Source of the DNA: a virus
DNA: 48,407 bases
Direction: 5' to 3' (one strand)
Virus record (IMG/VR): IMGVR_UViG_3300046458_000150
Coordinates: 1 to 48,407 of that record
In this document: piece by piece, positions 1 to 48,407 of the stretch
How the letters are laid out: each line of letters starts with the position of its first letter
How positions within the stretch are numbered: the stretch's first letter is position 1
Translations under genes and position numbers: made by a program
Notes under the pieces: generated by a model
What the model was told of the DNA's origin: nothing
Databases searched by the model: none
Seen by the model: the letters and a program-made list of their open reading frames with translations, nothing else

Positions 1-405
1 ATGGTAGAACCGGCGCCGCGAATAATCGACCCAGCCAAACGTGAATGGGCATCAGCAACTGAACAGCAGCGATTCGACGTCCATTGGGCGCTGTCAGATG
101 CGTTTGTCGACAATGAGGTCAACTACGCATTTATCGCGCGCGAAACCGAAGACTACGACCCACAAGAGATAAAGCGAATCCTCTACGAAGAGGTCGCACC
201 TGTTTGCCATACGAATCTTGAAACCGTGATTCCAATGATCTGGTCTGCCTTCAACTCGGAGCAGTTGAAGGCAGACATAGCAGAGACTTTGAAAGCCCGG
301 GAAAACAGCCGCGTTCGACGGCAGATAGACAAACTGCTGATACGTTGGCTGACGTTTCGATACAAATACATCTGGAAAGAGATCTCCAGGCATTATCGAA
401 AGTGA
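1..405 (+). CDS. DUF7079-like small protein
   Basis: A 134-residue soluble, acidic-to-basic helical protein with no signal peptide or membrane segment. The run WALSDAFVDNEV followed by IKRILYEEVAPVC is what I associate with the DUF7079 family of short Pseudomonas proteins of unknown function, where WxALSDLFLDTE and a conserved F/YxEVAPVC are typical. The reading frame begins exactly at the window edge, so an upstream start cannot be excluded. It ends 139 bp before the convergent signal peptidase gene. Function unknown; the family assignment is from memory. Confidence 0.6.
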   Translation: MVEPAPRIIDPAKREWASATEQQRFDVHWALSDAFVDNEVNYAFIARETEDYDPQEIKRILYEEVAPVCHTNLETVIPMIWSAFNSEQLKADIAETLKARENSRVRRQIDKLLIRWLTFRYKYIWKEISRHYRK

Positions 406-543
406 CCGACCCCATCGCTAGCCAATAGTTGACGACCGCCGCAGCCTCAAGGCCATACCAAAAACCGTTTTTGATGGACGCTTGGACTTGCGCTCAAGGA
501 CAGGTCACCAGCCACCGCAACTCGCCCTTCAGGATGGGACTCA

Positions 544-1332
544 TCAGTGAAAGACTGTGCCAATCCTCGATCGATCTTCTGAAAACCAGATTCCGGTGAC
601 CTTACCGACAATGTCCTCAACGGCGACCTGCCCCATGAAGCGGCTGTCGTTGCTGCTATCGCGGTTATCGCCGAGCAAATACACGTGGTCTTTCTCGATC
701 ACCGTTTGCGGCGTTTGCTGATAACGAGGATCCTTCACGCGCTCTGGCGGCGCAAAGAACAACCCCATGTTTTCACCATTGCGAATGACCTTACCGTCAA
801 CGATCGACAAGGTATCGCCACCCACTGCGGCGACACGTTTGACCGCCTCCGTGCCGTTGTAGCGATAAACCACAATGTCGCCAACCTGCGGCGCGTCGAT
901 ACGCATTTTGGTGACGATATACTCCCCGATCGAGAGGGTCGGAACCATCGAGCCAGACGGAATGAAGTAAGTCTTGAACCCCAGAATCGGCCCTCTCAAC
1001 GGCCCCAGCAGAACAAGCGAAACGATGATCAGCGTCACTACGTAAAACACATGGAAACGGGTGCTGGGACTGTCCACCGAACTGCCTTCTTTACGCGCCA
1101 ACATCGCCGCCGCCGTGGCCGATCCCAGTTTGACCAGCACGACAAAAATGCCGAAGACATACAAACCGATTGGCGTCGTCGTTACTCCGCACACGCCAAG
1201 CAAAACCACACCGACATAGAGCAGCGCGGCAACCCGCACCGCCCATTTAACGCGACCGACATAAACCAGACCCCAGCCGGCCACCAGGCACGACATCACG
1301 AACGCTAGCAGCGGATTTTTACGAGTATTCAT
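544..1332 (-). CDS. lepB: Signal peptidase I (S26 family)
   Basis: Membrane serine protease of 262 residues that would cleave signal peptides from Sec/Tat-exported proteins at the periplasmic face. The N-terminal ~115 residues hold about four hydrophobic segments. Catalytic boxes are intact: IPSGSMVPTL with nucleophile Ser128, the AVKRVAAVGGD box with general base Lys165, and GDNRDSSNDSR at 221-231. Family boxes B, D and E are in the normal order. The extra hydrophobic N-terminus and the position away from lepA suggest a lepB paralogue rather than the housekeeping copy. It is convergent with the DUF7079-like gene, and about 180 bp separate it from the next gene upstream. Confidence 0.92.
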   Translation of the reverse strand: MNTRKNPLLAFVMSCLVAGWGLVYVGRVKWAVRVAALLYVGVVLLGVCGVTTTPIGLYVFGIFVVLVKLGSATAAAMLARKEGSSVDSPSTRFHVFYVVTLIIVSLVLLGPLRGPILGFKTYFIPSGSMVPTLSIGEYIVTKMRIDAPQVGDIVVYRYNGTEAVKRVAAVGGDTLSIVDGKVIRNGENMGLFFAPPERVKDPRYQQTPQTVIEKDHVYLLGDNRDSSNDSRFMGQVAVEDIVGKVTGIWFSEDRSRIGTVFH

Positions 1333-1463
1333 AAACTCTCATCGACGAGGTTGAAAGCAATCAGTGCTTCCGTGGGATTGCGGCGTTTTTAAACGCGGAG
1401 TGCGCGAAATGCTACTGAATGGCCATCATTCTGTCCATTTGGGTAAATGGGGTAACTCCCGCG

Positions 1464-1511
1464 CCTGACCCTCATGGCGACGGACTGACCGCCGTCGCCA
1501 CAAAGGTCAGG
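1464..1511 (-). terminator. Two-tier inverted repeat after the DUF6124-like gene
   Basis: TGGCGACGG (1475-1483) pairs perfectly with CCGTCGCCA (1492-1500) across an 8-nt loop. An outer pair, CCTGACC (1464-1470) with GGTCAGG (1505-1511), encloses it with 4-nt symmetric bulges. It starts 3 nt after the stop codon of the 1514-1867 gene. No T-run follows, so it may act as an mRNA 3' stabiliser or weak terminator. Confidence 0.55.
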
Positions 1512-1513
1512 AT

Positions 1514-1867
1514 TTACGCCTTCAACTCGACGTTATCCAACGCCTGATTCACCGCCAACTCACCTAGCATCACCACCTGTGCAATGCCCAGCGCGGTTTT
1601 GCGGTGCGCAGGGTCGAGTGCTGCGGCGAAGTTGTTGAGCATTTCGGAGGCTGAACTCAGCGTCTCACTGGCATTGGCCAGCAGGGATTCCGAGTCGTAC
1701 TTGGGATTGGCGAGGTACATGCGCTCGGGCTCGTTGACGCTGGCCATGATGTGGTCGGCGGGAAGGAGGTAGTGATCGAGGGCGCGTTCGGCGGCTTCGT
1801 GGAGTTTTTTGGAGTTGAGGGATTCGTAGGGGGATGCGGGATCGCTTTCTGGTGGATTCGGGAACAA
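1514..1867 (-). CDS. DUF6124-like protein, 5' end probably eroded
   Basis: A 117-residue helical protein. The motifs NPPESDPASPYES, KKLHEAAERALDHYL and ESLLANASETL resemble the DUF6124 family, which is common in Pseudomonas and of unknown function. The only in-frame start is a TTG at 1865-1867, with no Shine-Dalgarno sequence and an in-frame stop six codons upstream. As I remember the family, members begin with Met and a few residues before PNPPE. Here those codons are replaced by the GGGGACAG-type palindrome, so the gene has probably lost its native start and may be silent. Confidence 0.6.
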   Translation of the reverse strand: MFPNPPESDPASPYESLNSKKLHEAAERALDHYLLPADHIMASVNEPERMYLANPKYDSESLLANASETLSSASEMLNNFAAALDPAHRKTALGIAQVVMLGELAVNQALDNVELKA

Positions 1868-1916
1868 TGGGGACAGATCTATTTATCGTCTAAAAATGAG
1901 CAAACAAATCTATCCC
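1868..1916. repeat. GGGGACAG-type imperfect palindrome
   Basis: GGGGACAGATCTATTT on the left faces CAAATCTATCCC on the right, giving an imperfect inverted repeat of about 12 pairs. Similar GGGGACAGAT...ATCTGTCCCC elements are scattered through Pseudomonas genomes, often beside REP-associated transposases. It directly abuts the 5' end of the DUF6124-like frame. Confidence 0.5.
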
Positions 1917-1959
1917 TTTCTACTGTTAGCGGGGCGTGTTAAACGCCAAAGTATCAAAC

Positions 1960-2622
1960 TCAGAAAGATTCGACCGGTTTTTTGGTCTGCTCAACAAGCT
2001 TGTTCTCGTCAAGCTTCGGGAAAGAAAACTTGATCATGATGACCGATTCCTCACCCTCGCCCGTGACAATCAGGTCAGCCCCCCTGACATTCGCAGGCGC
2101 GGCTGCCATCAAACCAGAAACGCTAGGTGTCCCTTTGATCGAGGCGGCGCCCTCGATAAACGAATAGGTCAGATTATTGGCGTTTAGAGCGACACTTTCG
2201 TAGTTGGTGAGTTTAGCGGTGTACTCATCCTTGCTTTTAGCTTTAGCCGCCAGATCGACAAGATCCAGCATCGACTTGCCGTCAGCCAGTGCGACCAGAC
2301 CGAACGACTTGGCCAGCGCACCGATAGCACGCCCGAACAGCTCGCGCTCATAGGGCGCGAACAGTGAAACCATAATCAGCTTGTCACTGCTGAACACCAG
2401 GCCAGCAGTGAATTTCTGATCAATGAAATCGACGTCATCAATACACCGAGCGGGCGCGCCCACCTCTTCCGAGCAATCATAGTAACCGCCAGCCTCGGTG
2501 TATTTCGTGATCGGCGTGTCGTAGCCGTAGCTCTTGAACAGATTTTCAGCTGCAACGGCACTCTGTATAGCGCCAACGAGGCCGCCCAGGCAAAGCACTA
2601 ACGCATGGATTTTTTTCGACAT
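1960..2622 (-). CDS. Exported protein of unknown function
   Basis: A 220-residue protein starting MSKKIHALVLCLGG, a typical Sec signal peptide with probable cleavage after SAVA (AVA-A, about residue 25). The chosen ATG (2620-2622) is preceded by an AGGAA sequence about nine bases away. A longer in-frame start at 2661 would put 13 residues before the basic n-region and is rejected. The mature part has two cysteines close together (YYDCSEEVGAPARC) that could form a periplasmic disulfide, and no membrane segment after the signal. I do not recognise the family. Confidence 0.75.
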   Translation of the reverse strand: MSKKIHALVLCLGGLVGAIQSAVAAENLFKSYGYDTPITKYTEAGGYYDCSEEVGAPARCIDDVDFIDQKFTAGLVFSSDKLIMVSLFAPYERELFGRAIGALAKSFGLVALADGKSMLDLVDLAAKAKSKDEYTAKLTNYESVALNANNLTYSFIEGAASIKGTPSVSGLMAAAPANVRGADLIVTGEGEESVIMIKFSFPKLDENKLVEQTKKPVESF

Positions 2623-2650
2623 GGATTCCGTTCCTGCAAGGATGTGGATA

Positions 2651-2721
2651 TTGATAGCCACATGCTATCAATCCTCGATTGGATTTGTCTCGCTCAATCC
2701 AATGCAGGTTGAGCAAGCTCA
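2651..2721. promoter_or_regulatory. Cluster of perfect short inverted repeats upstream of the exported-protein gene
   Basis: Three inverted repeats lie in 71 bp: TTGATAGC/GCTATCAA (2651-2658, 2664-2671), ATTGGATT/AATCCAAT (2678-2685, 2696-2703) and TGAGC/GCTCA (2710-2714, 2717-2721). An additional GCTCAA/TTGAGC pair overlaps the latter two. They begin about 29 bp upstream of the ATG of the minus-strand exported protein, so they are candidate operators or mRNA leader hairpins. No regulator can be named. Confidence 0.4.
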
Positions 2722-3036
2722 GCAGGTCCAGAAGTAGGACGCTGTAAACCCACTCTGCCATTCCTGCCCCCAAGCCCCGTCCTCCCATTCCTGATAAACT
2801 CCCCAACCTCCCAGCCACACCGATTCCGTACCCCTAATGTCCCCTATTCCCGCCACACCCGCCCCACTCTCCCGCCGCTTTTCCGTCGCCCCGATGATGG
2901 ATTGGGCGTAGTACCCGGTTTTCACCCCGGCCAGCCTGGCTGGCCCCTCAAATACACAATGCTTCGTAGCAATTTCTAAGCATGCAGCAATTACCACCCA
3001 CACAGGGCACTACCGGTACTATGCTTTCCTTTTTCG
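2722..3036. other. Stretch with no supported gene
   Basis: The bases are strongly C-rich on the plus strand and contain runs such as CCCATTCC, CCCC and CCAGCCTGGCTGG. A minus-strand open frame (2719-3003) exists, but it lacks a ribosome binding site and resembles nothing I know. Nothing else is visible. Confidence 0.4.
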
Positions 3037-3050
3037 AAAGGAGTCGAGCC

Positions 3051-3263
3051 ATGCCAGACGAATATTCGTTAACAGATGTGCTGGAGAGGATGTACCAGAA
3101 TCAGCTCGGTCTAGAAGCAGCCTTGATGGAGCTTACGCTTCGTGCCGAACAGCACGGCTTGGCCGAGGTTGGGGACAACGTTCGGGGTGCTTTGTGGGTG
3201 ATTGGCGAGAACGCTGGACACATTAAACAGGGCCTAGCAAAGCTCCGGAGCAAAAACCTTTGA
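3051..3263 (+). CDS. Small helical protein of unknown function
   Basis: A 70-residue protein beginning MPDEYSLTDVLERMYQNQ. The start is fixed by AAAGGAG at 3037-3043, seven bases before ATG; the frame is open further upstream but has no comparable ribosome binding site. It has an even pattern of hydrophobic residues consistent with a helical bundle, and no membrane segment. I associate this type of sequence with small conserved Pseudomonas proteins found beside genomic islands, but cannot give a function. It stands alone. Confidence 0.65.
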   Translation: MPDEYSLTDVLERMYQNQLGLEAALMELTLRAEQHGLAEVGDNVRGALWVIGENAGHIKQGLAKLRSKNL

Positions 3264-3592
3264 AAGACCACACCCCGATCGTGTTGGAGTATTCTGGTCG
3301 TTAAGGCCCAACCCCATGTGTTTATTGACGGCTAACGCATATCACCACTGCATGCACAAACGCATGATTGGCATTGGGTGGCATGGATTGGCGTACGATT
3401 TGCGCCATTTTCGCCCCGCACTCGCCACTCCTCCTACCGGGTTCCGGGTCCCGACGGCGATCTTAACGATGGGCAAACCATTCCCTCTGACAGGCAGAAT
3501 TCGGTCAAATGCGGACCTGAACTTAGCGATGGCTAAGGCACCATCTATTAGCGATAAAATACGTTATCACCATTTTAAAAGAGGAGCTGCCG
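3264..3592. other. Intergenic stretch upstream of the HEPN-like gene
   Basis: No credible gene. It contains the direct repeats TTAACGATGG, TTAGCGATGG and TTAGCGATAA (about 3464-3558), followed by a short palindrome GATAA-N6-TTATC just upstream of the HEPN-like gene. The repeats may be a regulator binding region or part of a promoter; no clear -35/-10 pair was found. Confidence 0.35.
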
Positions 3593-4270
3593 GTGGATAT
3601 TTCAGAACCGCACTGGTATATCCATCCAGTCCGCGCAGGCTCGATGGTGCAGACTTATGTCGACGTCACCGAGCAAGCATTTGGGGATTTTCTGGATGAG
3701 GTCGCAACAGGTGGGTTGGGCCTATATGAGGGACCACGTTTTAGCGGCATCAAGACCATCGTATTTGCTGCGATGGCCATCGAGGCGGCGGCATTTGAGT
3801 TTGCGGCCACATCCCTAGGTGATCTAGAAGCCAACAAGTATTCTCTAGACAGGATGAGCTTGGTACCTAAATGGAAGAGGCTGACCCGCAAGATTTGTGG
3901 CCAATCGCTCGACAAAAAAGGCCTCGCAATCAAAGGCCTCGCTAAGCTCGTGCAAGCTCGAAATAAACTAGTGCATTACAAGTCAGAACCGGAAAACGTC
4001 GCAGGAACGGTCAGGGAGACCATGAGGACCGAATGGGTCCAATTTGAAGAAGATCAGGTACCCAACGCCTTCATGACCCTGGTGCTTCTCTCACTCGAAC
4101 TGGAAGCGTCGCCCTGCGGCATTTTTGGCAGCATTCTTTGGCGCGATAGAAGCATCTGCCCACCGGGTTTCCGTAACGACTACTCACCTCATCCTCGCGT
4201 AAAGAAGGTCATTGACCGTTGCCGAGAGATCCATGAAAAGCAACTTCTGAGGAGAGCTTCAGGTGTCTGA
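3593..4270 (+). CDS. HEPN-motif protein of an accessory island
   Basis: A 225-residue protein starting at GTG with GAGGAG (3581-3586) six bases upstream. Around residues 120-128 the sequence VQARNKLVHYK contains R-N-K-L-V-H, exactly the Rx4H motif of HEPN domains. Those domains are RNases or RNase-like effectors in many toxin-antitoxin and defence systems. The rest is mainly alpha-helical, consistent with a HEPN bundle, with no partner nucleotidyltransferase gene next to it. The last 8 bases overlap the start of a truncated integrase gene, so the two were probably co-transcribed as mobile-element cargo. HEPN is inferred from one motif plus helical content. Confidence 0.55.
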   Translation: MDISEPHWYIHPVRAGSMVQTYVDVTEQAFGDFLDEVATGGLGLYEGPRFSGIKTIVFAAMAIEAAAFEFAATSLGDLEANKYSLDRMSLVPKWKRLTRKICGQSLDKKGLAIKGLAKLVQARNKLVHYKSEPENVAGTVRETMRTEWVQFEEDQVPNAFMTLVLLSLELEASPCGIFGSILWRDRSICPPGFRNDYSPHPRVKKVIDRCREIHEKQLLRRASGV

Positions 4271-4439
4271 TCTTGTCCTTTCCAGCGAACGCCGACTGAC
4301 AGCAGCCGAGTTCCAGCAGTTGGCCAGCGTGCCGGCCGAATTCGAGTGGTTCGTCAATTTTGACATTAGGACCGATGCTTTGGGTGGAATACGGTTATTG
4401 GAATACCAATTACAGGATAGGGATTCGAACCCCTTCTAG
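4263..4439 (+). pseudogene. N-terminal stump of a site-specific tyrosine recombinase
   Basis: From GTG at 4263 the frame reads VSDLVLSSERRLTAAEFQQL and continues through ASVPAEFEWFVNFD. This matches the N-terminus of Pseudomonas island integrases (SAM-like core-binding domain) as I remember them. Those continue with NPRTRRAY, but here the sequence departs after NFD and hits TAG at 4437. The catalytic domain is missing. The gene overlaps the preceding HEPN-like gene by 8 bases. Confidence 0.6.
4420..4433 (-). other. tRNA T-arm-like remnant, candidate old attachment scar
   Basis: On the minus strand the sequence reads GGGGTTCGAATCCC, a canonical tRNA T-arm with TTCGAAT loop. No acceptor stem, CCA or anticodon arm can be folded around it, so it is not a tRNA gene. 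It lies exactly where the integrase stump departs from its family, which fits an att sequence carrying a tRNA 3' end. Confidence 0.4.
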
Positions 4440-5000
4440 CGTCTTTGTAGACCGCCTAAGGCCACAAATTACGGTTCTTTCAACCATTGCTTGTGGCGTC
4501 CTACGGTTTATAGCGGCCCTGAATCTGCCCTAATTTTGCCCTAAATTTTGCAAAAAATGTCACTTCGATGGAGAAAGCGCCAATGGCTGTTCGCACCCGA
4601 TGGACGCAGCAAATCATCGGGGGTAACCAAGGCACACCATGCATTGGACTCAATCCCTTGATCAATTTGCTGTACGGATATACAGTACCCGAGCGGCACA
4701 AGAGAAGGAACTCCTCGAGCGGCATCGCAGCCTTGATATGGAAGCCTTTTGATGATCTTGAAGACCTTATGCCGCGTCCAACACGTGAAATGGAACCCGC
4801 TCGGCAAATTTTTTCTCCACGAGGCGCCGAGGATTCGCACTCCTTCATCCTCTATGGATACGGGCAATCCCGTGCAAATCCTCCCTTCTGAGTCTATAGT
4901 CGCCGGTGAATGTATCCGTTTCTACTATTAGGCCCCCTGTAGCGGTTAATAGTTGAAAGCTACGGGAGCATATTTTTTCTTAGGAAGCGTTTGATTCTTC
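4440..5000. other. Degenerate region between integrase stump and TIGR04255 cassette
   Basis: No convincing gene. Several overlapping frames of 60-115 codons are open on both strands without ribosome binding sites. The minus strand carries AGGGCA repeats (4510-4545) and a short frame ending GQIQGRYKP, which could be the tail of another recombinase. An SOS box sits inside at 4670. A GTAGC/GCTAC inverted repeat lies near 4940-4965. I read this as decayed mobile DNA. Confidence 0.4.
4670..4685. promoter_or_regulatory. Orphan LexA (SOS) box
   Basis: CTGTACGGATATACAG fits CTGT-N8-ACAG and is identical base for base to the box in front of umuD at 8854-8869. No intact gene starts within 100 bp on either side, so it is probably left from a deleted SOS-regulated cassette. 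Confidence 0.7.
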
Positions 5001-5816
5001 ATGAAAATTGCCACGACTGACCGAGTTATCTACGGGAAAAACCCCTTGGCAGAAGTTGTATGCCAGATTCGGTTTCAGCCCCTAGAAATCTCCGACGCCT
5101 CGTTTGAGAAGCTACAGCGCCACTTCAGTGAGTGCGGCTACAGCCAAAGGAATGACGAAGTGTCATTCAACGTCGTGCTCGAAGCCGCTGAGGATGGATC
5201 TCAGCCTGTTCCACGGACAAGCATTGGATCTACGATTCGTCACTATGCCAAAGCTGATGGGACATCGAAGGTCTCCATTGGTACAGAATTTGTCGCGTAC
5301 ACCTCGACAACCTATCAAAGCTGGGACTCGTACGCTCCAGAGCTGTTGAAGGCTGTTGCTTTTTTGCATCAAGAAGTCGAGAGAATATGTGTGACGCGCA
5401 TCGGCCTCCGATACAAAGATGTCATTGAGCGTTCAGTGTTGGGCTTGGATGGAACGCCTTGGCATGAGCTAATTAAGCCATTTTTGCTGGGTCCCCTTGC
5501 CCGCAATGCTTTGTTGGACGAAGATCACTTTGACGAGGAAGCAATTGAAAGTCAGGTTTCCCAATCACTCATACGCCTCGATGAATGCAAGCTGCTTTTA
5601 CAGACTTCGCTTCTAACCTCGATGGCTGATGGTGCCAGGGCATTCTTGATCGATGCTGATTTCTTTCACGAAACTGATGGAGCAGATGCGTCCAGCGATG
5701 TTATGGAGTCTTCTACGGAGTTAGAAGCCCTGCTGGAAACCTTGCATAGCAATGCAGGGGCCCTGTTCCGGCGCGCCATTACGGAGAAGCTGCATGATGC
5801 ACTCATCCCTCAATAA
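5001..5816 (+). CDS. TIGR04255-like protein, first gene of a three-gene cassette
   Basis: A 271-residue protein whose N-terminus (IYGKNPLAEVVCQIRFQP) has the PLxEVVCQIRF signature I associate with TIGR04255. That is a sporadically distributed family of unknown function found on mobile DNA. It also has the usual RIGLRYKDVIE segment in the middle. No membrane segment or catalytic motif is evident. The gene overlaps the next by 23 bases and is followed by a putative papain-like hydrolase, so the three genes form a tight operon. A role as an immunity or sensor subunit is conjecture. Confidence 0.65.
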   Translation: MKIATTDRVIYGKNPLAEVVCQIRFQPLEISDASFEKLQRHFSECGYSQRNDEVSFNVVLEAAEDGSQPVPRTSIGSTIRHYAKADGTSKVSIGTEFVAYTSTTYQSWDSYAPELLKAVAFLHQEVERICVTRIGLRYKDVIERSVLGLDGTPWHELIKPFLLGPLARNALLDEDHFDEEAIESQVSQSLIRLDECKLLLQTSLLTSMADGARAFLIDADFFHETDGADASSDVMESSTELEALLETLHSNAGALFRRAITEKLHDALIPQ

Positions 5817-6321
5817 TACTTGGTTTCCGGAGATTGCCAGCCGGGAAACCCAGCAGCGCTATCGGACCAAAGTAGATCTTGGCCACGCTTTCGGCATGCC
5901 GGAACTTAGCCAAACGCTGAGGCAGTTTCGAGATGTTGCCTTCATGGTAGGTAGTTTCTATTCGGGAGCTGACACGACGCTTAAGGGATACGTCAGATCC
6001 ACCCAAGAGGTAACCACCTACAGCAAGCTGCGGGCTCTCGTGTCTTCCGAGAACATCTCGGCTGATATAGACAGTTTGACTGTAACAGCAGAAGCCGCGC
6101 TTGAGGCAGTGGCTGAATTCGGCCCGGAGATCATTCCTACAAAGGATCTCGTCGGATTACAGATTCACGGGGAACATCTGGCAACTCTTCTACGCGCCAC
6201 TTATGCGTGGCGTGCCGAAATTTCTGGTTGGAATGAGGCTCTTGACGTTGCACGTCAGGCTTTGTCGGATCAGGGCGTTGATCCTGATGATGCACTATAT
6301 GGACTGGTTAAGAGCCTATAA
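5794..6321 (+). CDS. Helical protein, middle gene of the TIGR04255 cassette
   Basis: A 175-residue protein (MMHSSLNNTWFPEIAS...). The start at 5794 is supported by GGAG at 5783-5786, seven bases before ATG, and overlaps the end of the TIGR04255-like gene by 23 bases. The next gene begins directly after its stop codon. The sequence is acidic and mostly helical, with no signal peptide or membrane segment. I do not recognise it. Its invariable-looking coupling to both neighbours implies a complex partner. Confidence 0.7.
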   Translation: MMHSSLNNTWFPEIASRETQQRYRTKVDLGHAFGMPELSQTLRQFRDVAFMVGSFYSGADTTLKGYVRSTQEVTTYSKLRALVSSENISADIDSLTVTAEAALEAVAEFGPEIIPTKDLVGLQIHGEHLATLLRATYAWRAEISGWNEALDVARQALSDQGVDPDDALYGLVKSL

Positions 6322-7026
6322 ATGGTATTCGGCAGCGTAAATGAGGTTGTCTTACCCGAGCACGGGATCGCGCTTGCCCTTTTTCATAGTGATCTGGGTG
6401 GGGGACATCTTGCAATTTTGTTCAACGAAAAAGGCAACAAGCTTAGGATGATGGAGCTTGGTTGGCATCACAAGCTGTTCGTATCGGATCTCCCAAGTCC
6501 GAAGTGTGGAGTTGCAATTCCTTTGGCCCTACCGCCGGCTGCAGGCAAGGGGGTTGTGGCAGTGGTTCGGGCGATATCTCGTAAACTGCCAAAAATCTCC
6601 TATGGAATTGATTTCATAGCTTCGAAAGGTTCCTTCAGTGGCTCTGTCTACTCGCCTCCAAAGGGAAGCAATGGCCTCACTTGCGCATCGTTCGTGTTAG
6701 AAGTCATGAGGTCGGCTGCAGTCTTGCTAATTCATGAAGAAACTTGGGAGCCTTCTGCCTCCAACGCTGAGTGGGCAGCAGAGGTAGTCAAGCTTCTGAG
6801 GGAGCACGGCGCCGAAGAGAAACACATTGAAGCGGTAGAGAAAGGCATGAGCGATTTACGGCTAATACCTTTTGAATTAGCTGCTGCCGCCTCTCTACCA
6901 GTGGAGCAACGACCAGCTAAATATACCGCGGTGCAACAAATCGCTGGTGAGCTAAGAAATCATCTCAATCGAATTTGTCCTTTGCCGATGAAACCGATTA
7001 TGCAGGGCGTACTGCGTGCTGGCTGA
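6322..7026 (+). CDS. Putative permuted papain-like (NlpC/P60 or LRAT-type) hydrolase
   Basis: A 234-residue protein. GGGHLAILF at residues 26-34 provides His29 at the start of a beta strand, and NGLTCASFVLEVM at 117-129 provides Cys121 at the start of a helix. The order His-strand first, Cys-helix second, with CxxFV, is that of circularly permuted NlpC/P60-like and LRAT-like enzymes, which act as amidases, peptidases or acyltransferases and often as toxins. It starts on the base after the stop of the previous gene. The C-terminal 100 residues are helical and may bind the partner proteins. Enzyme class is inferred from two motifs only. Confidence 0.5.
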   Translation: MVFGSVNEVVLPEHGIALALFHSDLGGGHLAILFNEKGNKLRMMELGWHHKLFVSDLPSPKCGVAIPLALPPAAGKGVVAVVRAISRKLPKISYGIDFIASKGSFSGSVYSPPKGSNGLTCASFVLEVMRSAAVLLIHEETWEPSASNAEWAAEVVKLLREHGAEEKHIEAVEKGMSDLRLIPFELAAAASLPVEQRPAKYTAVQQIAGELRNHLNRICPLPMKPIMQGVLRAG

Positions 7027-7139
7027 AGAGATTTGACCATCGTTCAGCCAGTGAGCACATCCGCAAAACCAAAATTATCGTTGGATGCATACTGGGGTTA
7101 TATCGGCTCATCACCCTATGAGAACGTGGCTTATTCCTG

Positions 7140-8417
7140 CTAACTGCAAGATACCTTCCATAATTGATCAATCTTGGTTGTATAGCTCTGACTCATCATC
7201 TCTCGTCGCATGCTCCAGTCTGGATTCGTCGGCACGCTTGCTGATCGCAGCGTCCCCCTTCCCCACCGCTCGTTGATCCGGTCAAGAACAGCCATCACTT
7301 TTGTGGATTCGGTAGGCTGAGATATCGCGAATAGATCGTCCGTGAATTCACCTGGCTGACAGAGGTTCAGCAACATAACTTCTGCCTTGCTGTAATTGAA
7401 TCCCGGCCGAAATACGCGATCAAGGGCATCAACTGCAGCTTTCGTCAGCAGACGAACATCATTTGTGGGATACGGTAGCTCGATCATCACACCGTTTGCG
7501 TATTTAGCTTCGTCCGGATTGAACATACCAGTGCGAATGCTGACTCGGACTTTCTTGCACAGAGAATTTTGCGCCCTGAGTTTTTCCGCGGCGCGCATCA
7601 TGTACGTGGCCACCGCTTCCTTGATGGGTGCCAACTCCGTGAGCCGCGCACCAAACATCCGGCTGCAACAGATCTCCTGTTTGGGCGGATCCGGCTCGTC
7701 AAGTTCCAGGCAAGGCGTGCCGGCTAACTCCCGGGCCGTTTTCTCAATCACCACGCTAAAATTTTTTCTCAACGTCCACGGGTCTGCCTTGGCCAATTCC
7801 ATGGCGGTCTTGATTCCCATGGCATCCAAATGCATTTTCATGCGCCGACCAACTCCCCACACCTCCGCTACGTCAGTATTACGCAGCACCCAGTCGCGCT
7901 TGATTGGGTTGCAGATGTTCACGACGCCACCAGTTTGCGCCTGTAGGCGTTTGGCGGTGTGGTTGGCCAGCTTGGCCAAGGTCTTGGTGTGCGCGATACC
8001 GACACCGACAGGTATCCCCGTGCAGCGCAATACTTGGCTGCGAATCTCGCGGCCGAGGCCGTCCAAGTCATTGACGCCGGTGAGGTCAACGAAAGCTTCG
8101 TCGATGCTGTATACCTCAACGGCCGGTACCATCGATTCGATCAGGGTCATGACGCGTTCGCTCATGTCGCCGTACAGCGCGTAGTTCGAGGAGAACGGGA
8201 CGATGCCGTGCTGCTTGAGCTTGTGCTTGATCTGGAAGTAAGGCTCGCCCATTTTCACATAGGGCTTGGCATCGTAGCTCCGGGCGATTACGCAGCCGTC
8301 GTTGTTCGACAGCACCACAATAGGGACCTTAACCAAGTCAGGGCGGAACACGCGCTCGCAACTGGCGTAGAAGCTGTTGCAATCAATCAAGCCGAATACC
8401 GGCGTTACTTTAGACAT
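7140..8417 (-). CDS. umuC: DNA polymerase V catalytic subunit UmuC
   Basis: A 425-residue Y-family translesion polymerase. GLIDCNSFYASCE (metal ligand Asp12), the nucleotide-binding region NNDGCVIARS and catalytic SIDEAFVDL (Asp106, Glu107) are all present, followed by a helix-hairpin-helix region (VWGVGRRM) and the C-terminal little-finger domain. It is the second gene of a umuDC operon, overlapping umuD by 8 bases, and is full length. Expression should be SOS-induced through the LexA box at 8854-8869. With UmuD' it would form mutagenic Pol V. Confidence 0.96.
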   Translation of the reverse strand: MSKVTPVFGLIDCNSFYASCERVFRPDLVKVPIVVLSNNDGCVIARSYDAKPYVKMGEPYFQIKHKLKQHGIVPFSSNYALYGDMSERVMTLIESMVPAVEVYSIDEAFVDLTGVNDLDGLGREIRSQVLRCTGIPVGVGIAHTKTLAKLANHTAKRLQAQTGGVVNICNPIKRDWVLRNTDVAEVWGVGRRMKMHLDAMGIKTAMELAKADPWTLRKNFSVVIEKTARELAGTPCLELDEPDPPKQEICCSRMFGARLTELAPIKEAVATYMMRAAEKLRAQNSLCKKVRVSIRTGMFNPDEAKYANGVMIELPYPTNDVRLLTKAAVDALDRVFRPGFNYSKAEVMLLNLCQPGEFTDDLFAISQPTESTKVMAVLDRINERWGRGTLRSASVPTNPDWSMRREMMSQSYTTKIDQLWKVSCS

Positions 8418-8835
8418 GGCTGCGCACGCTACCGATGATTACGCCCCAGATGGTCAGCTCATCACCTTCCAACACATAACGAGGCGGATACTTGGGATTT
8501 TCAGACAAAAGGATGACATCCTTTCCCCGGATGCACAGTCGTTTGCACAGAGGATCATTGTTCAACAGCGCCACGACGATGTGGCCATGGGCCGGCTCCA
8601 GCGAACGATCTACAACCGCTAGGTCTCCGTCAAAGATACCCGCGCCCTGCATGCTTTCCCCGGTAATTTTCACTAGGTAGACATGCGGGGCGCGAATGTT
8701 GAGCACCTCATCTAAAGAAATGTGTGCCTCAATGTGATCCGCTGCCGGCGAGGGAAAACCAGCGGGCACCTGGAATAAACAAAGAGGCAGCTTCAGGCCT
8801 ACCTGGGCAATCGGGCCTAAAATTGAATAGCTCAT
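8410..8835 (-). CDS. umuD: UmuD, self-cleaving Pol V accessory subunit
   Basis: A 141-residue S24-family protein. The cleavage site is Ala25-Gly26 in VPAGFPSPAAD. The catalytic dyad is Ser61 (TGESMQGAGI) and Lys98 (LCKRLCI). RecA-filament-stimulated autocleavage would yield UmuD', which joins UmuC. Its ATG is 19 bp from the LexA box, and its last codons overlap umuC. Confidence 0.95.
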   Translation of the reverse strand: MSYSILGPIAQVGLKLPLCLFQVPAGFPSPAADHIEAHISLDEVLNIRAPHVYLVKITGESMQGAGIFDGDLAVVDRSLEPAHGHIVVALLNNDPLCKRLCIRGKDVILLSENPKYPPRYVLEGDELTIWGVIIGSVRSHV

Positions 8836-8853
8836 GACGCACGACTTCCAAAA

Positions 8854-8869
8854 CTGTACGGATATACAG
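8854..8869. promoter_or_regulatory. LexA (SOS) box between umuDC and the SRAP gene
   Basis: CTGTACGGATATACAG matches CTGT-N8-ACAG and lies 19 bp upstream of umuD. It is 58 bp upstream of the divergent SRAP frame, so LexA could repress both directions. Confidence 0.9.
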
Positions 8870-8927
8870 TTAACTTTCAGAAGCGCTCGCGGTCAATTTC
8901 TGTAGGAAATATCTGATAGGCGGCGAT

Positions 8928-9607
8928 ATGTGCGGGCGACTTTCACAGTACGACGGCATCCACGATTTTGTAGCGGCGTTGAGCATGCCCAACGCCTTGA
9001 TCAATAACACCGGCAACCAGCCCTTCAAGCGCTACAACGCAGCTCCCACTGCCCAGCTGGCGATTTTCCATCAGGAGGGTCAGTATCTGCACGCAGACAT
9101 GGTCCGCTGGGGATGGCGTCCACATTGGGCAAAGGACCGCGCAGCGCCGATCAACCCCGGGCAGAAAAAGTGGCCCATGGCCCATTCTTTCGCGTGATCT
9201 GGCCGCACCGGGCAATCATTGCAATCAACAACTGGTTTGAATGGGTCGATGAAGGCGGCCCCAAGAAGCAACCTTACCTTATTCGCCGGCGAGACCGGGC
9301 GCCGATCCTGTGCGCCGCAATAGGCCAATACCCAATTGCCGAACAACCACCTAGTGAGCACGACGGTTTCGTGATCATCACGGCCGACAGTGCCGGTGGC
9401 ATGGTGGATATCCACGATCGGCGCCCGGTGACGCTATGTCCAGAATTGGCTCGCGAATGGCTTAACCCGGCTACGACTAAAGAACGCTCTGAGCATATTG
9501 CGCTGCTTCAAGGTGAGCCAACAGAGGCGTTCGAATGGTTCAAGATTGACCGTGCAATTGGAAACGTTCGAAACCAAGGCGCCGATCTTATAAATCCTAC
9601 TCAATAG
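8928..9607 (+). pseudogene. SRAP/YedK-type abasic-site protein gene, one frameshift
   Basis: SOS-response-associated peptidase (SRAP) proteins form a thiazolidine crosslink with abasic sites through Cys2. The start MCGRLSQYDG with Cys2, the NAAPT segment and VRWGWRPHWAKD lie in the first frame. The second half, with INNWFEWVDEGG and HDRRPVTL, continues in the +2 frame. The break is near 9153-9156, where AACCCCGGG stands where the family normally encodes AxINAR: one base is missing in a C-run. After restoring that base the gene would encode about 226 residues with all motifs. It is either a genuine pseudogene or an indel in the sequence. Confidence 0.8.
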
Positions 9608-9640
9608 TGAGAGCTATCTCGCCATACCTGCGCATTTTTC

Positions 9641-10205
9641 GAAGCGTTACGCGTAACGATAATAACTATTTCCGTTTATCTGAAGCATTTTCAGAAGCGT
9701 CACGTGCAACGATAATAACTATGTCCGTTTACCTGAACCGTTTTCCGAAGCGTTACGCGTAACGATAATAACTATTTCCGTTTATCTGAAGCATTTTCAG
9801 AAGCGTTACGTGCAACGATAATAACTATGTCCGTTTACCTGAACCGTTTTCCGAAGCGTTACGCGTAACGATAATGACCATGTCCGTTTACCTGAACCAT
9901 TTTCCGAAGCGTTACGCGTAACGATAATAACCATGTCCGTTTACCTGAACCATTTTCCGAAGCGTTATGCGTAACGATAATAACCATGTCCGTTTACCTG
10001 AACCAATTTACAAAGCGTTACGCGTAACGATAATAACCACGTCCGTTTACCTGAACCATTCTCCGAAGCGTTACGCGTAACGATAATAACTATGTCCGCT
10101 TGTCTGAACCATTTTCCAAAGCGTTACGCGTAACAATAATAACTATGCCAAATTTCCTACGCATCCCCTGAAACGTAACGCAAAACAATAATGATTATGC
10201 GACTT
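9641..10205. repeat. Array of about 10.6 tandem 53-bp repeats with a central palindrome
   Basis: Units begin at 9641, 9694, 9747, 9800, 9853, 9906, 9959, 10012, 10065 and 10118, and a decayed one at 10171. Each has a GTTACGCGTAAC-type palindrome (CGTTACGCGTAACG in full), then an AT-rich ATAATAACTAT and a conserved TCCGTTTACCTGAACC segment. Units 1 and 3 are identical, and units 2 and 4 differ by one base, so a 106-bp dimer was duplicated recently. No spacers vary, so it is not CRISPR. Fixed spacing of palindromes suggests cooperative protein binding. Confidence 0.9.
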
Positions 10206-10467
10206 CCCCGGCGCCGACAACGTCTCGGCCCATTCCAAGAATCGCCAGCGGATTGATTTATATCGTATTTTTCACAGTCGATCTCAGACATTAGAAATAA
10301 TGGTTCTCGGCCTCTTAAGCCCTAAACAAAAAATGCATTGAATTTCACTAAAACTTCAACTCAAAGCTTGACGCGCGCTCCAAGCAACAACTAACTTAGA
10401 TACAGCACCACTCGACACCCACGAACCGCGCAACTCGGCACGGCATGATTCTTTGCGAGATTGAAAA
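10206..10467. other. AT-rich stretch between the repeat array and the small peptide frame
   Basis: No gene or clear hairpin seen. The prophage left end probably lies in or near this stretch or the array, because chromosomal or accessory genes stop at 9607 and phage genes begin at 10573. The matching right attachment site would be outside the window, so it cannot be located. Confidence 0.35.
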
Positions 10468-10572
10468 ATGAATATAGTTTTTCTTTTGACGACATTATTT
10501 GAACTCCTTATCAAACTCACCGAACTTTTACAGCTCTGGGGAACAGGCTGCCCGGGGATTACACCTTGGTAG
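10468..10572 (+). CDS. Possible 34-residue hydrophobic peptide
   Basis: ATG at 10468 opens a frame of 34 codons starting MNIVFLLTTLFELLIKLTEL, a single hydrophobic helix followed by a short polar tail. A weak GAGA lies nine bases before the start. It stops immediately next to the end of the convergent adenine methylase gene. It could be a small membrane peptide or a chance frame. Confidence 0.3.
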   Translation: MNIVFLLTTLFELLIKLTELLQLWGTGCPGITPW

Positions 10573-11365
10573 TCAAAACAGCCCCCCCAACGATTCTGGC
10601 GACCAGTTCATGATCACCAGCTCACCGCTCACTTCGGCTTTGCCTTGCTGCTGGTTGGTATTGGAGTAACGGATGTCTAGTGTCTCGAAGTGGAAGCCTT
10701 CGAACACACGGCGAATGTCTGGGTGGTCGTTGATGCTGACCATCACTTTGCCTTTGCAGCGGCGCATGAAGTCGGCCATCCGCTCGTAGTTCTCGAACGG
10801 AAAGTCCACGCCATAGCCGGCGGTCTGCCAGTAAGGCGGATCCATGTAATGGAAGGTGTGCGGTCGGTCGTAACGTTCAGCGCATTCAAGCCAGGGGAGG
10901 TTTTCGACGTAGGTGCCGGACAGGCGCTGCCACGCGGCCGAGAGGTTTTTTTCGATGCGTAGCAGATTGATGGCCGGTGCGGTGGTCGCCGTACCGAACG
11001 TCTGACCGGAGACCTTGCCGGCGAAGGCACGGTGCTGCAGGTAAAAGAATCGGGCTGCACGCTGGATGTCGGTGAGGGTTTCAGGGCGGGTCATCTTCTG
11101 CCATTCGAACACCTGTCGCGAGCTGAGCGCCCATTTGAATTGGCGCACAAACTCTTCGAGGTGGTTCTGCACGACGCGGTAAAGCGTGACCAGGTCGCCG
11201 TTGAAGTCGTTCAGGATTTCGACGGCGATGGCTGGGGCTTCATGAAGTAGAGCGCGGCACCGCCGGCAAAGACTTGAACGTAGCATTCGTGCGGCGGAAA
11301 AAGCGGAATGAGGCGGTCGGCCAGGCGGCGTTTGCCGCCCACCCAAGGGATGATGGTGTGGACAT
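10573..11365 (-). pseudogene. dam: Phage DNA adenine methylase (Dam/D12 class), two frameshifts near the 5' end
   Basis: The frame ending at 10573 carries the D12-class N6-adenine methyltransferase body: NDFNGDLVTLYR, the catalytic DPPY in HYMDPPYW and SINDHPDIR. The true start (ATG 11363-11365) opens MSTP, after which one base is missing in a CC run. The next segment, IIPWVGGKRRLADRL with the AdoMet-binding WVGGK and FAGGAAL, lies in the third frame. A second base is missing in AAGCCCC before PAIAVE. Restoring both gives about 264 residues, normal for the family. It is the last gene of the late region and is preceded by a LexA box. Confidence 0.82.
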
Positions 11366-11381
11366 AAAAGCAAGACCTTTA

Positions 11382-11397
11382 CTGTATAGATAAACAG
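11382..11397. promoter_or_regulatory. LexA (SOS) box upstream of the adenine methylase
   Basis: CTGTATAGATAAACAG fits CTGT-N8-ACAG and ends 17 bp from the methylase ATG at 11365. This gives the gene its own SOS control apart from the late operon. Confidence 0.8.
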
Positions 11398-11513
11398 GCA
11401 CTAGGCTCGCCGCGCTTTGTGCACGGAGCAAGAGCCTTGGCTGGACTTGCAGGGACCATCTGCAGGGACGGCGGTCGATCCGGATGTTGACGCATCTGGA
11501 CCGGCCGCTCTTT

Positions 11514-12056
11514 TCACTTCGGTGTTGAGACTTCTTTGGCGTATGCCTGACAGGCCGCGAGGGCAATCAGCCCCCGGTCGCCGTCATCGGTGACGCCGAT
11601 AATTCGTTGAGCATGCGCTGGGTCAAGTTCGGCTCTTGTGGGGCCATGAACCATGCCGCCGGTGGCGGTGGTGGCTGACAGCGTTCCGTTGCCGGCGCCG
11701 GTGGTGGCGTCGAGTAGGACTGACAGGCGCAGATCAGCAGTGGCAAGGCGGTCGCGCAGGCGACCTTGATCACGTTGGACATTGCTTAAGGCTCGATAGT
11801 GGGTCTGTTCACTGGTTGCCAAGCGCTGCTCGAGCACGAGGCGTTGGTCCTGTTCGGCACGCTGCTGCGCAACCGTGACCAAAGCCAACTGGTTAAGGAT
11901 TTCGGTGTGGAGTCGGGCCTGCTCTGCGAGCTGTTTGCCGTAGCGCCAATCCTGGACTCGCCAAGTAATGGCAGCGGAACCACCGACCAAGACGACCAGC
12001 AGCACGCCTTTTGCCAGCAGCCGATATGGGGCCGGGATCAGTTCGCCGAGACGCAT
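11514..12056 (-). CDS. Inner-membrane spanin (Rz-like)
   Basis: A 180-residue protein starting MRLGELIPAPYRLLAKGVLL, with one N-terminal membrane segment (about residues 13-32) and then a long coiled-coil periplasmic region, the i-spanin layout. It would join the outer-membrane spanin encoded inside it to fuse the membranes in the last step of lysis. The start at 12056 overlaps the endolysin gene by 19 bases; a longer in-frame reading is rejected because it lacks the membrane-segment start. Confidence 0.85.
   Translation of the reverse strand: MRLGELIPAPYRLLAKGVLLVVLVGGSAAITWRVQDWRYGKQLAEQARLHTEILNQLALVTVAQQRAEQDQRLVLEQRLATSEQTHYRALSNVQRDQGRLRDRLATADLRLSVLLDATTGAGNGTLSATTATGGMVHGPTRAELDPAHAQRIIGVTDDGDRGLIALAACQAYAKEVSTPK
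11567..11782 (-). CDS. Outer-membrane spanin lipoprotein (Rz1-like), nested in Rz
   Basis: A 71-residue lipoprotein read in another frame within the Rz gene. The signal peptide ATALPLLICAC ends in a lipobox with the acylated cysteine in ICAC (about residue 20). The short mature part is very proline-rich (PPPAPATERCQPPPPP), as in Rz1 proteins. Full nesting within Rz is the lambda-type arrangement. Confidence 0.85.
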   Translation of the reverse strand: MSNVIKVACATALPLLICACQSYSTPPPAPATERCQPPPPPAAWFMAPQEPNLTQRMLNELSASPMTATGG

Positions 12057-12601
12057 AGCACCGCCCTCGCCCGCCCCCACAACTCCAGCCGATCCTGCAG
12101 GCCATTGAGGCCGCCGTTGATCCTGCGGGTGATCGTGTTGAATTCGTTTTGATCGGCCAGCGCGTTCAGCCCATTCACAGACCAAAACCATGCGGCCGAC
12201 TCGGCGGCCCACTGCGGCAGCTCCAGCAGTTCAGGCGTACGCAGCAATCGCTCGTCACCGAACAGCGCCAAGCTGCAGCGCAGGTAGTTGTCGTGGCCAG
12301 TGACCTGGATCAGGCCGCGACCGCGATAGCGCTGGCCATCACCATCCGCTGCTGGCGTGTTGCCCAGTTTCGCAGCCAGGCTGCCCGTGTCGTATTTGCT
12401 CAGGTACTGGTCGCCGCCCAGTTCCCGGACGTACTGCAGCTGACCTGATTCGTGACCGACTTGCGCCAGGAAAGCGGCTTGGCGTTTCGGCGTGTTGATC
12501 TGTCGATGGGCCATGGCTGCGTTGAGGGTAGATACAAAAACGCCCGCTTGGCGGCGGGCGTTGGGCATGATGCTTTGCAGCTGTTGTTCAGTGATGGACA
12601 T
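12038..12601 (-). CDS. Endolysin, glycoside hydrolase family 19
   Basis: A 187-residue GH19 chitinase-like muramidase. Family motifs: AAFLAQVGHESG with catalytic Glu51, Glu60 nearby (YVREL), and RYRGRGLIQVTGHDNY. The start MSITEQQLQ is supported by TGGAG six to seven bases upstream; ten extra residues upstream lack a site. No signal peptide is present, so release depends on the holin at 33.1-33.5 kb, unusually far from the endolysin/spanin genes. Confidence 0.9.
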   Translation of the reverse strand: MSITEQQLQSIMPNARRQAGVFVSTLNAAMAHRQINTPKRQAAFLAQVGHESGQLQYVRELGGDQYLSKYDTGSLAAKLGNTPAADGDGQRYRGRGLIQVTGHDNYLRCSLALFGDERLLRTPELLELPQWAAESAAWFWSVNGLNALADQNEFNTITRRINGGLNGLQDRLELWGRARAVLCVSAN

Positions 12602-12617
12602 ACAAACTCCAGACATG

Positions 12618-12637
12618 AAAAAGCCGCTCAAGGCGGC
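12618..12637 (-). terminator. Rho-independent terminator after the tail gene D
   Basis: Minus strand: GCCGCC-TTGA-GCGGC followed by TTTTT, ending just past the stop of the gpD-like gene. Confidence 0.8.
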
Positions 12638-12658
12638 GGATGATTGAGACTGATGGCG

Positions 12659-13708
12659 TTATGCGAGGTTGACGATTTTGACCGGCTTGGCCGGCTTTTT
12701 CCCTTTCTTGCCCTTGGCGTTGGCCTTGCCCTTCTTGCCGCCGTTACATTCAACGGTGGTCGACCAGCCGGATTGGGTGTAAGTCTGCTGCACCGACTCG
12801 GCCAGAAACTCGCCATCAAGCCCGACCTTGAAGCCCTGGGCGATGATCAGGCATTCCGCAAACAGATCTGTGCGCCCGGCCATTTCCAGCCGCACGCCGG
12901 CCGTGGAACGGTTGAACGCTGCCAGCCGCGCTTTGGCCGCAGCCTGGGCGGCAGTCTTGTTCGGGTAGATATGCCGATCGGTATGCACCGCCGGCAGCCC
13001 GGCCGGAGCGTCGTCGTTTTCCAGCGACACCACAGCCAGCTCACCGGTCTTTTTGTCTTGATGCTTGGCTCCGACCGCCTTGTGCGAATCGCGATCCTCA
13101 AAGTTGAATTGCCAACGGCTGACGTCGCTTTTGTTGATCACGATCGGCGGCAGCACCTTGCCGCTTGCGCTCTGCCCGCCCTGACGCGGCATGACCAACA
13201 ACTTGCCGTCGGCGACCTTCGCCGTGCAGTCGTATTGCTTAGCCAGGCGGGTGACAAAATTGAAGTCGGATTCGTTGAGCTGATCGGCCCGCGCGACCTT
13301 CGTGCCGACCGGACACGCCGGCGACCAGCCGTTGCGCGCGGCGATATCGCCAACGATCGCCGACAGCGGCACGTCCTCCCAACTCCCGCTGCGCACGGTC
13401 TTGCCACTGCCACGCATGTCGCTGGCCTTGCCCTTGATCACGATCACATCGGGCGGGCCAGACACTGCAACCCCGTCGACCACATAGCGGCCTAGCCGGA
13501 CCAGCGACGTCTCTTGATAGCCCAGGTAGATCTCGATGCCCACACCTTTGCGCGGCAACGTCACCAGCCCGTCCCGATCGTCAATGCGCAGTTCGAATTC
13601 GTCGGACTCCATGCCCGTCTTGTCGGTGACACTCAATTGAAGCAGCCGATCATTCAACACGGCCGTGATGTCGGTCCCGTCGACCACAATACGAAAACGC
13701 GGCGTCAT
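12659..13708 (-). CDS. Tail hub protein gpD (P2 family)
   Basis: A 349-residue baseplate hub homologue of P2 gpD (called late control protein in older annotation). Starts MTPRFRIVVDGTDIT, with RIDDRDGLVTLPRKG and the LNESDFNFVTRLAKQYDC segment characteristic of the family; the C-terminal tail is lysine-rich (GKKGKANAKGKKGKK). The ATG at 13708 has GGGA upstream; the 13 residues of a longer frame come from the terminator. In P2 order it follows U and X and would form the hub through which the tube ends. Confidence 0.9.
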   Translation of the reverse strand: MTPRFRIVVDGTDITAVLNDRLLQLSVTDKTGMESDEFELRIDDRDGLVTLPRKGVGIEIYLGYQETSLVRLGRYVVDGVAVSGPPDVIVIKGKASDMRGSGKTVRSGSWEDVPLSAIVGDIAARNGWSPACPVGTKVARADQLNESDFNFVTRLAKQYDCTAKVADGKLLVMPRQGGQSASGKVLPPIVINKSDVSRWQFNFEDRDSHKAVGAKHQDKKTGELAVVSLENDDAPAGLPAVHTDRHIYPNKTAAQAAAKARLAAFNRSTAGVRLEMAGRTDLFAECLIIAQGFKVGLDGEFLAESVQQTYTQSGWSTTVECNGGKKGKANAKGKKGKKPAKPVKIVNLA

Positions 13709-13720
13709 GAATTTTTCCCA

Positions 13721-13745
13721 AAAAAAGCCCCGCACAGGACGGGGC
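13721..13745 (-). terminator. Rho-independent terminator after gpX
   Basis: Minus strand: GCCCCGTCC-TGT-GCGGGGC then TTTTTT. It lies between gpX and gpD, so downstream expression needs read-through or antitermination. Confidence 0.8.
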
Positions 13746-13758
13746 AAACAAGCACAGA

Positions 13759-13774
13759 GCGTTACGCGTAACGC
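13759..13774. repeat. 16-bp perfect palindrome identical to the tandem-array core
   Basis: GCGTTACGCGTAACGC lies between the gpX stop and the terminator at 13721. Its 12-bp core GTTACGCGTAAC is the centre of the 53-bp repeats at 9.6-10.2 kb. Confidence 0.8.
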
Positions 13775-13805
13775 GAGGATCCGCCGGCGAGGATTCCGGC
13801 CGGGG

Positions 13806-14012
13806 TCAGTTCCACAAGGTAATCGCCTCGGTCACCGGCTGCGGCAGATCCGGCAACACGATCACCACGCCGGCGCGGTAGGGCTGCTCTTCATCGGCCA
13901 GCCCCTGATTGGCATCCAGTACCGCCTCGACGCAGCCATCCAGATGCCCGTAATAGTTGTGACAGATGGTATCGAGCAGATCCCCGTCAGACGTCCTGCA
14001 TGTCGTCGCCAT
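13806..14012 (-). CDS. Tail protein X (P2 gpX)
   Basis: A 68-residue LysM-like phage tail protein. MATTCRTSDGDLLDTICHNYYG and the C-terminal VIVLPDLPQP are typical of P2 gpX. Its start (14012) overlaps the gpU-like gene by 26 bases. It would act in tail completion, perhaps at the hub. Confidence 0.88.
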   Translation of the reverse strand: MATTCRTSDGDLLDTICHNYYGHLDGCVEAVLDANQGLADEEQPYRAGVVIVLPDLPQPVTEAITLWN

Positions 14013-14832
14013 AGCGCACAAACTCCAAGGTAAAGGCCTGCTTGCGCGGGATACCGCCCTGCATCAGCGCGCTTTGTTCTTCATCGACGCTTTCAAGGCA
14101 CCACGTCCCCAGCACGTCGCCATAACCGGTGGTCAGGGTCAGCGGCTGAAGCTTTCCACCGATCGCGCGCAGGGTGTCAAGCTGCTTTAACCCGCCTTTT
14201 AGCCCCGGCAGGATCACGCCCTTGAGGGTGATTTTCTCGTCACCAATGCCCACACCCTGCTGCGCCGGCCGCCGCGACAGGCGCTCTTGCGAGGCCCAGC
14301 GAAATTTGGTCGACCGCCGCAGCTCGTCAAACGCCGCCGTGTCCAGGTTGAAGAAATACGGCTGCGCCTTGGGGTCTTGCGGCTGGATGATCAGCAGGTG
14401 CGGGAATGGCTTCACCGCTTCCGGCGCCGGCGTCTGATCCGTGGCAAAGGTGCCCGTGGGCACGATGTTGGCCAATGCCGGACTGATCTTGCCGGCGATC
14501 TTGTTGATGGCCGTGGCGGCCTTGCCGGCCTGTTCCTTCAGCACGCCCAAACGTTCCTCCACTTGGGCGACCGCGCGGGTGGCCGTGCCGTACATGGCCA
14601 CCACCCGCCCGACTTGCGCCTGCGCGGCGTTAATCCCGCGCATCGCCCGCTGAAGCTTTTCCCCGATCGCCGGCCCGACAAAGGGCAGGCTTTCCAACTC
14701 GGACGCGGCACCGGTGATTTCGCCGATCGCGCCATTCACCGGTGACAGCATTCCGTCCAGACTGCGGCGGCCGGTTTCGCCTGCCGTGGCCAGATATTTC
14801 AACCCCGACTGCAACTGCCCCAATGCTTCCAT
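13987..14832 (-). CDS. Tail protein gpU-like
   Basis: A 281-residue protein. The C-terminal half (SQERLSRRPAQQGVGIGDEKITLKG split by short linkers, then VDEEQSALMQGGIPRKQAF) is the P2 gpU domain. The N-terminal ~130 residues are an alanine-rich helical extension. It follows the tape-measure gene directly and overlaps gpX, the order U-X-D as in P2. Confidence 0.88.
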   Translation of the reverse strand: MEALGQLQSGLKYLATAGETGRRSLDGMLSPVNGAIGEITGAASELESLPFVGPAIGEKLQRAMRGINAAQAQVGRVVAMYGTATRAVAQVEERLGVLKEQAGKAATAINKIAGKISPALANIVPTGTFATDQTPAPEAVKPFPHLLIIQPQDPKAQPYFFNLDTAAFDELRRSTKFRWASQERLSRRPAQQGVGIGDEKITLKGVILPGLKGGLKQLDTLRAIGGKLQPLTLTTGYGDVLGTWCLESVDEEQSALMQGGIPRKQAFTLEFVRYGDDMQDV

Positions 14833-14844
14833 GTGCCCCCCTTA

Positions 14845-17556
14845 TCAAACGTGTGGCGTGTCATAGAGCTGATTGCCCCCCATCTGCCTGGCCATGTCGC
14901 GATAGTGCTGATCGAGCATTGGCTTGATCTGCGCGAACAACTGATTGCCATCCTTCACGTCGCCGTTGACCACCAGCGAAAACGGCGCCTGAATCGCCAC
15001 GCTTGACTCGACTTTTGCCGCCGCCGGTGCCGCTGCCATCGGCTTGACCAATGCCCCCGCCGCCGCGTCTGCGCTGGCCGGTGGCATCATCATGTCTTTG
15101 GCGGCCATGCCGATCTGAGGCGGCGGCGTAGGCTCTTCCAGCCCGGAGCGAATCACCTTCGGCCGACGCAGTTCCGAACCCGGGAAGCGCACCTTGTTGG
15201 CAAAGTGCGGCAACAGCATGGCGTCCTTCGAATTCAGGTCGCGCGGGTCATACGACACCGGCGGCGCCTCCGGAACGGCCGGGGCCATCGTCGCGCCGAC
15301 ATCCAGCCCCTTGCCGGGATTGGTCAGCATCAGAGGGCCAGTGGTTGCCGGCGCGAACGCCTTGGCCGTAGCACCCAACGAGGTGTCGCCCAGCTTCGGC
15401 GCCATGTCTTTGCCGGCATTGGCCATCATCAACGGCCCGGCGTCCGGGATTTTCTTCAGCGCGTCTTCAGTGCCGAACATCGATTTGCCGACGTACCCGC
15501 CCAAGGCATCGCCGCCGTAACTGCCAATCAAGCCACCGATCAGCCCCCCGATCGCCGTGCCGATCACCGGCATAATCATCGTGCCGAGGGCTGCCCCCGC
15601 TGCTGCACCAGAGAGCGAACCGGCCAACCCACCGGCAGCCGCACCGTAACCCTCGGCCTTTTCATCCTGAGTTTCGGCGTTCATGTAGGTGTCATAGGCC
15701 TTGAAACCGGCATCGGCCACCGCCACTACGGCCGTGCCCTTCACGACGTTGCCGACCCCGCGCGCCATCTCGACACCGCCACCGACACCGCCACCAACAC
15801 CCTTTCCACCAACACCCTTGCGGCCGACCTTCTTGCCCTTCTTGTCTTTTTTATCCTCGCCGCCATCCACGTCGCCGATGTCCAGCCCGTCACCCAGGCC
15901 ACCACCGGCGCCCATATTGGTCACGATCACCTTTTGCGGAATGTTCGGATTACCCATCAGCGAGCCACGGCCGATGTTCATCAGCCCCTTAGCCATCTTG
16001 AGAGCGCTCATCGCCGTCGACAGACCAATCAAGCCGGCAGTGGCCAGACCGATACCCGTCACCAGTCGCGGCGACTCGTCGGCCAACATGGCCAACTTGC
16101 CCGCCACAGAGCCGATACCCTCCGTGACGGCATCCGTCACCGGACGCATGGCGTCGCCGATCGCGCGCATCGAGTCGTCAAGGCTTTGCACCATTTCCGA
16201 CTGTTTTTGCGCCGACGACTGCCGGCGCTCTTCCAGGTTCTTATCCAGAATCCCGGTCGCGCTGGCCGACTCCTTTTTCAGGCTGTCGTACAGATCCTTG
16301 TTCTGCATGTACGCGGTCAAGGCGCCCTTGACCTGCATATCGGCGAACAGGTCACCCGTTCGCAACGCCGATTCCAGCGAGGCGATCATGGCCTTGGCTT
16401 TCTCGGGATCGGACTCCTTGCTGATCGCAGCCGTGGCCTTGGCCATCTCGGCGGCCTTCTTGGGGTCGGTCGCCTCAATGTATTTTTGGGCCAGTGCAAA
16501 GCTGGATTCCAGAGTGGACTTGCCATTCTGCAGCCCGGTGTTCATCGAGCCTTGATAGTCGATGCCGGCTTTCTGGTACGCCTTGACGGTGTCACCAGAG
16601 CCGATCTTCTCCATCCAGTTCTTGAGGTTGTTGGCCGCCTCGTCCGAGCCGCCGGCAGTCTTCATCTGCACTTGCAGCATCGACCCCAGTTGCGTCACCG
16701 AGTCCATGCCGGTAATGCCCAGCTTGCCCATCCCCGCGAGCAGTTCCGGGAACCAGCGCGCCATGTCAGCCGCCTCAAAGCTACCCGCCTGCCCTTGATA
16801 GGCGATCGCTTCCAGTGCCTTTTGCATCATCGCCGGGTCGGTGATCTTGGCGTTCTGCCCCAGGGCGTTGATCATCCGCGCGGTTTCAGTACCGTCCGAA
16901 CCCTGACCCACGGCGAACTTGGCCGCCGTCGGCGCATAAGCCATTGCCTTGTCCAGCTCCATGCCGGCGCCCACCAGGGCGTTGACCACCTCGGCCACCT
17001 GATTGCGCGCCATGCCGGTATCGCGCGACGTGTCGATCACGGTTTTGGACAGCGTCGCCTCTTCTGGCGTGTTGGCAATGTTGGCCTTGATCGCGATGTC
17101 ACGAATGATCGCGCCATAGTCCGCGCTGATCTTGGCCGGAATCACCATCGCAGCCGAGGCGGCGGTGGCTTGCCCGATGCTGCTTTTCATCTGCTGCTTG
17201 CCGGCATCGAGCTGCGTGTGCCCCTTGGCCTTCAGCTCGGCCCCGCGCGCCGTCCTGCCCATCTGAGTGTAAGCCTTGCCCAGATTGCGGACTTCGACGC
17301 CTTCCTTCTTCAGCGCGGCGAGGTTGGCTTCCAGCTTCTTGCGCAGGGCGTCGGCACCTTTCTCGCCCGCCAAATGCGCCTTTCGCCACTCATCGCGCAG
17401 GCGCATGGTGTCGCCAATGGTCTTTTCAAGAACCCGGGCGCGCTTGCCGGTTTCCTCCAATTTCTTGATGCGGCCGGTGACGTCCTTGAACGCCGCTCCC
17501 ACCGTGGAACTGACCGCTCCGCCAATGACCAGCCCGAGCGCAAGTTTATTGCTCAT
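14845..17556 (-). CDS. Tail tape-measure protein (P2 gpT-like)
   Basis: A 903-residue protein whose length sets tail length. The N-terminus forms a coiled coil (RIKKLEETGKRARVLE). Around residues 150-450 lies the phage tail tape-measure domain (DTSRDTGMARNQVAEVVNAL). Glycine/alanine-rich hydrophobic segments occur near residues 500-530 and 640-690, usual for proteins that may enter the inner membrane. It starts 13 bp past the tail fusion region E/E', as in P2. Confidence 0.93.
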   Translation of the reverse strand: MSNKLALGLVIGGAVSSTVGAAFKDVTGRIKKLEETGKRARVLEKTIGDTMRLRDEWRKAHLAGEKGADALRKKLEANLAALKKEGVEVRNLGKAYTQMGRTARGAELKAKGHTQLDAGKQQMKSSIGQATAASAAMVIPAKISADYGAIIRDIAIKANIANTPEEATLSKTVIDTSRDTGMARNQVAEVVNALVGAGMELDKAMAYAPTAAKFAVGQGSDGTETARMINALGQNAKITDPAMMQKALEAIAYQGQAGSFEAADMARWFPELLAGMGKLGITGMDSVTQLGSMLQVQMKTAGGSDEAANNLKNWMEKIGSGDTVKAYQKAGIDYQGSMNTGLQNGKSTLESSFALAQKYIEATDPKKAAEMAKATAAISKESDPEKAKAMIASLESALRTGDLFADMQVKGALTAYMQNKDLYDSLKKESASATGILDKNLEERRQSSAQKQSEMVQSLDDSMRAIGDAMRPVTDAVTEGIGSVAGKLAMLADESPRLVTGIGLATAGLIGLSTAMSALKMAKGLMNIGRGSLMGNPNIPQKVIVTNMGAGGGLGDGLDIGDVDGGEDKKDKKGKKVGRKGVGGKGVGGGVGGGVEMARGVGNVVKGTAVVAVADAGFKAYDTYMNAETQDEKAEGYGAAAGGLAGSLSGAAAGAALGTMIMPVIGTAIGGLIGGLIGSYGGDALGGYVGKSMFGTEDALKKIPDAGPLMMANAGKDMAPKLGDTSLGATAKAFAPATTGPLMLTNPGKGLDVGATMAPAVPEAPPVSYDPRDLNSKDAMLLPHFANKVRFPGSELRRPKVIRSGLEEPTPPPQIGMAAKDMMMPPASADAAAGALVKPMAAAPAAAKVESSVAIQAPFSLVVNGDVKDGNQLFAQIKPMLDQHYRDMARQMGGNQLYDTPHV

Positions 17557-17589
17557 GTGCGTGCCCTTTCTTGCTCAGTCGAAAGCGGC

Positions 17590-17712
17590 TCAATCCCTGA
17601 GCCACCACAGCATCCGGTCAAAGGGCATGGCCTCGATCTCGGCGGCAGAGAAACCCGTCTCTCTCGCCAAGGTCTTGGCCGCCACCCGTTGGGTCTCGGC
17701 GTTAAAGCTCAT
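17590..17712 (-). CDS. E' tail chaperone extension (GpE family)
   Basis: A 40-residue frame ending EIEAMPFDRMLWWLRD, matching the small P2 GpE-type C-terminal domain with its conserved FxxxMxWW. It overlaps the E frame by 11 bases and lies one base forward of it. The ATG at 17712 sits directly against GAAGAGG, too close for efficient initiation. It is more likely joined to E by ribosomal frameshifting at CTT TAA C (17707-17701). Confidence 0.75.
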   Translation of the reverse strand: MSFNAETQRVAAKTLARETGFSAAEIEAMPFDRMLWWLRD

Positions 17713-18013
17713 CCTCTTCGACCAAGCGAAAATAGCCGGCCTGCAGGCGGTTGTAGTTGCGCGTAGTCAGTGCCGCAATCTCGTCCGGCAGCGCCTGCAA
17801 CAGACTGCAAAACATGTTGATTTCGAGCTGTTCATAGTCGCCTTTCGCGCCCGCCGAAGCAGCGCGCTGATCGCGCACGGTCGGGGCGCGCATGGTCAAC
17901 TTGTCGACCTTGATGCCGCCGAACTCGGCGGCCCCCTTCAGGGTGATGACCACGCCGTCGTCACTGACGACCAACCAGGAAGGATCTTTCTTTTCCGCGT
18001 TCACTTGAGTCAT
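17702..18013 (-). CDS. Tail assembly chaperone E (P2 gpE-like)
   Basis: A 103-residue protein (VITLKGAAEFGGIKVDKLTM...RNYNRLQAGYFRL) of the gpE tail-assembly family, lying between the tube and tape-measure genes. It ends EEDEL-TAA. The 3' end holds a potential +1 shift site joining it to E' for a fusion of about 140 residues that would chaperone the tape measure. Confidence 0.88.
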   Translation of the reverse strand: MTQVNAEKKDPSWLVVSDDGVVITLKGAAEFGGIKVDKLTMRAPTVRDQRAASAGAKGDYEQLEINMFCSLLQALPDEIAALTTRNYNRLQAGYFRLVEEDEL

Positions 18014-18024
18014 TTTCTAATTCC

Positions 18025-18528
18025 TTACATGCCCAGGGCCGAACGTTCGGCAGCCAGCTGGTCGACGCCATCCACCACAAAAATCATGGCGAGCGGATCA
18101 ACTTCGAACATCACACGCCCGTCGATCTCGAGCTTGTAATAGGTGATCTTTACGCCGTGCTTGATTTCACCCACGGTCGACGGTTTCCAGTCGCCCATGT
18201 CCACCTCTTTCACACCGCCGCGCATGGTGACGATCACAGGCGTCACGCGGCCTTTCAGATCTGCGAAGGCGCCACGGAACACCAGATTGGCGGCGGTCTG
18301 GTCAGCCAGACCAAAGAACTTCAACGCCTCGCGGCGCACGCCGTTGGTGGTAAAGGCCGACTCGATTTTTTCCAGGCCCACCGCGAACTCGATCGGGGCG
18401 AACATGCCGCCGCCTTGGTAGTCCTCGACTTTCTGGGTCAGCTTGGGCAGCGTCAGGGTTGGCACGTCGCCGGAGAAACTGACGCCGTCGACAAACAGGT
18501 TCATGTTCTTCAGAACTTGAGGAATCAT
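18025..18528 (-). CDS. Major tail tube protein (P2 FII)
   Basis: A 167-residue tube subunit. MIPQVLKNMNLFVDGVSF and KLTQKVEDYQGGGMFAPIEF are P2 FII signatures. It lies 12 bp downstream of the sheath gene and before E. It would polymerise as the inner tube of a contractile tail. Confidence 0.95.
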   Translation of the reverse strand: MIPQVLKNMNLFVDGVSFSGDVPTLTLPKLTQKVEDYQGGGMFAPIEFAVGLEKIESAFTTNGVRREALKFFGLADQTAANLVFRGAFADLKGRVTPVIVTMRGGVKEVDMGDWKPSTVGEIKHGVKITYYKLEIDGRVMFEVDPLAMIFVVDGVDQLAAERSALGM

Positions 18529-18540
18529 TGATAAGCCCCC

Positions 18541-19716
18541 TTAGGCTTCAAGCACTTCGGTCAGCCACTCGTTGGTGACCTCAATTACGAAATTCGGGTT
18601 TTCCGCCGGCGGCACGTCGGTGAAGCGAATGACCCAGTAAATGATGCCCTGCTCGATCTGGCTGGCCGTGTTCCGCTCGGTGTCCGCATAGACTTCAAAG
18701 TTGATGATCGCGCCGGCGTTCTTCTGATCGCGCATGAACGCTTGCAGGCCTTCGGTCACGTCCTTGACGTAGGTCTTGGTGATCGAGCGGTCAACCGCCC
18801 ACTTGTGGCCCGCCTGAATCGCATCCATCAGGATGTCGCAGGTACGCACGCGGGTGACGAATGCCCACTTTGAATCGCTCGACAGCGTGCGGTTGCCCCA
18901 CAGGCGATAACCGCCGTCACGAATGATCGTGGTGATATTGGCGTTGTTGAGCAGGTTGGCCCGGCAAGTGGCGTCGCCGTCCAGGTACTCGACCGGGCGC
19001 GAGGTGCCGGTGATGCCGACAAACTCCTTGTTCGACGGCGAAGCCCAATAGCCGTAATTCTCGTCCGTCCAGGCGAATAGGCCGGCAGTCCATGCCGAAC
19101 CCGGCGCGTCGATCGTTGCGCTGGTCACCGTGTCCCAGAACTGCACACCCGGATCCACCAGATAAAGGCGCTTACTGCCGAAGTTTTCGGCATATTCCAT
19201 GACCGCTTCGTCGGTCGTGTTCGGGCCGTCGATGATCGCGATCGCGCGCAGCTTCCCGGCCAATGCATCCATGGCCGTCGCAATCGCTTGAGTTGCCGAA
19301 TGCTTCGGGGCGATCAGCAGCTTGGGTTGCGCGTTGTGCTTACTCTTGCCATCGAGCAGCGCTTGCAGGCCGGTACGCTGACCCGAGGCCAGCACGCCGC
19401 CGATGATCGCCGAGGTTTGCAGCGCGGCGTCTTCCAGCTTGGGCACGCCGATGGCGACGATCACCGCCTTGGCGCGCACATAGATCGCCTGACAGGCCTT
19501 GGTGATCGCCGAGTCAGCACCGAAGGCGGCAATCGCCTCGCGCTCGGTCGTGATCAGCATCAGCTCGCCGGCCTTGGCCGTGCCGCCGCCGAGAACGCCG
19601 GGGGTAAAGGTGTCGCACAGACCAATGATCGAGGACGACGGCAGCGAGATAGTGCGCGCACCGGTATCAATCAGCGTGGTCGTGACGCCGTGAAAAAAAC
19701 CACTCATAAGGGTCAA
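18541..19716 (-). CDS. Tail sheath protein (P2 FI)
   Basis: A 391-residue contractile sheath subunit with FHGVTTTLIDTG at the start, the central FAWTDENYGYWASPSNK, and the C-terminal handshake region (EQGIIYWVIRFTDVPPAENP). Normal length. It is the first gene after a gap of 94 bp that contains two terminators and a palindrome, so it may have its own promoter. Confidence 0.96.
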   Translation of the reverse strand: MTLMSGFFHGVTTTLIDTGARTISLPSSSIIGLCDTFTPGVLGGGTAKAGELMLITTEREAIAAFGADSAITKACQAIYVRAKAVIVAIGVPKLEDAALQTSAIIGGVLASGQRTGLQALLDGKSKHNAQPKLLIAPKHSATQAIATAMDALAGKLRAIAIIDGPNTTDEAVMEYAENFGSKRLYLVDPGVQFWDTVTSATIDAPGSAWTAGLFAWTDENYGYWASPSNKEFVGITGTSRPVEYLDGDATCRANLLNNANITTIIRDGGYRLWGNRTLSSDSKWAFVTRVRTCDILMDAIQAGHKWAVDRSITKTYVKDVTEGLQAFMRDQKNAGAIINFEVYADTERNTASQIEQGIIYWVIRFTDVPPAENPNFVIEVTNEWLTEVLEA

Positions 19717-19727
19717 TCTCCAGAAAC

Positions 19728-19752
19728 GAAAAAGCCCCGCATAAGCGAGGCT
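19728..19752 (-). terminator. Second terminator upstream of the sheath gene
   Basis: Minus strand: AGCCTCGC-TTAT-GCGGGGCT followed by TTTT, with two mispairs in the stem. It lies inside the gap between the fibre-assembly and sheath genes. Confidence 0.65.
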
Positions 19753-19766
19753 GTGAGGGTGTTCGT

Positions 19767-19778
19767 GTTACGCGTAAC
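19767..19778. repeat. Palindrome GTTACGCGTAAC between two terminators
   Basis: This is an exact 12-bp match to the array core at 9.6-10.2 kb and to 13761-13772. It lies in the 94-bp gap before the sheath gene. Confidence 0.8.
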
Positions 19779-19786
19779 GGAAAAGA

Positions 19787-19810
19787 AAACGCCCCGTCAG
19801 TGCGGGGCGT
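19787..19810 (-). terminator. Rho-independent terminator after the fibre assembly gene
   Basis: Minus strand: ACGCCCCGC-ACTGA-CGGGGCGT followed by TTTTC, starting immediately after the stop codon at 19811. Confidence 0.8.
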
Positions 19811-20353
19811 CTATTGCAGCTCGGCAGGATCTGGCGGCGAGGAATCCGGCCAGCCCTGCGACAGCATGTCGTCATGAAACTCACCGGCCTCGATCGCGCG
19901 CAACAGCGTCAGCTCACGGTCAAAACAGGCTTGGACGTGCGCCCGCACCGCCTTGGCAATGGCGATGATCTGAGCTGAGCCGATCTCGACAAAGCCCGTC
20001 ACCGTCTTGAAGTTACAGCGATATTCGGGATCGAGGACGGCGGACAATCCGGTACTGGCAATCAGCGCCTGGCTGTCACGCGTCGTCTCGATTTGCAGGC
20101 CATCGACGGTGACGCCAGTGGCCTCACGCTTGTAGCGCTCGACAGCGACTAACTGCGCATAATCCGGCACCGGCGCCGGGCGCTCGCCCTTGACCACCTC
20201 CCCGTCGACCAGACGCCAAATTCCGTCAGTCTCCTGAGTGATCCGAAGAAAAAGGCCGTCATCGACCTTGATCGCCGAAGTTGGGATCTGATGAACCCCG
20301 CTAATCAGACACGTCCGCAACGTCAAATCTTCGTTAAATACTGCGTACTTCAT
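19811..20353 (-). CDS. Tail fibre assembly protein (DUF4376-type)
   Basis: A 180-residue protein. The C-terminal part, with TTRDSQALIASTGLSAVLDP and VRAHVQACFDRELTLL, is the DUF4376 domain common in Pseudomonas fibre-assembly or fibre-associated proteins. It follows the tail fibre gene with an 8-bp gap and would help fibre folding or attachment. Confidence 0.8.
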   Translation of the reverse strand: MKYAVFNEDLTLRTCLISGVHQIPTSAIKVDDGLFLRITQETDGIWRLVDGEVVKGERPAPVPDYAQLVAVERYKREATGVTVDGLQIETTRDSQALIASTGLSAVLDPEYRCNFKTVTGFVEIGSAQIIAIAKAVRAHVQACFDRELTLLRAIEAGEFHDDMLSQGWPDSSPPDPAELQ

Positions 20354-20361
20354 GGCTCACC

Positions 20362-21915
20362 TCAGTAACCGATGCAGATCCAGGAGAAGGCATCAGGATA
20401 AGTCGCAGCAGCGTTGCGGTACTTAAACCCCGTGGCCACCAAGTAGTTATTGTGAAAGGACAGAGTCGCCTCGTTTTGCCCAAACACCAGCGCACACGGA
20501 GCATTCGGAAACTGGATTGGAAAGGACACCAAAGCGTCAGCCGCGTTGACGGTGTTATTGCCCCACTGGATGATCAAGCCGCCGAGCCACGACGGGAACA
20601 CAATGTAGCCATTAATGGCCTTCTGGATTTGAAACCCCCAGCGCATTTTTTTCGGGGTCACGATCGTGGCGTCATCAGTGCCCGCGTCGGCCTGCGCTTG
20701 CGTGGCGATCTTGGCCGTGCCGAGCTTGATTTCGGTGGCCTGGGTCGCCAAAGCCTCAAGCGCGGCAATGTCGATATTTCCCTGATTGATCGGCGCATTC
20801 CAGGCCTTGATGCACCACATCACGGCCAAGTTGCGCGGGCGCACAGTTCGCCAATATGCCGTGCCAAACGAACCGGATTGCATCCCTGTCGAGGTGTAGT
20901 TGATATCCGCCGCGAAGCCCGGCGCAGGATCAGCATCAATCTGCGAGACGTTGGCAATTCCTTGAATCGTAGGGCCAACACCGTCGTCACCTTGAATCTT
21001 AGTGCCGACTTGATAGCTGCCAACCGCACGTCCAGCATCAACCCCGCGCCCATGATCCCAGCCCCGCAGGAACTCCGCGCGGGATTCCGGCAAGCGGAAA
21101 TTACCCGCACCTTCGTCACCCTTGTTGAAAGCCGTGCCGAGAAACGTCGCCAGATCGGGATAGACCGCAATGCTTTTAACACTGCCGTCTAGCTCCATAA
21201 ACCCGGGCGCGATCTTGTCCAGCGGAAACGCCACCATGGCACCCACTGGCAGCGCTGAGGCCTGCGCAATCATCGCCTCGATTTCGGTCTTGGTGTAAGT
21301 GTCCTTGATGCCCATGCCGGCAAGCGTTTCCGGATTGTCGCCCGACACAAAAACCCCGCGATCGTTGACTTTGACGCGCGTGTACTGGCCCGGCACCTTG
21401 TTCTTCGGTAACACCTCCAGAATGGCCACGTCGACGTAGGCCCGTGAGGCCAGCACGATCGCCGGGTCAATCTTGAGCTGAATGTTGCCGGTACTGGTGA
21501 CGATGAAATTCATGCGCACGATTTGCGTGCGGCCCGAACCCTGCGACAGCAACGGCTTGAAGCTCGGCGCGCAGTTGGCCACCGCCACCAGATCCCCGTC
21601 CGCGTCGTACAGACCGATTTCGCGAATCCACTTACCGCCTTCATCGGCGGGAATGATCTGCTCGGCGATGATCACCGCCGGGTTGACGGGATCGATCTTC
21701 AGTTGATTGAGCGGCTTGCGGCGCCACTCATTGAGCAATTTGGTTTGTCCGGCCGCCGGTACCGGGTTGGGCGGATCTGCCAGCCCGTTCGGGTTGGCAT
21801 CACCCACGCCCATTTGCGTGATCAGCCAGGGAATGCCGAGTGCGTCGGCGTTCGCCTGCTTGGCCATCCCCACGTTCGTGAGGATCGCGAAAAACTGCGA
21901 ATTCGCATCAATCAT
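20362..21915 (-). CDS. Tail fibre (P2 gpH-like N-terminus)
   Basis: A 517-residue fibre. The N-terminal ~160 residues (MIDANSQFFAILTNVGMAKQ, then KWIREIGLYDADGDLVAVAN) form the conserved baseplate-attachment domain of P2-type fibres. The middle (about 220-390) has a tail-collar segment (FRLPESRAEFLRGWDHGRG). The last ~80 residues (GGLIIQWGNNTVNAADALVS) are the receptor-facing tip domain common in Pseudomonas phages. It overlaps gpI by 8 bases. Confidence 0.9.
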   Translation of the reverse strand: MIDANSQFFAILTNVGMAKQANADALGIPWLITQMGVGDANPNGLADPPNPVPAAGQTKLLNEWRRKPLNQLKIDPVNPAVIIAEQIIPADEGGKWIREIGLYDADGDLVAVANCAPSFKPLLSQGSGRTQIVRMNFIVTSTGNIQLKIDPAIVLASRAYVDVAILEVLPKNKVPGQYTRVKVNDRGVFVSGDNPETLAGMGIKDTYTKTEIEAMIAQASALPVGAMVAFPLDKIAPGFMELDGSVKSIAVYPDLATFLGTAFNKGDEGAGNFRLPESRAEFLRGWDHGRGVDAGRAVGSYQVGTKIQGDDGVGPTIQGIANVSQIDADPAPGFAADINYTSTGMQSGSFGTAYWRTVRPRNLAVMWCIKAWNAPINQGNIDIAALEALATQATEIKLGTAKIATQAQADAGTDDATIVTPKKMRWGFQIQKAINGYIVFPSWLGGLIIQWGNNTVNAADALVSFPIQFPNAPCALVFGQNEATLSFHNNYLVATGFKYRNAAATYPDAFSWICIGY

Positions 21916-22516
21916 AATAAACGTCCAGGGTGTCTATGGTGTGTTCGCGACCGACCACGCCGAAGCTGCCGGTGACCTCGATGTCACGCATGACGGGCGG
22001 GTAAACGTCGATTTCGTCGCCTTCGTAAAGGCACACGGCAATATTCAAATCGCCTTGTGTTTCCAGGCTGATCGCTAGCCCGGTCAGATGCCGCGTGACG
22101 GGCTTGGCGTCATCAATCAGGCGCTCTAGCTCCTGATACATTTCCTCGGTGATGCCGGTATCGAGAACGCCGACCTTCAGCGCGAAGGTGCCCGGCACGC
22201 CCTCGGGCACGGTGTTGAACCACTCGACTATCTCGATCAGATAGCCCAGCGGCTCGACCACCCGGCGCAACGCGCCGATCGTGCCCTTGTGCTTGTGGAT
22301 GTAGAAAGACGCCTTGATGGCCGCGCGCTTGGTAGCCTCAGACCATCGGTAATCCCAGCGATCGACAGACCACGCCCACGCCAGATGCGGCAACAGCTGA
22401 GCCGGGCAAGTGTCGGGGTCGTACAGCGTGCGCAGCGGGACAATCGTGCGCTCGTAGAAAGCCGCCTCAATTGCCCGTTCCAGTGGCGTGCTATTGCTCG
22501 GCAGAAGGCTCTTCAT
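21908..22516 (-). CDS. Baseplate/tail protein I (P2 gpI)
   Basis: A 202-residue protein starting MKSLLPSNSTPLERAIEAAF, with HLAWAWSVDRWDYRWSE, the conserved core of P2 gpI. It overlaps gpJ at the 5' end by 4 bases (ATGA) and the fibre at the 3' end, in the P2 V-W-J-I-H order. Confidence 0.93.
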   Translation of the reverse strand: MKSLLPSNSTPLERAIEAAFYERTIVPLRTLYDPDTCPAQLLPHLAWAWSVDRWDYRWSEATKRAAIKASFYIHKHKGTIGALRRVVEPLGYLIEIVEWFNTVPEGVPGTFALKVGVLDTGITEEMYQELERLIDDAKPVTRHLTGLAISLETQGDLNIAVCLYEGDEIDVYPPVMRDIEVTGSFGVVGREHTIDTLDVYYD

Positions 22517-23400
22517 GCTTCCCCCGCCAGCTTCACCGTGTAACCCGTGCAGAACGCCGCCTGCGCCTTCGTGGGGGCCAGATCAACCCATCCGGTCAGC
22601 TCAACCCGTGAGACGCCGGCAACGTGCAACTGCGCATCCACCGCCGACCGGGCCACCTCAACCCCCAGCCGCTTGCGTGGATTGATCCATGCCGCCAGTC
22701 GTCGCTCGGCTTCCGCCCGGCTGGCTTCACCCTCAGGCCCCGCACTGCTCATGTGCAAAATGGCATCAATGCTGTAGTCGAGGATTTCCGCGCTTTGCAC
22801 CTTGACCCGATCGCCGAGCGGCCGAACGTCTTCCTCATTCACTGCCAACCGCACCACGCCCAGCAGCTCGGCGCTGGCCTCGCCTTTTCCCTCAGTGCTG
22901 AGCACCGTTACCGTAACGTTGCACGGTGATGGACTTTCGGCCGAGGCGTCAGCCACCAGCCCTGAAGCGTTGCGTGTGTGCAGGATGTAGCTGTTACGCG
23001 GCCCGGCCGTGGTCAGCCCCTCATAAGCCAACTGGATGCGCTCGCGGTACGGGTCGTCTTCCTCCAGCACTTCAGGCACCGGCGGCGTGACGGTCAGATC
23101 CTCGGCTTGAATCACCAGGCGCGGCAGATTGACGTTGGCCCCAAGGTGGTCAAGGTCACTCTTGATCGCGTAGGCCAACAGCAGCGCCTTGGACGCGTCG
23201 TTGACCCGGGCGCGGTTGCCCAGCTTGATATAGGCCCCAGTCTCCAGCAGTTTGACCACCGGATCGGATTCCATGTTGGCCGTCCAGTTGTCGCCCAGGT
23301 CGACCCGAAAGGTGCTGAGGCAATCTTGAAAGGTCAGCTCATAATCCAGCGGTTCCAGCACGTCCGGCGCCGGCAGTGCGGACAGATCCAGAACACTCAT
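22513..23400 (-). CDS. Baseplate protein J (P2 gpJ)
   Basis: A 295-residue baseplate wedge protein with LSALPAPDVLEPLDYELTF, the central LEEDDPYRERIQLAYEGL and GPRNSYILHTRNASG. It overlaps both W and I by 4 bases, indicating translational coupling. Confidence 0.94.
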   Translation of the reverse strand: MSVLDLSALPAPDVLEPLDYELTFQDCLSTFRVDLGDNWTANMESDPVVKLLETGAYIKLGNRARVNDASKALLLAYAIKSDLDHLGANVNLPRLVIQAEDLTVTPPVPEVLEEDDPYRERIQLAYEGLTTAGPRNSYILHTRNASGLVADASAESPSPCNVTVTVLSTEGKGEASAELLGVVRLAVNEEDVRPLGDRVKVQSAEILDYSIDAILHMSSAGPEGEASRAEAERRLAAWINPRKRLGVEVARSAVDAQLHVAGVSRVELTGWVDLAPTKAQAAFCTGYTVKLAGEA

Positions 23401-23723
23401 GTACTCACCTCGGCCACGAAGTCGTTGCCCAGGTACTTGCCGGCAACAACAAAATCAATCTTTCCGCCCAGCACCGATTTCACACGGACGCTCCCAAGCT
23501 GCACGCGCGGCTCCCAACGCTCGATCGCGCGCGCCGCCTCGGCTTGAACTGAGCTTTTCCACCCGGCGTTTACCGGCAAGTCCACATAACTACGGCACTT
23601 GCTGCCGTACTCCGGACGCTTTCGCCGGCTGCCGATCGGCGTGCTGAGAATGTCGCCGATCGACTGAATAACGCTTGGTAAATCGGCAATGGGCTGGCCG
23701 GTGTGGCGATCCATTCCGATCAT
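23397..23723 (-). CDS. Baseplate protein W (gp25-like)
   Basis: A 108-residue gp25/W wedge protein. MIGMDRHTGQPIADLPSVIQ and SIGDILSTPIGSRRKRPEYG include the invariant RPEYG loop of the family. ATGA overlap with gpJ. Confidence 0.95.
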   Translation of the reverse strand: MIGMDRHTGQPIADLPSVIQSIGDILSTPIGSRRKRPEYGSKCRSYVDLPVNAGWKSSVQAEAARAIERWEPRVQLGSVRVKSVLGGKIDFVVAGKYLGNDFVAEVST

Positions 23724-23728
23724 TTACG

Positions 23729-23980
23729 TCACTCCGGCGGTTCAATTTCGGGATGGGATTTCAGGTAGGTGACCGCCTGTTCATCAGACGCCGACACCTC
23801 GACAGTGGCCTTGACCACCGACAGCGTTCGATTCGTTCCAGGGATGCACAAGGTGCGCGAGGTAAAGACCGTATCGCGGAACTTCAACAGCAGATCCGGC
23901 GTTTGAAGTTGAGCTGGCACGGGTTGGCGAATCGGTGACGGCAGTTGCTCATCGATCGCTTGCTCATTGTTCTTGGCCAT
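23729..23980 (-). CDS. Small phage protein between V and W
   Basis: An 83-residue protein (FRDTVFTSRTLCIPGTNRTL) with no membrane segment or catalytic motif. Proteins of this kind occur between the V and W genes in Pseudomonas P2-type tail clusters; function unknown. It begins just after a strong terminator and ends 5 bp before W. Confidence 0.7.
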   Translation of the reverse strand: MAKNNEQAIDEQLPSPIRQPVPAQLQTPDLLLKFRDTVFTSRTLCIPGTNRTLSVVKATVEVSASDEQAVTYLKSHPEIEPPE

Positions 23981-23996
23981 GGGTTTCCTCCGGGCA

Positions 23997-24021
23997 TAAA
24001 AAAGCCCGCACTGGGCGGGCT
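23997..24021 (-). terminator. Rho-independent terminator after gpV
   Basis: Minus strand: CAGCCCGCC-CAGT-GCGGGCT then TTTTTT, in the gap after the gpV stop codon. Confidence 0.8.
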
Positions 24022-24031
24022 GGATGGTTGA

Positions 24032-24607
24032 TTAATGCTTGTGGTGATTGTCGCTACTGCCGACGGCCATGATGTTTGCGTCGCCGTCGATGTTACCGGT
24101 GACGTGTAACGTACCGTCGATATTGACCGGCCCCTTGATGTTCACAGCGCCCTCAAGATCGATCGTTCCCGACTTCACAGTCACCGCGTTATCCGTAACG
24201 ACGAGTTCTGTACTGCCGACTTTGATCGTCACCGTGCCGGTCGGCAGGGTGATGGTGTAGCTCTGGGCCTGCCAGTCGTAGACCAGCGAACCGCCATCAT
24301 CAAAACGCCAGACCTCAACGTGGTCGCGGTTATCTGGCTGGGCGCCGGCATTGCCGTACAGCCCGGGAATGAACGTGCCCATGCCGGCCTGACCACTGGG
24401 GTTGAACAGCACCCCCTGCTCACCAGGACTCGGTGCGCGCCAGTGCCGCGCCTTGCCGGCGGCGAGGCTGTGCCAGCGCACCCAGGCACTTGTCCATTCG
24501 CCACTCGACACCCGCACAGTTCCTGCCGGTAGATCCACCCCCACCACTACGCACGGCATCAGCATGGCCGCGATCATGCGGTCATGCTCTGCACTGGCGT
24601 AACTCAT
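24032..24607 (-). CDS. Baseplate spike protein V (P2 gpV)
   Basis: A 191-residue spike protein. An N-terminal OB-fold region (ASAEHDRMIAAMLMPCVVVG) is followed by the GEQGVLFNPSGQ core and a C-terminal repetitive beta-helix of short repeats (GTIDLEGAVNIKGPVNIDG). The last residues SSDNHHKH are a His-rich tip that probably binds a metal ion at the spike apex. The ATG at 24607 overlaps the preceding stop (ATGA). Confidence 0.92.
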   Translation of the reverse strand: MSYASAEHDRMIAAMLMPCVVVGVDLPAGTVRVSSGEWTSAWVRWHSLAAGKARHWRAPSPGEQGVLFNPSGQAGMGTFIPGLYGNAGAQPDNRDHVEVWRFDDGGSLVYDWQAQSYTITLPTGTVTIKVGSTELVVTDNAVTVKSGTIDLEGAVNIKGPVNIDGTLHVTGNIDGDANIMAVGSSDNHHKH

Positions 24608-25116
24608 GGCGAGTCTTCCGGCGCCCACACAACTTCCACCGGAAAGCCGCTGTCCTCGGGAACCACTTCGGGATCATCTGACCAAGGCCAATCCTCCGCA
24701 CCCAAATACAGCTTATGGGTCCATTCAACGACCCATACGGTGTAGCCATCCAGCTCCGGCTTGGTCCAGTCCTGCATGGCCTGAACGAACTCCGCAGGCT
24801 CGACCGCAACGCCCCAGGTTTGCAGGCGCAACAGCACCGCCAGTTGGGCGGCCAAGTGTGCGGCCTGCTGACAATGCTGCGCACGAATCGGGTCGACGAT
24901 GATCCGCGCTTCGAACCTGCAGATCAGCGAGGTATGCCCGGTACCGATGTCAGCACCGGGTTCCATTTCTGCCATTTCGATGAACACTGCAGGCAGCGCA
25001 ATGCGATCCTTGATGTTGGGCCATGCCGTGACTGCTTTAACACCTGGCAGATGGCTCGATACCTGCTGTTCGATCGCCTGATAAAGCTCATCCAGCGTGA
25101 ATGGTTCGTCAGACAT
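24604..25116 (-). CDS. Phage tail-completion-like protein, family not certain
   Basis: A 170-residue soluble protein (MSDEPFTLDELYQAIEQQV; FARIIVDPIRA-type core). By position between the minor tail protein Z and gpV it is likely a tail terminator or completion protein. I do not recognise the exact family. Overlaps both neighbours (8 bases with Z, 4 bases with V). Confidence 0.65.
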   Translation of the reverse strand: MSDEPFTLDELYQAIEQQVSSHLPGVKAVTAWPNIKDRIALPAVFIEMAEMEPGADIGTGHTSLICRFEARIIVDPIRAQHCQQAAHLAAQLAVLLRLQTWGVAVEPAEFVQAMQDWTKPELDGYTVWVVEWTHKLYLGAEDWPWSDDPEVVPEDSGFPVEVVWAPEDSP

Positions 25117-25774
25117 TGGCCGCCCCCTTCAAGTACTTTTGAAACTCAAAGTTCAGCTCCTGCTGCAGGATCTCCAGCAAACGGCCATGAGCGCGCTTGA
25201 CCCACTCGTCGAAGTGCGGACGGGCTCCCTCAAGCGACACTTTGGCCTTTGCCAGTGGAAAGCGACTGCCGTTTTCCGCGACCCATCCAGAACTGGCACC
25301 GCCCCTCGCCGACGCTGTCGTATCGGGGTAGTCGTTCGAATTGAAGTGCTTGCTTGCGGTACGGATCCAGATGTCGGGCTTGTTGCCGTAGACCTGTTTG
25401 AGGAAAGCGCCTTGATAACGGCGCCCCGCCACCGACACGCCGCTGCCGTTTTGCCGTGCGCGACCGATCCGGCTGGACTCAATGGCATTCAGTCCAAACC
25501 ACAACTTGCCGCTTGCAGCTCTGCCGGCGACCGGATAGCTGCGCAATCGCTGACGCACTGCAGCGACGGCAATGCGCTCTTGCCGGCCCACCGCACGCGC
25601 AATGTGAGTGCGCAGCCACCCTAACGTTTTGTTGATGGCTCGACGCTGAGCAGCAGCGGCAGCTTTCGGCACCAATTCAGCGAAACCTTCAAAAGCTTGC
25701 AAATCTGCCGCCGACGACTGAATCGTCAGCATCCCGCCGCTGGCCGAGGACTTGTAATAACTGCCGACGCTCAT
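25109..25774 (-). CDS. Minor tail protein Z-like
   Basis: A 221-residue basic protein. AAAQRRAINKTLGWLRTHIAR, GLNAIESSRIG and the C-terminal ILQQELNFEFQKYLKG are typical of lambda-type gpZ minor tail/completion proteins. Overlaps neighbouring genes by 4 and 8 bases. Confidence 0.75.
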   Translation of the reverse strand: MSVGSYYKSSASGGMLTIQSSAADLQAFEGFAELVPKAAAAAQRRAINKTLGWLRTHIARAVGRQERIAVAAVRQRLRSYPVAGRAASGKLWFGLNAIESSRIGRARQNGSGVSVAGRRYQGAFLKQVYGNKPDIWIRTASKHFNSNDYPDTTASARGGASSGWVAENGSRFPLAKAKVSLEGARPHFDEWVKRAHGRLLEILQQELNFEFQKYLKGAANV

Positions 25775-26091
25775 GCTCGCATCCTCAAGATCAAAGCGAC
25801 CAAACCGTCTCCGCTCGGCTCAAGCTGAATCAGGTCGTAGTCCCCACCGCCATCAAGGGCAGGCAAGTCGACGCTGACCAGCATGCCCTGTTCCAGACCT
25901 TGCGAATCGCTGACACGGATCTCAAAACGCGGCTCGCGCAACCCGGTGTTGAGCTTGCCGAACTTGGGTTGCAGCCAGGGCGCGGCAAACATGCCGAGCA
26001 CTGGCTCTTCGCGACCCTCGATCCGCGCGGTATCGCCCAGCGTCTCGAACACCACTGCGTCGACCTCGGCGATCAGATCGCGAAAGCCCAC
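25771..26091 (-). CDS. Head-tail joining protein (lambda FII-like)
   Basis: A small protein of about 106 residues from GTG at 26091 (VGFRDLIAEVDAVVFETLGD), three bases after the capsid gene stop, with GGAA upstream. A longer in-frame start inside the capsid gene (26133) is less likely. Its size, position after the capsid and the FxxLGD/AxI pattern fit the FII-type connector of lambda-like heads. Confidence 0.7.
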   Translation of the reverse strand: MGFRDLIAEVDAVVFETLGDTARIEGREEPVLGMFAAPWLQPKFGKLNTGLREPRFEIRVSDSQGLEQGMLVSVDLPALDGGGDYDLIQLEPSGDGLVALILRMRA

Positions 26092-26093
26092 GG

Positions 26094-27089
26094 TCAGAGT
26101 TCCAGCAGGATCTGGGCGCGCGGTCGCGTGCAAAGATGCAGCGGGTTCGATTGCGCCTCACCAGCCATGCCTTTGTTGAAAGGCAGGGGCTCGATCATGC
26201 TGTAGTACGGAATGCCCTGGGTGTTGACCGTTTCCATGTAGTCAGCCGGCGCAAACACCGAGATGTACAGATCTGGCACGCCTTCAGGGATCAGAAGTGC
26301 CTTGTCGTCATGCACGAACGACACGCCGGCCACCTTGCCACGGTAGCGCTCCCAGATAATGCCGCCGAACTCGAAGCTTTCGCGGGCATCACCCCGCAAC
26401 GCGGCCGCTTGCTGACTGTTGAGGTAGGTTTCTTTTACCGAGGGGTGGACGATGAACTTGTTCCAAAAGTTTTTACCGCAGAAGGCGCGCGAGCCAGTAC
26501 TTGTCACGCTACCCAATGCATCCTCCTGCATATCCAGCGCCTCGCCGCATTGAACCCGCAATTCAGTCTCTGGATCCGCCAGTCCCATGGACATCTTTTG
26601 CCGCTCCACACCGAAGCGGTCATAGAGATCCAGCAGTACGGTTTTGCCATCGGCGTCGAGGATCTGGCCATTCAATGCCCCCATGCGCTGGAATTCGTGC
26701 GTGGCGTCCAACTGGCGCCGCGCCTTGGCCAGCCGCGCATTGACCACGTCTTGCACCGCCTGCAACTCAGTGCGAGTACCGAAGGCGCGGATACCCTGAA
26801 TCTCATCGGCTTTGATGGTGAAGCGTTCCGGCAGGTGCACGGTGTTGAACGGGATAAGGCTGCGCTTGCTGGCCGCGACCACCAGGCCGGACGTACCACG
26901 CTCACCGGCCGGCACCAGTGCCAGGGTGTCGCCGTCCTTCTCGATCTGCACGGTCAGGGTGGTAATGCCTTCCTCGCGAAACAAACCCAGTGCGCTGATG
27001 CGCCCTGGCAGGTACGGTTGATCATTGAGTGCAGCGGTCAGCGAATCGACGCTGAATGCTTCGTCGTCAAAAATGGCGATATCGGCCAT
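26094..27089 (-). CDS. Major capsid protein (lambda gpE family)
   Basis: A 331-residue capsid subunit, starting MADIAIFDDEAFSVDSLTAA. PYLPGRISALGLF, the IPFNTVHLPERFTIKADEIQ region and the C-terminal AEAQSNPL (reads GEAQSNPLHLCTRPRAQ) are characteristic of the gpE family. The ATG at 27089 has GGAGAG upstream; the 15 residues of the longer frame run through the terminator. HK97 fold expected. Confidence 0.94.
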   Translation of the reverse strand: MADIAIFDDEAFSVDSLTAALNDQPYLPGRISALGLFREEGITTLTVQIEKDGDTLALVPAGERGTSGLVVAASKRSLIPFNTVHLPERFTIKADEIQGIRAFGTRTELQAVQDVVNARLAKARRQLDATHEFQRMGALNGQILDADGKTVLLDLYDRFGVERQKMSMGLADPETELRVQCGEALDMQEDALGSVTSTGSRAFCGKNFWNKFIVHPSVKETYLNSQQAAALRGDARESFEFGGIIWERYRGKVAGVSFVHDDKALLIPEGVPDLYISVFAPADYMETVNTQGIPYYSMIEPLPFNKGMAGEAQSNPLHLCTRPRAQILLEL

Positions 27090-27106
27090 GGGTACTCTCC
27101 AGAAAC

Positions 27107-27130
27107 GAAAAATCCCGCACGCGGCGGGAT
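27107..27130 (-). terminator. Rho-independent terminator between decoration and capsid genes
   Basis: Minus strand: ATCCCGC-CGCGT-GCGGGAT followed by TTTTC. A terminator between two virion genes that are needed in high and equal amounts suggests antitermination of the late operon or an mRNA-processing role. Confidence 0.75.
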
Positions 27131-27151
27131 GCATATAAAAAAAGGATCGAC

Positions 27152-27496
27152 TTAGCGAACGATCACGAAATGAGTGGCGAGTGCTTTCTCGGCGGCCAGA
27201 TCCAGGCCGGTCAGGTGTGCTTCGCTGACTTCGGCCAACCGCACCACGGCGCGGCCGCGACGCACCACATCCGACTCACCGAGCGGGCCGTAGAGAACGG
27301 CGACGGCGTTTTCCGTGCCGTCTTCCGCGGTCGGGTTGTACGGGGCGAACTCACTGGTCGCGGTCACCAGGCCGAGGATCTGACCAGCCTCCAGTGCGTG
27401 ACCGGCAGCGACGTTGATGGCTTCTCGCGAGATGGTCCCGGCGCCCTCGGAAAGCAGGAATTCACCTGCGTGCATCGGTTCGCGTTTGATAGTCAT
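27152..27496 (-). CDS. Head decoration protein D (lambda gpD family)
   Basis: A 114-residue capsid-stabilising trimer protein: GEFLLSEGAGTISREAIN near the N-terminus (gpD-type) and a short beta-tulip core. It overlaps the protease gene by 4 bases and precedes the capsid gene, as in lambda (C-D-E order). Confidence 0.92.
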   Translation of the reverse strand: MTIKREPMHAGEFLLSEGAGTISREAINVAAGHALEAGQILGLVTATSEFAPYNPTAEDGTENAVAVLYGPLGESDVVRRGRAVVRLAEVSEAHLTGLDLAAEKALATHFVIVR

Positions 27497-28635
27497 GGTC
27501 TTACTCCTTTAAAGGCTTGAGATTGAGCGGCCTGACGTGCCGCCCAAATCGACGGCGGATCGGGTTGCTTGGCTTGAATTTTGGGAGCCGGGTCTTCGTT
27601 CTGCGGGAGGCTGTTGTCGATCTCGAAGCCCCCGCCTTTCCCGACGACTTTGTCGAAGAGCCGCGCACGCACGGCGCTGGTATCCAGTCCGGCCTGCACA
27701 AACTCCACTGCAAACTCTGGTAACCGGGCGGCAACGCAGAGATCGCGGATCGACTTGGCCTGGGTGATCGCAGCCTGCACAGTCGCTTCATCAACCAGCT
27801 TGGTCGCTGCAATCAGCGGTTCGATCAAGTTGCTGATACCGGCCTGGGTGCATGACTGGGTGATCAGCAGAGCCAGCGCCGCCGCATCCGCACCAGGCGC
27901 CAATGACTCAGGCTGGTCGACCACCGGCTCGGTCGGTTTCGTGGGTTCGTTGAGCAGATCCAGCAGCGCCTGGGGCGTGCGCTGGTATTTCTGCATGACC
28001 GTCCCCTGCCCCAGACACGCCTTGATTTGCACACCGTCGCCGACTTCATCGGCCAATCCGAGGGCCACCGCTTCGCGAGCCGTCAGCCAGGTTTCTGCAT
28101 CGACCAGGCGCCTTAACTCCACCTCGTCGATATCCGGCGCCTTGGCCTTGTAGGCTGTGATAATGAGCTCCAGCGCCTGATCTAACGCGGTCGCTACCTT
28201 GCGCATATCCTCGGCATCACCTGAGGCGTAGGTCCACGGGTTGTGGATCATCAGCGCGGCGTTTTCCGCGACTACCACTCGATGAGCGCCACAGACCGCA
28301 ACGCTCGCGGCACTGGCAGCCAAGGCATCGACGCGGCCGGTACAGCGCTCCCCCAGACGCGACAGGGCGTTATGAATGGCCAGACCGTCGAATAGATCGC
28401 CGCCAATACTGTTGAACGCCACCACAATCGGTGACGTACCGTCATCCAACGCGGCTAGGTCACGTACGAACTGATTGGCCGTAATACCCCAGGTGCCGAT
28501 CTCACCGTAGACGTACACCTCGATAGTGCGCTGTTCGGCTTCACCGCTGGCCCGTAGGCTGTACCAATGTTTGTCTTGCACGGGTAGTTGCCCGTCCAGT
28601 TTGTTGAAGATTCGAAGAGGGAACGGCGGTTTCAT
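27493..28635 (-). CDS. Head maturation protease, ClpP-like, with scaffold domain
   Basis: A 380-residue prohead protease. ClpP-fold residues: FNSIGGDLFDGLAI, nucleophile Ser in DALAASAASVAVCG (about residue 109) and His in LMIHNPW. The C-terminal third (about 220-380) is helical and rich in Ala/Gln, consistent with the fused scaffold domain typical of the lambda gpC/Nu3 arrangement. Overlaps both portal and D genes by 4 bases. Confidence 0.92.
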   Translation of the reverse strand: MKPPFPLRIFNKLDGQLPVQDKHWYSLRASGEAEQRTIEVYVYGEIGTWGITANQFVRDLAALDDGTSPIVVAFNSIGGDLFDGLAIHNALSRLGERCTGRVDALAASAASVAVCGAHRVVVAENAALMIHNPWTYASGDAEDMRKVATALDQALELIITAYKAKAPDIDEVELRRLVDAETWLTAREAVALGLADEVGDGVQIKACLGQGTVMQKYQRTPQALLDLLNEPTKPTEPVVDQPESLAPGADAAALALLITQSCTQAGISNLIEPLIAATKLVDEATVQAAITQAKSIRDLCVAARLPEFAVEFVQAGLDTSAVRARLFDKVVGKGGGFEIDNSLPQNEDPAPKIQAKQPDPPSIWAARQAAQSQAFKGVRP

Positions 28636-30116
28636 GGTTTCTCCTGATCGTCGTGTTCACTATCAATCTCGACGAGCGTTCGGTAATTGAGGCCCAAGTC
28701 ACGGGCACGTTGAGCGTCGGCGGCGTTTTCCGCGTCGACCGTTTCGGAGTCATAACCGGTTCGCAGACACATCTCACTGCGCGAACCGAACCCGGCATTG
28801 ACCTCAAGCATTCGCGCCTGCACGTCCTGCACCGGCTGGATGTAGGCCCAGCCTTGAGGCACCCAGCGCGTGCGCAGAAATTCGCGACGACGCTTGGCGT
28901 AGTCCGGCAACTCGATCACGCCGCTCAATACCGCCATGTCGAGCCAAGCAGCGCGGACCGGCCGGCAAAGCTGGTGGATGTAGACGTTGAATTGCAGTTG
29001 TTCGAGGCGGCGCCGGAACTCGTTGAGTACGACGCGCAGCGCACGGTCGTTGATGCCTTTCATGTCGCCCGTGAGGATCTCGTAGGGCGTGTCGGTACCC
29101 GCTGCCGCTGCCATCAGTTGCTGCCGCATGAAGTCCGGGTAGTTGTTGCCGGCATCCGGTGGTTTGGAGAACTCGACCTCCTCACCCGCGCCCAGCTCCT
29201 GCATGGTGCCGGGTTCGAGTGCAACCATAGGTGTGAAGCCGTCGCGGTCAGCGGTGATCAGTTGGCCGGTGACGGGGTCACGTGGCACCTGCCCCATGTC
29301 CGGCGACGGGCGCTTGATGAAGCCGGCGAACAGGTTGGAAACCTCCTGCCGGAACAGCACCGCGTCGTCGTAGTTGTCGAGACTGCGCAGTCTTTTGAGA
29401 ACCGGTGACATACGCGGCACGCCGCGCAACTGCCCAGGTTCCAGTGGTTCGAAGATGTGCAGCACCTGGCTGGCTGGCACGCGCACCAGTTGGTTGTAAC
29501 CGCTGTTGATCGACGACGCGTCACGCGGGTGCGAGCGGTACATCCAGTAGGCCACGCGCTTGCCGGCCGGGTTGAACTCGATCCCGGCACGGATGATGTT
29601 GCCGGTCTTGGTCATCTCGAACTTGTCGTGCGGCACGAACTCTGGTGCCAGGGTCTGCAGCTGCAGCGGCACAACCAGACCATCGTCCAGACTGCGCGGA
29701 CGCAAGCGCACAAAACATTCACCTGCCGTTTCCACGGTGCGAGCCACCAGCGCCTGCTGCCCGTAAAAGTCGCAGAGACCGTCGGCATCCGACTCGTCGG
29801 CCCAGTCGTCCCACAATTCCTGCAGCAGGTTGCGCAGCTCTTCGTCTTTTACCTTTGGGCGTGGCGTGATGCCGGTGCCGATCAGGTTGCTGATGCGTTT
29901 ATTGATGGCGTTGGCCGCATACGGGTCATTGCGCACCGCCGCCCGTGAGCGGGCACGCAGGTTGCGTAGCGCCGGGGTGTTGATGCTGTTGATTCCATCG
30001 TCGGTCGCGTCCCAGCTAGCAGATCGGCGACCCTCCCCGGCGCCCTCGTAGCTGGCCTTGATGTTCGATGGCAGCAAGAATCCGCTACGTGAAAGCGACG
30101 GGAATTGTCGAGCCAT
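28632..30116 (-). CDS. Portal protein (lambda gpB family)
   Basis: A 494-residue dodecameric head vertex portal. AVRNDPYAANAINKRISNLIG, PTPYEILTGDM (reads GTDTPYEILTGDMKGIN) and ELPDYAKRRREFLRTRW are lambda portal signatures. Overlaps gpW by 1 base and the protease by 4. Full length. Confidence 0.95.
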   Translation of the reverse strand: MARQFPSLSRSGFLLPSNIKASYEGAGEGRRSASWDATDDGINSINTPALRNLRARSRAAVRNDPYAANAINKRISNLIGTGITPRPKVKDEELRNLLQELWDDWADESDADGLCDFYGQQALVARTVETAGECFVRLRPRSLDDGLVVPLQLQTLAPEFVPHDKFEMTKTGNIIRAGIEFNPAGKRVAYWMYRSHPRDASSINSGYNQLVRVPASQVLHIFEPLEPGQLRGVPRMSPVLKRLRSLDNYDDAVLFRQEVSNLFAGFIKRPSPDMGQVPRDPVTGQLITADRDGFTPMVALEPGTMQELGAGEEVEFSKPPDAGNNYPDFMRQQLMAAAAGTDTPYEILTGDMKGINDRALRVVLNEFRRRLEQLQFNVYIHQLCRPVRAAWLDMAVLSGVIELPDYAKRRREFLRTRWVPQGWAYIQPVQDVQARMLEVNAGFGSRSEMCLRTGYDSETVDAENAADAQRARDLGLNYRTLVEIDSEHDDQEKP

Positions 30117-30322
30117 CAGATTCCCTTGCCTCCATGACTGAGCCGCACAACCCGCGAGCGTGAGCCGGCAGCGCTGGAGAGCGAACTGCGGATTTCTTCC
30201 CGTGCGCGGAGCAGCTCATCAACGTCACGGTATTCCACCGTTCGGTCGCTATAGCGCACGGTCTTTTCGCCACGCGCGATGGCGCGCTCGATGGCGTCGA
30301 GGTGTTTCGAGGTAAAGGACAT
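30116..30322 (-). CDS. Head-tail connector gpW-like
   Basis: A 68-residue protein. LDAIERAIARGEKTVRYSDR and VEYRDVDELLRARE match the gpW family (helix-beta hairpin-helix). Lies between the large terminase and portal as in lambda; ends with the A of the portal ATG. Confidence 0.92.
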   Translation of the reverse strand: MSFTSKHLDAIERAIARGEKTVRYSDRTVEYRDVDELLRAREEIRSSLSSAAGSRSRVVRLSHGGKGI

Positions 30323-30323
30323 A

Positions 30324-32351
30324 TCAGCGTCTCTTCAGGTAACCGCTGGTGGAACTGCGGCGTTGAGGTGGTGCGGCAGGGGGGCGCGCTGGAGCGACTG
30401 GTACAGCAGGTGGTGGTGCGGCTTGAGCCTGTCGCACAGCCGCGGGCGCCGGTGTTTGCTCAGCATCAAGTCGCTCGCCCTTAACAGGCTTAATGCCCAG
30501 GGCATCGTCGAACAAACCGGACTGGGCCAGCGCCTGACGCACCCGATCCCAATCGTGTTCCTGATAGCGGTTGATGCCGAGGTAATGCGCCATCGCGAGG
30601 CAGTACACCATCAGGTCGAGCGCTTCGTTGCGCTCAGCCTTGCCCTTCACCCATTCGATACGCTTGTGTCCGCGTACGTAGCGGACGACTTTGCGTTCGG
30701 CGACGCACTGGGCGAAAAACTCGTCCGGCAGGTCGTTGGCAAAGTGCAGCGATCCCGGACCGTCCGGGAATGGATAGCGGTTGTAGATCCAGTCTTTGGC
30801 GGTGTCGGTACCAACGAACCACAACTCGGCACCGTTGCGTTCGGTCTGGCCCTTCCACGTCACGTCGACCATGGACGGGCGCTGTGCAATCACCGGTCGG
30901 CCCGGCTTGCTCGCACCCTTGATGGCGAAGATGTTGCGCCAGCGACGAACGCGGCAGAACTGGTAGACCTCATCGGTGTGGTGACCACCGGAGTCGACGC
31001 CCACGGCGAGCATCGCCAGACCCACACCACAAGGATGCCGGTAACGAGCCTTGAGTTTCTCGTCCAGCACCGCCCAGGTGCGTTCGTCTGCCGGGTCGCC
31101 CCAGATGATCTGGTGGTCAACAACCCAGCGCTCCATGCCGACGCCGAAGCCCATCACCATCAGCTCCAGGCGGTTGGCCTGGACATCGACGGCGCCGGTC
31201 AGCATCAACACTCCGGCAGGCATCGCACCTAGGGTGTAAGTTTCCAGCCGCGCCCGAGCGATCAGCACTTCCGCCTTGGTCTGTTCGAGCGCGCTGTCCC
31301 AGACCTTAGCCAGACGAGTGTTGTAGAACACCTGCATCAGGCTTGTGTCACCTTGGGCCTGAGCTTTCTTGGCGTCTTCAAACTCCTCGGCAAGGCCGGC
31401 CCAATCCATCCAGCCGGTCGGCGAATACAGCGCGTTGAGATGAAAGCCAACAGTTTTGCCGTCGCCACCAGCATGAGCGCGCCACTCGCCTCGGGCGAGC
31501 ATGTCGCTCTTGTGGTGCTCCTCAATCAGCACGTCGCATTCAGGCGCTGCGCACTCGTAATGCACAGTGCTGAGGTCCTTGCTGTAGTGCAGCCGCTCCC
31601 ATTCCAACACCTGCATATGACCGCAGGTAGGACATGGCACGTAGTAATAGCGCTGGTCGCTGGACTCAAACAGGTCGGCGATCCGCGAGGCACCTTTGAT
31701 CGTCGGCGAGCTGGAGAAGTAGATCTTAGCGTTGCGACCGAAGTTGGTCGCACGCGTCTCTGCCAGCTTGATGGGGTCACCTTCCTGGCCGACGTCATTC
31801 TCCCAGCGGTCGACTTCGTCGCCGTAGATATAACGCGCCGACAGCTCCGAAAGGTTGGCCGCAGAACCGGCGGTGGTGACGTACAGCGAACCACCCTCAA
31901 ATTCCTTGGTGTCCATCGTGTTGCGTGCGTCCCGCGAGCGGGTAGCCGCGACCCGCTCGCGCAGAACGGGAGTGGCCTTGATGGTCTTGCTGATCCGCCC
32001 CGAAACACGCTTGGACAGGCCGAGGCTAGGTAGCAGCGCCAGAATGTTCGACGGCGCCATGTGGATCAGACCACCCATCCAGTTCAGGGCGATCTGGGTT
32101 TTCATCAACTGCGAGGCCACCATGGTGATCACGCGTCTGCAAGGGTGAGCCGGCGACAGGCAGCGCATTGGCTCGCGGGCATAAGGAGTCCGTGAGGTGC
32201 GGTACTGGCCGGGCTCAGGGGCACCGGTGTCACGCGGGATTCGCATGTACTCGTCGGCCCATTCGTCGATCCAGAGATCTGGGTCGGGGCGCAGTCCACG
32301 GAAATAGGCCTCACGGTACACCTCTGCACCGTCAGGAAATTCCGTGTGCAT
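30324..32351 (-). CDS. Terminase large subunit (lambda gpA family)
   Basis: A 675-residue packaging ATPase and nuclease. The ATPase has the deviant Walker A VASQLMKTQIALN (around residue 80) and Walker B YIYGDEVDRW. A CPTCGH motif suggests metal binding. The C-terminal nuclease region includes GVDSGGHHTDEVY. The C-tail is Ala/Pro-rich with SGYLKRR. This class cuts cos ends, so a cos site should lie upstream of the small subunit gene. Confidence 0.95.
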   Translation of the reverse strand: MHTEFPDGAEVYREAYFRGLRPDPDLWIDEWADEYMRIPRDTGAPEPGQYRTSRTPYAREPMRCLSPAHPCRRVITMVASQLMKTQIALNWMGGLIHMAPSNILALLPSLGLSKRVSGRISKTIKATPVLRERVAATRSRDARNTMDTKEFEGGSLYVTTAGSAANLSELSARYIYGDEVDRWENDVGQEGDPIKLAETRATNFGRNAKIYFSSSPTIKGASRIADLFESSDQRYYYVPCPTCGHMQVLEWERLHYSKDLSTVHYECAAPECDVLIEEHHKSDMLARGEWRAHAGGDGKTVGFHLNALYSPTGWMDWAGLAEEFEDAKKAQAQGDTSLMQVFYNTRLAKVWDSALEQTKAEVLIARARLETYTLGAMPAGVLMLTGAVDVQANRLELMVMGFGVGMERWVVDHQIIWGDPADERTWAVLDEKLKARYRHPCGVGLAMLAVGVDSGGHHTDEVYQFCRVRRWRNIFAIKGASKPGRPVIAQRPSMVDVTWKGQTERNGAELWFVGTDTAKDWIYNRYPFPDGPGSLHFANDLPDEFFAQCVAERKVVRYVRGHKRIEWVKGKAERNEALDLMVYCLAMAHYLGINRYQEHDWDRVRQALAQSGLFDDALGIKPVKGERLDAEQTPAPAAVRQAQAAPPPAVPVAPARPPAAPPQRRSSTSGYLKRR

Positions 32352-32355
32352 AGGT

Positions 32356-32958
32356 TCAGTCCGTTGTCATGGCGTGCTCAAGATCTGCTGAAGAGAGCCG
32401 CTCGGCCTCCTCCAGCGTTCGACGGAAGGTGGCGGTCAGGTGTTTTTCGATCAACCAAGGATCGGTCATGGCCGCCAGGTCATGCGACAGTTGCGGTAGC
32501 GGACCGAAAAGCTGATCACGCAGCAAACGCCCGGCGTTGTAGGCACCGGTTTCGACCGCCTCCTTGGACACCAACGAGCCTTGGGCTTTGCCCAGCTCGA
32601 TCTCCGCCAACTTCGCCATGTTGTGTTCGCGCAAAGCGCGAGCCTTTTGGAAGTCAGGTAACTTGCCGTCGCCGGTAAGCACCTGCGGCGGCGCAGCCGT
32701 GGAAGTCGGCTCGGTCTGGGTGGACAGTTGGCTGTAAACGTCACGCTGAATCCGGTCCTGCTGGTGTCGTTCGGCGACGGCGACCTTGCTCGGGTCTGCG
32801 GTGTCGCGAATTAGCGCTTCGGTGGCATGTACATCAACCTGTTTGCCGTTGGGCGAAAGCACCAAACGGTTGTTGTCTTTCAGCCAGGTGATGTAACTCG
32901 GCGACCTGCCGAGCCGGGCCGCGAAGGCACTCTTCGACAGGTAGGCTGGTTCTGTCAT
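32356..32958 (-). CDS. Terminase small subunit (lambda Nu1-like)
   Basis: A 200-residue protein with an N-terminal winged-helix DNA-binding region (LSKSAFAARLGRSPSYITWL) and a C-terminal helical part that would contact gpA. Ends 4 bp before the large subunit. It should bind the repeats in the adjacent upstream region at 32.97-33.02 kb. Confidence 0.82.
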   Translation of the reverse strand: MTEPAYLSKSAFAARLGRSPSYITWLKDNNRLVLSPNGKQVDVHATEALIRDTADPSKVAVAERHQQDRIQRDVYSQLSTQTEPTSTAAPPQVLTGDGKLPDFQKARALREHNMAKLAEIELGKAQGSLVSKEAVETGAYNAGRLLRDQLFGPLPQLSHDLAAMTDPWLIEKHLTATFRRTLEEAERLSSADLEHAMTTD

Positions 32959-32969
32959 GAGCTCTCCTT

Positions 32970-33110
32970 TTTCAACCTATTTCAATGAATCCTTTCAAGA
33001 TTTCAATGATTGAAATTTCAGTAAGCTGGGGGCGCTCCCGCTAACACTTTCCCGCGGGTTTCCGACCCCGTGCCCTTCAGATACCCCTAGGGTCCCCGGC
33101 GGTTTTCGGC
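32970..33110. other. Candidate cos region: TTTCAA repeats plus GC-rich palindromes
   Basis: TTTCAA occurs at 32970, 32980, 32993 and 33001, with TTTCAG at 33016, about one to one and a half helical turns apart; 33001-33015 is a perfect palindrome TTTCAAT-G-ATTGAAA. Beyond lie GC-rich symmetric blocks (GGGGGCGCTCCCGC at about 33027, CCCGCGGG at 33051, CCCTAGGG at about 33085). Order relative to Nu1 mirrors lambda cosB then cosN. No lambda-like nick sequence is recognisable. Confidence 0.5.
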
Positions 33111-33126
33111 GCCCCAAATCGGTGCG

Positions 33127-33471
33127 TCACCCCTGTTCGCCCCCGGCTGGCGGGACCTCGGAGACGCCCAGCCGCTTGGCGGCCCAACGTTCGTACAACC
33201 CGATGGCTACATCGGCACCAGCCATTGCCGTCAGGCAACCCAAGGCGCCCGCCGTCCAGAGCGTCATGCCCGCTGCGATCATCAGCATCATCGCCGACAC
33301 CCCGCAGACAATGCAGGCCCCGGACCGAAGCGCGAGGCGGCGCAACAACGCCCAGCCCCGCGCGCCGTCTTTGTCGGCCCGCCACATCTCCCCCGATACG
33401 CCGCCGACCAGGGCCAGGACGATCACTAACCAGATCGGCATCTCTGCCAGCGCTTGTTGCTCGTTTGTCAT
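33127..33471 (-). CDS. Holin
   Basis: A 114-residue membrane protein (MTNEQQALAEMPIWLVIVLAL) with about three hydrophobic segments (residues 12-30, 55-72 and 76-95) and a charged C-terminus, a common class of Pseudomonas phage holins. ATG at 33471 with AGGGG six bases upstream. It is separated from the endolysin and spanin genes by about 20 kb and lies upstream of the terminase module. Confidence 0.82.
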   Translation of the reverse strand: MTNEQQALAEMPIWLVIVLALVGGVSGEMWRADKDGARGWALLRRLALRSGACIVCGVSAMMLMIAAGMTLWTAGALGCLTAMAGADVAIGLYERWAAKRLGVSEVPPAGGEQG

Positions 33472-33486
33472 CGCCAACCCCTAAAC

Positions 33487-33515
33487 GCAAAAACCCGGCG
33501 CAATGGCCGGGTTTG
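33487..33515 (-). terminator. Terminator upstream of the holin gene
   Basis: AAACCCGG (33490-33497) and CCGGGTTT (33507-33514) form a stem, with a T-run on the minus strand. It terminates the early-left transcript before the late genes, so late expression would need the Q-like protein. Confidence 0.75.
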
Positions 33516-33998
33516 GTGGTGTGGTGCCTGCCGCTCTCTGCGGTCGCACCTATCGAAGATGACTACTTTTTACAGGTCGATTCCGGTGGCAGCAACCCCG
33601 GTTTAATGCCACCCGGCGAATAAGTGGGTAACACCGGGTGAACGCCTAGCGAATGTCGGCGAATATCCCACCCCGGCATTCTGCTGTTTCGGCGGCGTCC
33701 CATCTGTCCCACCATTCAGAATCGAAGTGGGACGCCTGAGAGCGCCTAAATTCGGGGCTTCGCCCCACTGTCCCACTTATCTCTCTCATTTCTCGTGTAA
33801 AGGAAGAATCTTAAAGAACACGCATGCGCGTGAAACGCGCGTACTGCTGCCCACTACGCTTACACGGGCGAGAGGCAATTTGTAGCGGGACGGTGGGACA
33901 GCCCAACAAAGACAAGGCCCGCACCTGTCCCACTGCATCAAAACGCAGCGGGACAAGACGGGCCGGTGGGACAACAACAGCCGGACGAATGCCTGGGG
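33516..33998. other. Gene-free stretch with TGTCCCAC iterons
   Basis: No gene seen over 480 bp. TGTCCCAC or its complement GTGGGACA occurs exactly at 33705, 33769, 33893, 33926 and 33966, with variants GTGGGACG (33727) and GCGGGACA (33949). GGCCCG...CGGGCC (33916-33921, 33959-33964) encloses an 11-bp stem TGTCCCACTGC/GCAGCGGGACA with one mismatch. It is next to the Q-like and primase-helicase genes, so a replication origin or late-regulator binding region is the best guess. Confidence 0.6.
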
Positions 33999-34358
33999 TC
34001 ACGCAGCAATCCCCATCATCACTCCGAAGATCTGCAGGTGTGCCTCATGCAAACGCTGGTAGTACGTGTCACGGCCACAACCGCAGTGCGCGTATCGCAA
34101 GCGCATATCAACGTCGAGCGTGCAGTAATGCTCCCGCACAACCGTCACCAACTCGGGCGCCAGATGCTTGGTTACGATCAGCTCGATGTCGAGAGAACTC
34201 TCCAGCGGCGCACGAAAGGCCCGCCGCCCTCGGATCAGTTGCCCATTACTCTCCATCATCATGGCAACCATGTTCCCCCCAGCGAGCCCCCCTTTCGAAT
34301 GTTCGGAATGCAGCTCCTGCGCCCACAACCGAAGTAGCGAATCGATCTCCTTAATCAA
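33999..34358 (-). CDS. Putative late-gene regulator (antitermination Q/RinA-like)
   Basis: A 119-residue protein. The C-terminal third, VVREHYCTLDVDMRLRYAHCGCGRDTYYQRLHEAHLQIFG read in short segments, contains the sigma-4-like HTH pattern RDTYYQRLHEAH seen in phage antitermination Q and RinA-type proteins. It overlaps the primase-helicase gene by 8 bases. Position just before the terminator-guarded late operon fits a late activator. Recognition rests on one motif. Confidence 0.6.
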   Translation of the reverse strand: MIKEIDSLLRLWAQELHSEHSKGGLAGGNMVAMMMESNGQLIRGRRAFRAPLESSLDIELIVTKHLAPELVTVVREHYCTLDVDMRLRYAHCGCGRDTYYQRLHEAHLQIFGVMMGIAA

Positions 34359-36567
34359 AGCAAGGCTCCTCGAATGCTTCGCGCTTCAACGCAGAGGCGC
34401 CGCCCCACCCTGCCGGCTTCTTGTAAGCCCACGGCCGCTGACCACTCTTCACCAACGGAGGCAGCCGCACACGCCGCCACCCCAACCGATGCATGATCGC
34501 CCCGACGCGCATCTGCTCCGGCTTGCCCCAATGCCCGAAGTCCAACTTCAACGCACTGGTCAGCACGTCGCTGCCAGTGGTGGTCTCGCCGATCTGCGAT
34601 TCTTCCAGCCAGGTCAGAATCGGCCCTTCCCACTCGTCCACCACAAAGCGCTCGTCCTGCTCCTCGCCGAACATCGCAGCCTCATCCAGTGTCACCCACC
34701 AAAGGTCGCCCGCGTCGTAACAGAACAACGCCTCGGCCCACAGCTGATCGCGGATCGAACGCAACAGCTCCAGATCCACCTTGGTACACGCCACCGGCCA
34801 ATAACGGCGGTTACCGGTCGCGTCCTTCAAGTACTCGTCCTGGTTCGTCGTCCCCACGAACACACACTGACGCGGCACGTCCATCGTGCGACGGCCGTAA
34901 CTCTCACGGTAGGTATCGGTGGACGCCGAGAAAAACTGCTTGGCCTTGGTACTCTCGGCCTTGTTGAAGCTGTCCAACTCGCCCAGCTCGACGATCCACT
35001 TGCCCCGGATCGCCTGAAAGCCGTCCTTGTCGCCGAGGGCAAACGGCGTATCCATGAACCACTCGCCCCCGAGAATGCTCATTGCCGTCGACTTACCGGC
35101 GCCCTGCGCACCCTCAAGAATCATCACCGAGTCAGACTTGCAGCCCGGCTTCATTACTCGCGCCACGGCCGACAACATCCATCGCTTACCGACCTTGCTT
35201 GAGTAATCGGTGGCCTTCACGCCCATGACGTCCGCGAGCCAGCTTTCCAGGCGCGGCACGCGATCCCACTCAAGCTTGCGCAGGTACTGCCGCACCGGAT
35301 GAAACGCATGGTCATGCGCCACCACGCTCACCGCCTCGATCACATGCGACGACTTCACCCGCAGGTTGTACTGCTGCGCGAGCCACTTCATCACCCGCAC
35401 ATCATCGATGTCCGCCCAATCGCCCGTGCCGCCGCCATAAGGCGCCGCACGCAGCTTCACGATCTTCGAACTGAACGCGCTGTAACTTATCACCCCGGCC
35501 CATCGTTCATCGTTGGCTAGGATCAACTCGACGTTCTGCATGTGCGCGATCAACGCCCCGCTCTCGCTGCGAGCCAGCAAGTCTTTCCAGCCACCAGCGG
35601 CCGGCGGCTTGACCACCGCCAGCACCTGACGGCGCACGGCCTCCAAACCTTCGGCGACATGCAGGTCGTTGAAGTCGGTCCATTTGGTCTCACGCTCACC
35701 GGAAAAGATCGGCGCAACCACCTGGCCACCGACGATCAGCGCCGCATTGTTTGCCTTCTCTTCACCAGGGTTCCAGGCATCACCGTTGGGCTTCGTGGTC
35801 TTCCAGTCATCGTCCCGACAGATAATCAGCGGGCAGCCGGCGAAGCGCTCACGCATCGCCTTACACACCACCAGCAAGTTGCCGGCGTCAAACGCGATGG
35901 CCACGGTCAGCGACGTCGCCATATGCAGGCTTGCGCCGGTGGCGTAGCCCTCACACACCAGCACCGGCTCACCCGGATCCGGATGCGGACCGATCAGGTG
36001 AAAAGCGCCCTCCTTCGACATCCCATAGGGCCAATACGTCTTGTCCCGGCCGGTATGTTCTTGTTTGGTTGGGTATACCACCTGCAGGCCGACAATCTCG
36101 TCGCGCACGTTGCACATCGGCACCAGGAACGCACCTGTGCGCGGTGCATACCGAACACCGATACCAACGATCTGCTTACGATCCAAATAGTTGCTACGGC
36201 CCTTCTCCGGCATGCGCTTGAACATACCCGCCGCACGCTTGGCCGCACGACGCGCCGCACTGGCTGCGATATCCGCAGCCCGGCGCTTTGCCTCTTCCTG
36301 TCGAGCGCGCATGACCTCACGCTCTTCCGGCGACATCTGCCCGGCCTTGACCTTGATCTTCTGCGACTCACCCGAACGCCAATCACCGAATGCGCCGAAA
36401 ATCAGCGTCTCGCCCTTCTCGGTGCGATGCTCATGGGCGATGTACCAGCCATTCTTTTCCTTGCCCTTGTCCTGCGCCGTCTTGCTCCGGGTGAGCTTGC
36501 CGAACACCAATGGCTGCGCAGGCTCAAGCCCATAGTCGGCGAATTGCCCCAGAACCTCATCCAGCAT
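34351..36567 (-). CDS. Primase-helicase with VirE/VapE-type ATPase domain
   Basis: A 738-residue replication protein. N-terminal ~320 residues: a DNA-primase-like region with a TOPRIM core (EPVLVCEGYATGAS; PLIICRDDDW). C-terminal ~370 residues: VirE (PF05272) ATPase with Walker A ILEGAQGAGKST and acidic IVELGELDSF. The C-terminus (FVGTTNQDEYLKD) matches the family sensor region. It would start phage DNA replication and is the main gene of the early-left operon. Confidence 0.9.
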   Translation of the reverse strand: MLDEVLGQFADYGLEPAQPLVFGKLTRSKTAQDKGKEKNGWYIAHEHRTEKGETLIFGAFGDWRSGESQKIKVKAGQMSPEEREVMRARQEEAKRRAADIAASAARRAAKRAAGMFKRMPEKGRSNYLDRKQIVGIGVRYAPRTGAFLVPMCNVRDEIVGLQVVYPTKQEHTGRDKTYWPYGMSKEGAFHLIGPHPDPGEPVLVCEGYATGASLHMATSLTVAIAFDAGNLLVVCKAMRERFAGCPLIICRDDDWKTTKPNGDAWNPGEEKANNAALIVGGQVVAPIFSGERETKWTDFNDLHVAEGLEAVRRQVLAVVKPPAAGGWKDLLARSESGALIAHMQNVELILANDERWAGVISYSAFSSKIVKLRAAPYGGGTGDWADIDDVRVMKWLAQQYNLRVKSSHVIEAVSVVAHDHAFHPVRQYLRKLEWDRVPRLESWLADVMGVKATDYSSKVGKRWMLSAVARVMKPGCKSDSVMILEGAQGAGKSTAMSILGGEWFMDTPFALGDKDGFQAIRGKWIVELGELDSFNKAESTKAKQFFSASTDTYRESYGRRTMDVPRQCVFVGTTNQDEYLKDATGNRRYWPVACTKVDLELLRSIRDQLWAEALFCYDAGDLWWVTLDEAAMFGEEQDERFVVDEWEGPILTWLEESQIGETTTGSDVLTSALKLDFGHWGKPEQMRVGAIMHRLGWRRVRLPPLVKSGQRPWAYKKPAGWGGASALKREAFEEPCFD

Positions 36568-36784
36568 GGCGAGCCCCCTTCAGTTCGTCGGCAGAAAGGC
36601 ATCCCACGCATTGCGTACAGCCGGGCTGCGCCAAACGACGGGCCGCAGGGATCGGATCATCACACGTTTCGCAGAATAGAAACGAATGCGCCGCCAAAGC
36701 AGGCTTGGAGGCGTTGCGTGCAGCGAGCGCTTGATCGATACGCTCTTGCACCAGGTCATTAGCGAAGTCAGCGATATCAGCCAC
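36557..36784 (-). CDS. TraR/DksA-type zinc finger protein
   Basis: A 75-residue protein from GTG at 36784 (VADIADFANDLVQERIDQAL). The zinc site FCETCD ... CTQCVGC is that of the short TraR family, which binds RNA polymerase and mimics DksA/ppGpp. Overlaps CII by 8 bases and the primase gene by 11. Longer upstream readings in this frame lie inside the CII gene and are rejected. Confidence 0.85.
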   Translation of the reverse strand: MADIADFANDLVQERIDQALAARNASKPALAAHSFLFCETCDDPIPAARRLAQPGCTQCVGCLSADELKGARHAG

Positions 36785-37295
36785 GATCAACACCCCGCGT
36801 CGTCTGGTTGACATACGTGGCGCGGTTGAATAACCCCAACAACCCCTGAATTCCACGAAACACCTGCAGGCGAATTGCGGCCAGTTCCTCATCAGTGACG
36901 ACACCGTCACCAATGCTCCTGGCCCAGGTGTCCGCCAGATCTGCCACCTTGCGGAAGTACTCCGCGATACCGGTGGTCAACGTCTCGGGCATGTCATTGG
37001 TGTACGCCTCGGCCAGCTCTTGCCATGTTGTGTCACCGACCAACGCATGCACCGCATCCAGAATGCGGCGATCCTTGGTCAGCTCCAGAATCTCGCCGAA
37101 CTCTTGAATGTTCACCGTGTGGCTTGGGTGGGTTGGGGAAAGCTTGTGTTGCAGCGTGGTGGCATTCCGGCCGGTGGTGGCGGCGATGGCAGCGGCACCG
37201 CCGGGGTAGTCCCGTGCGGCATGGTAAAGCGCGAGATCGAGCGGGAGAACTTCCCGCTGCGCCCGGTCTAGAGAGCTCAGAATGATACGGCTCAT
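36777..37295 (-). CDS. CII-like phage regulatory protein (PF06892 type)
   Basis: A 172-residue protein. LDLALYHAARDYPGGAAAIAA and NATTLQHKLSPTHPSHTVN are typical of the P2/CP76 CII-type phage regulators, with a helix-turn-helix in the first 60 residues. First gene of the early-left operon, about 570 nt from promoter PL at 37.87 kb. It would influence the lysogeny decision. Confidence 0.88.
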   Translation of the reverse strand: MSRIILSSLDRAQREVLPLDLALYHAARDYPGGAAAIAATTGRNATTLQHKLSPTHPSHTVNIQEFGEILELTKDRRILDAVHALVGDTTWQELAEAYTNDMPETLTTGIAEYFRKVADLADTWARSIGDGVVTDEELAAIRLQVFRGIQGLLGLFNRATYVNQTTRGVDRG

Positions 37296-37461
37296 GGCAT
37301 TAATCCTTGTAAGTTGCCAGTGCCGCGCGGCATGCAGTGGTGATACATTTGCCGCGTGGCTTGAAAGGGCCCAAACGCCGGCTAGATCTTCGGGATCGAC
37401 ACCGGCACCGTGCCGGGGCGAGCAATCCGTTGCTCACCCCTGGCGCAACAGCTGTCCAATC

Positions 37462-37552
37462 TGTGGTGGAAAAGGCAGCAACACCAAGGCTTCCGAGCCT
37501 TGGAAAAACGCGACAAAGAGAGGAGGTTGCATGTGGTGTGCCCGCCTTCCTT
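37462..37552 (+). ncRNA. Candidate C4-like antisense RNA opposite the CII leader
   Basis: CCAAGGCT-TCCG-AGCCTTGG (37484-37503) is a perfect 8-bp stem with a stable tetraloop. It is flanked by GCAACACC and GGAGGTTGC / GGTGTGCCCGCC, which can pair with each other at longer range. A plus-strand terminator follows at 37597-37622. The transcript would be antisense to the leader of the leftward CII operon, as with phage C4 RNAs. The Rfam match is from memory and unproven. No plus-strand promoter was identified. Confidence 0.4.
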
Positions 37553-37596
37553 TATCGCGGCCCGACAGCACTGTGGTGGTGCATTTCGGGAGGAAC

Positions 37597-37622
37597 GAGG
37601 CGGCCTTAGGGTCGCCTTTTTT
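37597..37622 (+). terminator. Plus-strand terminator after the C4-like region
   Basis: AGGCGGCC-TTA-GGGTCGCCT followed by a six-T run. Its existence on the plus strand upstream of the repressor shows that something is transcribed here on that strand. Confidence 0.75.
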
Positions 37623-37745
37623 CTTAATCTTTCTTTACTGCAAACTCGGTGATTCGAAATGTGCGAGTGCCTCAGATAACGGAGCCCATCTTTTCCTAAA
37701 CAGAGCTTCGATCACAGCTACGCTGTGGATCCTTTTTTCATCTAT

Positions 37746-37784
37746 TTAGCGGCCATCCTCAGATGGCTTGCTGAAATGACGCAT
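37746..37784 (-). CDS. Possible 12-residue leader peptide of the CII operon
   Basis: MRHFSKPSEDGR, with GGAGG (37789-37793) four bases before ATG. It lies in the leader between PL (37.87 kb) and CII. No cro-like gene was found in this position. Confidence 0.25.
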   Translation of the reverse strand: MRHFSKPSEDGR

Positions 37785-37864
37785 CGTTCCTCCGAGCTCT
37801 CAAGCTCCGCTGAGTCAAGGCTAGCTATGTATTGTCAAGCCACCGTTTTCTCCTCTTGAGCACA

Positions 37865-37893
37865 AAATTAACCTGATTGGTTGTTTTTTTCAA
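37865..37893 (-). promoter_or_regulatory. Leftward early promoter PL with repressor operator O1
   Basis: Minus strand: -35 TTGAAA (37893-37888), 17-bp spacer, -10 TAATTT (37870-37865). Operator AAATTAACC-TGATT-GGTTGTTTT (37865-37887) covers it. Confidence 0.65.
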
Positions 37894-37904
37894 TACCAGA
37901 ACGG

Positions 37905-37927
37905 ACATTCACCAAAAAGGTTAATCC
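37905..37927. promoter_or_regulatory. Repressor operator O2
   Basis: ACATTCACC-AAAAA-GGTTAATCC, a degenerate copy of the AAATTAACC-N5-GGTTAATTT site, 40 bp from O1 and 15 bp before the repressor ATG. Fits autoregulation. Confidence 0.55.
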
Positions 37928-37942
37928 ATACAAAATCACTGA

Positions 37943-38590
37943 ATGAAAATCTCAGACACTCGACTCCAAAATTTCCGTAGGATCCTTACGGAAAAAAAAA
38001 TGCGTCTGACCGATGCAGCTGATCTCTTGGGTAAAGCCCCGGCTCAAGTCAGTGCATTTGGTGGGAAAAATCCATCGAAGGGAATCGGTGATCAGATTGC
38101 GAGAGAAATCGAAAAGGCGTTCGCTCTACCTACTGGCTACATGGATATGCCATACAGTGTTGGAGAATCCAGCAATGCGACAGTTATCAGCCAAACAGGT
38201 CGCAAGCTACCATTGATAGGTTCAATCGCAGCGGGTCAATGGTGTGAAGCAATTGAAAATTTTGACGCAAACAATGCTGAAGAATGGTTAGAGGCGCCTG
38301 GACCTGTCGGCGCCCATGCCTTCGTTCTCCGTATCGAAGGGATTAGTATGGAGCCTAAGTTTTCAGAAGGAGACAAAGTCGTTATTGACCCAGCATTAGA
38401 AGCCCTCCCTGGCCACTTTGTTGCCGCGCGTAGAACCAGCGACGACTTTGTCACTTTGAAACAGCTTAAACAGGAAGGAAATGAGCGATATCTTTATGCG
38501 CTTAATCCAGACTGGCCCGAACGCATCATTCGTCTCACTGAAGAGTGGAATATTTGCGGAAGGGCCAAGTGGAAAATATCTGATCTATGA
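37943..38590 (+). CDS. Prophage repressor (CI/LexA-like, S24 peptidase)
   Basis: A 215-residue repressor. HTH region about residues 21-60 (LTDAADLLGKAPAQVSAFGG). Cleavage site Ala97-Gly98 in GSIAAGQWCEA. Catalytic Ser135 (EGISMEPKF) and Lys173 (TLKQL). RecA-stimulated cleavage should make the prophage SOS-inducible. The ATG at 37943 has no Shine-Dalgarno sequence, as in some repressor genes translated from short leaders. It should bind the AACC-N5-GGTT operators at 37.87, 37.91 and 42.92 kb. Confidence 0.93.
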   Translation: MKISDTRLQNFRRILTEKKMRLTDAADLLGKAPAQVSAFGGKNPSKGIGDQIAREIEKAFALPTGYMDMPYSVGESSNATVISQTGRKLPLIGSIAAGQWCEAIENFDANNAEEWLEAPGPVGAHAFVLRIEGISMEPKFSEGDKVVIDPALEALPGHFVAARRTSDDFVTLKQLKQEGNERYLYALNPDWPERIIRLTEEWNICGRAKWKISDL

Positions 38591-38595
38591 ACAGG

Positions 38596-38615
38596 GGGCG
38601 TACTCGAATACGCCC
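38596..38615. terminator. Hairpin between repressor and AAA gene
   Basis: GGGCGTA-CTCGAA-TACGCCC between convergent genes. No T-run on either strand, so a weak terminator at best. Confidence 0.5.
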
Positions 38616-38622
38616 ACATCAA

Positions 38623-41187
38623 CTATAGTGCCTTAACCAATACGCATCTCCCCTCTTTCAGGTCTGCGGCAACCTGCTTAAATTTTTTCTCAAAAACTAA
38701 ATCTCCTGGATATTTCACAAAAACCTTTTGATTCCTTCCAATGTGTCTAAAAGGATCGCTCTCCATACTTGCAATAATTGCTGCCGCCTGTTTTCTAATA
38801 TCCGGCCATAGACCTGTAAATGGCGACTCAGAAAACACTTGTCTATCGATTATATTTTTCAAACTCACCGCGTACTCAAGAGCAGCCTCTCTACTGCCTC
38901 TTCGGCCATAAAAGGTCATTGCATAAAAATGAATGAGTGCAGACCACTCTGGATTTTTCCTTTCAATGGGAACCTCATACTTCCTCCATACCGATATTGA
39001 AAAGAGAAACTCTTGGAAAAATCCTCTATTCAAGAAATGATTCATAATAAGAATTAGACATTCAATATCATTATCTTGGATTAGATCTGAAGGACACCCA
39101 GCATACAGCTCCGTCAAAAAATTAACTTTATACAACTGCAGGTCTTGACTATTAGATGATAATGCTAACGCCCTGTACACTTTAATTTTATTAAGAGCTG
39201 AAGCTCCCTCATTCAAATAACTATCAACACATCTAATCAGAAGTGGGATACCTGTACCTTCGACCTCACTCAACTCGACGCTATCATACAAATCAACGAG
39301 TGCATCAAAAACTGTAAGCTTGCCACGATAGTATTTCACCAGTACAAATTTGATCAAACGATCAAATATGGCAAAATCTTCCACTGAACTGACTTCACAC
39401 AAAGTTAGACCAAGAACTCTTTTACTTAACCCTAGCCCCATTTCGGAAACATGAGCCAAGTCAACATCATTGGCAATCAATATATTAACAAGCTCGGAAA
39501 CAACACCAAGCTTTCCAACTTTATCTTTGAGTAACTGCGCCTTCGCCACCAGTAGATATGGCATATATTTAATTGGCGAGAACACCAAAGCTTTCTCTAG
39601 CATATCCAATGCCAGCGACTCTGCACCAACCGAAAGATACATTTTTGAAGAGTTGTAATACGCTGAAACCAAGTAGTCCAACACTGCCTCACTTGATTCC
39701 ATTTTGGAAAGAGCGGTGATCAAAGAATCGCTTAAACCAATCGCCTCATTCTTATATTCCTGCACCCCGAGCTTACTGTAGAGCAACAATAGATTAACTT
39801 TTGCGTTTGTCGCTGTTGTCCAACTTGAACCAGCTGCAGCTTCGGAAAGCCAAACGAGTGCTGCCTTGTAGTCTCGTAAATCCATATTGACTACACCCAA
39901 ATAAAACCGGACGAGCTGCAAAAATTTCTCATCATCAGTTTCTTTCAGGCAAGCTTCAAGCTCGATTACAGCATCTGACTTACGACCAATATAAAAATAA
40001 CTTAGCGCAAGCTGCAATCTATGTAATTCTGAAACAACTACTTCTTCATTCTTACTCGCGAGCGCATCTTCATAATTACGAATAGCCAATTCATAATTTC
40101 GCTGAGCATATGCTTCGGCCGCTGTCACGACTGAAGACTGGCGCGCCGAATTTACATGTTCAATCCATCGATCCGAAAGGGCCTCGTCAACCACACGATT
40201 TTTGATGGAGAGTTCACCGCCTACAGTCTTTGTAATCCCAGCAAGAAAAAGACGACTCTTAATTTTGTCTTCCGGAAATTCTGATTTATTATAGCGAATT
40301 GAAACTATTGCGCTCCTGATTTGAGAGTCGTTTTCCACCAACGTCCGAATATGATCTATTGGCGCCTTATCGAACTCTTGCAAATACAACCTGGACACAA
40401 GCGCATCTACCACATCAGAATTTAATACGGTGCCTGCTAACGCCATATCCTCTAACTCAGAACACACATCCCAAGTCATCCTCGGATTACCATCAACCCA
40501 GTAAAATATACGACCTGAAACCTCCGCAGAAAAATTCAAGCCTACCTTACGTATAAATTCGTCAAACTCATCTCGATTAAAATCTTCTAAATAAATTTTT
40601 TCGCCTATATTAAATGGAGAAATATCTTTATTTTTTATCAGGTCTGCAGGCTCAGCAACACCCGAAAGGACATAAGTCAGCCTAAGATACTCAGGAAAGT
40701 TTACCCGATTAAAATACATGCTCCTCACTTGAGCCAAAACAACATCAGAGTAGCTACAACCAACAAGCGAGTCTATTTCATCTAGAACTATTACCAAATT
40801 CTTCTTGGTGGATCTCAACAAAATCCTAAGATGTCGATCATATTCGACATTCGCTTCCAGCCCTGAGTTTTCCCTCTGATCTTTAATTTTCGGCAAATGC
40901 GGATCAAATACATCAGGGTCAAACTCAATGAGCATGTCTATGACATTACGAAACCAAAGTCGAGCGCTATCAAAGCGATTTGACAAGTCAAGATATAGCA
41001 CTAAATCGTTAACTCTCTCCCGCTTCATATGAATCAGAAGATTGGTCTTCCCCATTTGACGGGCAACGAGGACATAAGGAGGGCGCCCCATCCCATCAAT
41101 TACACTTCGCAGCTGCCTATCGGCTGCGCGCTCAATGTACTGATGAGCGGACACTATCGTGTTAGGGTTAAGCTTCTTATTAATCAC
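38623..41187 (-). CDS. AAA_35-type ATPase with TPR region, second gene of the cargo cassette
   Basis: An 854-residue protein. An N-terminal ATPase domain (about 1-330) has Walker A VLVARQMGKTNLL (Lys47, Thr48) and Walker B NLVIVLDEIDSLV (Asp136, Glu137). The ERAAD...ARQMGKT start is that of the AAA_35 / STAND-like family. Residues about 350-800 are helical repeats with TPR spacing (YAQRNYELAIRNYEDALASK is one unit). No recognisable effector or nuclease domain is present. Its start overlaps the stop of the hydrolase-NTPase gene (ATGA), so the two are translated together. Much more AT-rich than the phage genes on either side, which suggests acquired cargo. Role as a sensor-effector is inference. 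Confidence 0.75.
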   Translation of the reverse strand: MINKKLNPNTIVSAHQYIERAADRQLRSVIDGMGRPPYVLVARQMGKTNLLIHMKRERVNDLVLYLDLSNRFDSARLWFRNVIDMLIEFDPDVFDPHLPKIKDQRENSGLEANVEYDRHLRILLRSTKKNLVIVLDEIDSLVGCSYSDVVLAQVRSMYFNRVNFPEYLRLTYVLSGVAEPADLIKNKDISPFNIGEKIYLEDFNRDEFDEFIRKVGLNFSAEVSGRIFYWVDGNPRMTWDVCSELEDMALAGTVLNSDVVDALVSRLYLQEFDKAPIDHIRTLVENDSQIRSAIVSIRYNKSEFPEDKIKSRLFLAGITKTVGGELSIKNRVVDEALSDRWIEHVNSARQSSVVTAAEAYAQRNYELAIRNYEDALASKNEEVVVSELHRLQLALSYFYIGRKSDAVIELEACLKETDDEKFLQLVRFYLGVVNMDLRDYKAALVWLSEAAAGSSWTTATNAKVNLLLLYSKLGVQEYKNEAIGLSDSLITALSKMESSEAVLDYLVSAYYNSSKMYLSVGAESLALDMLEKALVFSPIKYMPYLLVAKAQLLKDKVGKLGVVSELVNILIANDVDLAHVSEMGLGLSKRVLGLTLCEVSSVEDFAIFDRLIKFVLVKYYRGKLTVFDALVDLYDSVELSEVEGTGIPLLIRCVDSYLNEGASALNKIKVYRALALSSNSQDLQLYKVNFLTELYAGCPSDLIQDNDIECLILIMNHFLNRGFFQEFLFSISVWRKYEVPIERKNPEWSALIHFYAMTFYGRRGSREAALEYAVSLKNIIDRQVFSESPFTGLWPDIRKQAAAIIASMESDPFRHIGRNQKVFVKYPGDLVFEKKFKQVAADLKEGRCVLVKAL

Positions 41188-42737
41188 TTTAACTCCTCCT
41201 CTACAGACTCAAGCAACTCGATGATATTTTTATCTGTAGAAACCTCAACTCTAGCCTTTCTAAAAAACGCCTTCACAAAGCGAGGAGATCCTTTGCTTTT
41301 ACTAATAATCACATCAAATTCATGGTCTTGAAGGGAATGACTAAGAGCTGTCGCAATCATATTTGACAGTTTCATTATTTCATCTGGCGACCACAACTGA
41401 AAATCGACAAACTGAATTTTATCATGAATTTTATTTCTATCAGGATGAACATCTTTTTTAGGGCATCTCAACGACGAAAACATCCATATCAATCGACCTT
41501 CTGCATTAGCAGTTTCTGCCAATATAATAAGCTGATATGCAATATCGATAAATCTCGTGTACTCCACTCCTGACGGGAGAGGAATTTCCTCAATTAAAAC
41601 TGCGACCGCACTTGGAGACACTAACGATGACATATATGGTCTGAGATAGCTTATCAGCGATTCAAGGCTTTCAACCTTCCCTATAGAATCGCATTCAACA
41701 CCGTTTTTTTCCAACAAAATTCGACATACTTCCCTCATCAGGGTCAGTGCGGAAGGAGCTTCAAAGCTATCCAAGGTAATATGATAAAATTTCCATTTTG
41801 AAAGCTCTACTAAACGCCTCAGCGAAGCCGTTTTACCAACCCCAGGCGGACCGCTGACCCAAACATGAGAGCTTTTTATAGCTTTAGACAAGCTCTCATC
41901 GGCACTACGGGGCAAATAGAATGGCTCAGCCACTTTCGTATAAGCATCAAACAAAACATCTCCCTCAGGAATCGCGGGGCCTGCAGCGCCCTCCAACGGA
42001 AAAAAATTTTGCACGAAGTTTTTGAGAAAAATAAACCTTAAATCCCCCGAGTCCTCGGGCTTGGTTACATTGATATGTCCGTACTCAATAAGAGTACGCA
42101 CATTATCCGCCCCTATAAATGGGGCTGCACTATCCTTTGAAACAATCGCATCCCCACCGGCAATCAAATTCAAAACCTTTATATCTTTCTCAACTTTCAA
42201 CTTGACCCAGTCAACATTTAAAGTATCTAGAAAGTCAGTTCGTTTACACAGTTGTTTTAAATGCGAATGACCGAATGAAAAAACTTTAGCAATGCTAGCC
42301 AAACCTGCCCCTGTCAAAGGAGAAGCATAGAGTAGCAAACCAAGGACTTTGTGAGTCCGCCCTTCTTTAACAGCCTCAAGAATGAAATGCCTAGATACAA
42401 TTCCACCCAAGCTGTGCGCCACAATAATTATTTCTTTTCCAGAATGCTTTGCTTCGATAAATGATTGCAAACCATTTGAAATCTCCTGCACTCCAGACAT
42501 TTTTTTCATAAAAGGAGCACGCCAAAGAGCCGTGGGATAGGCATAGCAATCATAAGCGATATGCCTTAACTCTGACGACTCACACAAAACCTTCAGCATG
42601 GTTCCCCAGGTTCCAGATGCCGACCCTGAGAGGCCATGAACAAATAGTATTACTTGATGCCCCTCACCCGTCCTGCTTGTGGGCGCATCATTTTTATCAG
42701 ACGAAAATATATTCCTTAGCTTTTTACCGATCCCCAT
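41184..42737 (-). CDS. Alpha/beta-hydrolase fused to a P-loop NTPase, first gene of the cargo cassette
   Basis: A 517-residue protein. Residues 27-245 form a PGAP1/SERAC1-like alpha/beta hydrolase: oxyanion LFVHGLSG, nucleophile Ser109 in VAHSLGG, and likely acid Asp196 (AGGDAIVS) and His221 (GHINV). Residues about 275-517 form a P-loop NTPase with Walker A SGPPGVGKTASLRR (Lys302) and an acidic VLIEEI. Hydrolase-NTPase fusions of this shape occur in STAND/NLR-like immune proteins. AGGAG is five bases before ATG. Base composition is low GC. The second gene overlaps by 4 bases. Lipase or esterase activity is inferred from motifs. Confidence 0.75.
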   Translation of the reverse strand: MGIGKKLRNIFSSDKNDAPTSRTGEGHQVILFVHGLSGSASGTWGTMLKVLCESSELRHIAYDCYAYPTALWRAPFMKKMSGVQEISNGLQSFIEAKHSGKEIIIVAHSLGGIVSRHFILEAVKEGRTHKVLGLLLYASPLTGAGLASIAKVFSFGHSHLKQLCKRTDFLDTLNVDWVKLKVEKDIKVLNLIAGGDAIVSKDSAAPFIGADNVRTLIEYGHINVTKPEDSGDLRFIFLKNFVQNFFPLEGAAGPAIPEGDVLFDAYTKVAEPFYLPRSADESLSKAIKSSHVWVSGPPGVGKTASLRRLVELSKWKFYHITLDSFEAPSALTLMREVCRILLEKNGVECDSIGKVESLESLISYLRPYMSSLVSPSAVAVLIEEIPLPSGVEYTRFIDIAYQLIILAETANAEGRLIWMFSSLRCPKKDVHPDRNKIHDKIQFVDFQLWSPDEIMKLSNMIATALSHSLQDHEFDVIISKSKGSPRFVKAFFRKARVEVSTDKNIIELLESVEEELK

Positions 42738-42911
42738 GGGCGCTCCTACATTTAAGAAGCGCCGATATACGATTTAGCATCATTTTCCATGCCATGACTA
42801 TGTTCATCCGTCAAATCAAAATGCAGCCATTACCTGCAAAATGATGCCTACAAACTGCCACTATGGCACAAACACGCAGCCTCTAAAAACAACCCATATG
42901 GTGGTTTAATC
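42738..42911. other. Leader and promoter region of the cargo cassette
   Basis: A 174-bp gap upstream of the divergent hydrolase-NTPase gene. The minus strand contains TTGACG near 42811-42816 that could be a -35, but no convincing -10 follows. No operator of the AACC-N5-GGTT type is present on the cassette side, so the cassette may be expressed in the lysogen. Confidence 0.35.
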
Positions 42912-42939
42912 TTGACAAATTAACCTTTAAGGTTAATTT
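42912..42939 (+). promoter_or_regulatory. Rightward early promoter PR with repressor operator O3
   Basis: -35 TTGACA (42912-42917), 16-bp spacer, -10 TAATTT (42934-42939). The perfect operator AAATTAACC-TTTAA-GGTTAATTT (42917-42939) covers the whole promoter. It is the strongest of three copies and is 5 kb from the repressor gene. Confidence 0.8.
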
Positions 42940-42975
42940 GGTGATCCTCAGTTCACCACAGAGAGAGGCGCCACC

Positions 42976-43152
42976 ATGCACACCACTGCCACCTTGCACG
43001 TCCACCCTGCCGCAGCTACTCCCCTCCAAATTTTTGATATTCGCCGATTGGCCCGTGAATTCGGCTGCGTTTTTGTCACCACCAAACCGAAGCTGAAGGC
43101 TCGCACTGCTACCGCCCCATTTTCCCCAAATGGCGGAGGGCACGCAGCATGA
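42976..43152 (+). CDS. Small early protein, first gene under PR
   Basis: A 58-residue basic protein from ATG at 42976 (MHTTATLHVHPAAATP) with the segment IFDIRRLAREFGCVFV and a lysine/arginine-rich C-terminal part. GAGAGAGG lies seven to ten bases before the start. It overlaps the next gene (ATGA). Common in Pseudomonas phage early operons; function unknown. Confidence 0.65.
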   Translation: MHTTATLHVHPAAATPLQIFDIRRLAREFGCVFVTTKPKLKARTATAPFSPNGGGHAA

Positions 43153-43739
43153 TCAAGTACAAAATCGACAACCGCACCCTGCAGTTGCTCAACGCCCAGG
43201 TCAACCTTAGCGAGACCTTCAACCACGTCCTCCGGACAGCGCCCAAGCTTGATTGCCTGGCGTTCCGTCTCAAGGTCGAACGCGGCACAACGGAGAGCAC
43301 CTTCGTCGTTGAACTGGGTAGCGAACGCCACACGCTGACCCTGCAGAACGACAAGAAAACGCACCTCAAGCTGGCCGACTTCATCGAAGAAATCGCCAAC
43401 GGCCCATTCGACGCAAGCAACACCAGTGACCTGGTGCAGCGCCCGCATGCCAGCCGCGGATACGGCCGCTTCGAAGTCTCGGACAAACAACGCGTTTTCG
43501 AACTGGTACGCACCGGCGGCGTGCTGAGCCTCGACATGGGCTTCGACTATCCCCTACAGGTCGCGCTGCACCGCACGCAATCGCGTTCAGGCGTCACCAC
43601 CATCCTGAGCATAGGCAACAAAAGGCCGCACACCCGCTGCTTCACCGCGTACGGGACCGATGTCGAGATCTACGGCAAGGTCACCGAGTCCATCAACCAC
43701 CTCGCTGCAGCGGCCACCCCAGCCGCGCACGCGGCATAA
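43149..43739 (+). CDS. Early phage protein of unknown function
   Basis: A 196-residue protein starting MIKYKIDNRTLQLLNAQVNL. The C-terminal half holds alternating beta segments (GGVLSLDMGFDYPLQVAL). No catalytic motif or membrane segment. Translationally coupled to the small gene before it. Confidence 0.7.
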   Translation: MIKYKIDNRTLQLLNAQVNLSETFNHVLRTAPKLDCLAFRLKVERGTTESTFVVELGSERHTLTLQNDKKTHLKLADFIEEIANGPFDASNTSDLVQRPHASRGYGRFEVSDKQRVFELVRTGGVLSLDMGFDYPLQVALHRTQSRSGVTTILSIGNKRPHTRCFTAYGTDVEIYGKVTESINHLAAAATPAAHAA

Positions 43740-43749
43740 GGAGGGCGCC

Positions 43750-44034
43750 ATGGAACGCAATCTCGCCCAAGCCGCAGCCCAGCTCGGTATCACCCGGCCA
43801 AAGCTCATCGCTCGCATGCAGGAAAAAGGCCTGCTCAACGAGAAAAACCTACCGGCTTACCCCAACCGTGACCGTGACTACCTGCGCATCAAGGACGGCC
43901 AGTGGTACCACGACCAGCTCGGCATGCAGTACTGCCAGTCGACCAAGGTGAAACAACCCGGCATCCGCTGGCTAGCCGAACAGTTGGGCATCGACCTGCC
44001 TGCCATTCCGGCAGACCACCGTGACGTGGCCTAG
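43750..44034 (+). CDS. KilAC-domain protein (stand-alone antirepressor C-terminal domain)
   Basis: A 94-residue protein. NLAQAAAQLGITRPKLIARM and RDRDYLRIKDGQWYH match the KilAC DNA-binding domain (PF03374) normally found at the C-terminus of phage antirepressors. Here only that domain is present. AAGGAGG is five bases before ATG. May modulate repressor or early promoters. Confidence 0.82.
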   Translation: MERNLAQAAAQLGITRPKLIARMQEKGLLNEKNLPAYPNRDRDYLRIKDGQWYHDQLGMQYCQSTKVKQPGIRWLAEQLGIDLPAIPADHRDVA

Positions 44035-44200
44035 GGAATACGCCCGCCAGATCATCGCCATGCGAACACGAGAGGAGCGCAACGCCGCGCTCCTCGAAGT
44101 GCCCGAACATCTGCGCGAGCTGACCAAACGGCACTGCCTGAACGCCTGGAACCACCCGGCCAGAAAACAACGCAAGGAGGCCCAACAAAGCCATGAGTAA
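44021..44200 (+). CDS. Small early protein
   Basis: A 59-residue protein from GTG at 44021 (VTWPREYARQIIAMRTREER), overlapping the KilAC gene by 14 bases and the next gene by 8. The pattern WPREYARQI with ALLEVPEHLRELTK is frequent in Pseudomonas phage early regions. Probably helical; function unknown. Confidence 0.65.
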   Translation: MTWPREYARQIIAMRTREERNAALLEVPEHLRELTKRHCLNAWNHPARKQRKEAQQSHE

Positions 44201-44510
44201 TACAGCCCAAAACCCGCTGCGCCTACAACCGGCTCCGGAGTCAGCCACCGTCGAACTGCTCTACCGCATCTTCGGCGACGTCCTGATCCCGCTGGAGAAA
44301 GTGCGCGAGCAGTACTTCCGCAACCTCAACGAGCAATCCTTCGTCGCCGAGATAAGCAGCGGCCGCATCCAGCTCCCCATCACCACGCTGGACACCAGCC
44401 GCAAGGCACCGAAGTACGCCCACATCCGCCACGTCGCCTCACTGATCGACATCCGCGCCTACAAGGCCGACGAAGACATGCAGCGACAGCAGGAAGAAAC
44501 CACCGAGTAA
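44193..44510 (+). CDS. PrtN-family activator, first copy
   Basis: A 105-residue protein. LLYRIFGDVLIPLEKVREQYF, PITTLDTSRKAPKYAHIRHV and SLIDIRAYKADED align by eye with the pyocin activator PrtN (PF11112): the L/MxxFGxxxIPLxxVCxxYF start and the QKAxxGIHLxDLAxYID end. It contains an HTH-like segment. May activate late genes in response to DNA damage. Confidence 0.78.
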   Translation: MSNTAQNPLRLQPAPESATVELLYRIFGDVLIPLEKVREQYFRNLNEQSFVAEISSGRIQLPITTLDTSRKAPKYAHIRHVASLIDIRAYKADEDMQRQQEETTE

Positions 44511-44567
44511 CACCTGAAACCGAACGGCTGCCACCACCAGCCAATGACACCACCAGGAGCACACCAC

Positions 44568-45047
44568 ATGACTGCAGTTCAGATCTGCGCACTGATAGCA
44601 ATCGCCCTTACAGCGGGCGCCCTCTACTGGATCGCCTACAGGGACGGCTTCAAAAGCGGCTGCATCGACGGCTATTCAAAGGGTTACAGCGAGGGCCATG
44701 AAGACGGGGGCATCGTCGGGTTTGAAGAAGGAATGAAGGAAGGTAAAACCAGACAGCATCATGAGAACTGGGAAGCGATGAAAAAATTGGAAGACTCTAC
44801 CTACGACGCTCGCGACCAATACAAGCAGCTTTACGCCCATTACGAGCGAGCCCTCGCTGCATCAAAACTGGGTGAACAAGAACGACTGACCCTACTGGAA
44901 ATCGCTGAGAAACTTCGGATCGCCTCTGAGACGTTCAGCGCCTTTCGCACCGGCAAAAAACTGGAATGCGACACCCGCGCCCTGCGTTATCAGGCGCTCG
45001 CCATCGCAGCGCTACTTGAGCCAGCAAATCAGGAGAGCGCCGCATGA
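44568..45047 (+). CDS. Small membrane-anchored phage protein
   Basis: A 159-residue protein with an N-terminal membrane segment (ALIAIALTAGALYWIAY, residues 7-23), a glycine-rich stretch with repeated GY/GxxEG pairs (GCIDGYSKGYSEGHEDGG), then a long coiled coil and a helical tail. The start is chosen by AGGAG eight bases before ATG. ATGA overlap with the next gene. Function unknown. Confidence 0.72.
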   Translation: MTAVQICALIAIALTAGALYWIAYRDGFKSGCIDGYSKGYSEGHEDGGIVGFEEGMKEGKTRQHHENWEAMKKLEDSTYDARDQYKQLYAHYERALAASKLGEQERLTLLEIAEKLRIASETFSAFRTGKKLECDTRALRYQALAIAALLEPANQESAA

Positions 45048-45403
45048 GCCTGACCTGCCCCCAATCCAACACCCACCGTAACCCGGCACACGCCCCACCA
45101 GCGGCTGATAAACCAACGCGCAATAGAACCTCGGAGGAAAGCGGTATGCAAAAGGACCAACAAAACACCCAATACACGACTGCTTTGCTCCGCAAGAAAA
45201 CCAGCGTCGACGCATTAGAAACAAACAGCCTCTGCTGCGCAGCAGCAGGCATTATTGCTCCTTCCAGCAGCACCACCGAGGCGCTTATATCCCACGAAAA
45301 GCTGCGCGAGGCAGCCACACCCAATGCAACGCTAACCGCTCAGAATCGCTCGCCCGCGCAGCTTGCTCAGGGGTATAAGCGTCCTTCATTGGAGGCCGCG
45401 TGA
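45044..45403 (+). CDS. Hypothetical phage protein
   Basis: A 119-residue low-complexity Ser/Thr/Ala-rich protein (MSLTCPQSNTHRNPAHAPPA). No recognised domain. Lies between two genes with 4-base overlaps (start and stop), which supports translation. Its stop overlaps the GTG of the methylase. Confidence 0.6.
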   Translation: MSLTCPQSNTHRNPAHAPPAADKPTRNRTSEESGMQKDQQNTQYTTALLRKKTSVDALETNSLCCAAAGIIAPSSSTTEALISHEKLREAATPNATLTAQNRSPAQLAQGYKRPSLEAA

Positions 45404-46155
45404 ATGAGCTGGCTCTTTTCGCAGGCGCTGGTGGCGGAATACTCGGCGGCCAGCTCCTCGGCTGGCGCACCGTCTGCGCCGTTGAGCGCGATGCCTACGC
45501 CGCACAGATTCTGGCGCAACGACAAACCGATGGATTGCTCCCGCCTTTCCCGATTTGGTCTGACGTGTGCAGTTTTGACGGACGACCATGGCGAGGACTT
45601 GTTGACGTGGTTTCGGGAGGATTTCCTTGTCAGGACATCTCGGCCGCGGGCAATGGTCTGGGCATCGCCGGCGCACGCTCTGGACTGTGGAGACAGATGG
45701 CACGAATTACCGATGAGGTACGACCGCGCTACGTCGAGTTGGAGAACTCACCGTTGCTTGTGGGAAGAGGTCTTGCCGTCGTGCTCGGTGACCTTGCCGA
45801 AATGGGGTATGACGCGCAATGGGGTGTTATCGGAGCGGCTGACTTCGCCGCTCCGCATCAGCGGAATCGAATCTGGCTCATTGCAGAGGACAGCACGCAG
45901 GCGCTGGCCAACGCCGGTGGCGAGCATGGCCAAGGGGTCCTCTCCTGCCGCATTGACTCGCCGATCCGGGGCAAACCGCACAAACGATCGCCTGGATCAT
46001 GCAGTGATGGCACTGGATGGTGGTCATCTGAACCCGGACTGGGCCGAGTGGCTGATGGGGTGGCCTATCGGCTGGACCGACTTAAAGCCATTGGCAACGG
46101 ACAGGTTCCAATCGTGGCAGCGAGCGCATTCAAGCTACTTTTCAACAGACAATAA
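45400..46155 (+). CDS. Phage C5 cytosine DNA methyltransferase
   Basis: A 251-residue methylase from GTG at 45400. Motifs in order: I (LALFAGAGGG), IV (SGGFPCQDIS with catalytic Cys), VI-like (ELENSP in place of ENV), VIII (QRNRIW) and X (LKAIGNGQVP). The target-recognition part is short, as in small phage enzymes. One Shine-Dalgarno sequence GGAGG (45391-45395) lies four bases before this GTG and eight bases before the ATG of another long frame in the same DNA. Confidence 0.9.
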   Translation: MNELALFAGAGGGILGGQLLGWRTVCAVERDAYAAQILAQRQTDGLLPPFPIWSDVCSFDGRPWRGLVDVVSGGFPCQDISAAGNGLGIAGARSGLWRQMARITDEVRPRYVELENSPLLVGRGLAVVLGDLAEMGYDAQWGVIGAADFAAPHQRNRIWLIAEDSTQALANAGGEHGQGVLSCRIDSPIRGKPHKRSPGSCSDGTGWWSSEPGLGRVADGVAYRLDRLKAIGNGQVPIVAASAFKLLFNRQ

Positions 46156-46171
46156 CCAGGAGGCCGCATGA
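45404..46171 (+). CDS. Overlapping 255-codon frame inside the cytosine methylase gene
   Basis: A second frame starts at ATG 45404, four bases after the methylase GTG, and stays open for 768 bases. It carries segments I know from separately annotated phage proteins: SVTLPKWGMTRNGVLSERL, WPTPVASM and WLMGWPIGWTDLKPLATD. Its ATG has better spacing to GGAGG than the methylase GTG. Its stop overlaps the next gene by ATGA, and AGGAGG for that gene lies inside it. It is therefore likely translated, though it could be a conserved shadow of the methylase. Function unknown. Confidence 0.5.
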   Translation: MSWLFSQALVAEYSAASSSAGAPSAPLSAMPTPHRFWRNDKPMDCSRLSRFGLTCAVLTDDHGEDLLTWFREDFLVRTSRPRAMVWASPAHALDCGDRWHELPMRYDRATSSWRTHRCLWEEVLPSCSVTLPKWGMTRNGVLSERLTSPLRISGIESGSLQRTARRRWPTPVASMAKGSSPAALTRRSGANRTNDRLDHAVMALDGGHLNPDWAEWLMGWPIGWTDLKPLATDRFQSWQRAHSSYFSTDNNQEAA

Positions 46172-46437
46172 ACACCCTTTTCCTGTTGATGGCCCAGTAC
46201 AACGGTCAGGCAGTTATTTCCCTGGATCGCGTATGCGCCGATTACATGAATCTGACCGTGGAGAAATTCAAGCATAAGCGCTTGTCGGGAGAGATCGATA
46301 TACCTGTGGTTCGCCTAGGTGCCAATAGCCAGAAAGCCGGGCTGGGCATCCACCTGAAGGATCTTGCCGACTACATTGATCGACAGCGTGAAAAGGCCAC
46401 TCGCGAGCAGAATCAATTGATGGGCAGGGTTGCCTGA
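46168..46437 (+). CDS. PrtN-family activator, second copy
   Basis: An 89-residue protein (MNTLFLLMAQYNGQAVISLDRVC) ending GIHLKDLADYIDRQREKA, close to the PrtN consensus from start to end. In P. aeruginosa, PrtN activates pyocin genes after RecA-mediated loss of PrtR. AGGAGG is four bases before ATG. It is the last gene of the early-right operon, before a strong terminator. Confidence 0.88.
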   Translation: MNTLFLLMAQYNGQAVISLDRVCADYMNLTVEKFKHKRLSGEIDIPVVRLGANSQKAGLGIHLKDLADYIDRQREKATREQNQLMGRVA

Positions 46438-46446
46438 GGAGCAAAC

Positions 46447-46478
46447 CAAAGAAGGAGAGCTCACGCTCTCCTTCTTTG
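46447..46478. terminator. Bidirectional terminator with perfect 14-bp stem
   Basis: CAAAGAAGGAGAGC and GCTCTCCTTCTTTG face each other across a 4-nt loop (TCAC). It separates the rightward early operon from the leftward PIN-like gene. Confidence 0.9.
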
Positions 46479-46487
46479 CGAAACGTC

Positions 46488-47315
46488 CTAATTGTAGAGA
46501 ACACCATCCGGTTTGAGCTTCAACCACCACTCACACAATTTTTTCTCTTTCGTGGCGAGAGCCCCTTCCAGCAGCCCCATCATCAGATACTGAGCGTCCA
46601 GAACATCGTGCCTGATGCGTTCTCTCAGCTTGGGCGTCATGACAGACGCGATACCACCAGGGTATTTAACCTTGAGATCCAGGACAAACAGCAATCCCAC
46701 CTGAAGCCATCTGAAGGTGATCCACTCATGGTCAATTCTGGCGACATTGGTTGATGAAAAAAACGGAGATTGCTTCAACAGCAACTCTGCCTTATGCCGC
46801 ACAAAATCAACATCGGTAAAAATCTTATCCTGAGCCTTCCCCTTTAGAGCGAGATAGTCCTTCTCAAGCGCTAGCTCAAATTCTGGAAACAGGATCGGAA
46901 TACTGTCGATCAGCGATAGCATCTGATCGGTATCCTCGTCGATTTCCTTCCTTTTCCTATCTAGGGCCTTGATCAGCTCCTCCGGAACCGAATAACCCGG
47001 ATTCCGATACAACGCCGTATGCGAGTGATCGATATTCCGTACATGGCTGCTGGGCAAACCGCAGGCTGCATTGCTTCGCTGTTCGTGGCGCATCAGAACG
47101 CCCGGAGTCGGAATCAATTCGAACGGTCTCGCCACATCCGGGAACTTGTAGAACCACTTTGCCCTGTCGGCATCGGTACCTTTCACCAACTCATACAGCA
47201 TAGCCTCAGTCATCAACAACCCGTGCGCTGATGCCAACTCGGTCATACTTTCCTTGGATACCGCCTGCAGATAGGACTTATCAACAACGACATTCGACTT
47301 AAAAGCGTTAGACAT
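46488..47315 (-). CDS. PIN-like nuclease candidate directly downstream of the integrase
   Basis: A 275-residue protein. The N-terminus NVVVDKSYLQAVS gives Asp12 at the end of a first strand; MTEAMLYELVKG gives Glu37. A C-terminal RHDVLDAQYLMMGLL gives Asp240 and GALATKEKK a possible fourth position (Glu257). The spacing of acids on strand 1, helix 2 and two C-terminal elements is that of PIN-like RNases (DUF4935-type). The ATG abuts the integrase stop codon with no gap, so they are co-transcribed. It lies outside the phage core modules. No antitoxin gene is adjacent. PIN assignment is by eye. Confidence 0.5.
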   Translation of the reverse strand: MSNAFKSNVVVDKSYLQAVSKESMTELASAHGLLMTEAMLYELVKGTDADRAKWFYKFPDVARPFELIPTPGVLMRHEQRSNAACGLPSSHVRNIDHSHTALYRNPGYSVPEELIKALDRKRKEIDEDTDQMLSLIDSIPILFPEFELALEKDYLALKGKAQDKIFTDVDFVRHKAELLLKQSPFFSSTNVARIDHEWITFRWLQVGLLFVLDLKVKYPGGIASVMTPKLRERIRHDVLDAQYLMMGLLEGALATKEKKLCEWWLKLKPDGVLYN

Positions 47316-48407
47316 TTACACCAAAATCCTTTTTAACCAGGCCCAGTTCAAATAGGCATCCCCGTTGCCTCGAAGATGGGTATAACGGCGAAGCGAATTC
47401 CAGTCCCGATGCCCGGACACGCTCGACACTCTGGGAATGTCCCAGTCCATCTCGAACAGCCGACTCACCCCTTCGTGCCGCAGGTCATGGAAGTGCAGGT
47501 CCTTTATACCTAGGAGCGGGCAAGCCCGGGTGAAGGAAGCCGACACCGACTTGCCGTTATACGGAAAGATTTCATCGGCCACTTTCGGCATAGCTTGAAT
47601 GATCGCCCATGCCTCATCGGGAAGATGACACCACACGTCATTGCCAATTTTCTGCCCGGGGTTCTTCATGTCCCGAACCAGCACCGCTTGCCGTGGGCAG
47701 TCGAGATCATCCCAACGAATTCGCGTGATCTCCTCCTGTCGGCGCGTTGAGAAAAGCGCAAAAGCGATCACCTTCGGCATGTCGATCTGAGCTTTGCGGC
47801 GCTCCTGCATTTCAAAGAAGTGCGCCATAAGCTTGTCCAACTCCTCGAGCGTCGGTCGGCGGTTACGCTCCTTGCTCTTACTCACCATGCCGAGTTTGCG
47901 TAGCACCTTGCGCGCGTCCGGCATCGCCAACGCATCCACCTCATAACCCCACGCGGGCCGTGCAACGGACAGCACCGCGCCCAAGTGCGACAGATCGTTG
48001 CCGACCGTCTGCGCCTGAACGCCGCCGCCCTCTTTGCTCATCCGCCATTGCGCGAACTCCACCAGCTTCTGACTGGTCAGCGCCGAGTCGTCGAGATCAC
48101 CTAACCAGGTATCCTTGATCGCGTTGAGAGTTGCGTTCTTTGTCTTACCCAACGGCCGGATCTTTTCGTACTCATCCAAGTACTGCTCGATCATCTTTCT
48201 GATCGTCACACCCTTGCGGTTCGCTCGCTCGATTGCACCAGGCTCGGCCAGCTCCGTCTCACGCCGCTTGATCCATGCCTGGGCTACCTGCTTGCGGTCG
48301 AAGGTTTGGCTTTCCTGATAAACTGTGCGCCCATCCCGATTGATCCGTATCTGCGCCGTATAGGCCGTCGAGTTGTCCTTGCGCTTGCGTGATGTGATCG
48401 TGCCCAT
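47316..48407 (-). CDS. Prophage integrase (tyrosine recombinase)
   Basis: A 363-residue phage integrase. N-terminal arm domain (residues 1-60), core-binding domain (70-150), then the catalytic domain with Arg223 (STRRQEEI), His307 and Arg310 (FHDLRHEG), His333 (SGHRDW) and Tyr342 (LRRYTHL), all present and in order. The gene is complete, with ATG at the window edge. The attachment site should lie just beyond the window. It marks the right end of the prophage. Confidence 0.95.
   Translation of the reverse strand: MGTITSRKRKDNSTAYTAQIRINRDGRTVYQESQTFDRKQVAQAWIKRRETELAEPGAIERANRKGVTIRKMIEQYLDEYEKIRPLGKTKNATLNAIKDTWLGDLDDSALTSQKLVEFAQWRMSKEGGGVQAQTVGNDLSHLGAVLSVARPAWGYEVDALAMPDARKVLRKLGMVSKSKERNRRPTLEELDKLMAHFFEMQERRKAQIDMPKVIAFALFSTRRQEEITRIRWDDLDCPRQAVLVRDMKNPGQKIGNDVWCHLPDEAWAIIQAMPKVADEIFPYNGKSVSASFTRACPLLGIKDLHFHDLRHEGVSRLFEMDWDIPRVSSVSGHRDWNSLRRYTHLRGNGDAYLNWAWLKRILV

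Follow-up and report, generated by a model that had tools for sequence, protein, structure and literature searches.

Why the immunity region of a prophage should carry two large, AT-rich genes beside its repressor is the question raised by the window, by which we mean the whole stretch of 48,407 nucleotides analysed here. A sequence-only reading of these genes, referred to below as A and B, had proposed defence-type prophage cargo of an NLR-like pattern, and the pairing of the genes, the slot they occupy and their STAND/NLR-like build lend support to that proposal at the sequence level. We consider it probable that the cassette, which a Pseudomonas-type prophage carries as cargo, is a bipartite STAND/NLR-like defence against phages with B as sensor and A as executioner.

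Layout of the cassette and anatomy of its two proteins

The cassette consists of A and B only, both on the minus strand. Gene A (41184..42737; 517 aa, ATG start) encodes an alpha/beta hydrolase-NTPase fusion, and gene B (38623..41187; 854 aa, GTG start) an AAA_35 NTPase with TPRs. The pair had been described as ATGA-coupled; both open reading frames were found where they had been placed and the coupling stands, while the four-base overlap reads GTGA rather than ATGA. The adjoining genes are a CI-type repressor with an S24 peptidase domain (37943..38590, plus strand) and gene G (43149..43739, plus strand), a conserved phage gene of unknown function (phrog_15582). The cassette is convergent with the former and divergent from the latter, a layout consistent with the suggestion that it may be transcribed alone. 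Its supposed AT-richness is evident, with a GC fraction of ~0.39–0.43 vs ~0.60 on either side. The layout places a putative cassette promoter region at 42738..43148 (minus strand), divergent with gene G; a consensus scan found no sigma-70-like site between A and gene G, and the promoter scan was overall at chance (12 sites found vs 10.2 expected).

The hydrolase of A spans residues ~26–245 and is followed by an AAA/STAND-type NTPase (residues ~262–517) with Walker A GPPGVGKT (K302), Walker B LIEE and a GSPR motif, all present in 28 aligned rows. Because merely ~30 residues come after GSPR, A has no winged helix. Pfam placed Abhydrolase_6, PGAP1 and DUF676 over the cut-off and AAA_22 slightly under it. 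Ser109, Asp196, His221 and Lys302 occupy the positions claimed for them. Ser109, His221 and Lys302 are invariant in the alignment of hydrolase-type A proteins (11/11), in which the open reading frame of locus L012 lacks the beginning of the hydrolase domain; by eye, Asp196 aligns in just four of the 11 (the window, L002, L007 and L008). In the structural model of window A the putative Ser-Asp-His triad lies in canonical order, S109 after strand 102–108, D196 after strand 187–193 and H221 after strand 213–216, and the best structural alignment of the predicted hydrolase is a phospholipase (Z 23.5, rmsd 2.6, 215 aligned). The structure alignment of A covered the loci other than L026, L027, L029 and L031, and the structure jobs those other than L002. 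Sequence searches against solved structures returned nothing strong for window A (best E 0.049) and weak Cdc6/ORC matches for its NTPase. Among PADLOC models, the LmuA model PDLC03851 matched the window hydrolase (4.3e-9, residues 28–246); no PADLOC model matched the hydrolase-type A of L015 at 1e-3.

B had been read as an AAA_35-type ATPase with a long TPR region, and this description was borne out by a Pfam match to AAA_35 (8.6e-14) and a TPR superhelix at residues ~350–810, seen in the fold and in matches to TPR-structure profiles, with Pfam TPR matches falling under the cut-off. Its NTPase carries Walker A RQMGKT, LDEID and GNPR, and a winged-helix-like part (~255–345) precedes the TPR array; a tail at residues 817–854 is also conserved (GRNxxVxV..KYK). 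The predicted Walker lysine, Lys47, lies at the position claimed and is invariant in 26/26 aligned B proteins, as are the rest of RQMGKT, D136/E137, G233 and R236, with P235 in at least 90% of the 26 rows. B thus has the intact Walker A and B, the GxP-type motif and the winged helix of a STAND NTPase, along with the C-terminal repeat region of that type. The shortened B proteins of L008 (703 aa) and L020 (608 aa) were omitted from profiles A3 and A7 and kept in the tree and the pair count.

Comparison of predicted folds places B near known STAND proteins. By E-value, the best Foldseek match of the B model is the STAND-TPR protein 6mfv (2.3e-9) and the second is Avs3 with terminase (8dgc, 3.6e-7); TPR repeats generally give high fold-comparison scores, and the whole-chain TM-scores are low (0.26 of query for both, rmsd ~28), so the likeness is by domain. 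The modelled N-terminal part (~residues 4–348) aligns to archaeal 2qen (Z 20.9, rmsd 4.4, 311 aligned), to CED-4 (4m9s; Z 17.6, rmsd 5.1, 293 aligned) and to two plant NLRs (Z 16.8, rmsd 4.0, 280 aligned; Z 16.2, rmsd 4.7, 286 aligned). NCBIfam did not point to a housekeeping family either: no match reached its cut-off, the best being RuvB at 5.9e-5, far under it.

Conservation of the pair and exchange of effectors

Homologues of the two genes had been expected to occur together. A stands directly upstream of B in 31 of 31 loci that hold a B of the window family, a set comprising 26 genome loci detected by scanning for B alone, plasmid L002 and viral L033 (the 28 measured loci), L047 and L048, found via the A NTPase, and the window. 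Pairing this consistent rules out chance, with the qualification that the scan yielding the 26 genome loci needed conserved B peptides and B relatives without A might escape it. The two genes overlap or are separated by at most 10 bases in all 28 measured loci. Pair loci come from Pseudomonadota, Bacteroidota and Planctomycetota and include one plasmid and two prophage records.

The pair is rare. Searches from the A side, with 6–13 candidates scored per genome, gave two new copies in 964 genomes. A tblastn search of 50,697 phage records detected no close relative of A or B, nor did single-sequence scans of viral contigs, and a 26-row profile found one further viral contig with B. Absence from the phage records, together with that one other viral contig, indicates that prophages are not the main home of the pair. 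A hydrolase profile run against viral contigs gave partial matches at 16 loci. Five gammaproteobacterial loci with weak matches to the A NTPase and the A model (L037–L041) were not counted, having no B within the ~3 kb fetched.

B matched 41 plasmid records, partners being inspected in two of them; Sphingobium aside, the plasmid matches listed are confined to the N-terminal part of B and cover no more than 43% of it. A Nostoc edaphicum plasmid, in which a transposase lies between a hydrolase-AAA_35 and an AAA_35 gene, was rejected as a member because its architecture differs. Proteins of the AAA_35 type abound on plasmids of cyanobacteria, where annotations give no role.

The N-terminus of A varies. 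Over the 31 loci it is a hydrolase in 11, PNP in eight, an Mrr nuclease in eight, a trypsin-like domain in three and absent as an effector in one. One such exchange is between L047 (trypsin) and L048 (Mrr), whose B proteins, compared over their first 493 residues, are 70% identical and whose A NTPases are 60% identical, with identity between their A N-termini at background level. L048 has no Pfam Mrr match and was assigned by eye from its N-terminal likeness to L013 and kin. A gene with an MBL fold adjoins A–B in all three trypsin types (L011, L033 and L047), and the flanking sequence fetched for the 26 other loci scanned contained no open reading frame with the MBL motif. PADLOC LmuA models matched the Mrr type L013 (1.8e-23), L033 (6.9e-7) and L047 (5.5e-14), the last of which also matched Avs1b (4.9e-24); PN-superfamily effector models matched L010 (5.2e-20) and L026 (7.8e-16). 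The trypsin-like call for L033 rests on its match to PDLC03855, an LmuA model that hits L047 too, over the trypsin part that Pfam confirms there, and that for L011 on a GMSGGG motif read by eye and the MBL neighbour; sequence searches of these two presumed trypsin domains against solved structures returned no protease. Judged by these sequences, the effector of A is exchangeable while the pair is kept, a pattern suggestive of a modular defence system.

Sequence comparison further shows homology between the two NTPases and their inheritance together. Their profiles align with an hhalign probability of 98.2 (E 3.5e-14), GSPR of A falling on GNPR of B. Identity matrices of A and B correlate across the 31 loci (r = 0.90), a value equalled by none of 2000 permutations, and the correlation holds also inside effector classes. 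Such co-inheritance of two coupled genes, one of them a potentially toxic enzyme, would suit a toxin-antitoxin-like arrangement as well, in which A is constitutively dangerous and is held inactive by B, then an inhibitor and no ligand-gated sensor, until the phage shuts off the host or B is degraded; the outcome would still be abortive infection. We think this arrangement unlikely, given that B is a large NTPase whose invariant, intact Walker motifs and TPRs exceed the needs of an inhibitor and whose modelled domains resemble those of ligand-gated STAND proteins.

The cargo slot beside the repressor

In the window the cassette fills a slot bordered on the left by CI and on the right by gene G, with a CII-like regulator (Phage_CP76; 36777..37295, minus strand) as a further marker of the immunity region. 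We fetched 98 slot loci, the best 80 of 211 gene-G relatives and 18 CI relatives, and found A or B in none of them. Seven without gene G or CII were excluded and near-identical contigs were kept separate, leaving 91 related viral loci of which 37 have an empty slot and 54 carry cargo, counted as open reading frames of at least 190 aa (66 in 49 clusters). This cargo includes defence-type genes (LmuB/PtuA-type, Cap15, NACHT, SIR2 and AbiC-like), and a slot that is empty or differently filled in relatives identifies the cassette as immunity-region prophage cargo. The suggestion that homologues might occupy the same place in other prophages gained support on two sides: another viral record has the pair between CI and integrase, and the matching slot of related viral loci is filled with other defence-type genes. 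The slot beside the CI repressor thus offers a dense, easily searched cargo site with recognisable defence genes.

Adjacency to CI in two prophage records, within a slot that is part of the immunity region, raises the alternative of a self-directed lysogeny module, with the pair controlling or aborting induction of its own (or a sibling) prophage and not foreign infection. The related viral loci that do without the pair argue against it, as do the other 29 copies, which come from genome or plasmid contigs, a weak point in that their flanking open reading frames were read by eye. We regard this alternative as very improbable.

A signalling or regulatory role, as a MalT-like STAND regulator or in lipid signalling, would give the lysogen a benefit unrelated to phage. 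STAND-TPR proteins include regulators, and the many cyanobacterial plasmid proteins of the AAA_35 type that are annotated without a role leave room for such a function. Pfam detected no DNA-binding domain at cut-off in A or B, however, and the effectors common to defence systems, the MBL and trypsin module and the defence-type genes held by the slot in relatives all speak for defence, making a regulatory pair quite improbable, if slightly less so than a lysogeny module.

Proposed mechanism and relation to known systems

For an anti-phage system we infer from the architecture that B is the sensor and that activation runs from B to A. The TPR array of B would keep its NTPase off until the arrival of a trigger, probably a protein of the invading phage, upon which B would change nucleotide state and oligomerise. 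B might then nucleate or recruit A via the homologous NTPase of A, and clustering would switch on the N-terminal hydrolase. The window hydrolase, as a lipase or esterase, may attack membrane lipid or some other ester essential to the cell, stopping the infected cell (abortive infection) and so protecting against phage. Relatives would couple the same chassis to a nucleosidase, to an Mrr nuclease or, where an MBL-fold partner is present, to a trypsin-like protease.

The cassette is not matched to a named system. The pair had not been recognised as one by the sequence-only reading, and PADLOC agrees: its models matched none of the four B proteins scanned (window, E up to 10; L013, L026 and L033, E up to 1e-3). 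The A–B pair was not found in print or in PADLOC 2023, within a scope that lay outside most subscription journals, preprints and newer DefenseFinder models, and was not met in the available portions of PMC13092281 or PMC7159879.

AVAST/Avs systems resemble the pair in their exchangeable N-terminal effector, STAND NTPase and C-terminal TPR-like part, here the putative sensor, and Avs3 is the second Foldseek match of the B model, with the low whole-chain score given above. Avs types typically combine effector, STAND NTPase and sensor in one chain. This is the case for Avs5 (PMC12931631), whereas here effector and putative sensor are two proteins, each with an NTPase, in 31/31 loci. Avs sequence models match no B (0/4) and, for A, solely the trypsin-type L047 (Avs1b). 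The trypsin-type loci share the trypsin and MBL module with Avs1 (PMC12799240).

Lamassu/ABC-3C is approached through A, as LmuA models match the N-termini of the window (hydrolase), L013 (Mrr), L033 and L047 (trypsin), and the window hydrolase qualifies as an LmuA-type effector domain; LmuA effectors are described as varying in like manner (PMC10586767). No LmuB-type SMC/Rad50 ATPase or LmuC adjoins the window pair, however, the partner being a TPR-STAND protein. STAND-TPR proteins of P4-like satellites are likewise mobile-element cargo with C-terminal repeats and swapped effectors (TIR, SIR2 or Mrr; PMC9122126), but they are single chains lacking a second NTPase and belong to another type of element. 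The nuclease-protease module of Hachiman, AVAST, Lamassu and DRT recalls the 3/3 loci that combine a trypsin-like domain on a defence-type NTPase with an MBL neighbour, and trypsin-type AVAST and Hachiman systems likewise have an MBL-fold neighbour gene; in the part of PMC12799240 available, the four systems named do not include the A–B pair, and the window copy has neither trypsin nor MBL part.

The two NTPases invite a more specific proposal, whose chances we consider evenly balanced: that the cassette is a sensor/helper NLR pair, with the sensor STAND B templating a mixed oligomer with the effector-bearing helper STAND A, and that, across Pseudomonadota, Bacteroidota and Planctomycetota, evolution retains the sensor chassis but exchanges effectors (lipase, nucleosidase, nuclease, protease plus pro-nuclease) at a fixed point before the A NTPase. 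In plant sensor/helper NLRs, two NB proteins work as a pair. The modelled NB and winged-helix region of B aligns to plant NLR structures, but here A has no sensor, B has no effector and the genes form one unit, so the parallel is an analogy only. If the proposal is correct, a split form of NLR-like immunity would be added for bacteria, and the pair would provide a simple two-protein model of one NB protein activating another, a question studied mostly in plants. Natural effector exchanges, such as that between L047 and L048, are ready chimeras for examining whether activation proceeds regardless of which effector is attached.

Anatomy of the A-B cassette

Two adjoining genes on the - strand, A (41184-42737) and B (38623-41187), lie between the CI repressor and a conserved phage gene, G (43149-43739, + strand). 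The product of A is an alpha/beta hydrolase joined to an AAA-type NTPase; in the product of B, TPRs come after an AAA_35 NTPase. The sequence-only reading rightly described the cassette as AT-rich (GC 0.39-0.43 vs ~0.60 in both flanks); the overlap it had given as ATGA comprises four shared bases that actually read GTGA.

AlphaFold models of A and B had mean pLDDT values of 85 and 86, respectively. In the A model, strand 102-108 is followed by Ser109, strand 187-193 by Asp196, and strand 213-216 by His221, the same order of strands and Ser-Asp-His residues as in canonical hydrolases. The closest structural matches to this predicted hydrolase are phospholipases and lipases (top Z 23.5, rmsd 2.6, 215 aligned). 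Up to ~residue 345, B aligns to the archaeal ATPase 2qen (Z 20.9, rmsd 4.4, 311 aligned), CED-4 (Z 17.6, rmsd 5.1, 293 aligned), and two plant NLRs (Z 16.8, rmsd 4.0, 280; Z 16.2, rmsd 4.7, 286), and from residue 350 on it aligns to TPR superhelices. The top two Foldseek matches for B by E-value were 6mfv, a STAND protein with a TPR sensor, and 8dgc, Avs3 with phage terminase; because both have a low TM-score over the whole chain (0.26 of query), the likeness is per domain and not one of chain arrangement. The B family also has a conserved C-terminal tail, GRNxxVxVxY...KYKxxE (window 38626-38739, - strand), with K835 and K837 invariant in 26/26.

Conservation of the pair and exchange of its effector

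The first relative seen was a Sphingobium plasmid on which A and B are adjacent, with 36-38% identity to the window genes (tblastn). Scanning a species-genome collection with a two-sequence B alignment recovered 26 loci spread over Pseudomonadota, Bacteroidota, and Planctomycetota, all 26 with an A-matching ORF immediately upstream of B on the same strand. Once the plasmid and a single viral contig are included, A and B either overlap or lie no more than 10 bases apart in 28/28. Two more copies, found via A's NTPase, each have B immediately downstream. Homologues thus do occur as a pair, the opposite of what would have refuted the sequence-only reading, with A and B adjacent in 31/31 loci, window counted.

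The pair is rare. Searches with A's NTPase gave two strong matches among 369 Gammaproteobacteria genomes, both previously known, and five weak ones with no B in the stretch fetched around them. One copy, previously known, was found in 395 genomes of Aureivirga's class, and 6 of 200 genomes of the Hymenobacter family held the pair, five of them previously known. Absences in these searches are weak because just 6-13 candidates were scored per genome.

The C-terminal NTPase is kept in 28 aligned A proteins, with Walker A, an EE or DE Walker B, and PR..K. N-termini at the 31 loci comprise alpha/beta hydrolases (11), PNP_UDP_1 nucleosidases (8), Mrr-type nucleases (8), trypsin-like domains (3), and none (1, locus L018). 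Pfam supports the PNP type at L010, L016, L026, and L030, the Mrr type at L013, L017, and L020 (above cut-off in L017 alone), and the trypsin type at L047; remaining labels come from full-length homology to Pfam-matched proteins or, at L011, L033, and L048, from a motif read by eye plus the MBL neighbour, a PADLOC model, and N-terminal likeness judged by eye, respectively. PADLOC matched the A proteins of the window, L013, L033, and L047 to LmuA, that of L047 also to Avs1b and HamA, and those of L010 and L026 to a PN-superfamily effector. The NTPase part of L010 A gave a weak match to one LmuB model (6.2e-5), and no PADLOC model matched the hydrolase-type A of L015. The PNP part of L010 and L026 A also matches the PADLOC phage-defence candidate model PDC-M60C (4.2e-18 and 2.1e-15).

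Trypsin-type L047 and Mrr-type L048 share 70% identity in B and 60% in A's NTPase, with background identity before the NTPase, and by this comparison show a recent effector exchange. The five effector labels require 6 changes on the B tree vs 16.9 in shuffles, and 7 vs 16.8 on the A tree, a tree on which few forks are firm and several branches are long. Because changes are few relative to shuffles, effector exchange is real but not rampant. One Hymenobacter genome holds two A-B pairs whose effectors differ, PNP (L032) and Mrr (L048).

The sole effector-less A (L018, 7099-8004, 301 aa) has immediately upstream a 137-aa gene of unassigned kind (6683-7096), perhaps a detached effector. Just 3' of the Mrr-type pair at L017, a 587-aa single protein (10794-12557, - strand) combines a hydrolase of A's kind with an AAA_35-like NTPase, and a similar fusion occurs in Nostoc edaphicum (L003, 7992-9866); these are possibly single-chain relatives or precursors of the pair.

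An MBL-fold gene adjoins all three trypsin-type A genes (by Pfam at L033, motif at L011, and eye at L047); the 26 other loci scanned, L048 not among them, showed no ORF with an MBL motif in their fetched flanks, some of which are short. In PMC12799240, the fusion of a defence enzyme to a trypsin-like domain, together with a neighbouring MBL-fold pro-nuclease, is a module that acts in the anti-phage systems Hachiman and AVAST and is recorded in Lamassu and DRT too. The presence of this module at the trypsin-type loci gives strong, if indirect, support to the view that the A-B chassis is an immune system.

Two homologous NTPases and a proposed mechanism

The A NTPase profile aligns to the AAA_35 domain of B with an hhalign probability of 98.2 (E 3.5e-14), A's GSPR falling on B's GNPR, and the A model also picks up the frame of B (E up to 1e-3) in 14/27 records searched. 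A stops ~30 residues past GSPR, with neither winged helix nor repeats; B carries both and has no effector. The pair therefore looks like a single NLR split into two proteins, each with a nucleotide switch. A and B pairwise identities are correlated (r = 0.90, 31 loci), a value reached in 0/2000 free permutations (maximum 0.30) and 0/2000 permutations within effector classes (maximum 0.78).

By analogy with the STAND class, the TPRs of B would act as a gate on its NTPase. B would be opened by a trigger, for which a phage protein is the likeliest candidate, as with Avs (PMC11249213 and PMC12931631); oligomeric B would engage A via the homologous NTPase; and A's hydrolases, brought together in this way, would act on lipid or a different ester, so that the infection ends together with the cell. 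We consider this sensor-executioner mechanism, taken whole, likely, and it is highly probable that A-B provides anti-phage or anti-element immunity in whatever form. The pair would need to spare its own prophage's induction, with the trigger absent from this phage or the cassette switched off.

A-B is proposed to work in the manner of AVAST and further NLR-like proteins of bacteria. However, it comprises two chains, and no PADLOC model matched the B proteins of the window, L013, L026, or L033; for these reasons A-B is not an AVAST member by the tests run. It takes effectors from the LmuA pool of Lamassu (PMC10586767), but LmuB is missing. No paper describing the pair was found in the literature searched, preprints excepted, and the PADLOC models date from 2023.

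The prophage and its cargo slot

By gene content the 48,407-base window reads as a prophage, with genes for minor tail protein, tail fibre, major capsid E, portal, and gpA terminase, together with a CII-like regulator (36777-37295, - strand), an S24 CI repressor (37943-38590, + strand), a PrtN/excisionase-like gene, and an integrase. Four phage records, all Pseudomonas, match 20000-38600 (at most 9% covered); five match 36000-48407, at least three from other hosts (at most 3% covered, within the methyltransferase region). The label Pseudomonas-type is provisional, coming from these matches rather than from host assignment.

Related viral loci were collected via gene G (80 best of 211) or CI (18), and A and B are absent from all 98. 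In the 91 having both G and the CII-like gene, on which the comparison rests, CII-to-G distances are 1576-5344 bases, vs 5854 in the window. In 37/91 (1576-1702 bases) the interval is free of cargo ORFs of 190 aa or longer; its one repressor-sized + strand ORF was taken as the repressor by position where the window CI gave no match. Cargo of that size occurs in 54/91 (66 ORFs, 49 clusters), with 43/49 cluster representatives on the - strand, as is the cassette, and interval GC is 0.43-0.50 with cargo vs 0.51-0.53 when empty. Among the PADLOC matches listed for the representatives (25 of 374 families) are LmuB (3), PtuA (up to 3), ATPase_I-A (2), and RT-Protease_XI (2), with some proteins probably matched by more than one of the ATPase models. 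Pfam matches, among those listed (25 of 34), include C5 methylase, ABC-3C CTD6, Cap15, SIR2_2, NACHT, SNaCT13, GmrSD_N, putAbiC, and HEPN, with one member each. The cassette thus sits in a cargo hotspot with defence-type genes, and the CII-to-G interval (window 37295-43149; loci L067-L164) is a source of candidate defence genes.

In the sole other viral record with B, L033, gene order is CII, CI, MBL gene, A, B, integrase; the pair, read from sequence as prophage immunity-region cargo, therefore recurs in another prophage at the same kind of place, with a different effector.

Elsewhere in the window, two long + strand frames overlap each other, 45404-46171 matching a DNA methyltransferase family (phrog_1008, 8.3e-22) and 45400-46155 having a C5 methylase-like start, read by eye; a frameshift or overlapping genes are possible. 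The stretch 7140-8835 (- strand) holds a UmuC-like polymerase (IMS, IMS_C, DUF4113) and, coupled to it, a small gene (8410-8835) that, from its place, may be UmuD. The first 10 kb of the record has GC below that of the phage genes and may be host DNA or additional cargo.

Follow-up and report, generated by a model that had tools for sequence, protein, structure and literature searches.

Two completely overlapping reading frames in a phage cytosine methylase locus probably encode the two chains of one DNA methyltransferase

The window, the whole stretch of 48,407 nucleotides of viral DNA that was analysed, has its closest named relatives in Pseudomonas genomes and is a Pseudomonas-type prophage or phage record. 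On its plus strand two open frames run through the same DNA. Frame A (alpha-like) starts with GTG at 45,400 and ends at 46,155 (251 aa), and frame B (beta-like) starts with ATG at 45,404, lies in the +1 register relative to A and ends at 46,171 (255 aa). A Shine-Dalgarno sequence common to both, GGAGG at 45,391-45,395, lies 4 nt from the GTG and 8 nt from the ATG. An upstream ORF in the same frame as B (45,044-45,403) terminates at the TGA within GTGAATG. The TGA stop of B (46,169-46,171) shares ATGA (46,168-46,171) with the start of the next gene, which is of the PyocinActivator/PrtN type (46,168-46,437; PF11112, 1.3e-25; phrog_1300, excisionase); an integrase gene accompanies this PrtN/excisionase-type gene downstream of A/B. 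The preliminary description of the locus was exact as to the coordinates, the registers, the single Shine-Dalgarno sequence and the ATGA overlap.

Frame A is a C5-cytosine methyltransferase. It matches PF00145 (6.9e-29), phrog_363 (2.6e-60) and, over residues 4-162, HhaI (4e-11), and it carries motifs I, IV (PCQ), VI (ENx), VIII (QxRxR) and X, with PCQ, EN, RxR and GN among the conserved columns of its alignment. Motifs I-VIII fall in region 1 (45,400-45,885), where B has its N-terminal part, and motif X (RLKAIGNGQVP) lies at 46,078-46,110. Between VIII and X, motif IX is absent from chain A. A motif IX-like segment sits instead in frame B (LNPDWAEWLMGWPIGWT, 46,028-46,078), within region 2 (45,883-46,077), where B also has a recognition-like segment (WPTP.A..KG).

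Using B as the query, we found no match in Pfam or NCBIfam and nothing significant in a PDB profile search. Its WPTP and WLMGWPIGWTDLKPLATD segments match phrog_1008 (8e-22) and phrog_26627 (1e-15), among other PHROG matches; phrog_1008 and phrog_16143 are labelled DNA methyltransferase and match frame-B or second-chain ORFs without motifs I-VIII. Both segments had at first been linked to separately annotated phage proteins. B is indeed annotated as a CDS of its own in some phages, but as a stand-alone gene it was not found, as all 97 B-carrying loci of the mixed set overlap an A in the +1 frame. The C-terminus of B (WPTPxASxxKG ... LNPxWVEWLMGWPxGWT) matches sequence that stands in frame ahead of motif X in the monomeric Fancypants methylase, and it also matches the second chain of each split pair (Peaches, Dorothy and Euratis). 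With hhalign, its motif-IX piece matched, at 97%, the motif IX that monomeric methylases of mycobacteriophages carry in frame; a direct profile comparison of the monomer motif IX with the canonical one was in register and not significant, with two templates only. In the structure model of one monomer (L580) the catalytic domain matches HhaI, and segment 161-219 is of low confidence. Since the C-terminus of B matches recognition and motif IX sequence, the parts of the enzyme appear to be divided in the order A (I-VIII), B (recognition-like segment, IX) and A (X). AlphaFold2 gave a poor model of B alone (pLDDT 57.5, pTM 0.29). This fits a partner-dependent chain, although the model itself does not demonstrate a partner.

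Whether frame B is more than an accident of the methylase sequence was addressed by shuffling the synonymous codons of A and counting the stops that arise in B as the expectation. Relatives were gathered with B (L001-L080) and separately with A alone (L081-L160, and distant ones L258-L337). In the window, 3.3 stops were expected, and a stop-free B arose in 156 of 20,000 shuffles (P = 0.008). In nearly every intact relative examined, the B frame is open at the same place. For 112 unique intact loci together with the window (113 sequences), one B-frame stop was observed versus 410 expected, and for 143 unique loci with full-length B none versus ~507; such totals overstate the independent events, because related sequences are treated as separate, but the divergence between lineages reaches ~35% identity in A. 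The depletion extends over all of B in the 143 loci, with no stop versus 54 expected in region 1a (A codons 5-60), 329 in region 1b (A codons 60-162) and 123 in region 2 (VIII to X). For the 48 of these loci found by A alone, the count was 0 versus 167 expected in all.

The 123 distant relatives contain a built-in negative control: over A codons 5-60 they have 219 B-frame stops versus 206 expected, and B is neutral there (rate ratio ~1). Farther on, the stops are depleted, with 20 versus 374 over A codons 60-162 and 11 versus 150 from VIII to X. By the same shuffle approach, stops are not depleted in the third frame. In the reverse test, A-frame stops given B were 0 versus ~860 expected (408, 359 and 94 over three stretches, the 359 in region 2), which indicates that A is read through region 2 to motif X. 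That B is a chance or composition-driven, untranslated frame is scarcely credible: the P value of a single sequence is modest and the conserved motifs of A constrain the +1 frame somewhat, but no stop versus ~507 was seen in loci spanning 46-63% GC, and the controls (third frame, region and chromosomal) gave the expected results.

For 59 independent pairs, sequence changes were counted and sorted according to what they do in each of the two frames, with bootstrap intervals on the rates. In region 1, A is under strong constraint (dNS/dSS 0.07) and B under moderate constraint (dSN/dSS 0.42 [0.34-0.55]). In region 2 the order is reversed, with strong constraint on B (dSN/dSS 0.03 [0.02-0.06]) and a nearly neutral A (dNS/dSS 0.62 [0.46-0.95]). 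A sliding profile shows the dominant frame passing from A to B just past motif VIII, and A is dominant again at motif X. The residues of A between VIII and X hardly matter, although the frame is held open; over the C-terminal stretch of B, frame A looks like a tolerated, near-neutral reading. Similarity of B that is passively inherited through the homology of A was excluded as the sole cause, as dSN/dSS is below 1 and B is neutral in region 1a of the distant relatives.

Taken together, these comparisons strongly support the view that the locus is dual-coding, with A and B in the same DNA. Dual coding had been proposed at the outset, and it has stood up well: the B core is unbroken where A is kept, synonymous sites of A are constrained, and both frames are under purifying selection in the 59 pairs. 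The accompanying suggestion, that a protein arose by overprinting of a methylase gene, is plausible for the N-terminal part of B and fails for its C-terminal part, which is ancestral methyltransferase sequence (recognition segment and IX).

The start region is conserved as well. The junction RTGAATGA (R including seven loci with TTG) is present in 130 of 141 loci with full-length B, and the commonest Shine-Dalgarno spacing among the relatives is that of the window (64 loci), which is best for B. In six loci (L066, L075, L105, L148, L166, L239) the A start reads TTA and the ATG of B is retained; A must therefore start upstream in these, where other possible starts exist. Of 129 loci, 61 have an upstream ORF, 60 codons or longer, that terminates at the TGA of this junction. 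The distant relatives have no B start at the start of A, and internal B ATGs are frequent near A codons 53-55 or 69.

By analogy, M.EcoHK31I (YGGCCR) is the closest precedent for the A/B locus. Lee, Kam and Shaw (1995) reportedly described its small chain as the product of a gene nested within that of the large chain, in a different frame, and here, too, the second gene lies in another frame of the first. The likeness, judged by motif distribution and not by sequence comparison, lies in a large chain with I-VIII and X and a second chain with IX. Unlike in M.EcoHK31I, B begins at the start of A and overlaps all of it, and the genes are phage or prophage orphans. Moreover, the recognition-like segment is here in the B frame, and the interval between VIII and IX shows constraint on B and near neutrality of A. 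M.EcoHK31I has been reported to consist of two polypeptides, with motifs I-VIII and X on the large chain, motif IX alone on the second and the predicted TRD on the large chain (PMC3404938).

M.AquI and the phage split pairs (Peaches gp77/76, Dorothy gp71/72 and Euratis gp33/34) likewise combine a catalytic I-VIII chain with a recognition/IX chain. They differ in that motif X is on the second chain, whereas here it is in frame A, and the annotated overlap of the phage pairs is only 23-32 nt. In these mycobacteriophage and Streptomyces phage pairs, the start of the second chain lies in the +1 frame. The frames of second chains of split pairs (L340:1193-2188, L338, L339) are already open ahead of the annotated starts, and in Euratis the +1 frame spans nearly all of gp33. 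The monomer gp73 of Mycobacterium phage Fancypants has the same catalytic domain and differs in carrying all motifs in one frame; its in-frame LLPTPSAADG, PEWMMGWPAGWVT and GNGVVPQQA are homologous to the C-terminus of B and to motif X of A.

A further arrangement is found in Streptococcus phages, whose methylases are complete in one frame, with TRD, IX and X all in A. Even so, their +1 frame has no stop over motifs IV-VIII versus 399 expected, and third-position differences of A fall from 0.28 and 0.24 to 0.10 over these motifs. The pair of Streptococcus thermophilus phage P0091, gp39 with the annotated gp40 (phrog_16143), shares the open, constrained +1 frame with the window and differs in that its B is ~140 aa and lacks motif IX. 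This +1 frame (L341:1154-1576, L348-L427) closes with SLSDILEEQVEDKYFLS followed by a short tail, and gp40 of P0091 is a separate GenBank CDS. Since the frame is open and constrained in complete methylases, the part of B over IV-VIII has a role beyond motif IX. An open +1 frame as a general property of C5 methyltransferases was rejected: ordinary chromosomal ones, which have no B match, show near-normal +1 stops (~117 versus 137). All chromosomal methyltransferases resembling the phage type have an open +1 frame. In the catalytic-domain tree, its presence needs one change, with the root and the Streptococcus branch not firmly placed.

Overall, we consider it quite probable, from the comparative data, that the locus encodes a two-polypeptide C5-cytosine DNA methyltransferase from fully overlapping frames. 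Frame A would give the large subunit, with the AdoMet-binding and catalytic motifs I-VIII and X and a tolerated linker between them, and frame B the second subunit, with its N-terminal part followed by the recognition-like segment and motif IX. Ribosomes may load at the single Shine-Dalgarno sequence and start either at the RTG of A or at the ATG of B four bases on, with initiation partly coupled to the TGA of the upstream gene. Both chains would then be translated and assemble into one modification enzyme, whose presumed activity would be to mark the phage DNA and probably to protect it from host restriction. The two-subunit reading is supported by the division of I-VIII and X from IX, which is that reported for M.EcoHK31I, and by the overlap of every B of the mixed set with an A. 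The constrained +1 frame of the Streptococcus monomers, which have TRD, IX and X in A, counts against it, as does the predicted TRD on the large chain of M.EcoHK31I, since the corresponding interval is here constrained in B.

The Streptococcus frame leads to a further possibility concerning the origin of B, which we regard with some reserve and as having perhaps one chance in three: the N-terminal part of B may be an ancient, independent protein overprinted on motifs IV-VIII, with a function of its own in Gram-negative, actinobacterial and Streptococcus phages. This protein would later have grown into the recognition/IX segment and, in one clade, also backwards as far as the start of the methylase.

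It is rather unlikely that the whole of B is a separate protein, such as a regulator or a counter-defence protein, overprinted on the methylase, with the likeness to motif IX as a relic. The constraint on its N-terminal half, the persistence of this half, but not of the IX segment, in Streptococcus phages and the annotation of B as its own CDS would agree with such a protein; its strongest constraint, however, is in the recognition/IX segment, exactly where A has lost that segment, and B was never found without A in the mixed set.

Considerably less likely still is a programmed +1 frameshift close to where motif VIII ends, which would fuse the catalytic part of A to the recognition/IX part of B and leave the remainder of B incidental. 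The passage of constraint from A to B just past motif VIII and the existence of fused single-frame versions speak for such a shift. B is, however, open and constrained far upstream and has a conserved start context. Frame A continues without stops across region 2 as far as motif X, so that the pattern expected of a shift product was not found, and the fusion product would be without motif X.

The overlap is retained across hundreds of phages and prophages, and in nearly all of them only one of the two frames is annotated. A literature search returned no description of an A/B overlap in phages, and such absence is not proof of novelty. What appears to be new is the complete overlap from a common start site, its spread over phages of several bacterial phyla and its deep conservation. 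Among same-strand overlapping genes of phages, the A/B pair appears to be one of the longest, most widely distributed and most deeply conserved, and it would extend M.EcoHK31I, reported as a curiosity, to a large phage family. The A/B reading would also explain the PHROG families called DNA methyltransferase that are without catalytic motifs, and the locus may serve as a clean natural case of constrained frame switching inside one gene.

A few loci are irregular. Single indels, by mutation or sequencing error, swap the frame partners of A and B in eight of them (L035, L036, L040, L041, L053, L071, L072 and L076). A has an in-frame stop at codon 106 in L018 and ends early at codon 234 in L002, with B intact in both. 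In L014, the A/B locus is closely followed by a second, distant methylase ORF (3477-4802), which is 26% identical to A.
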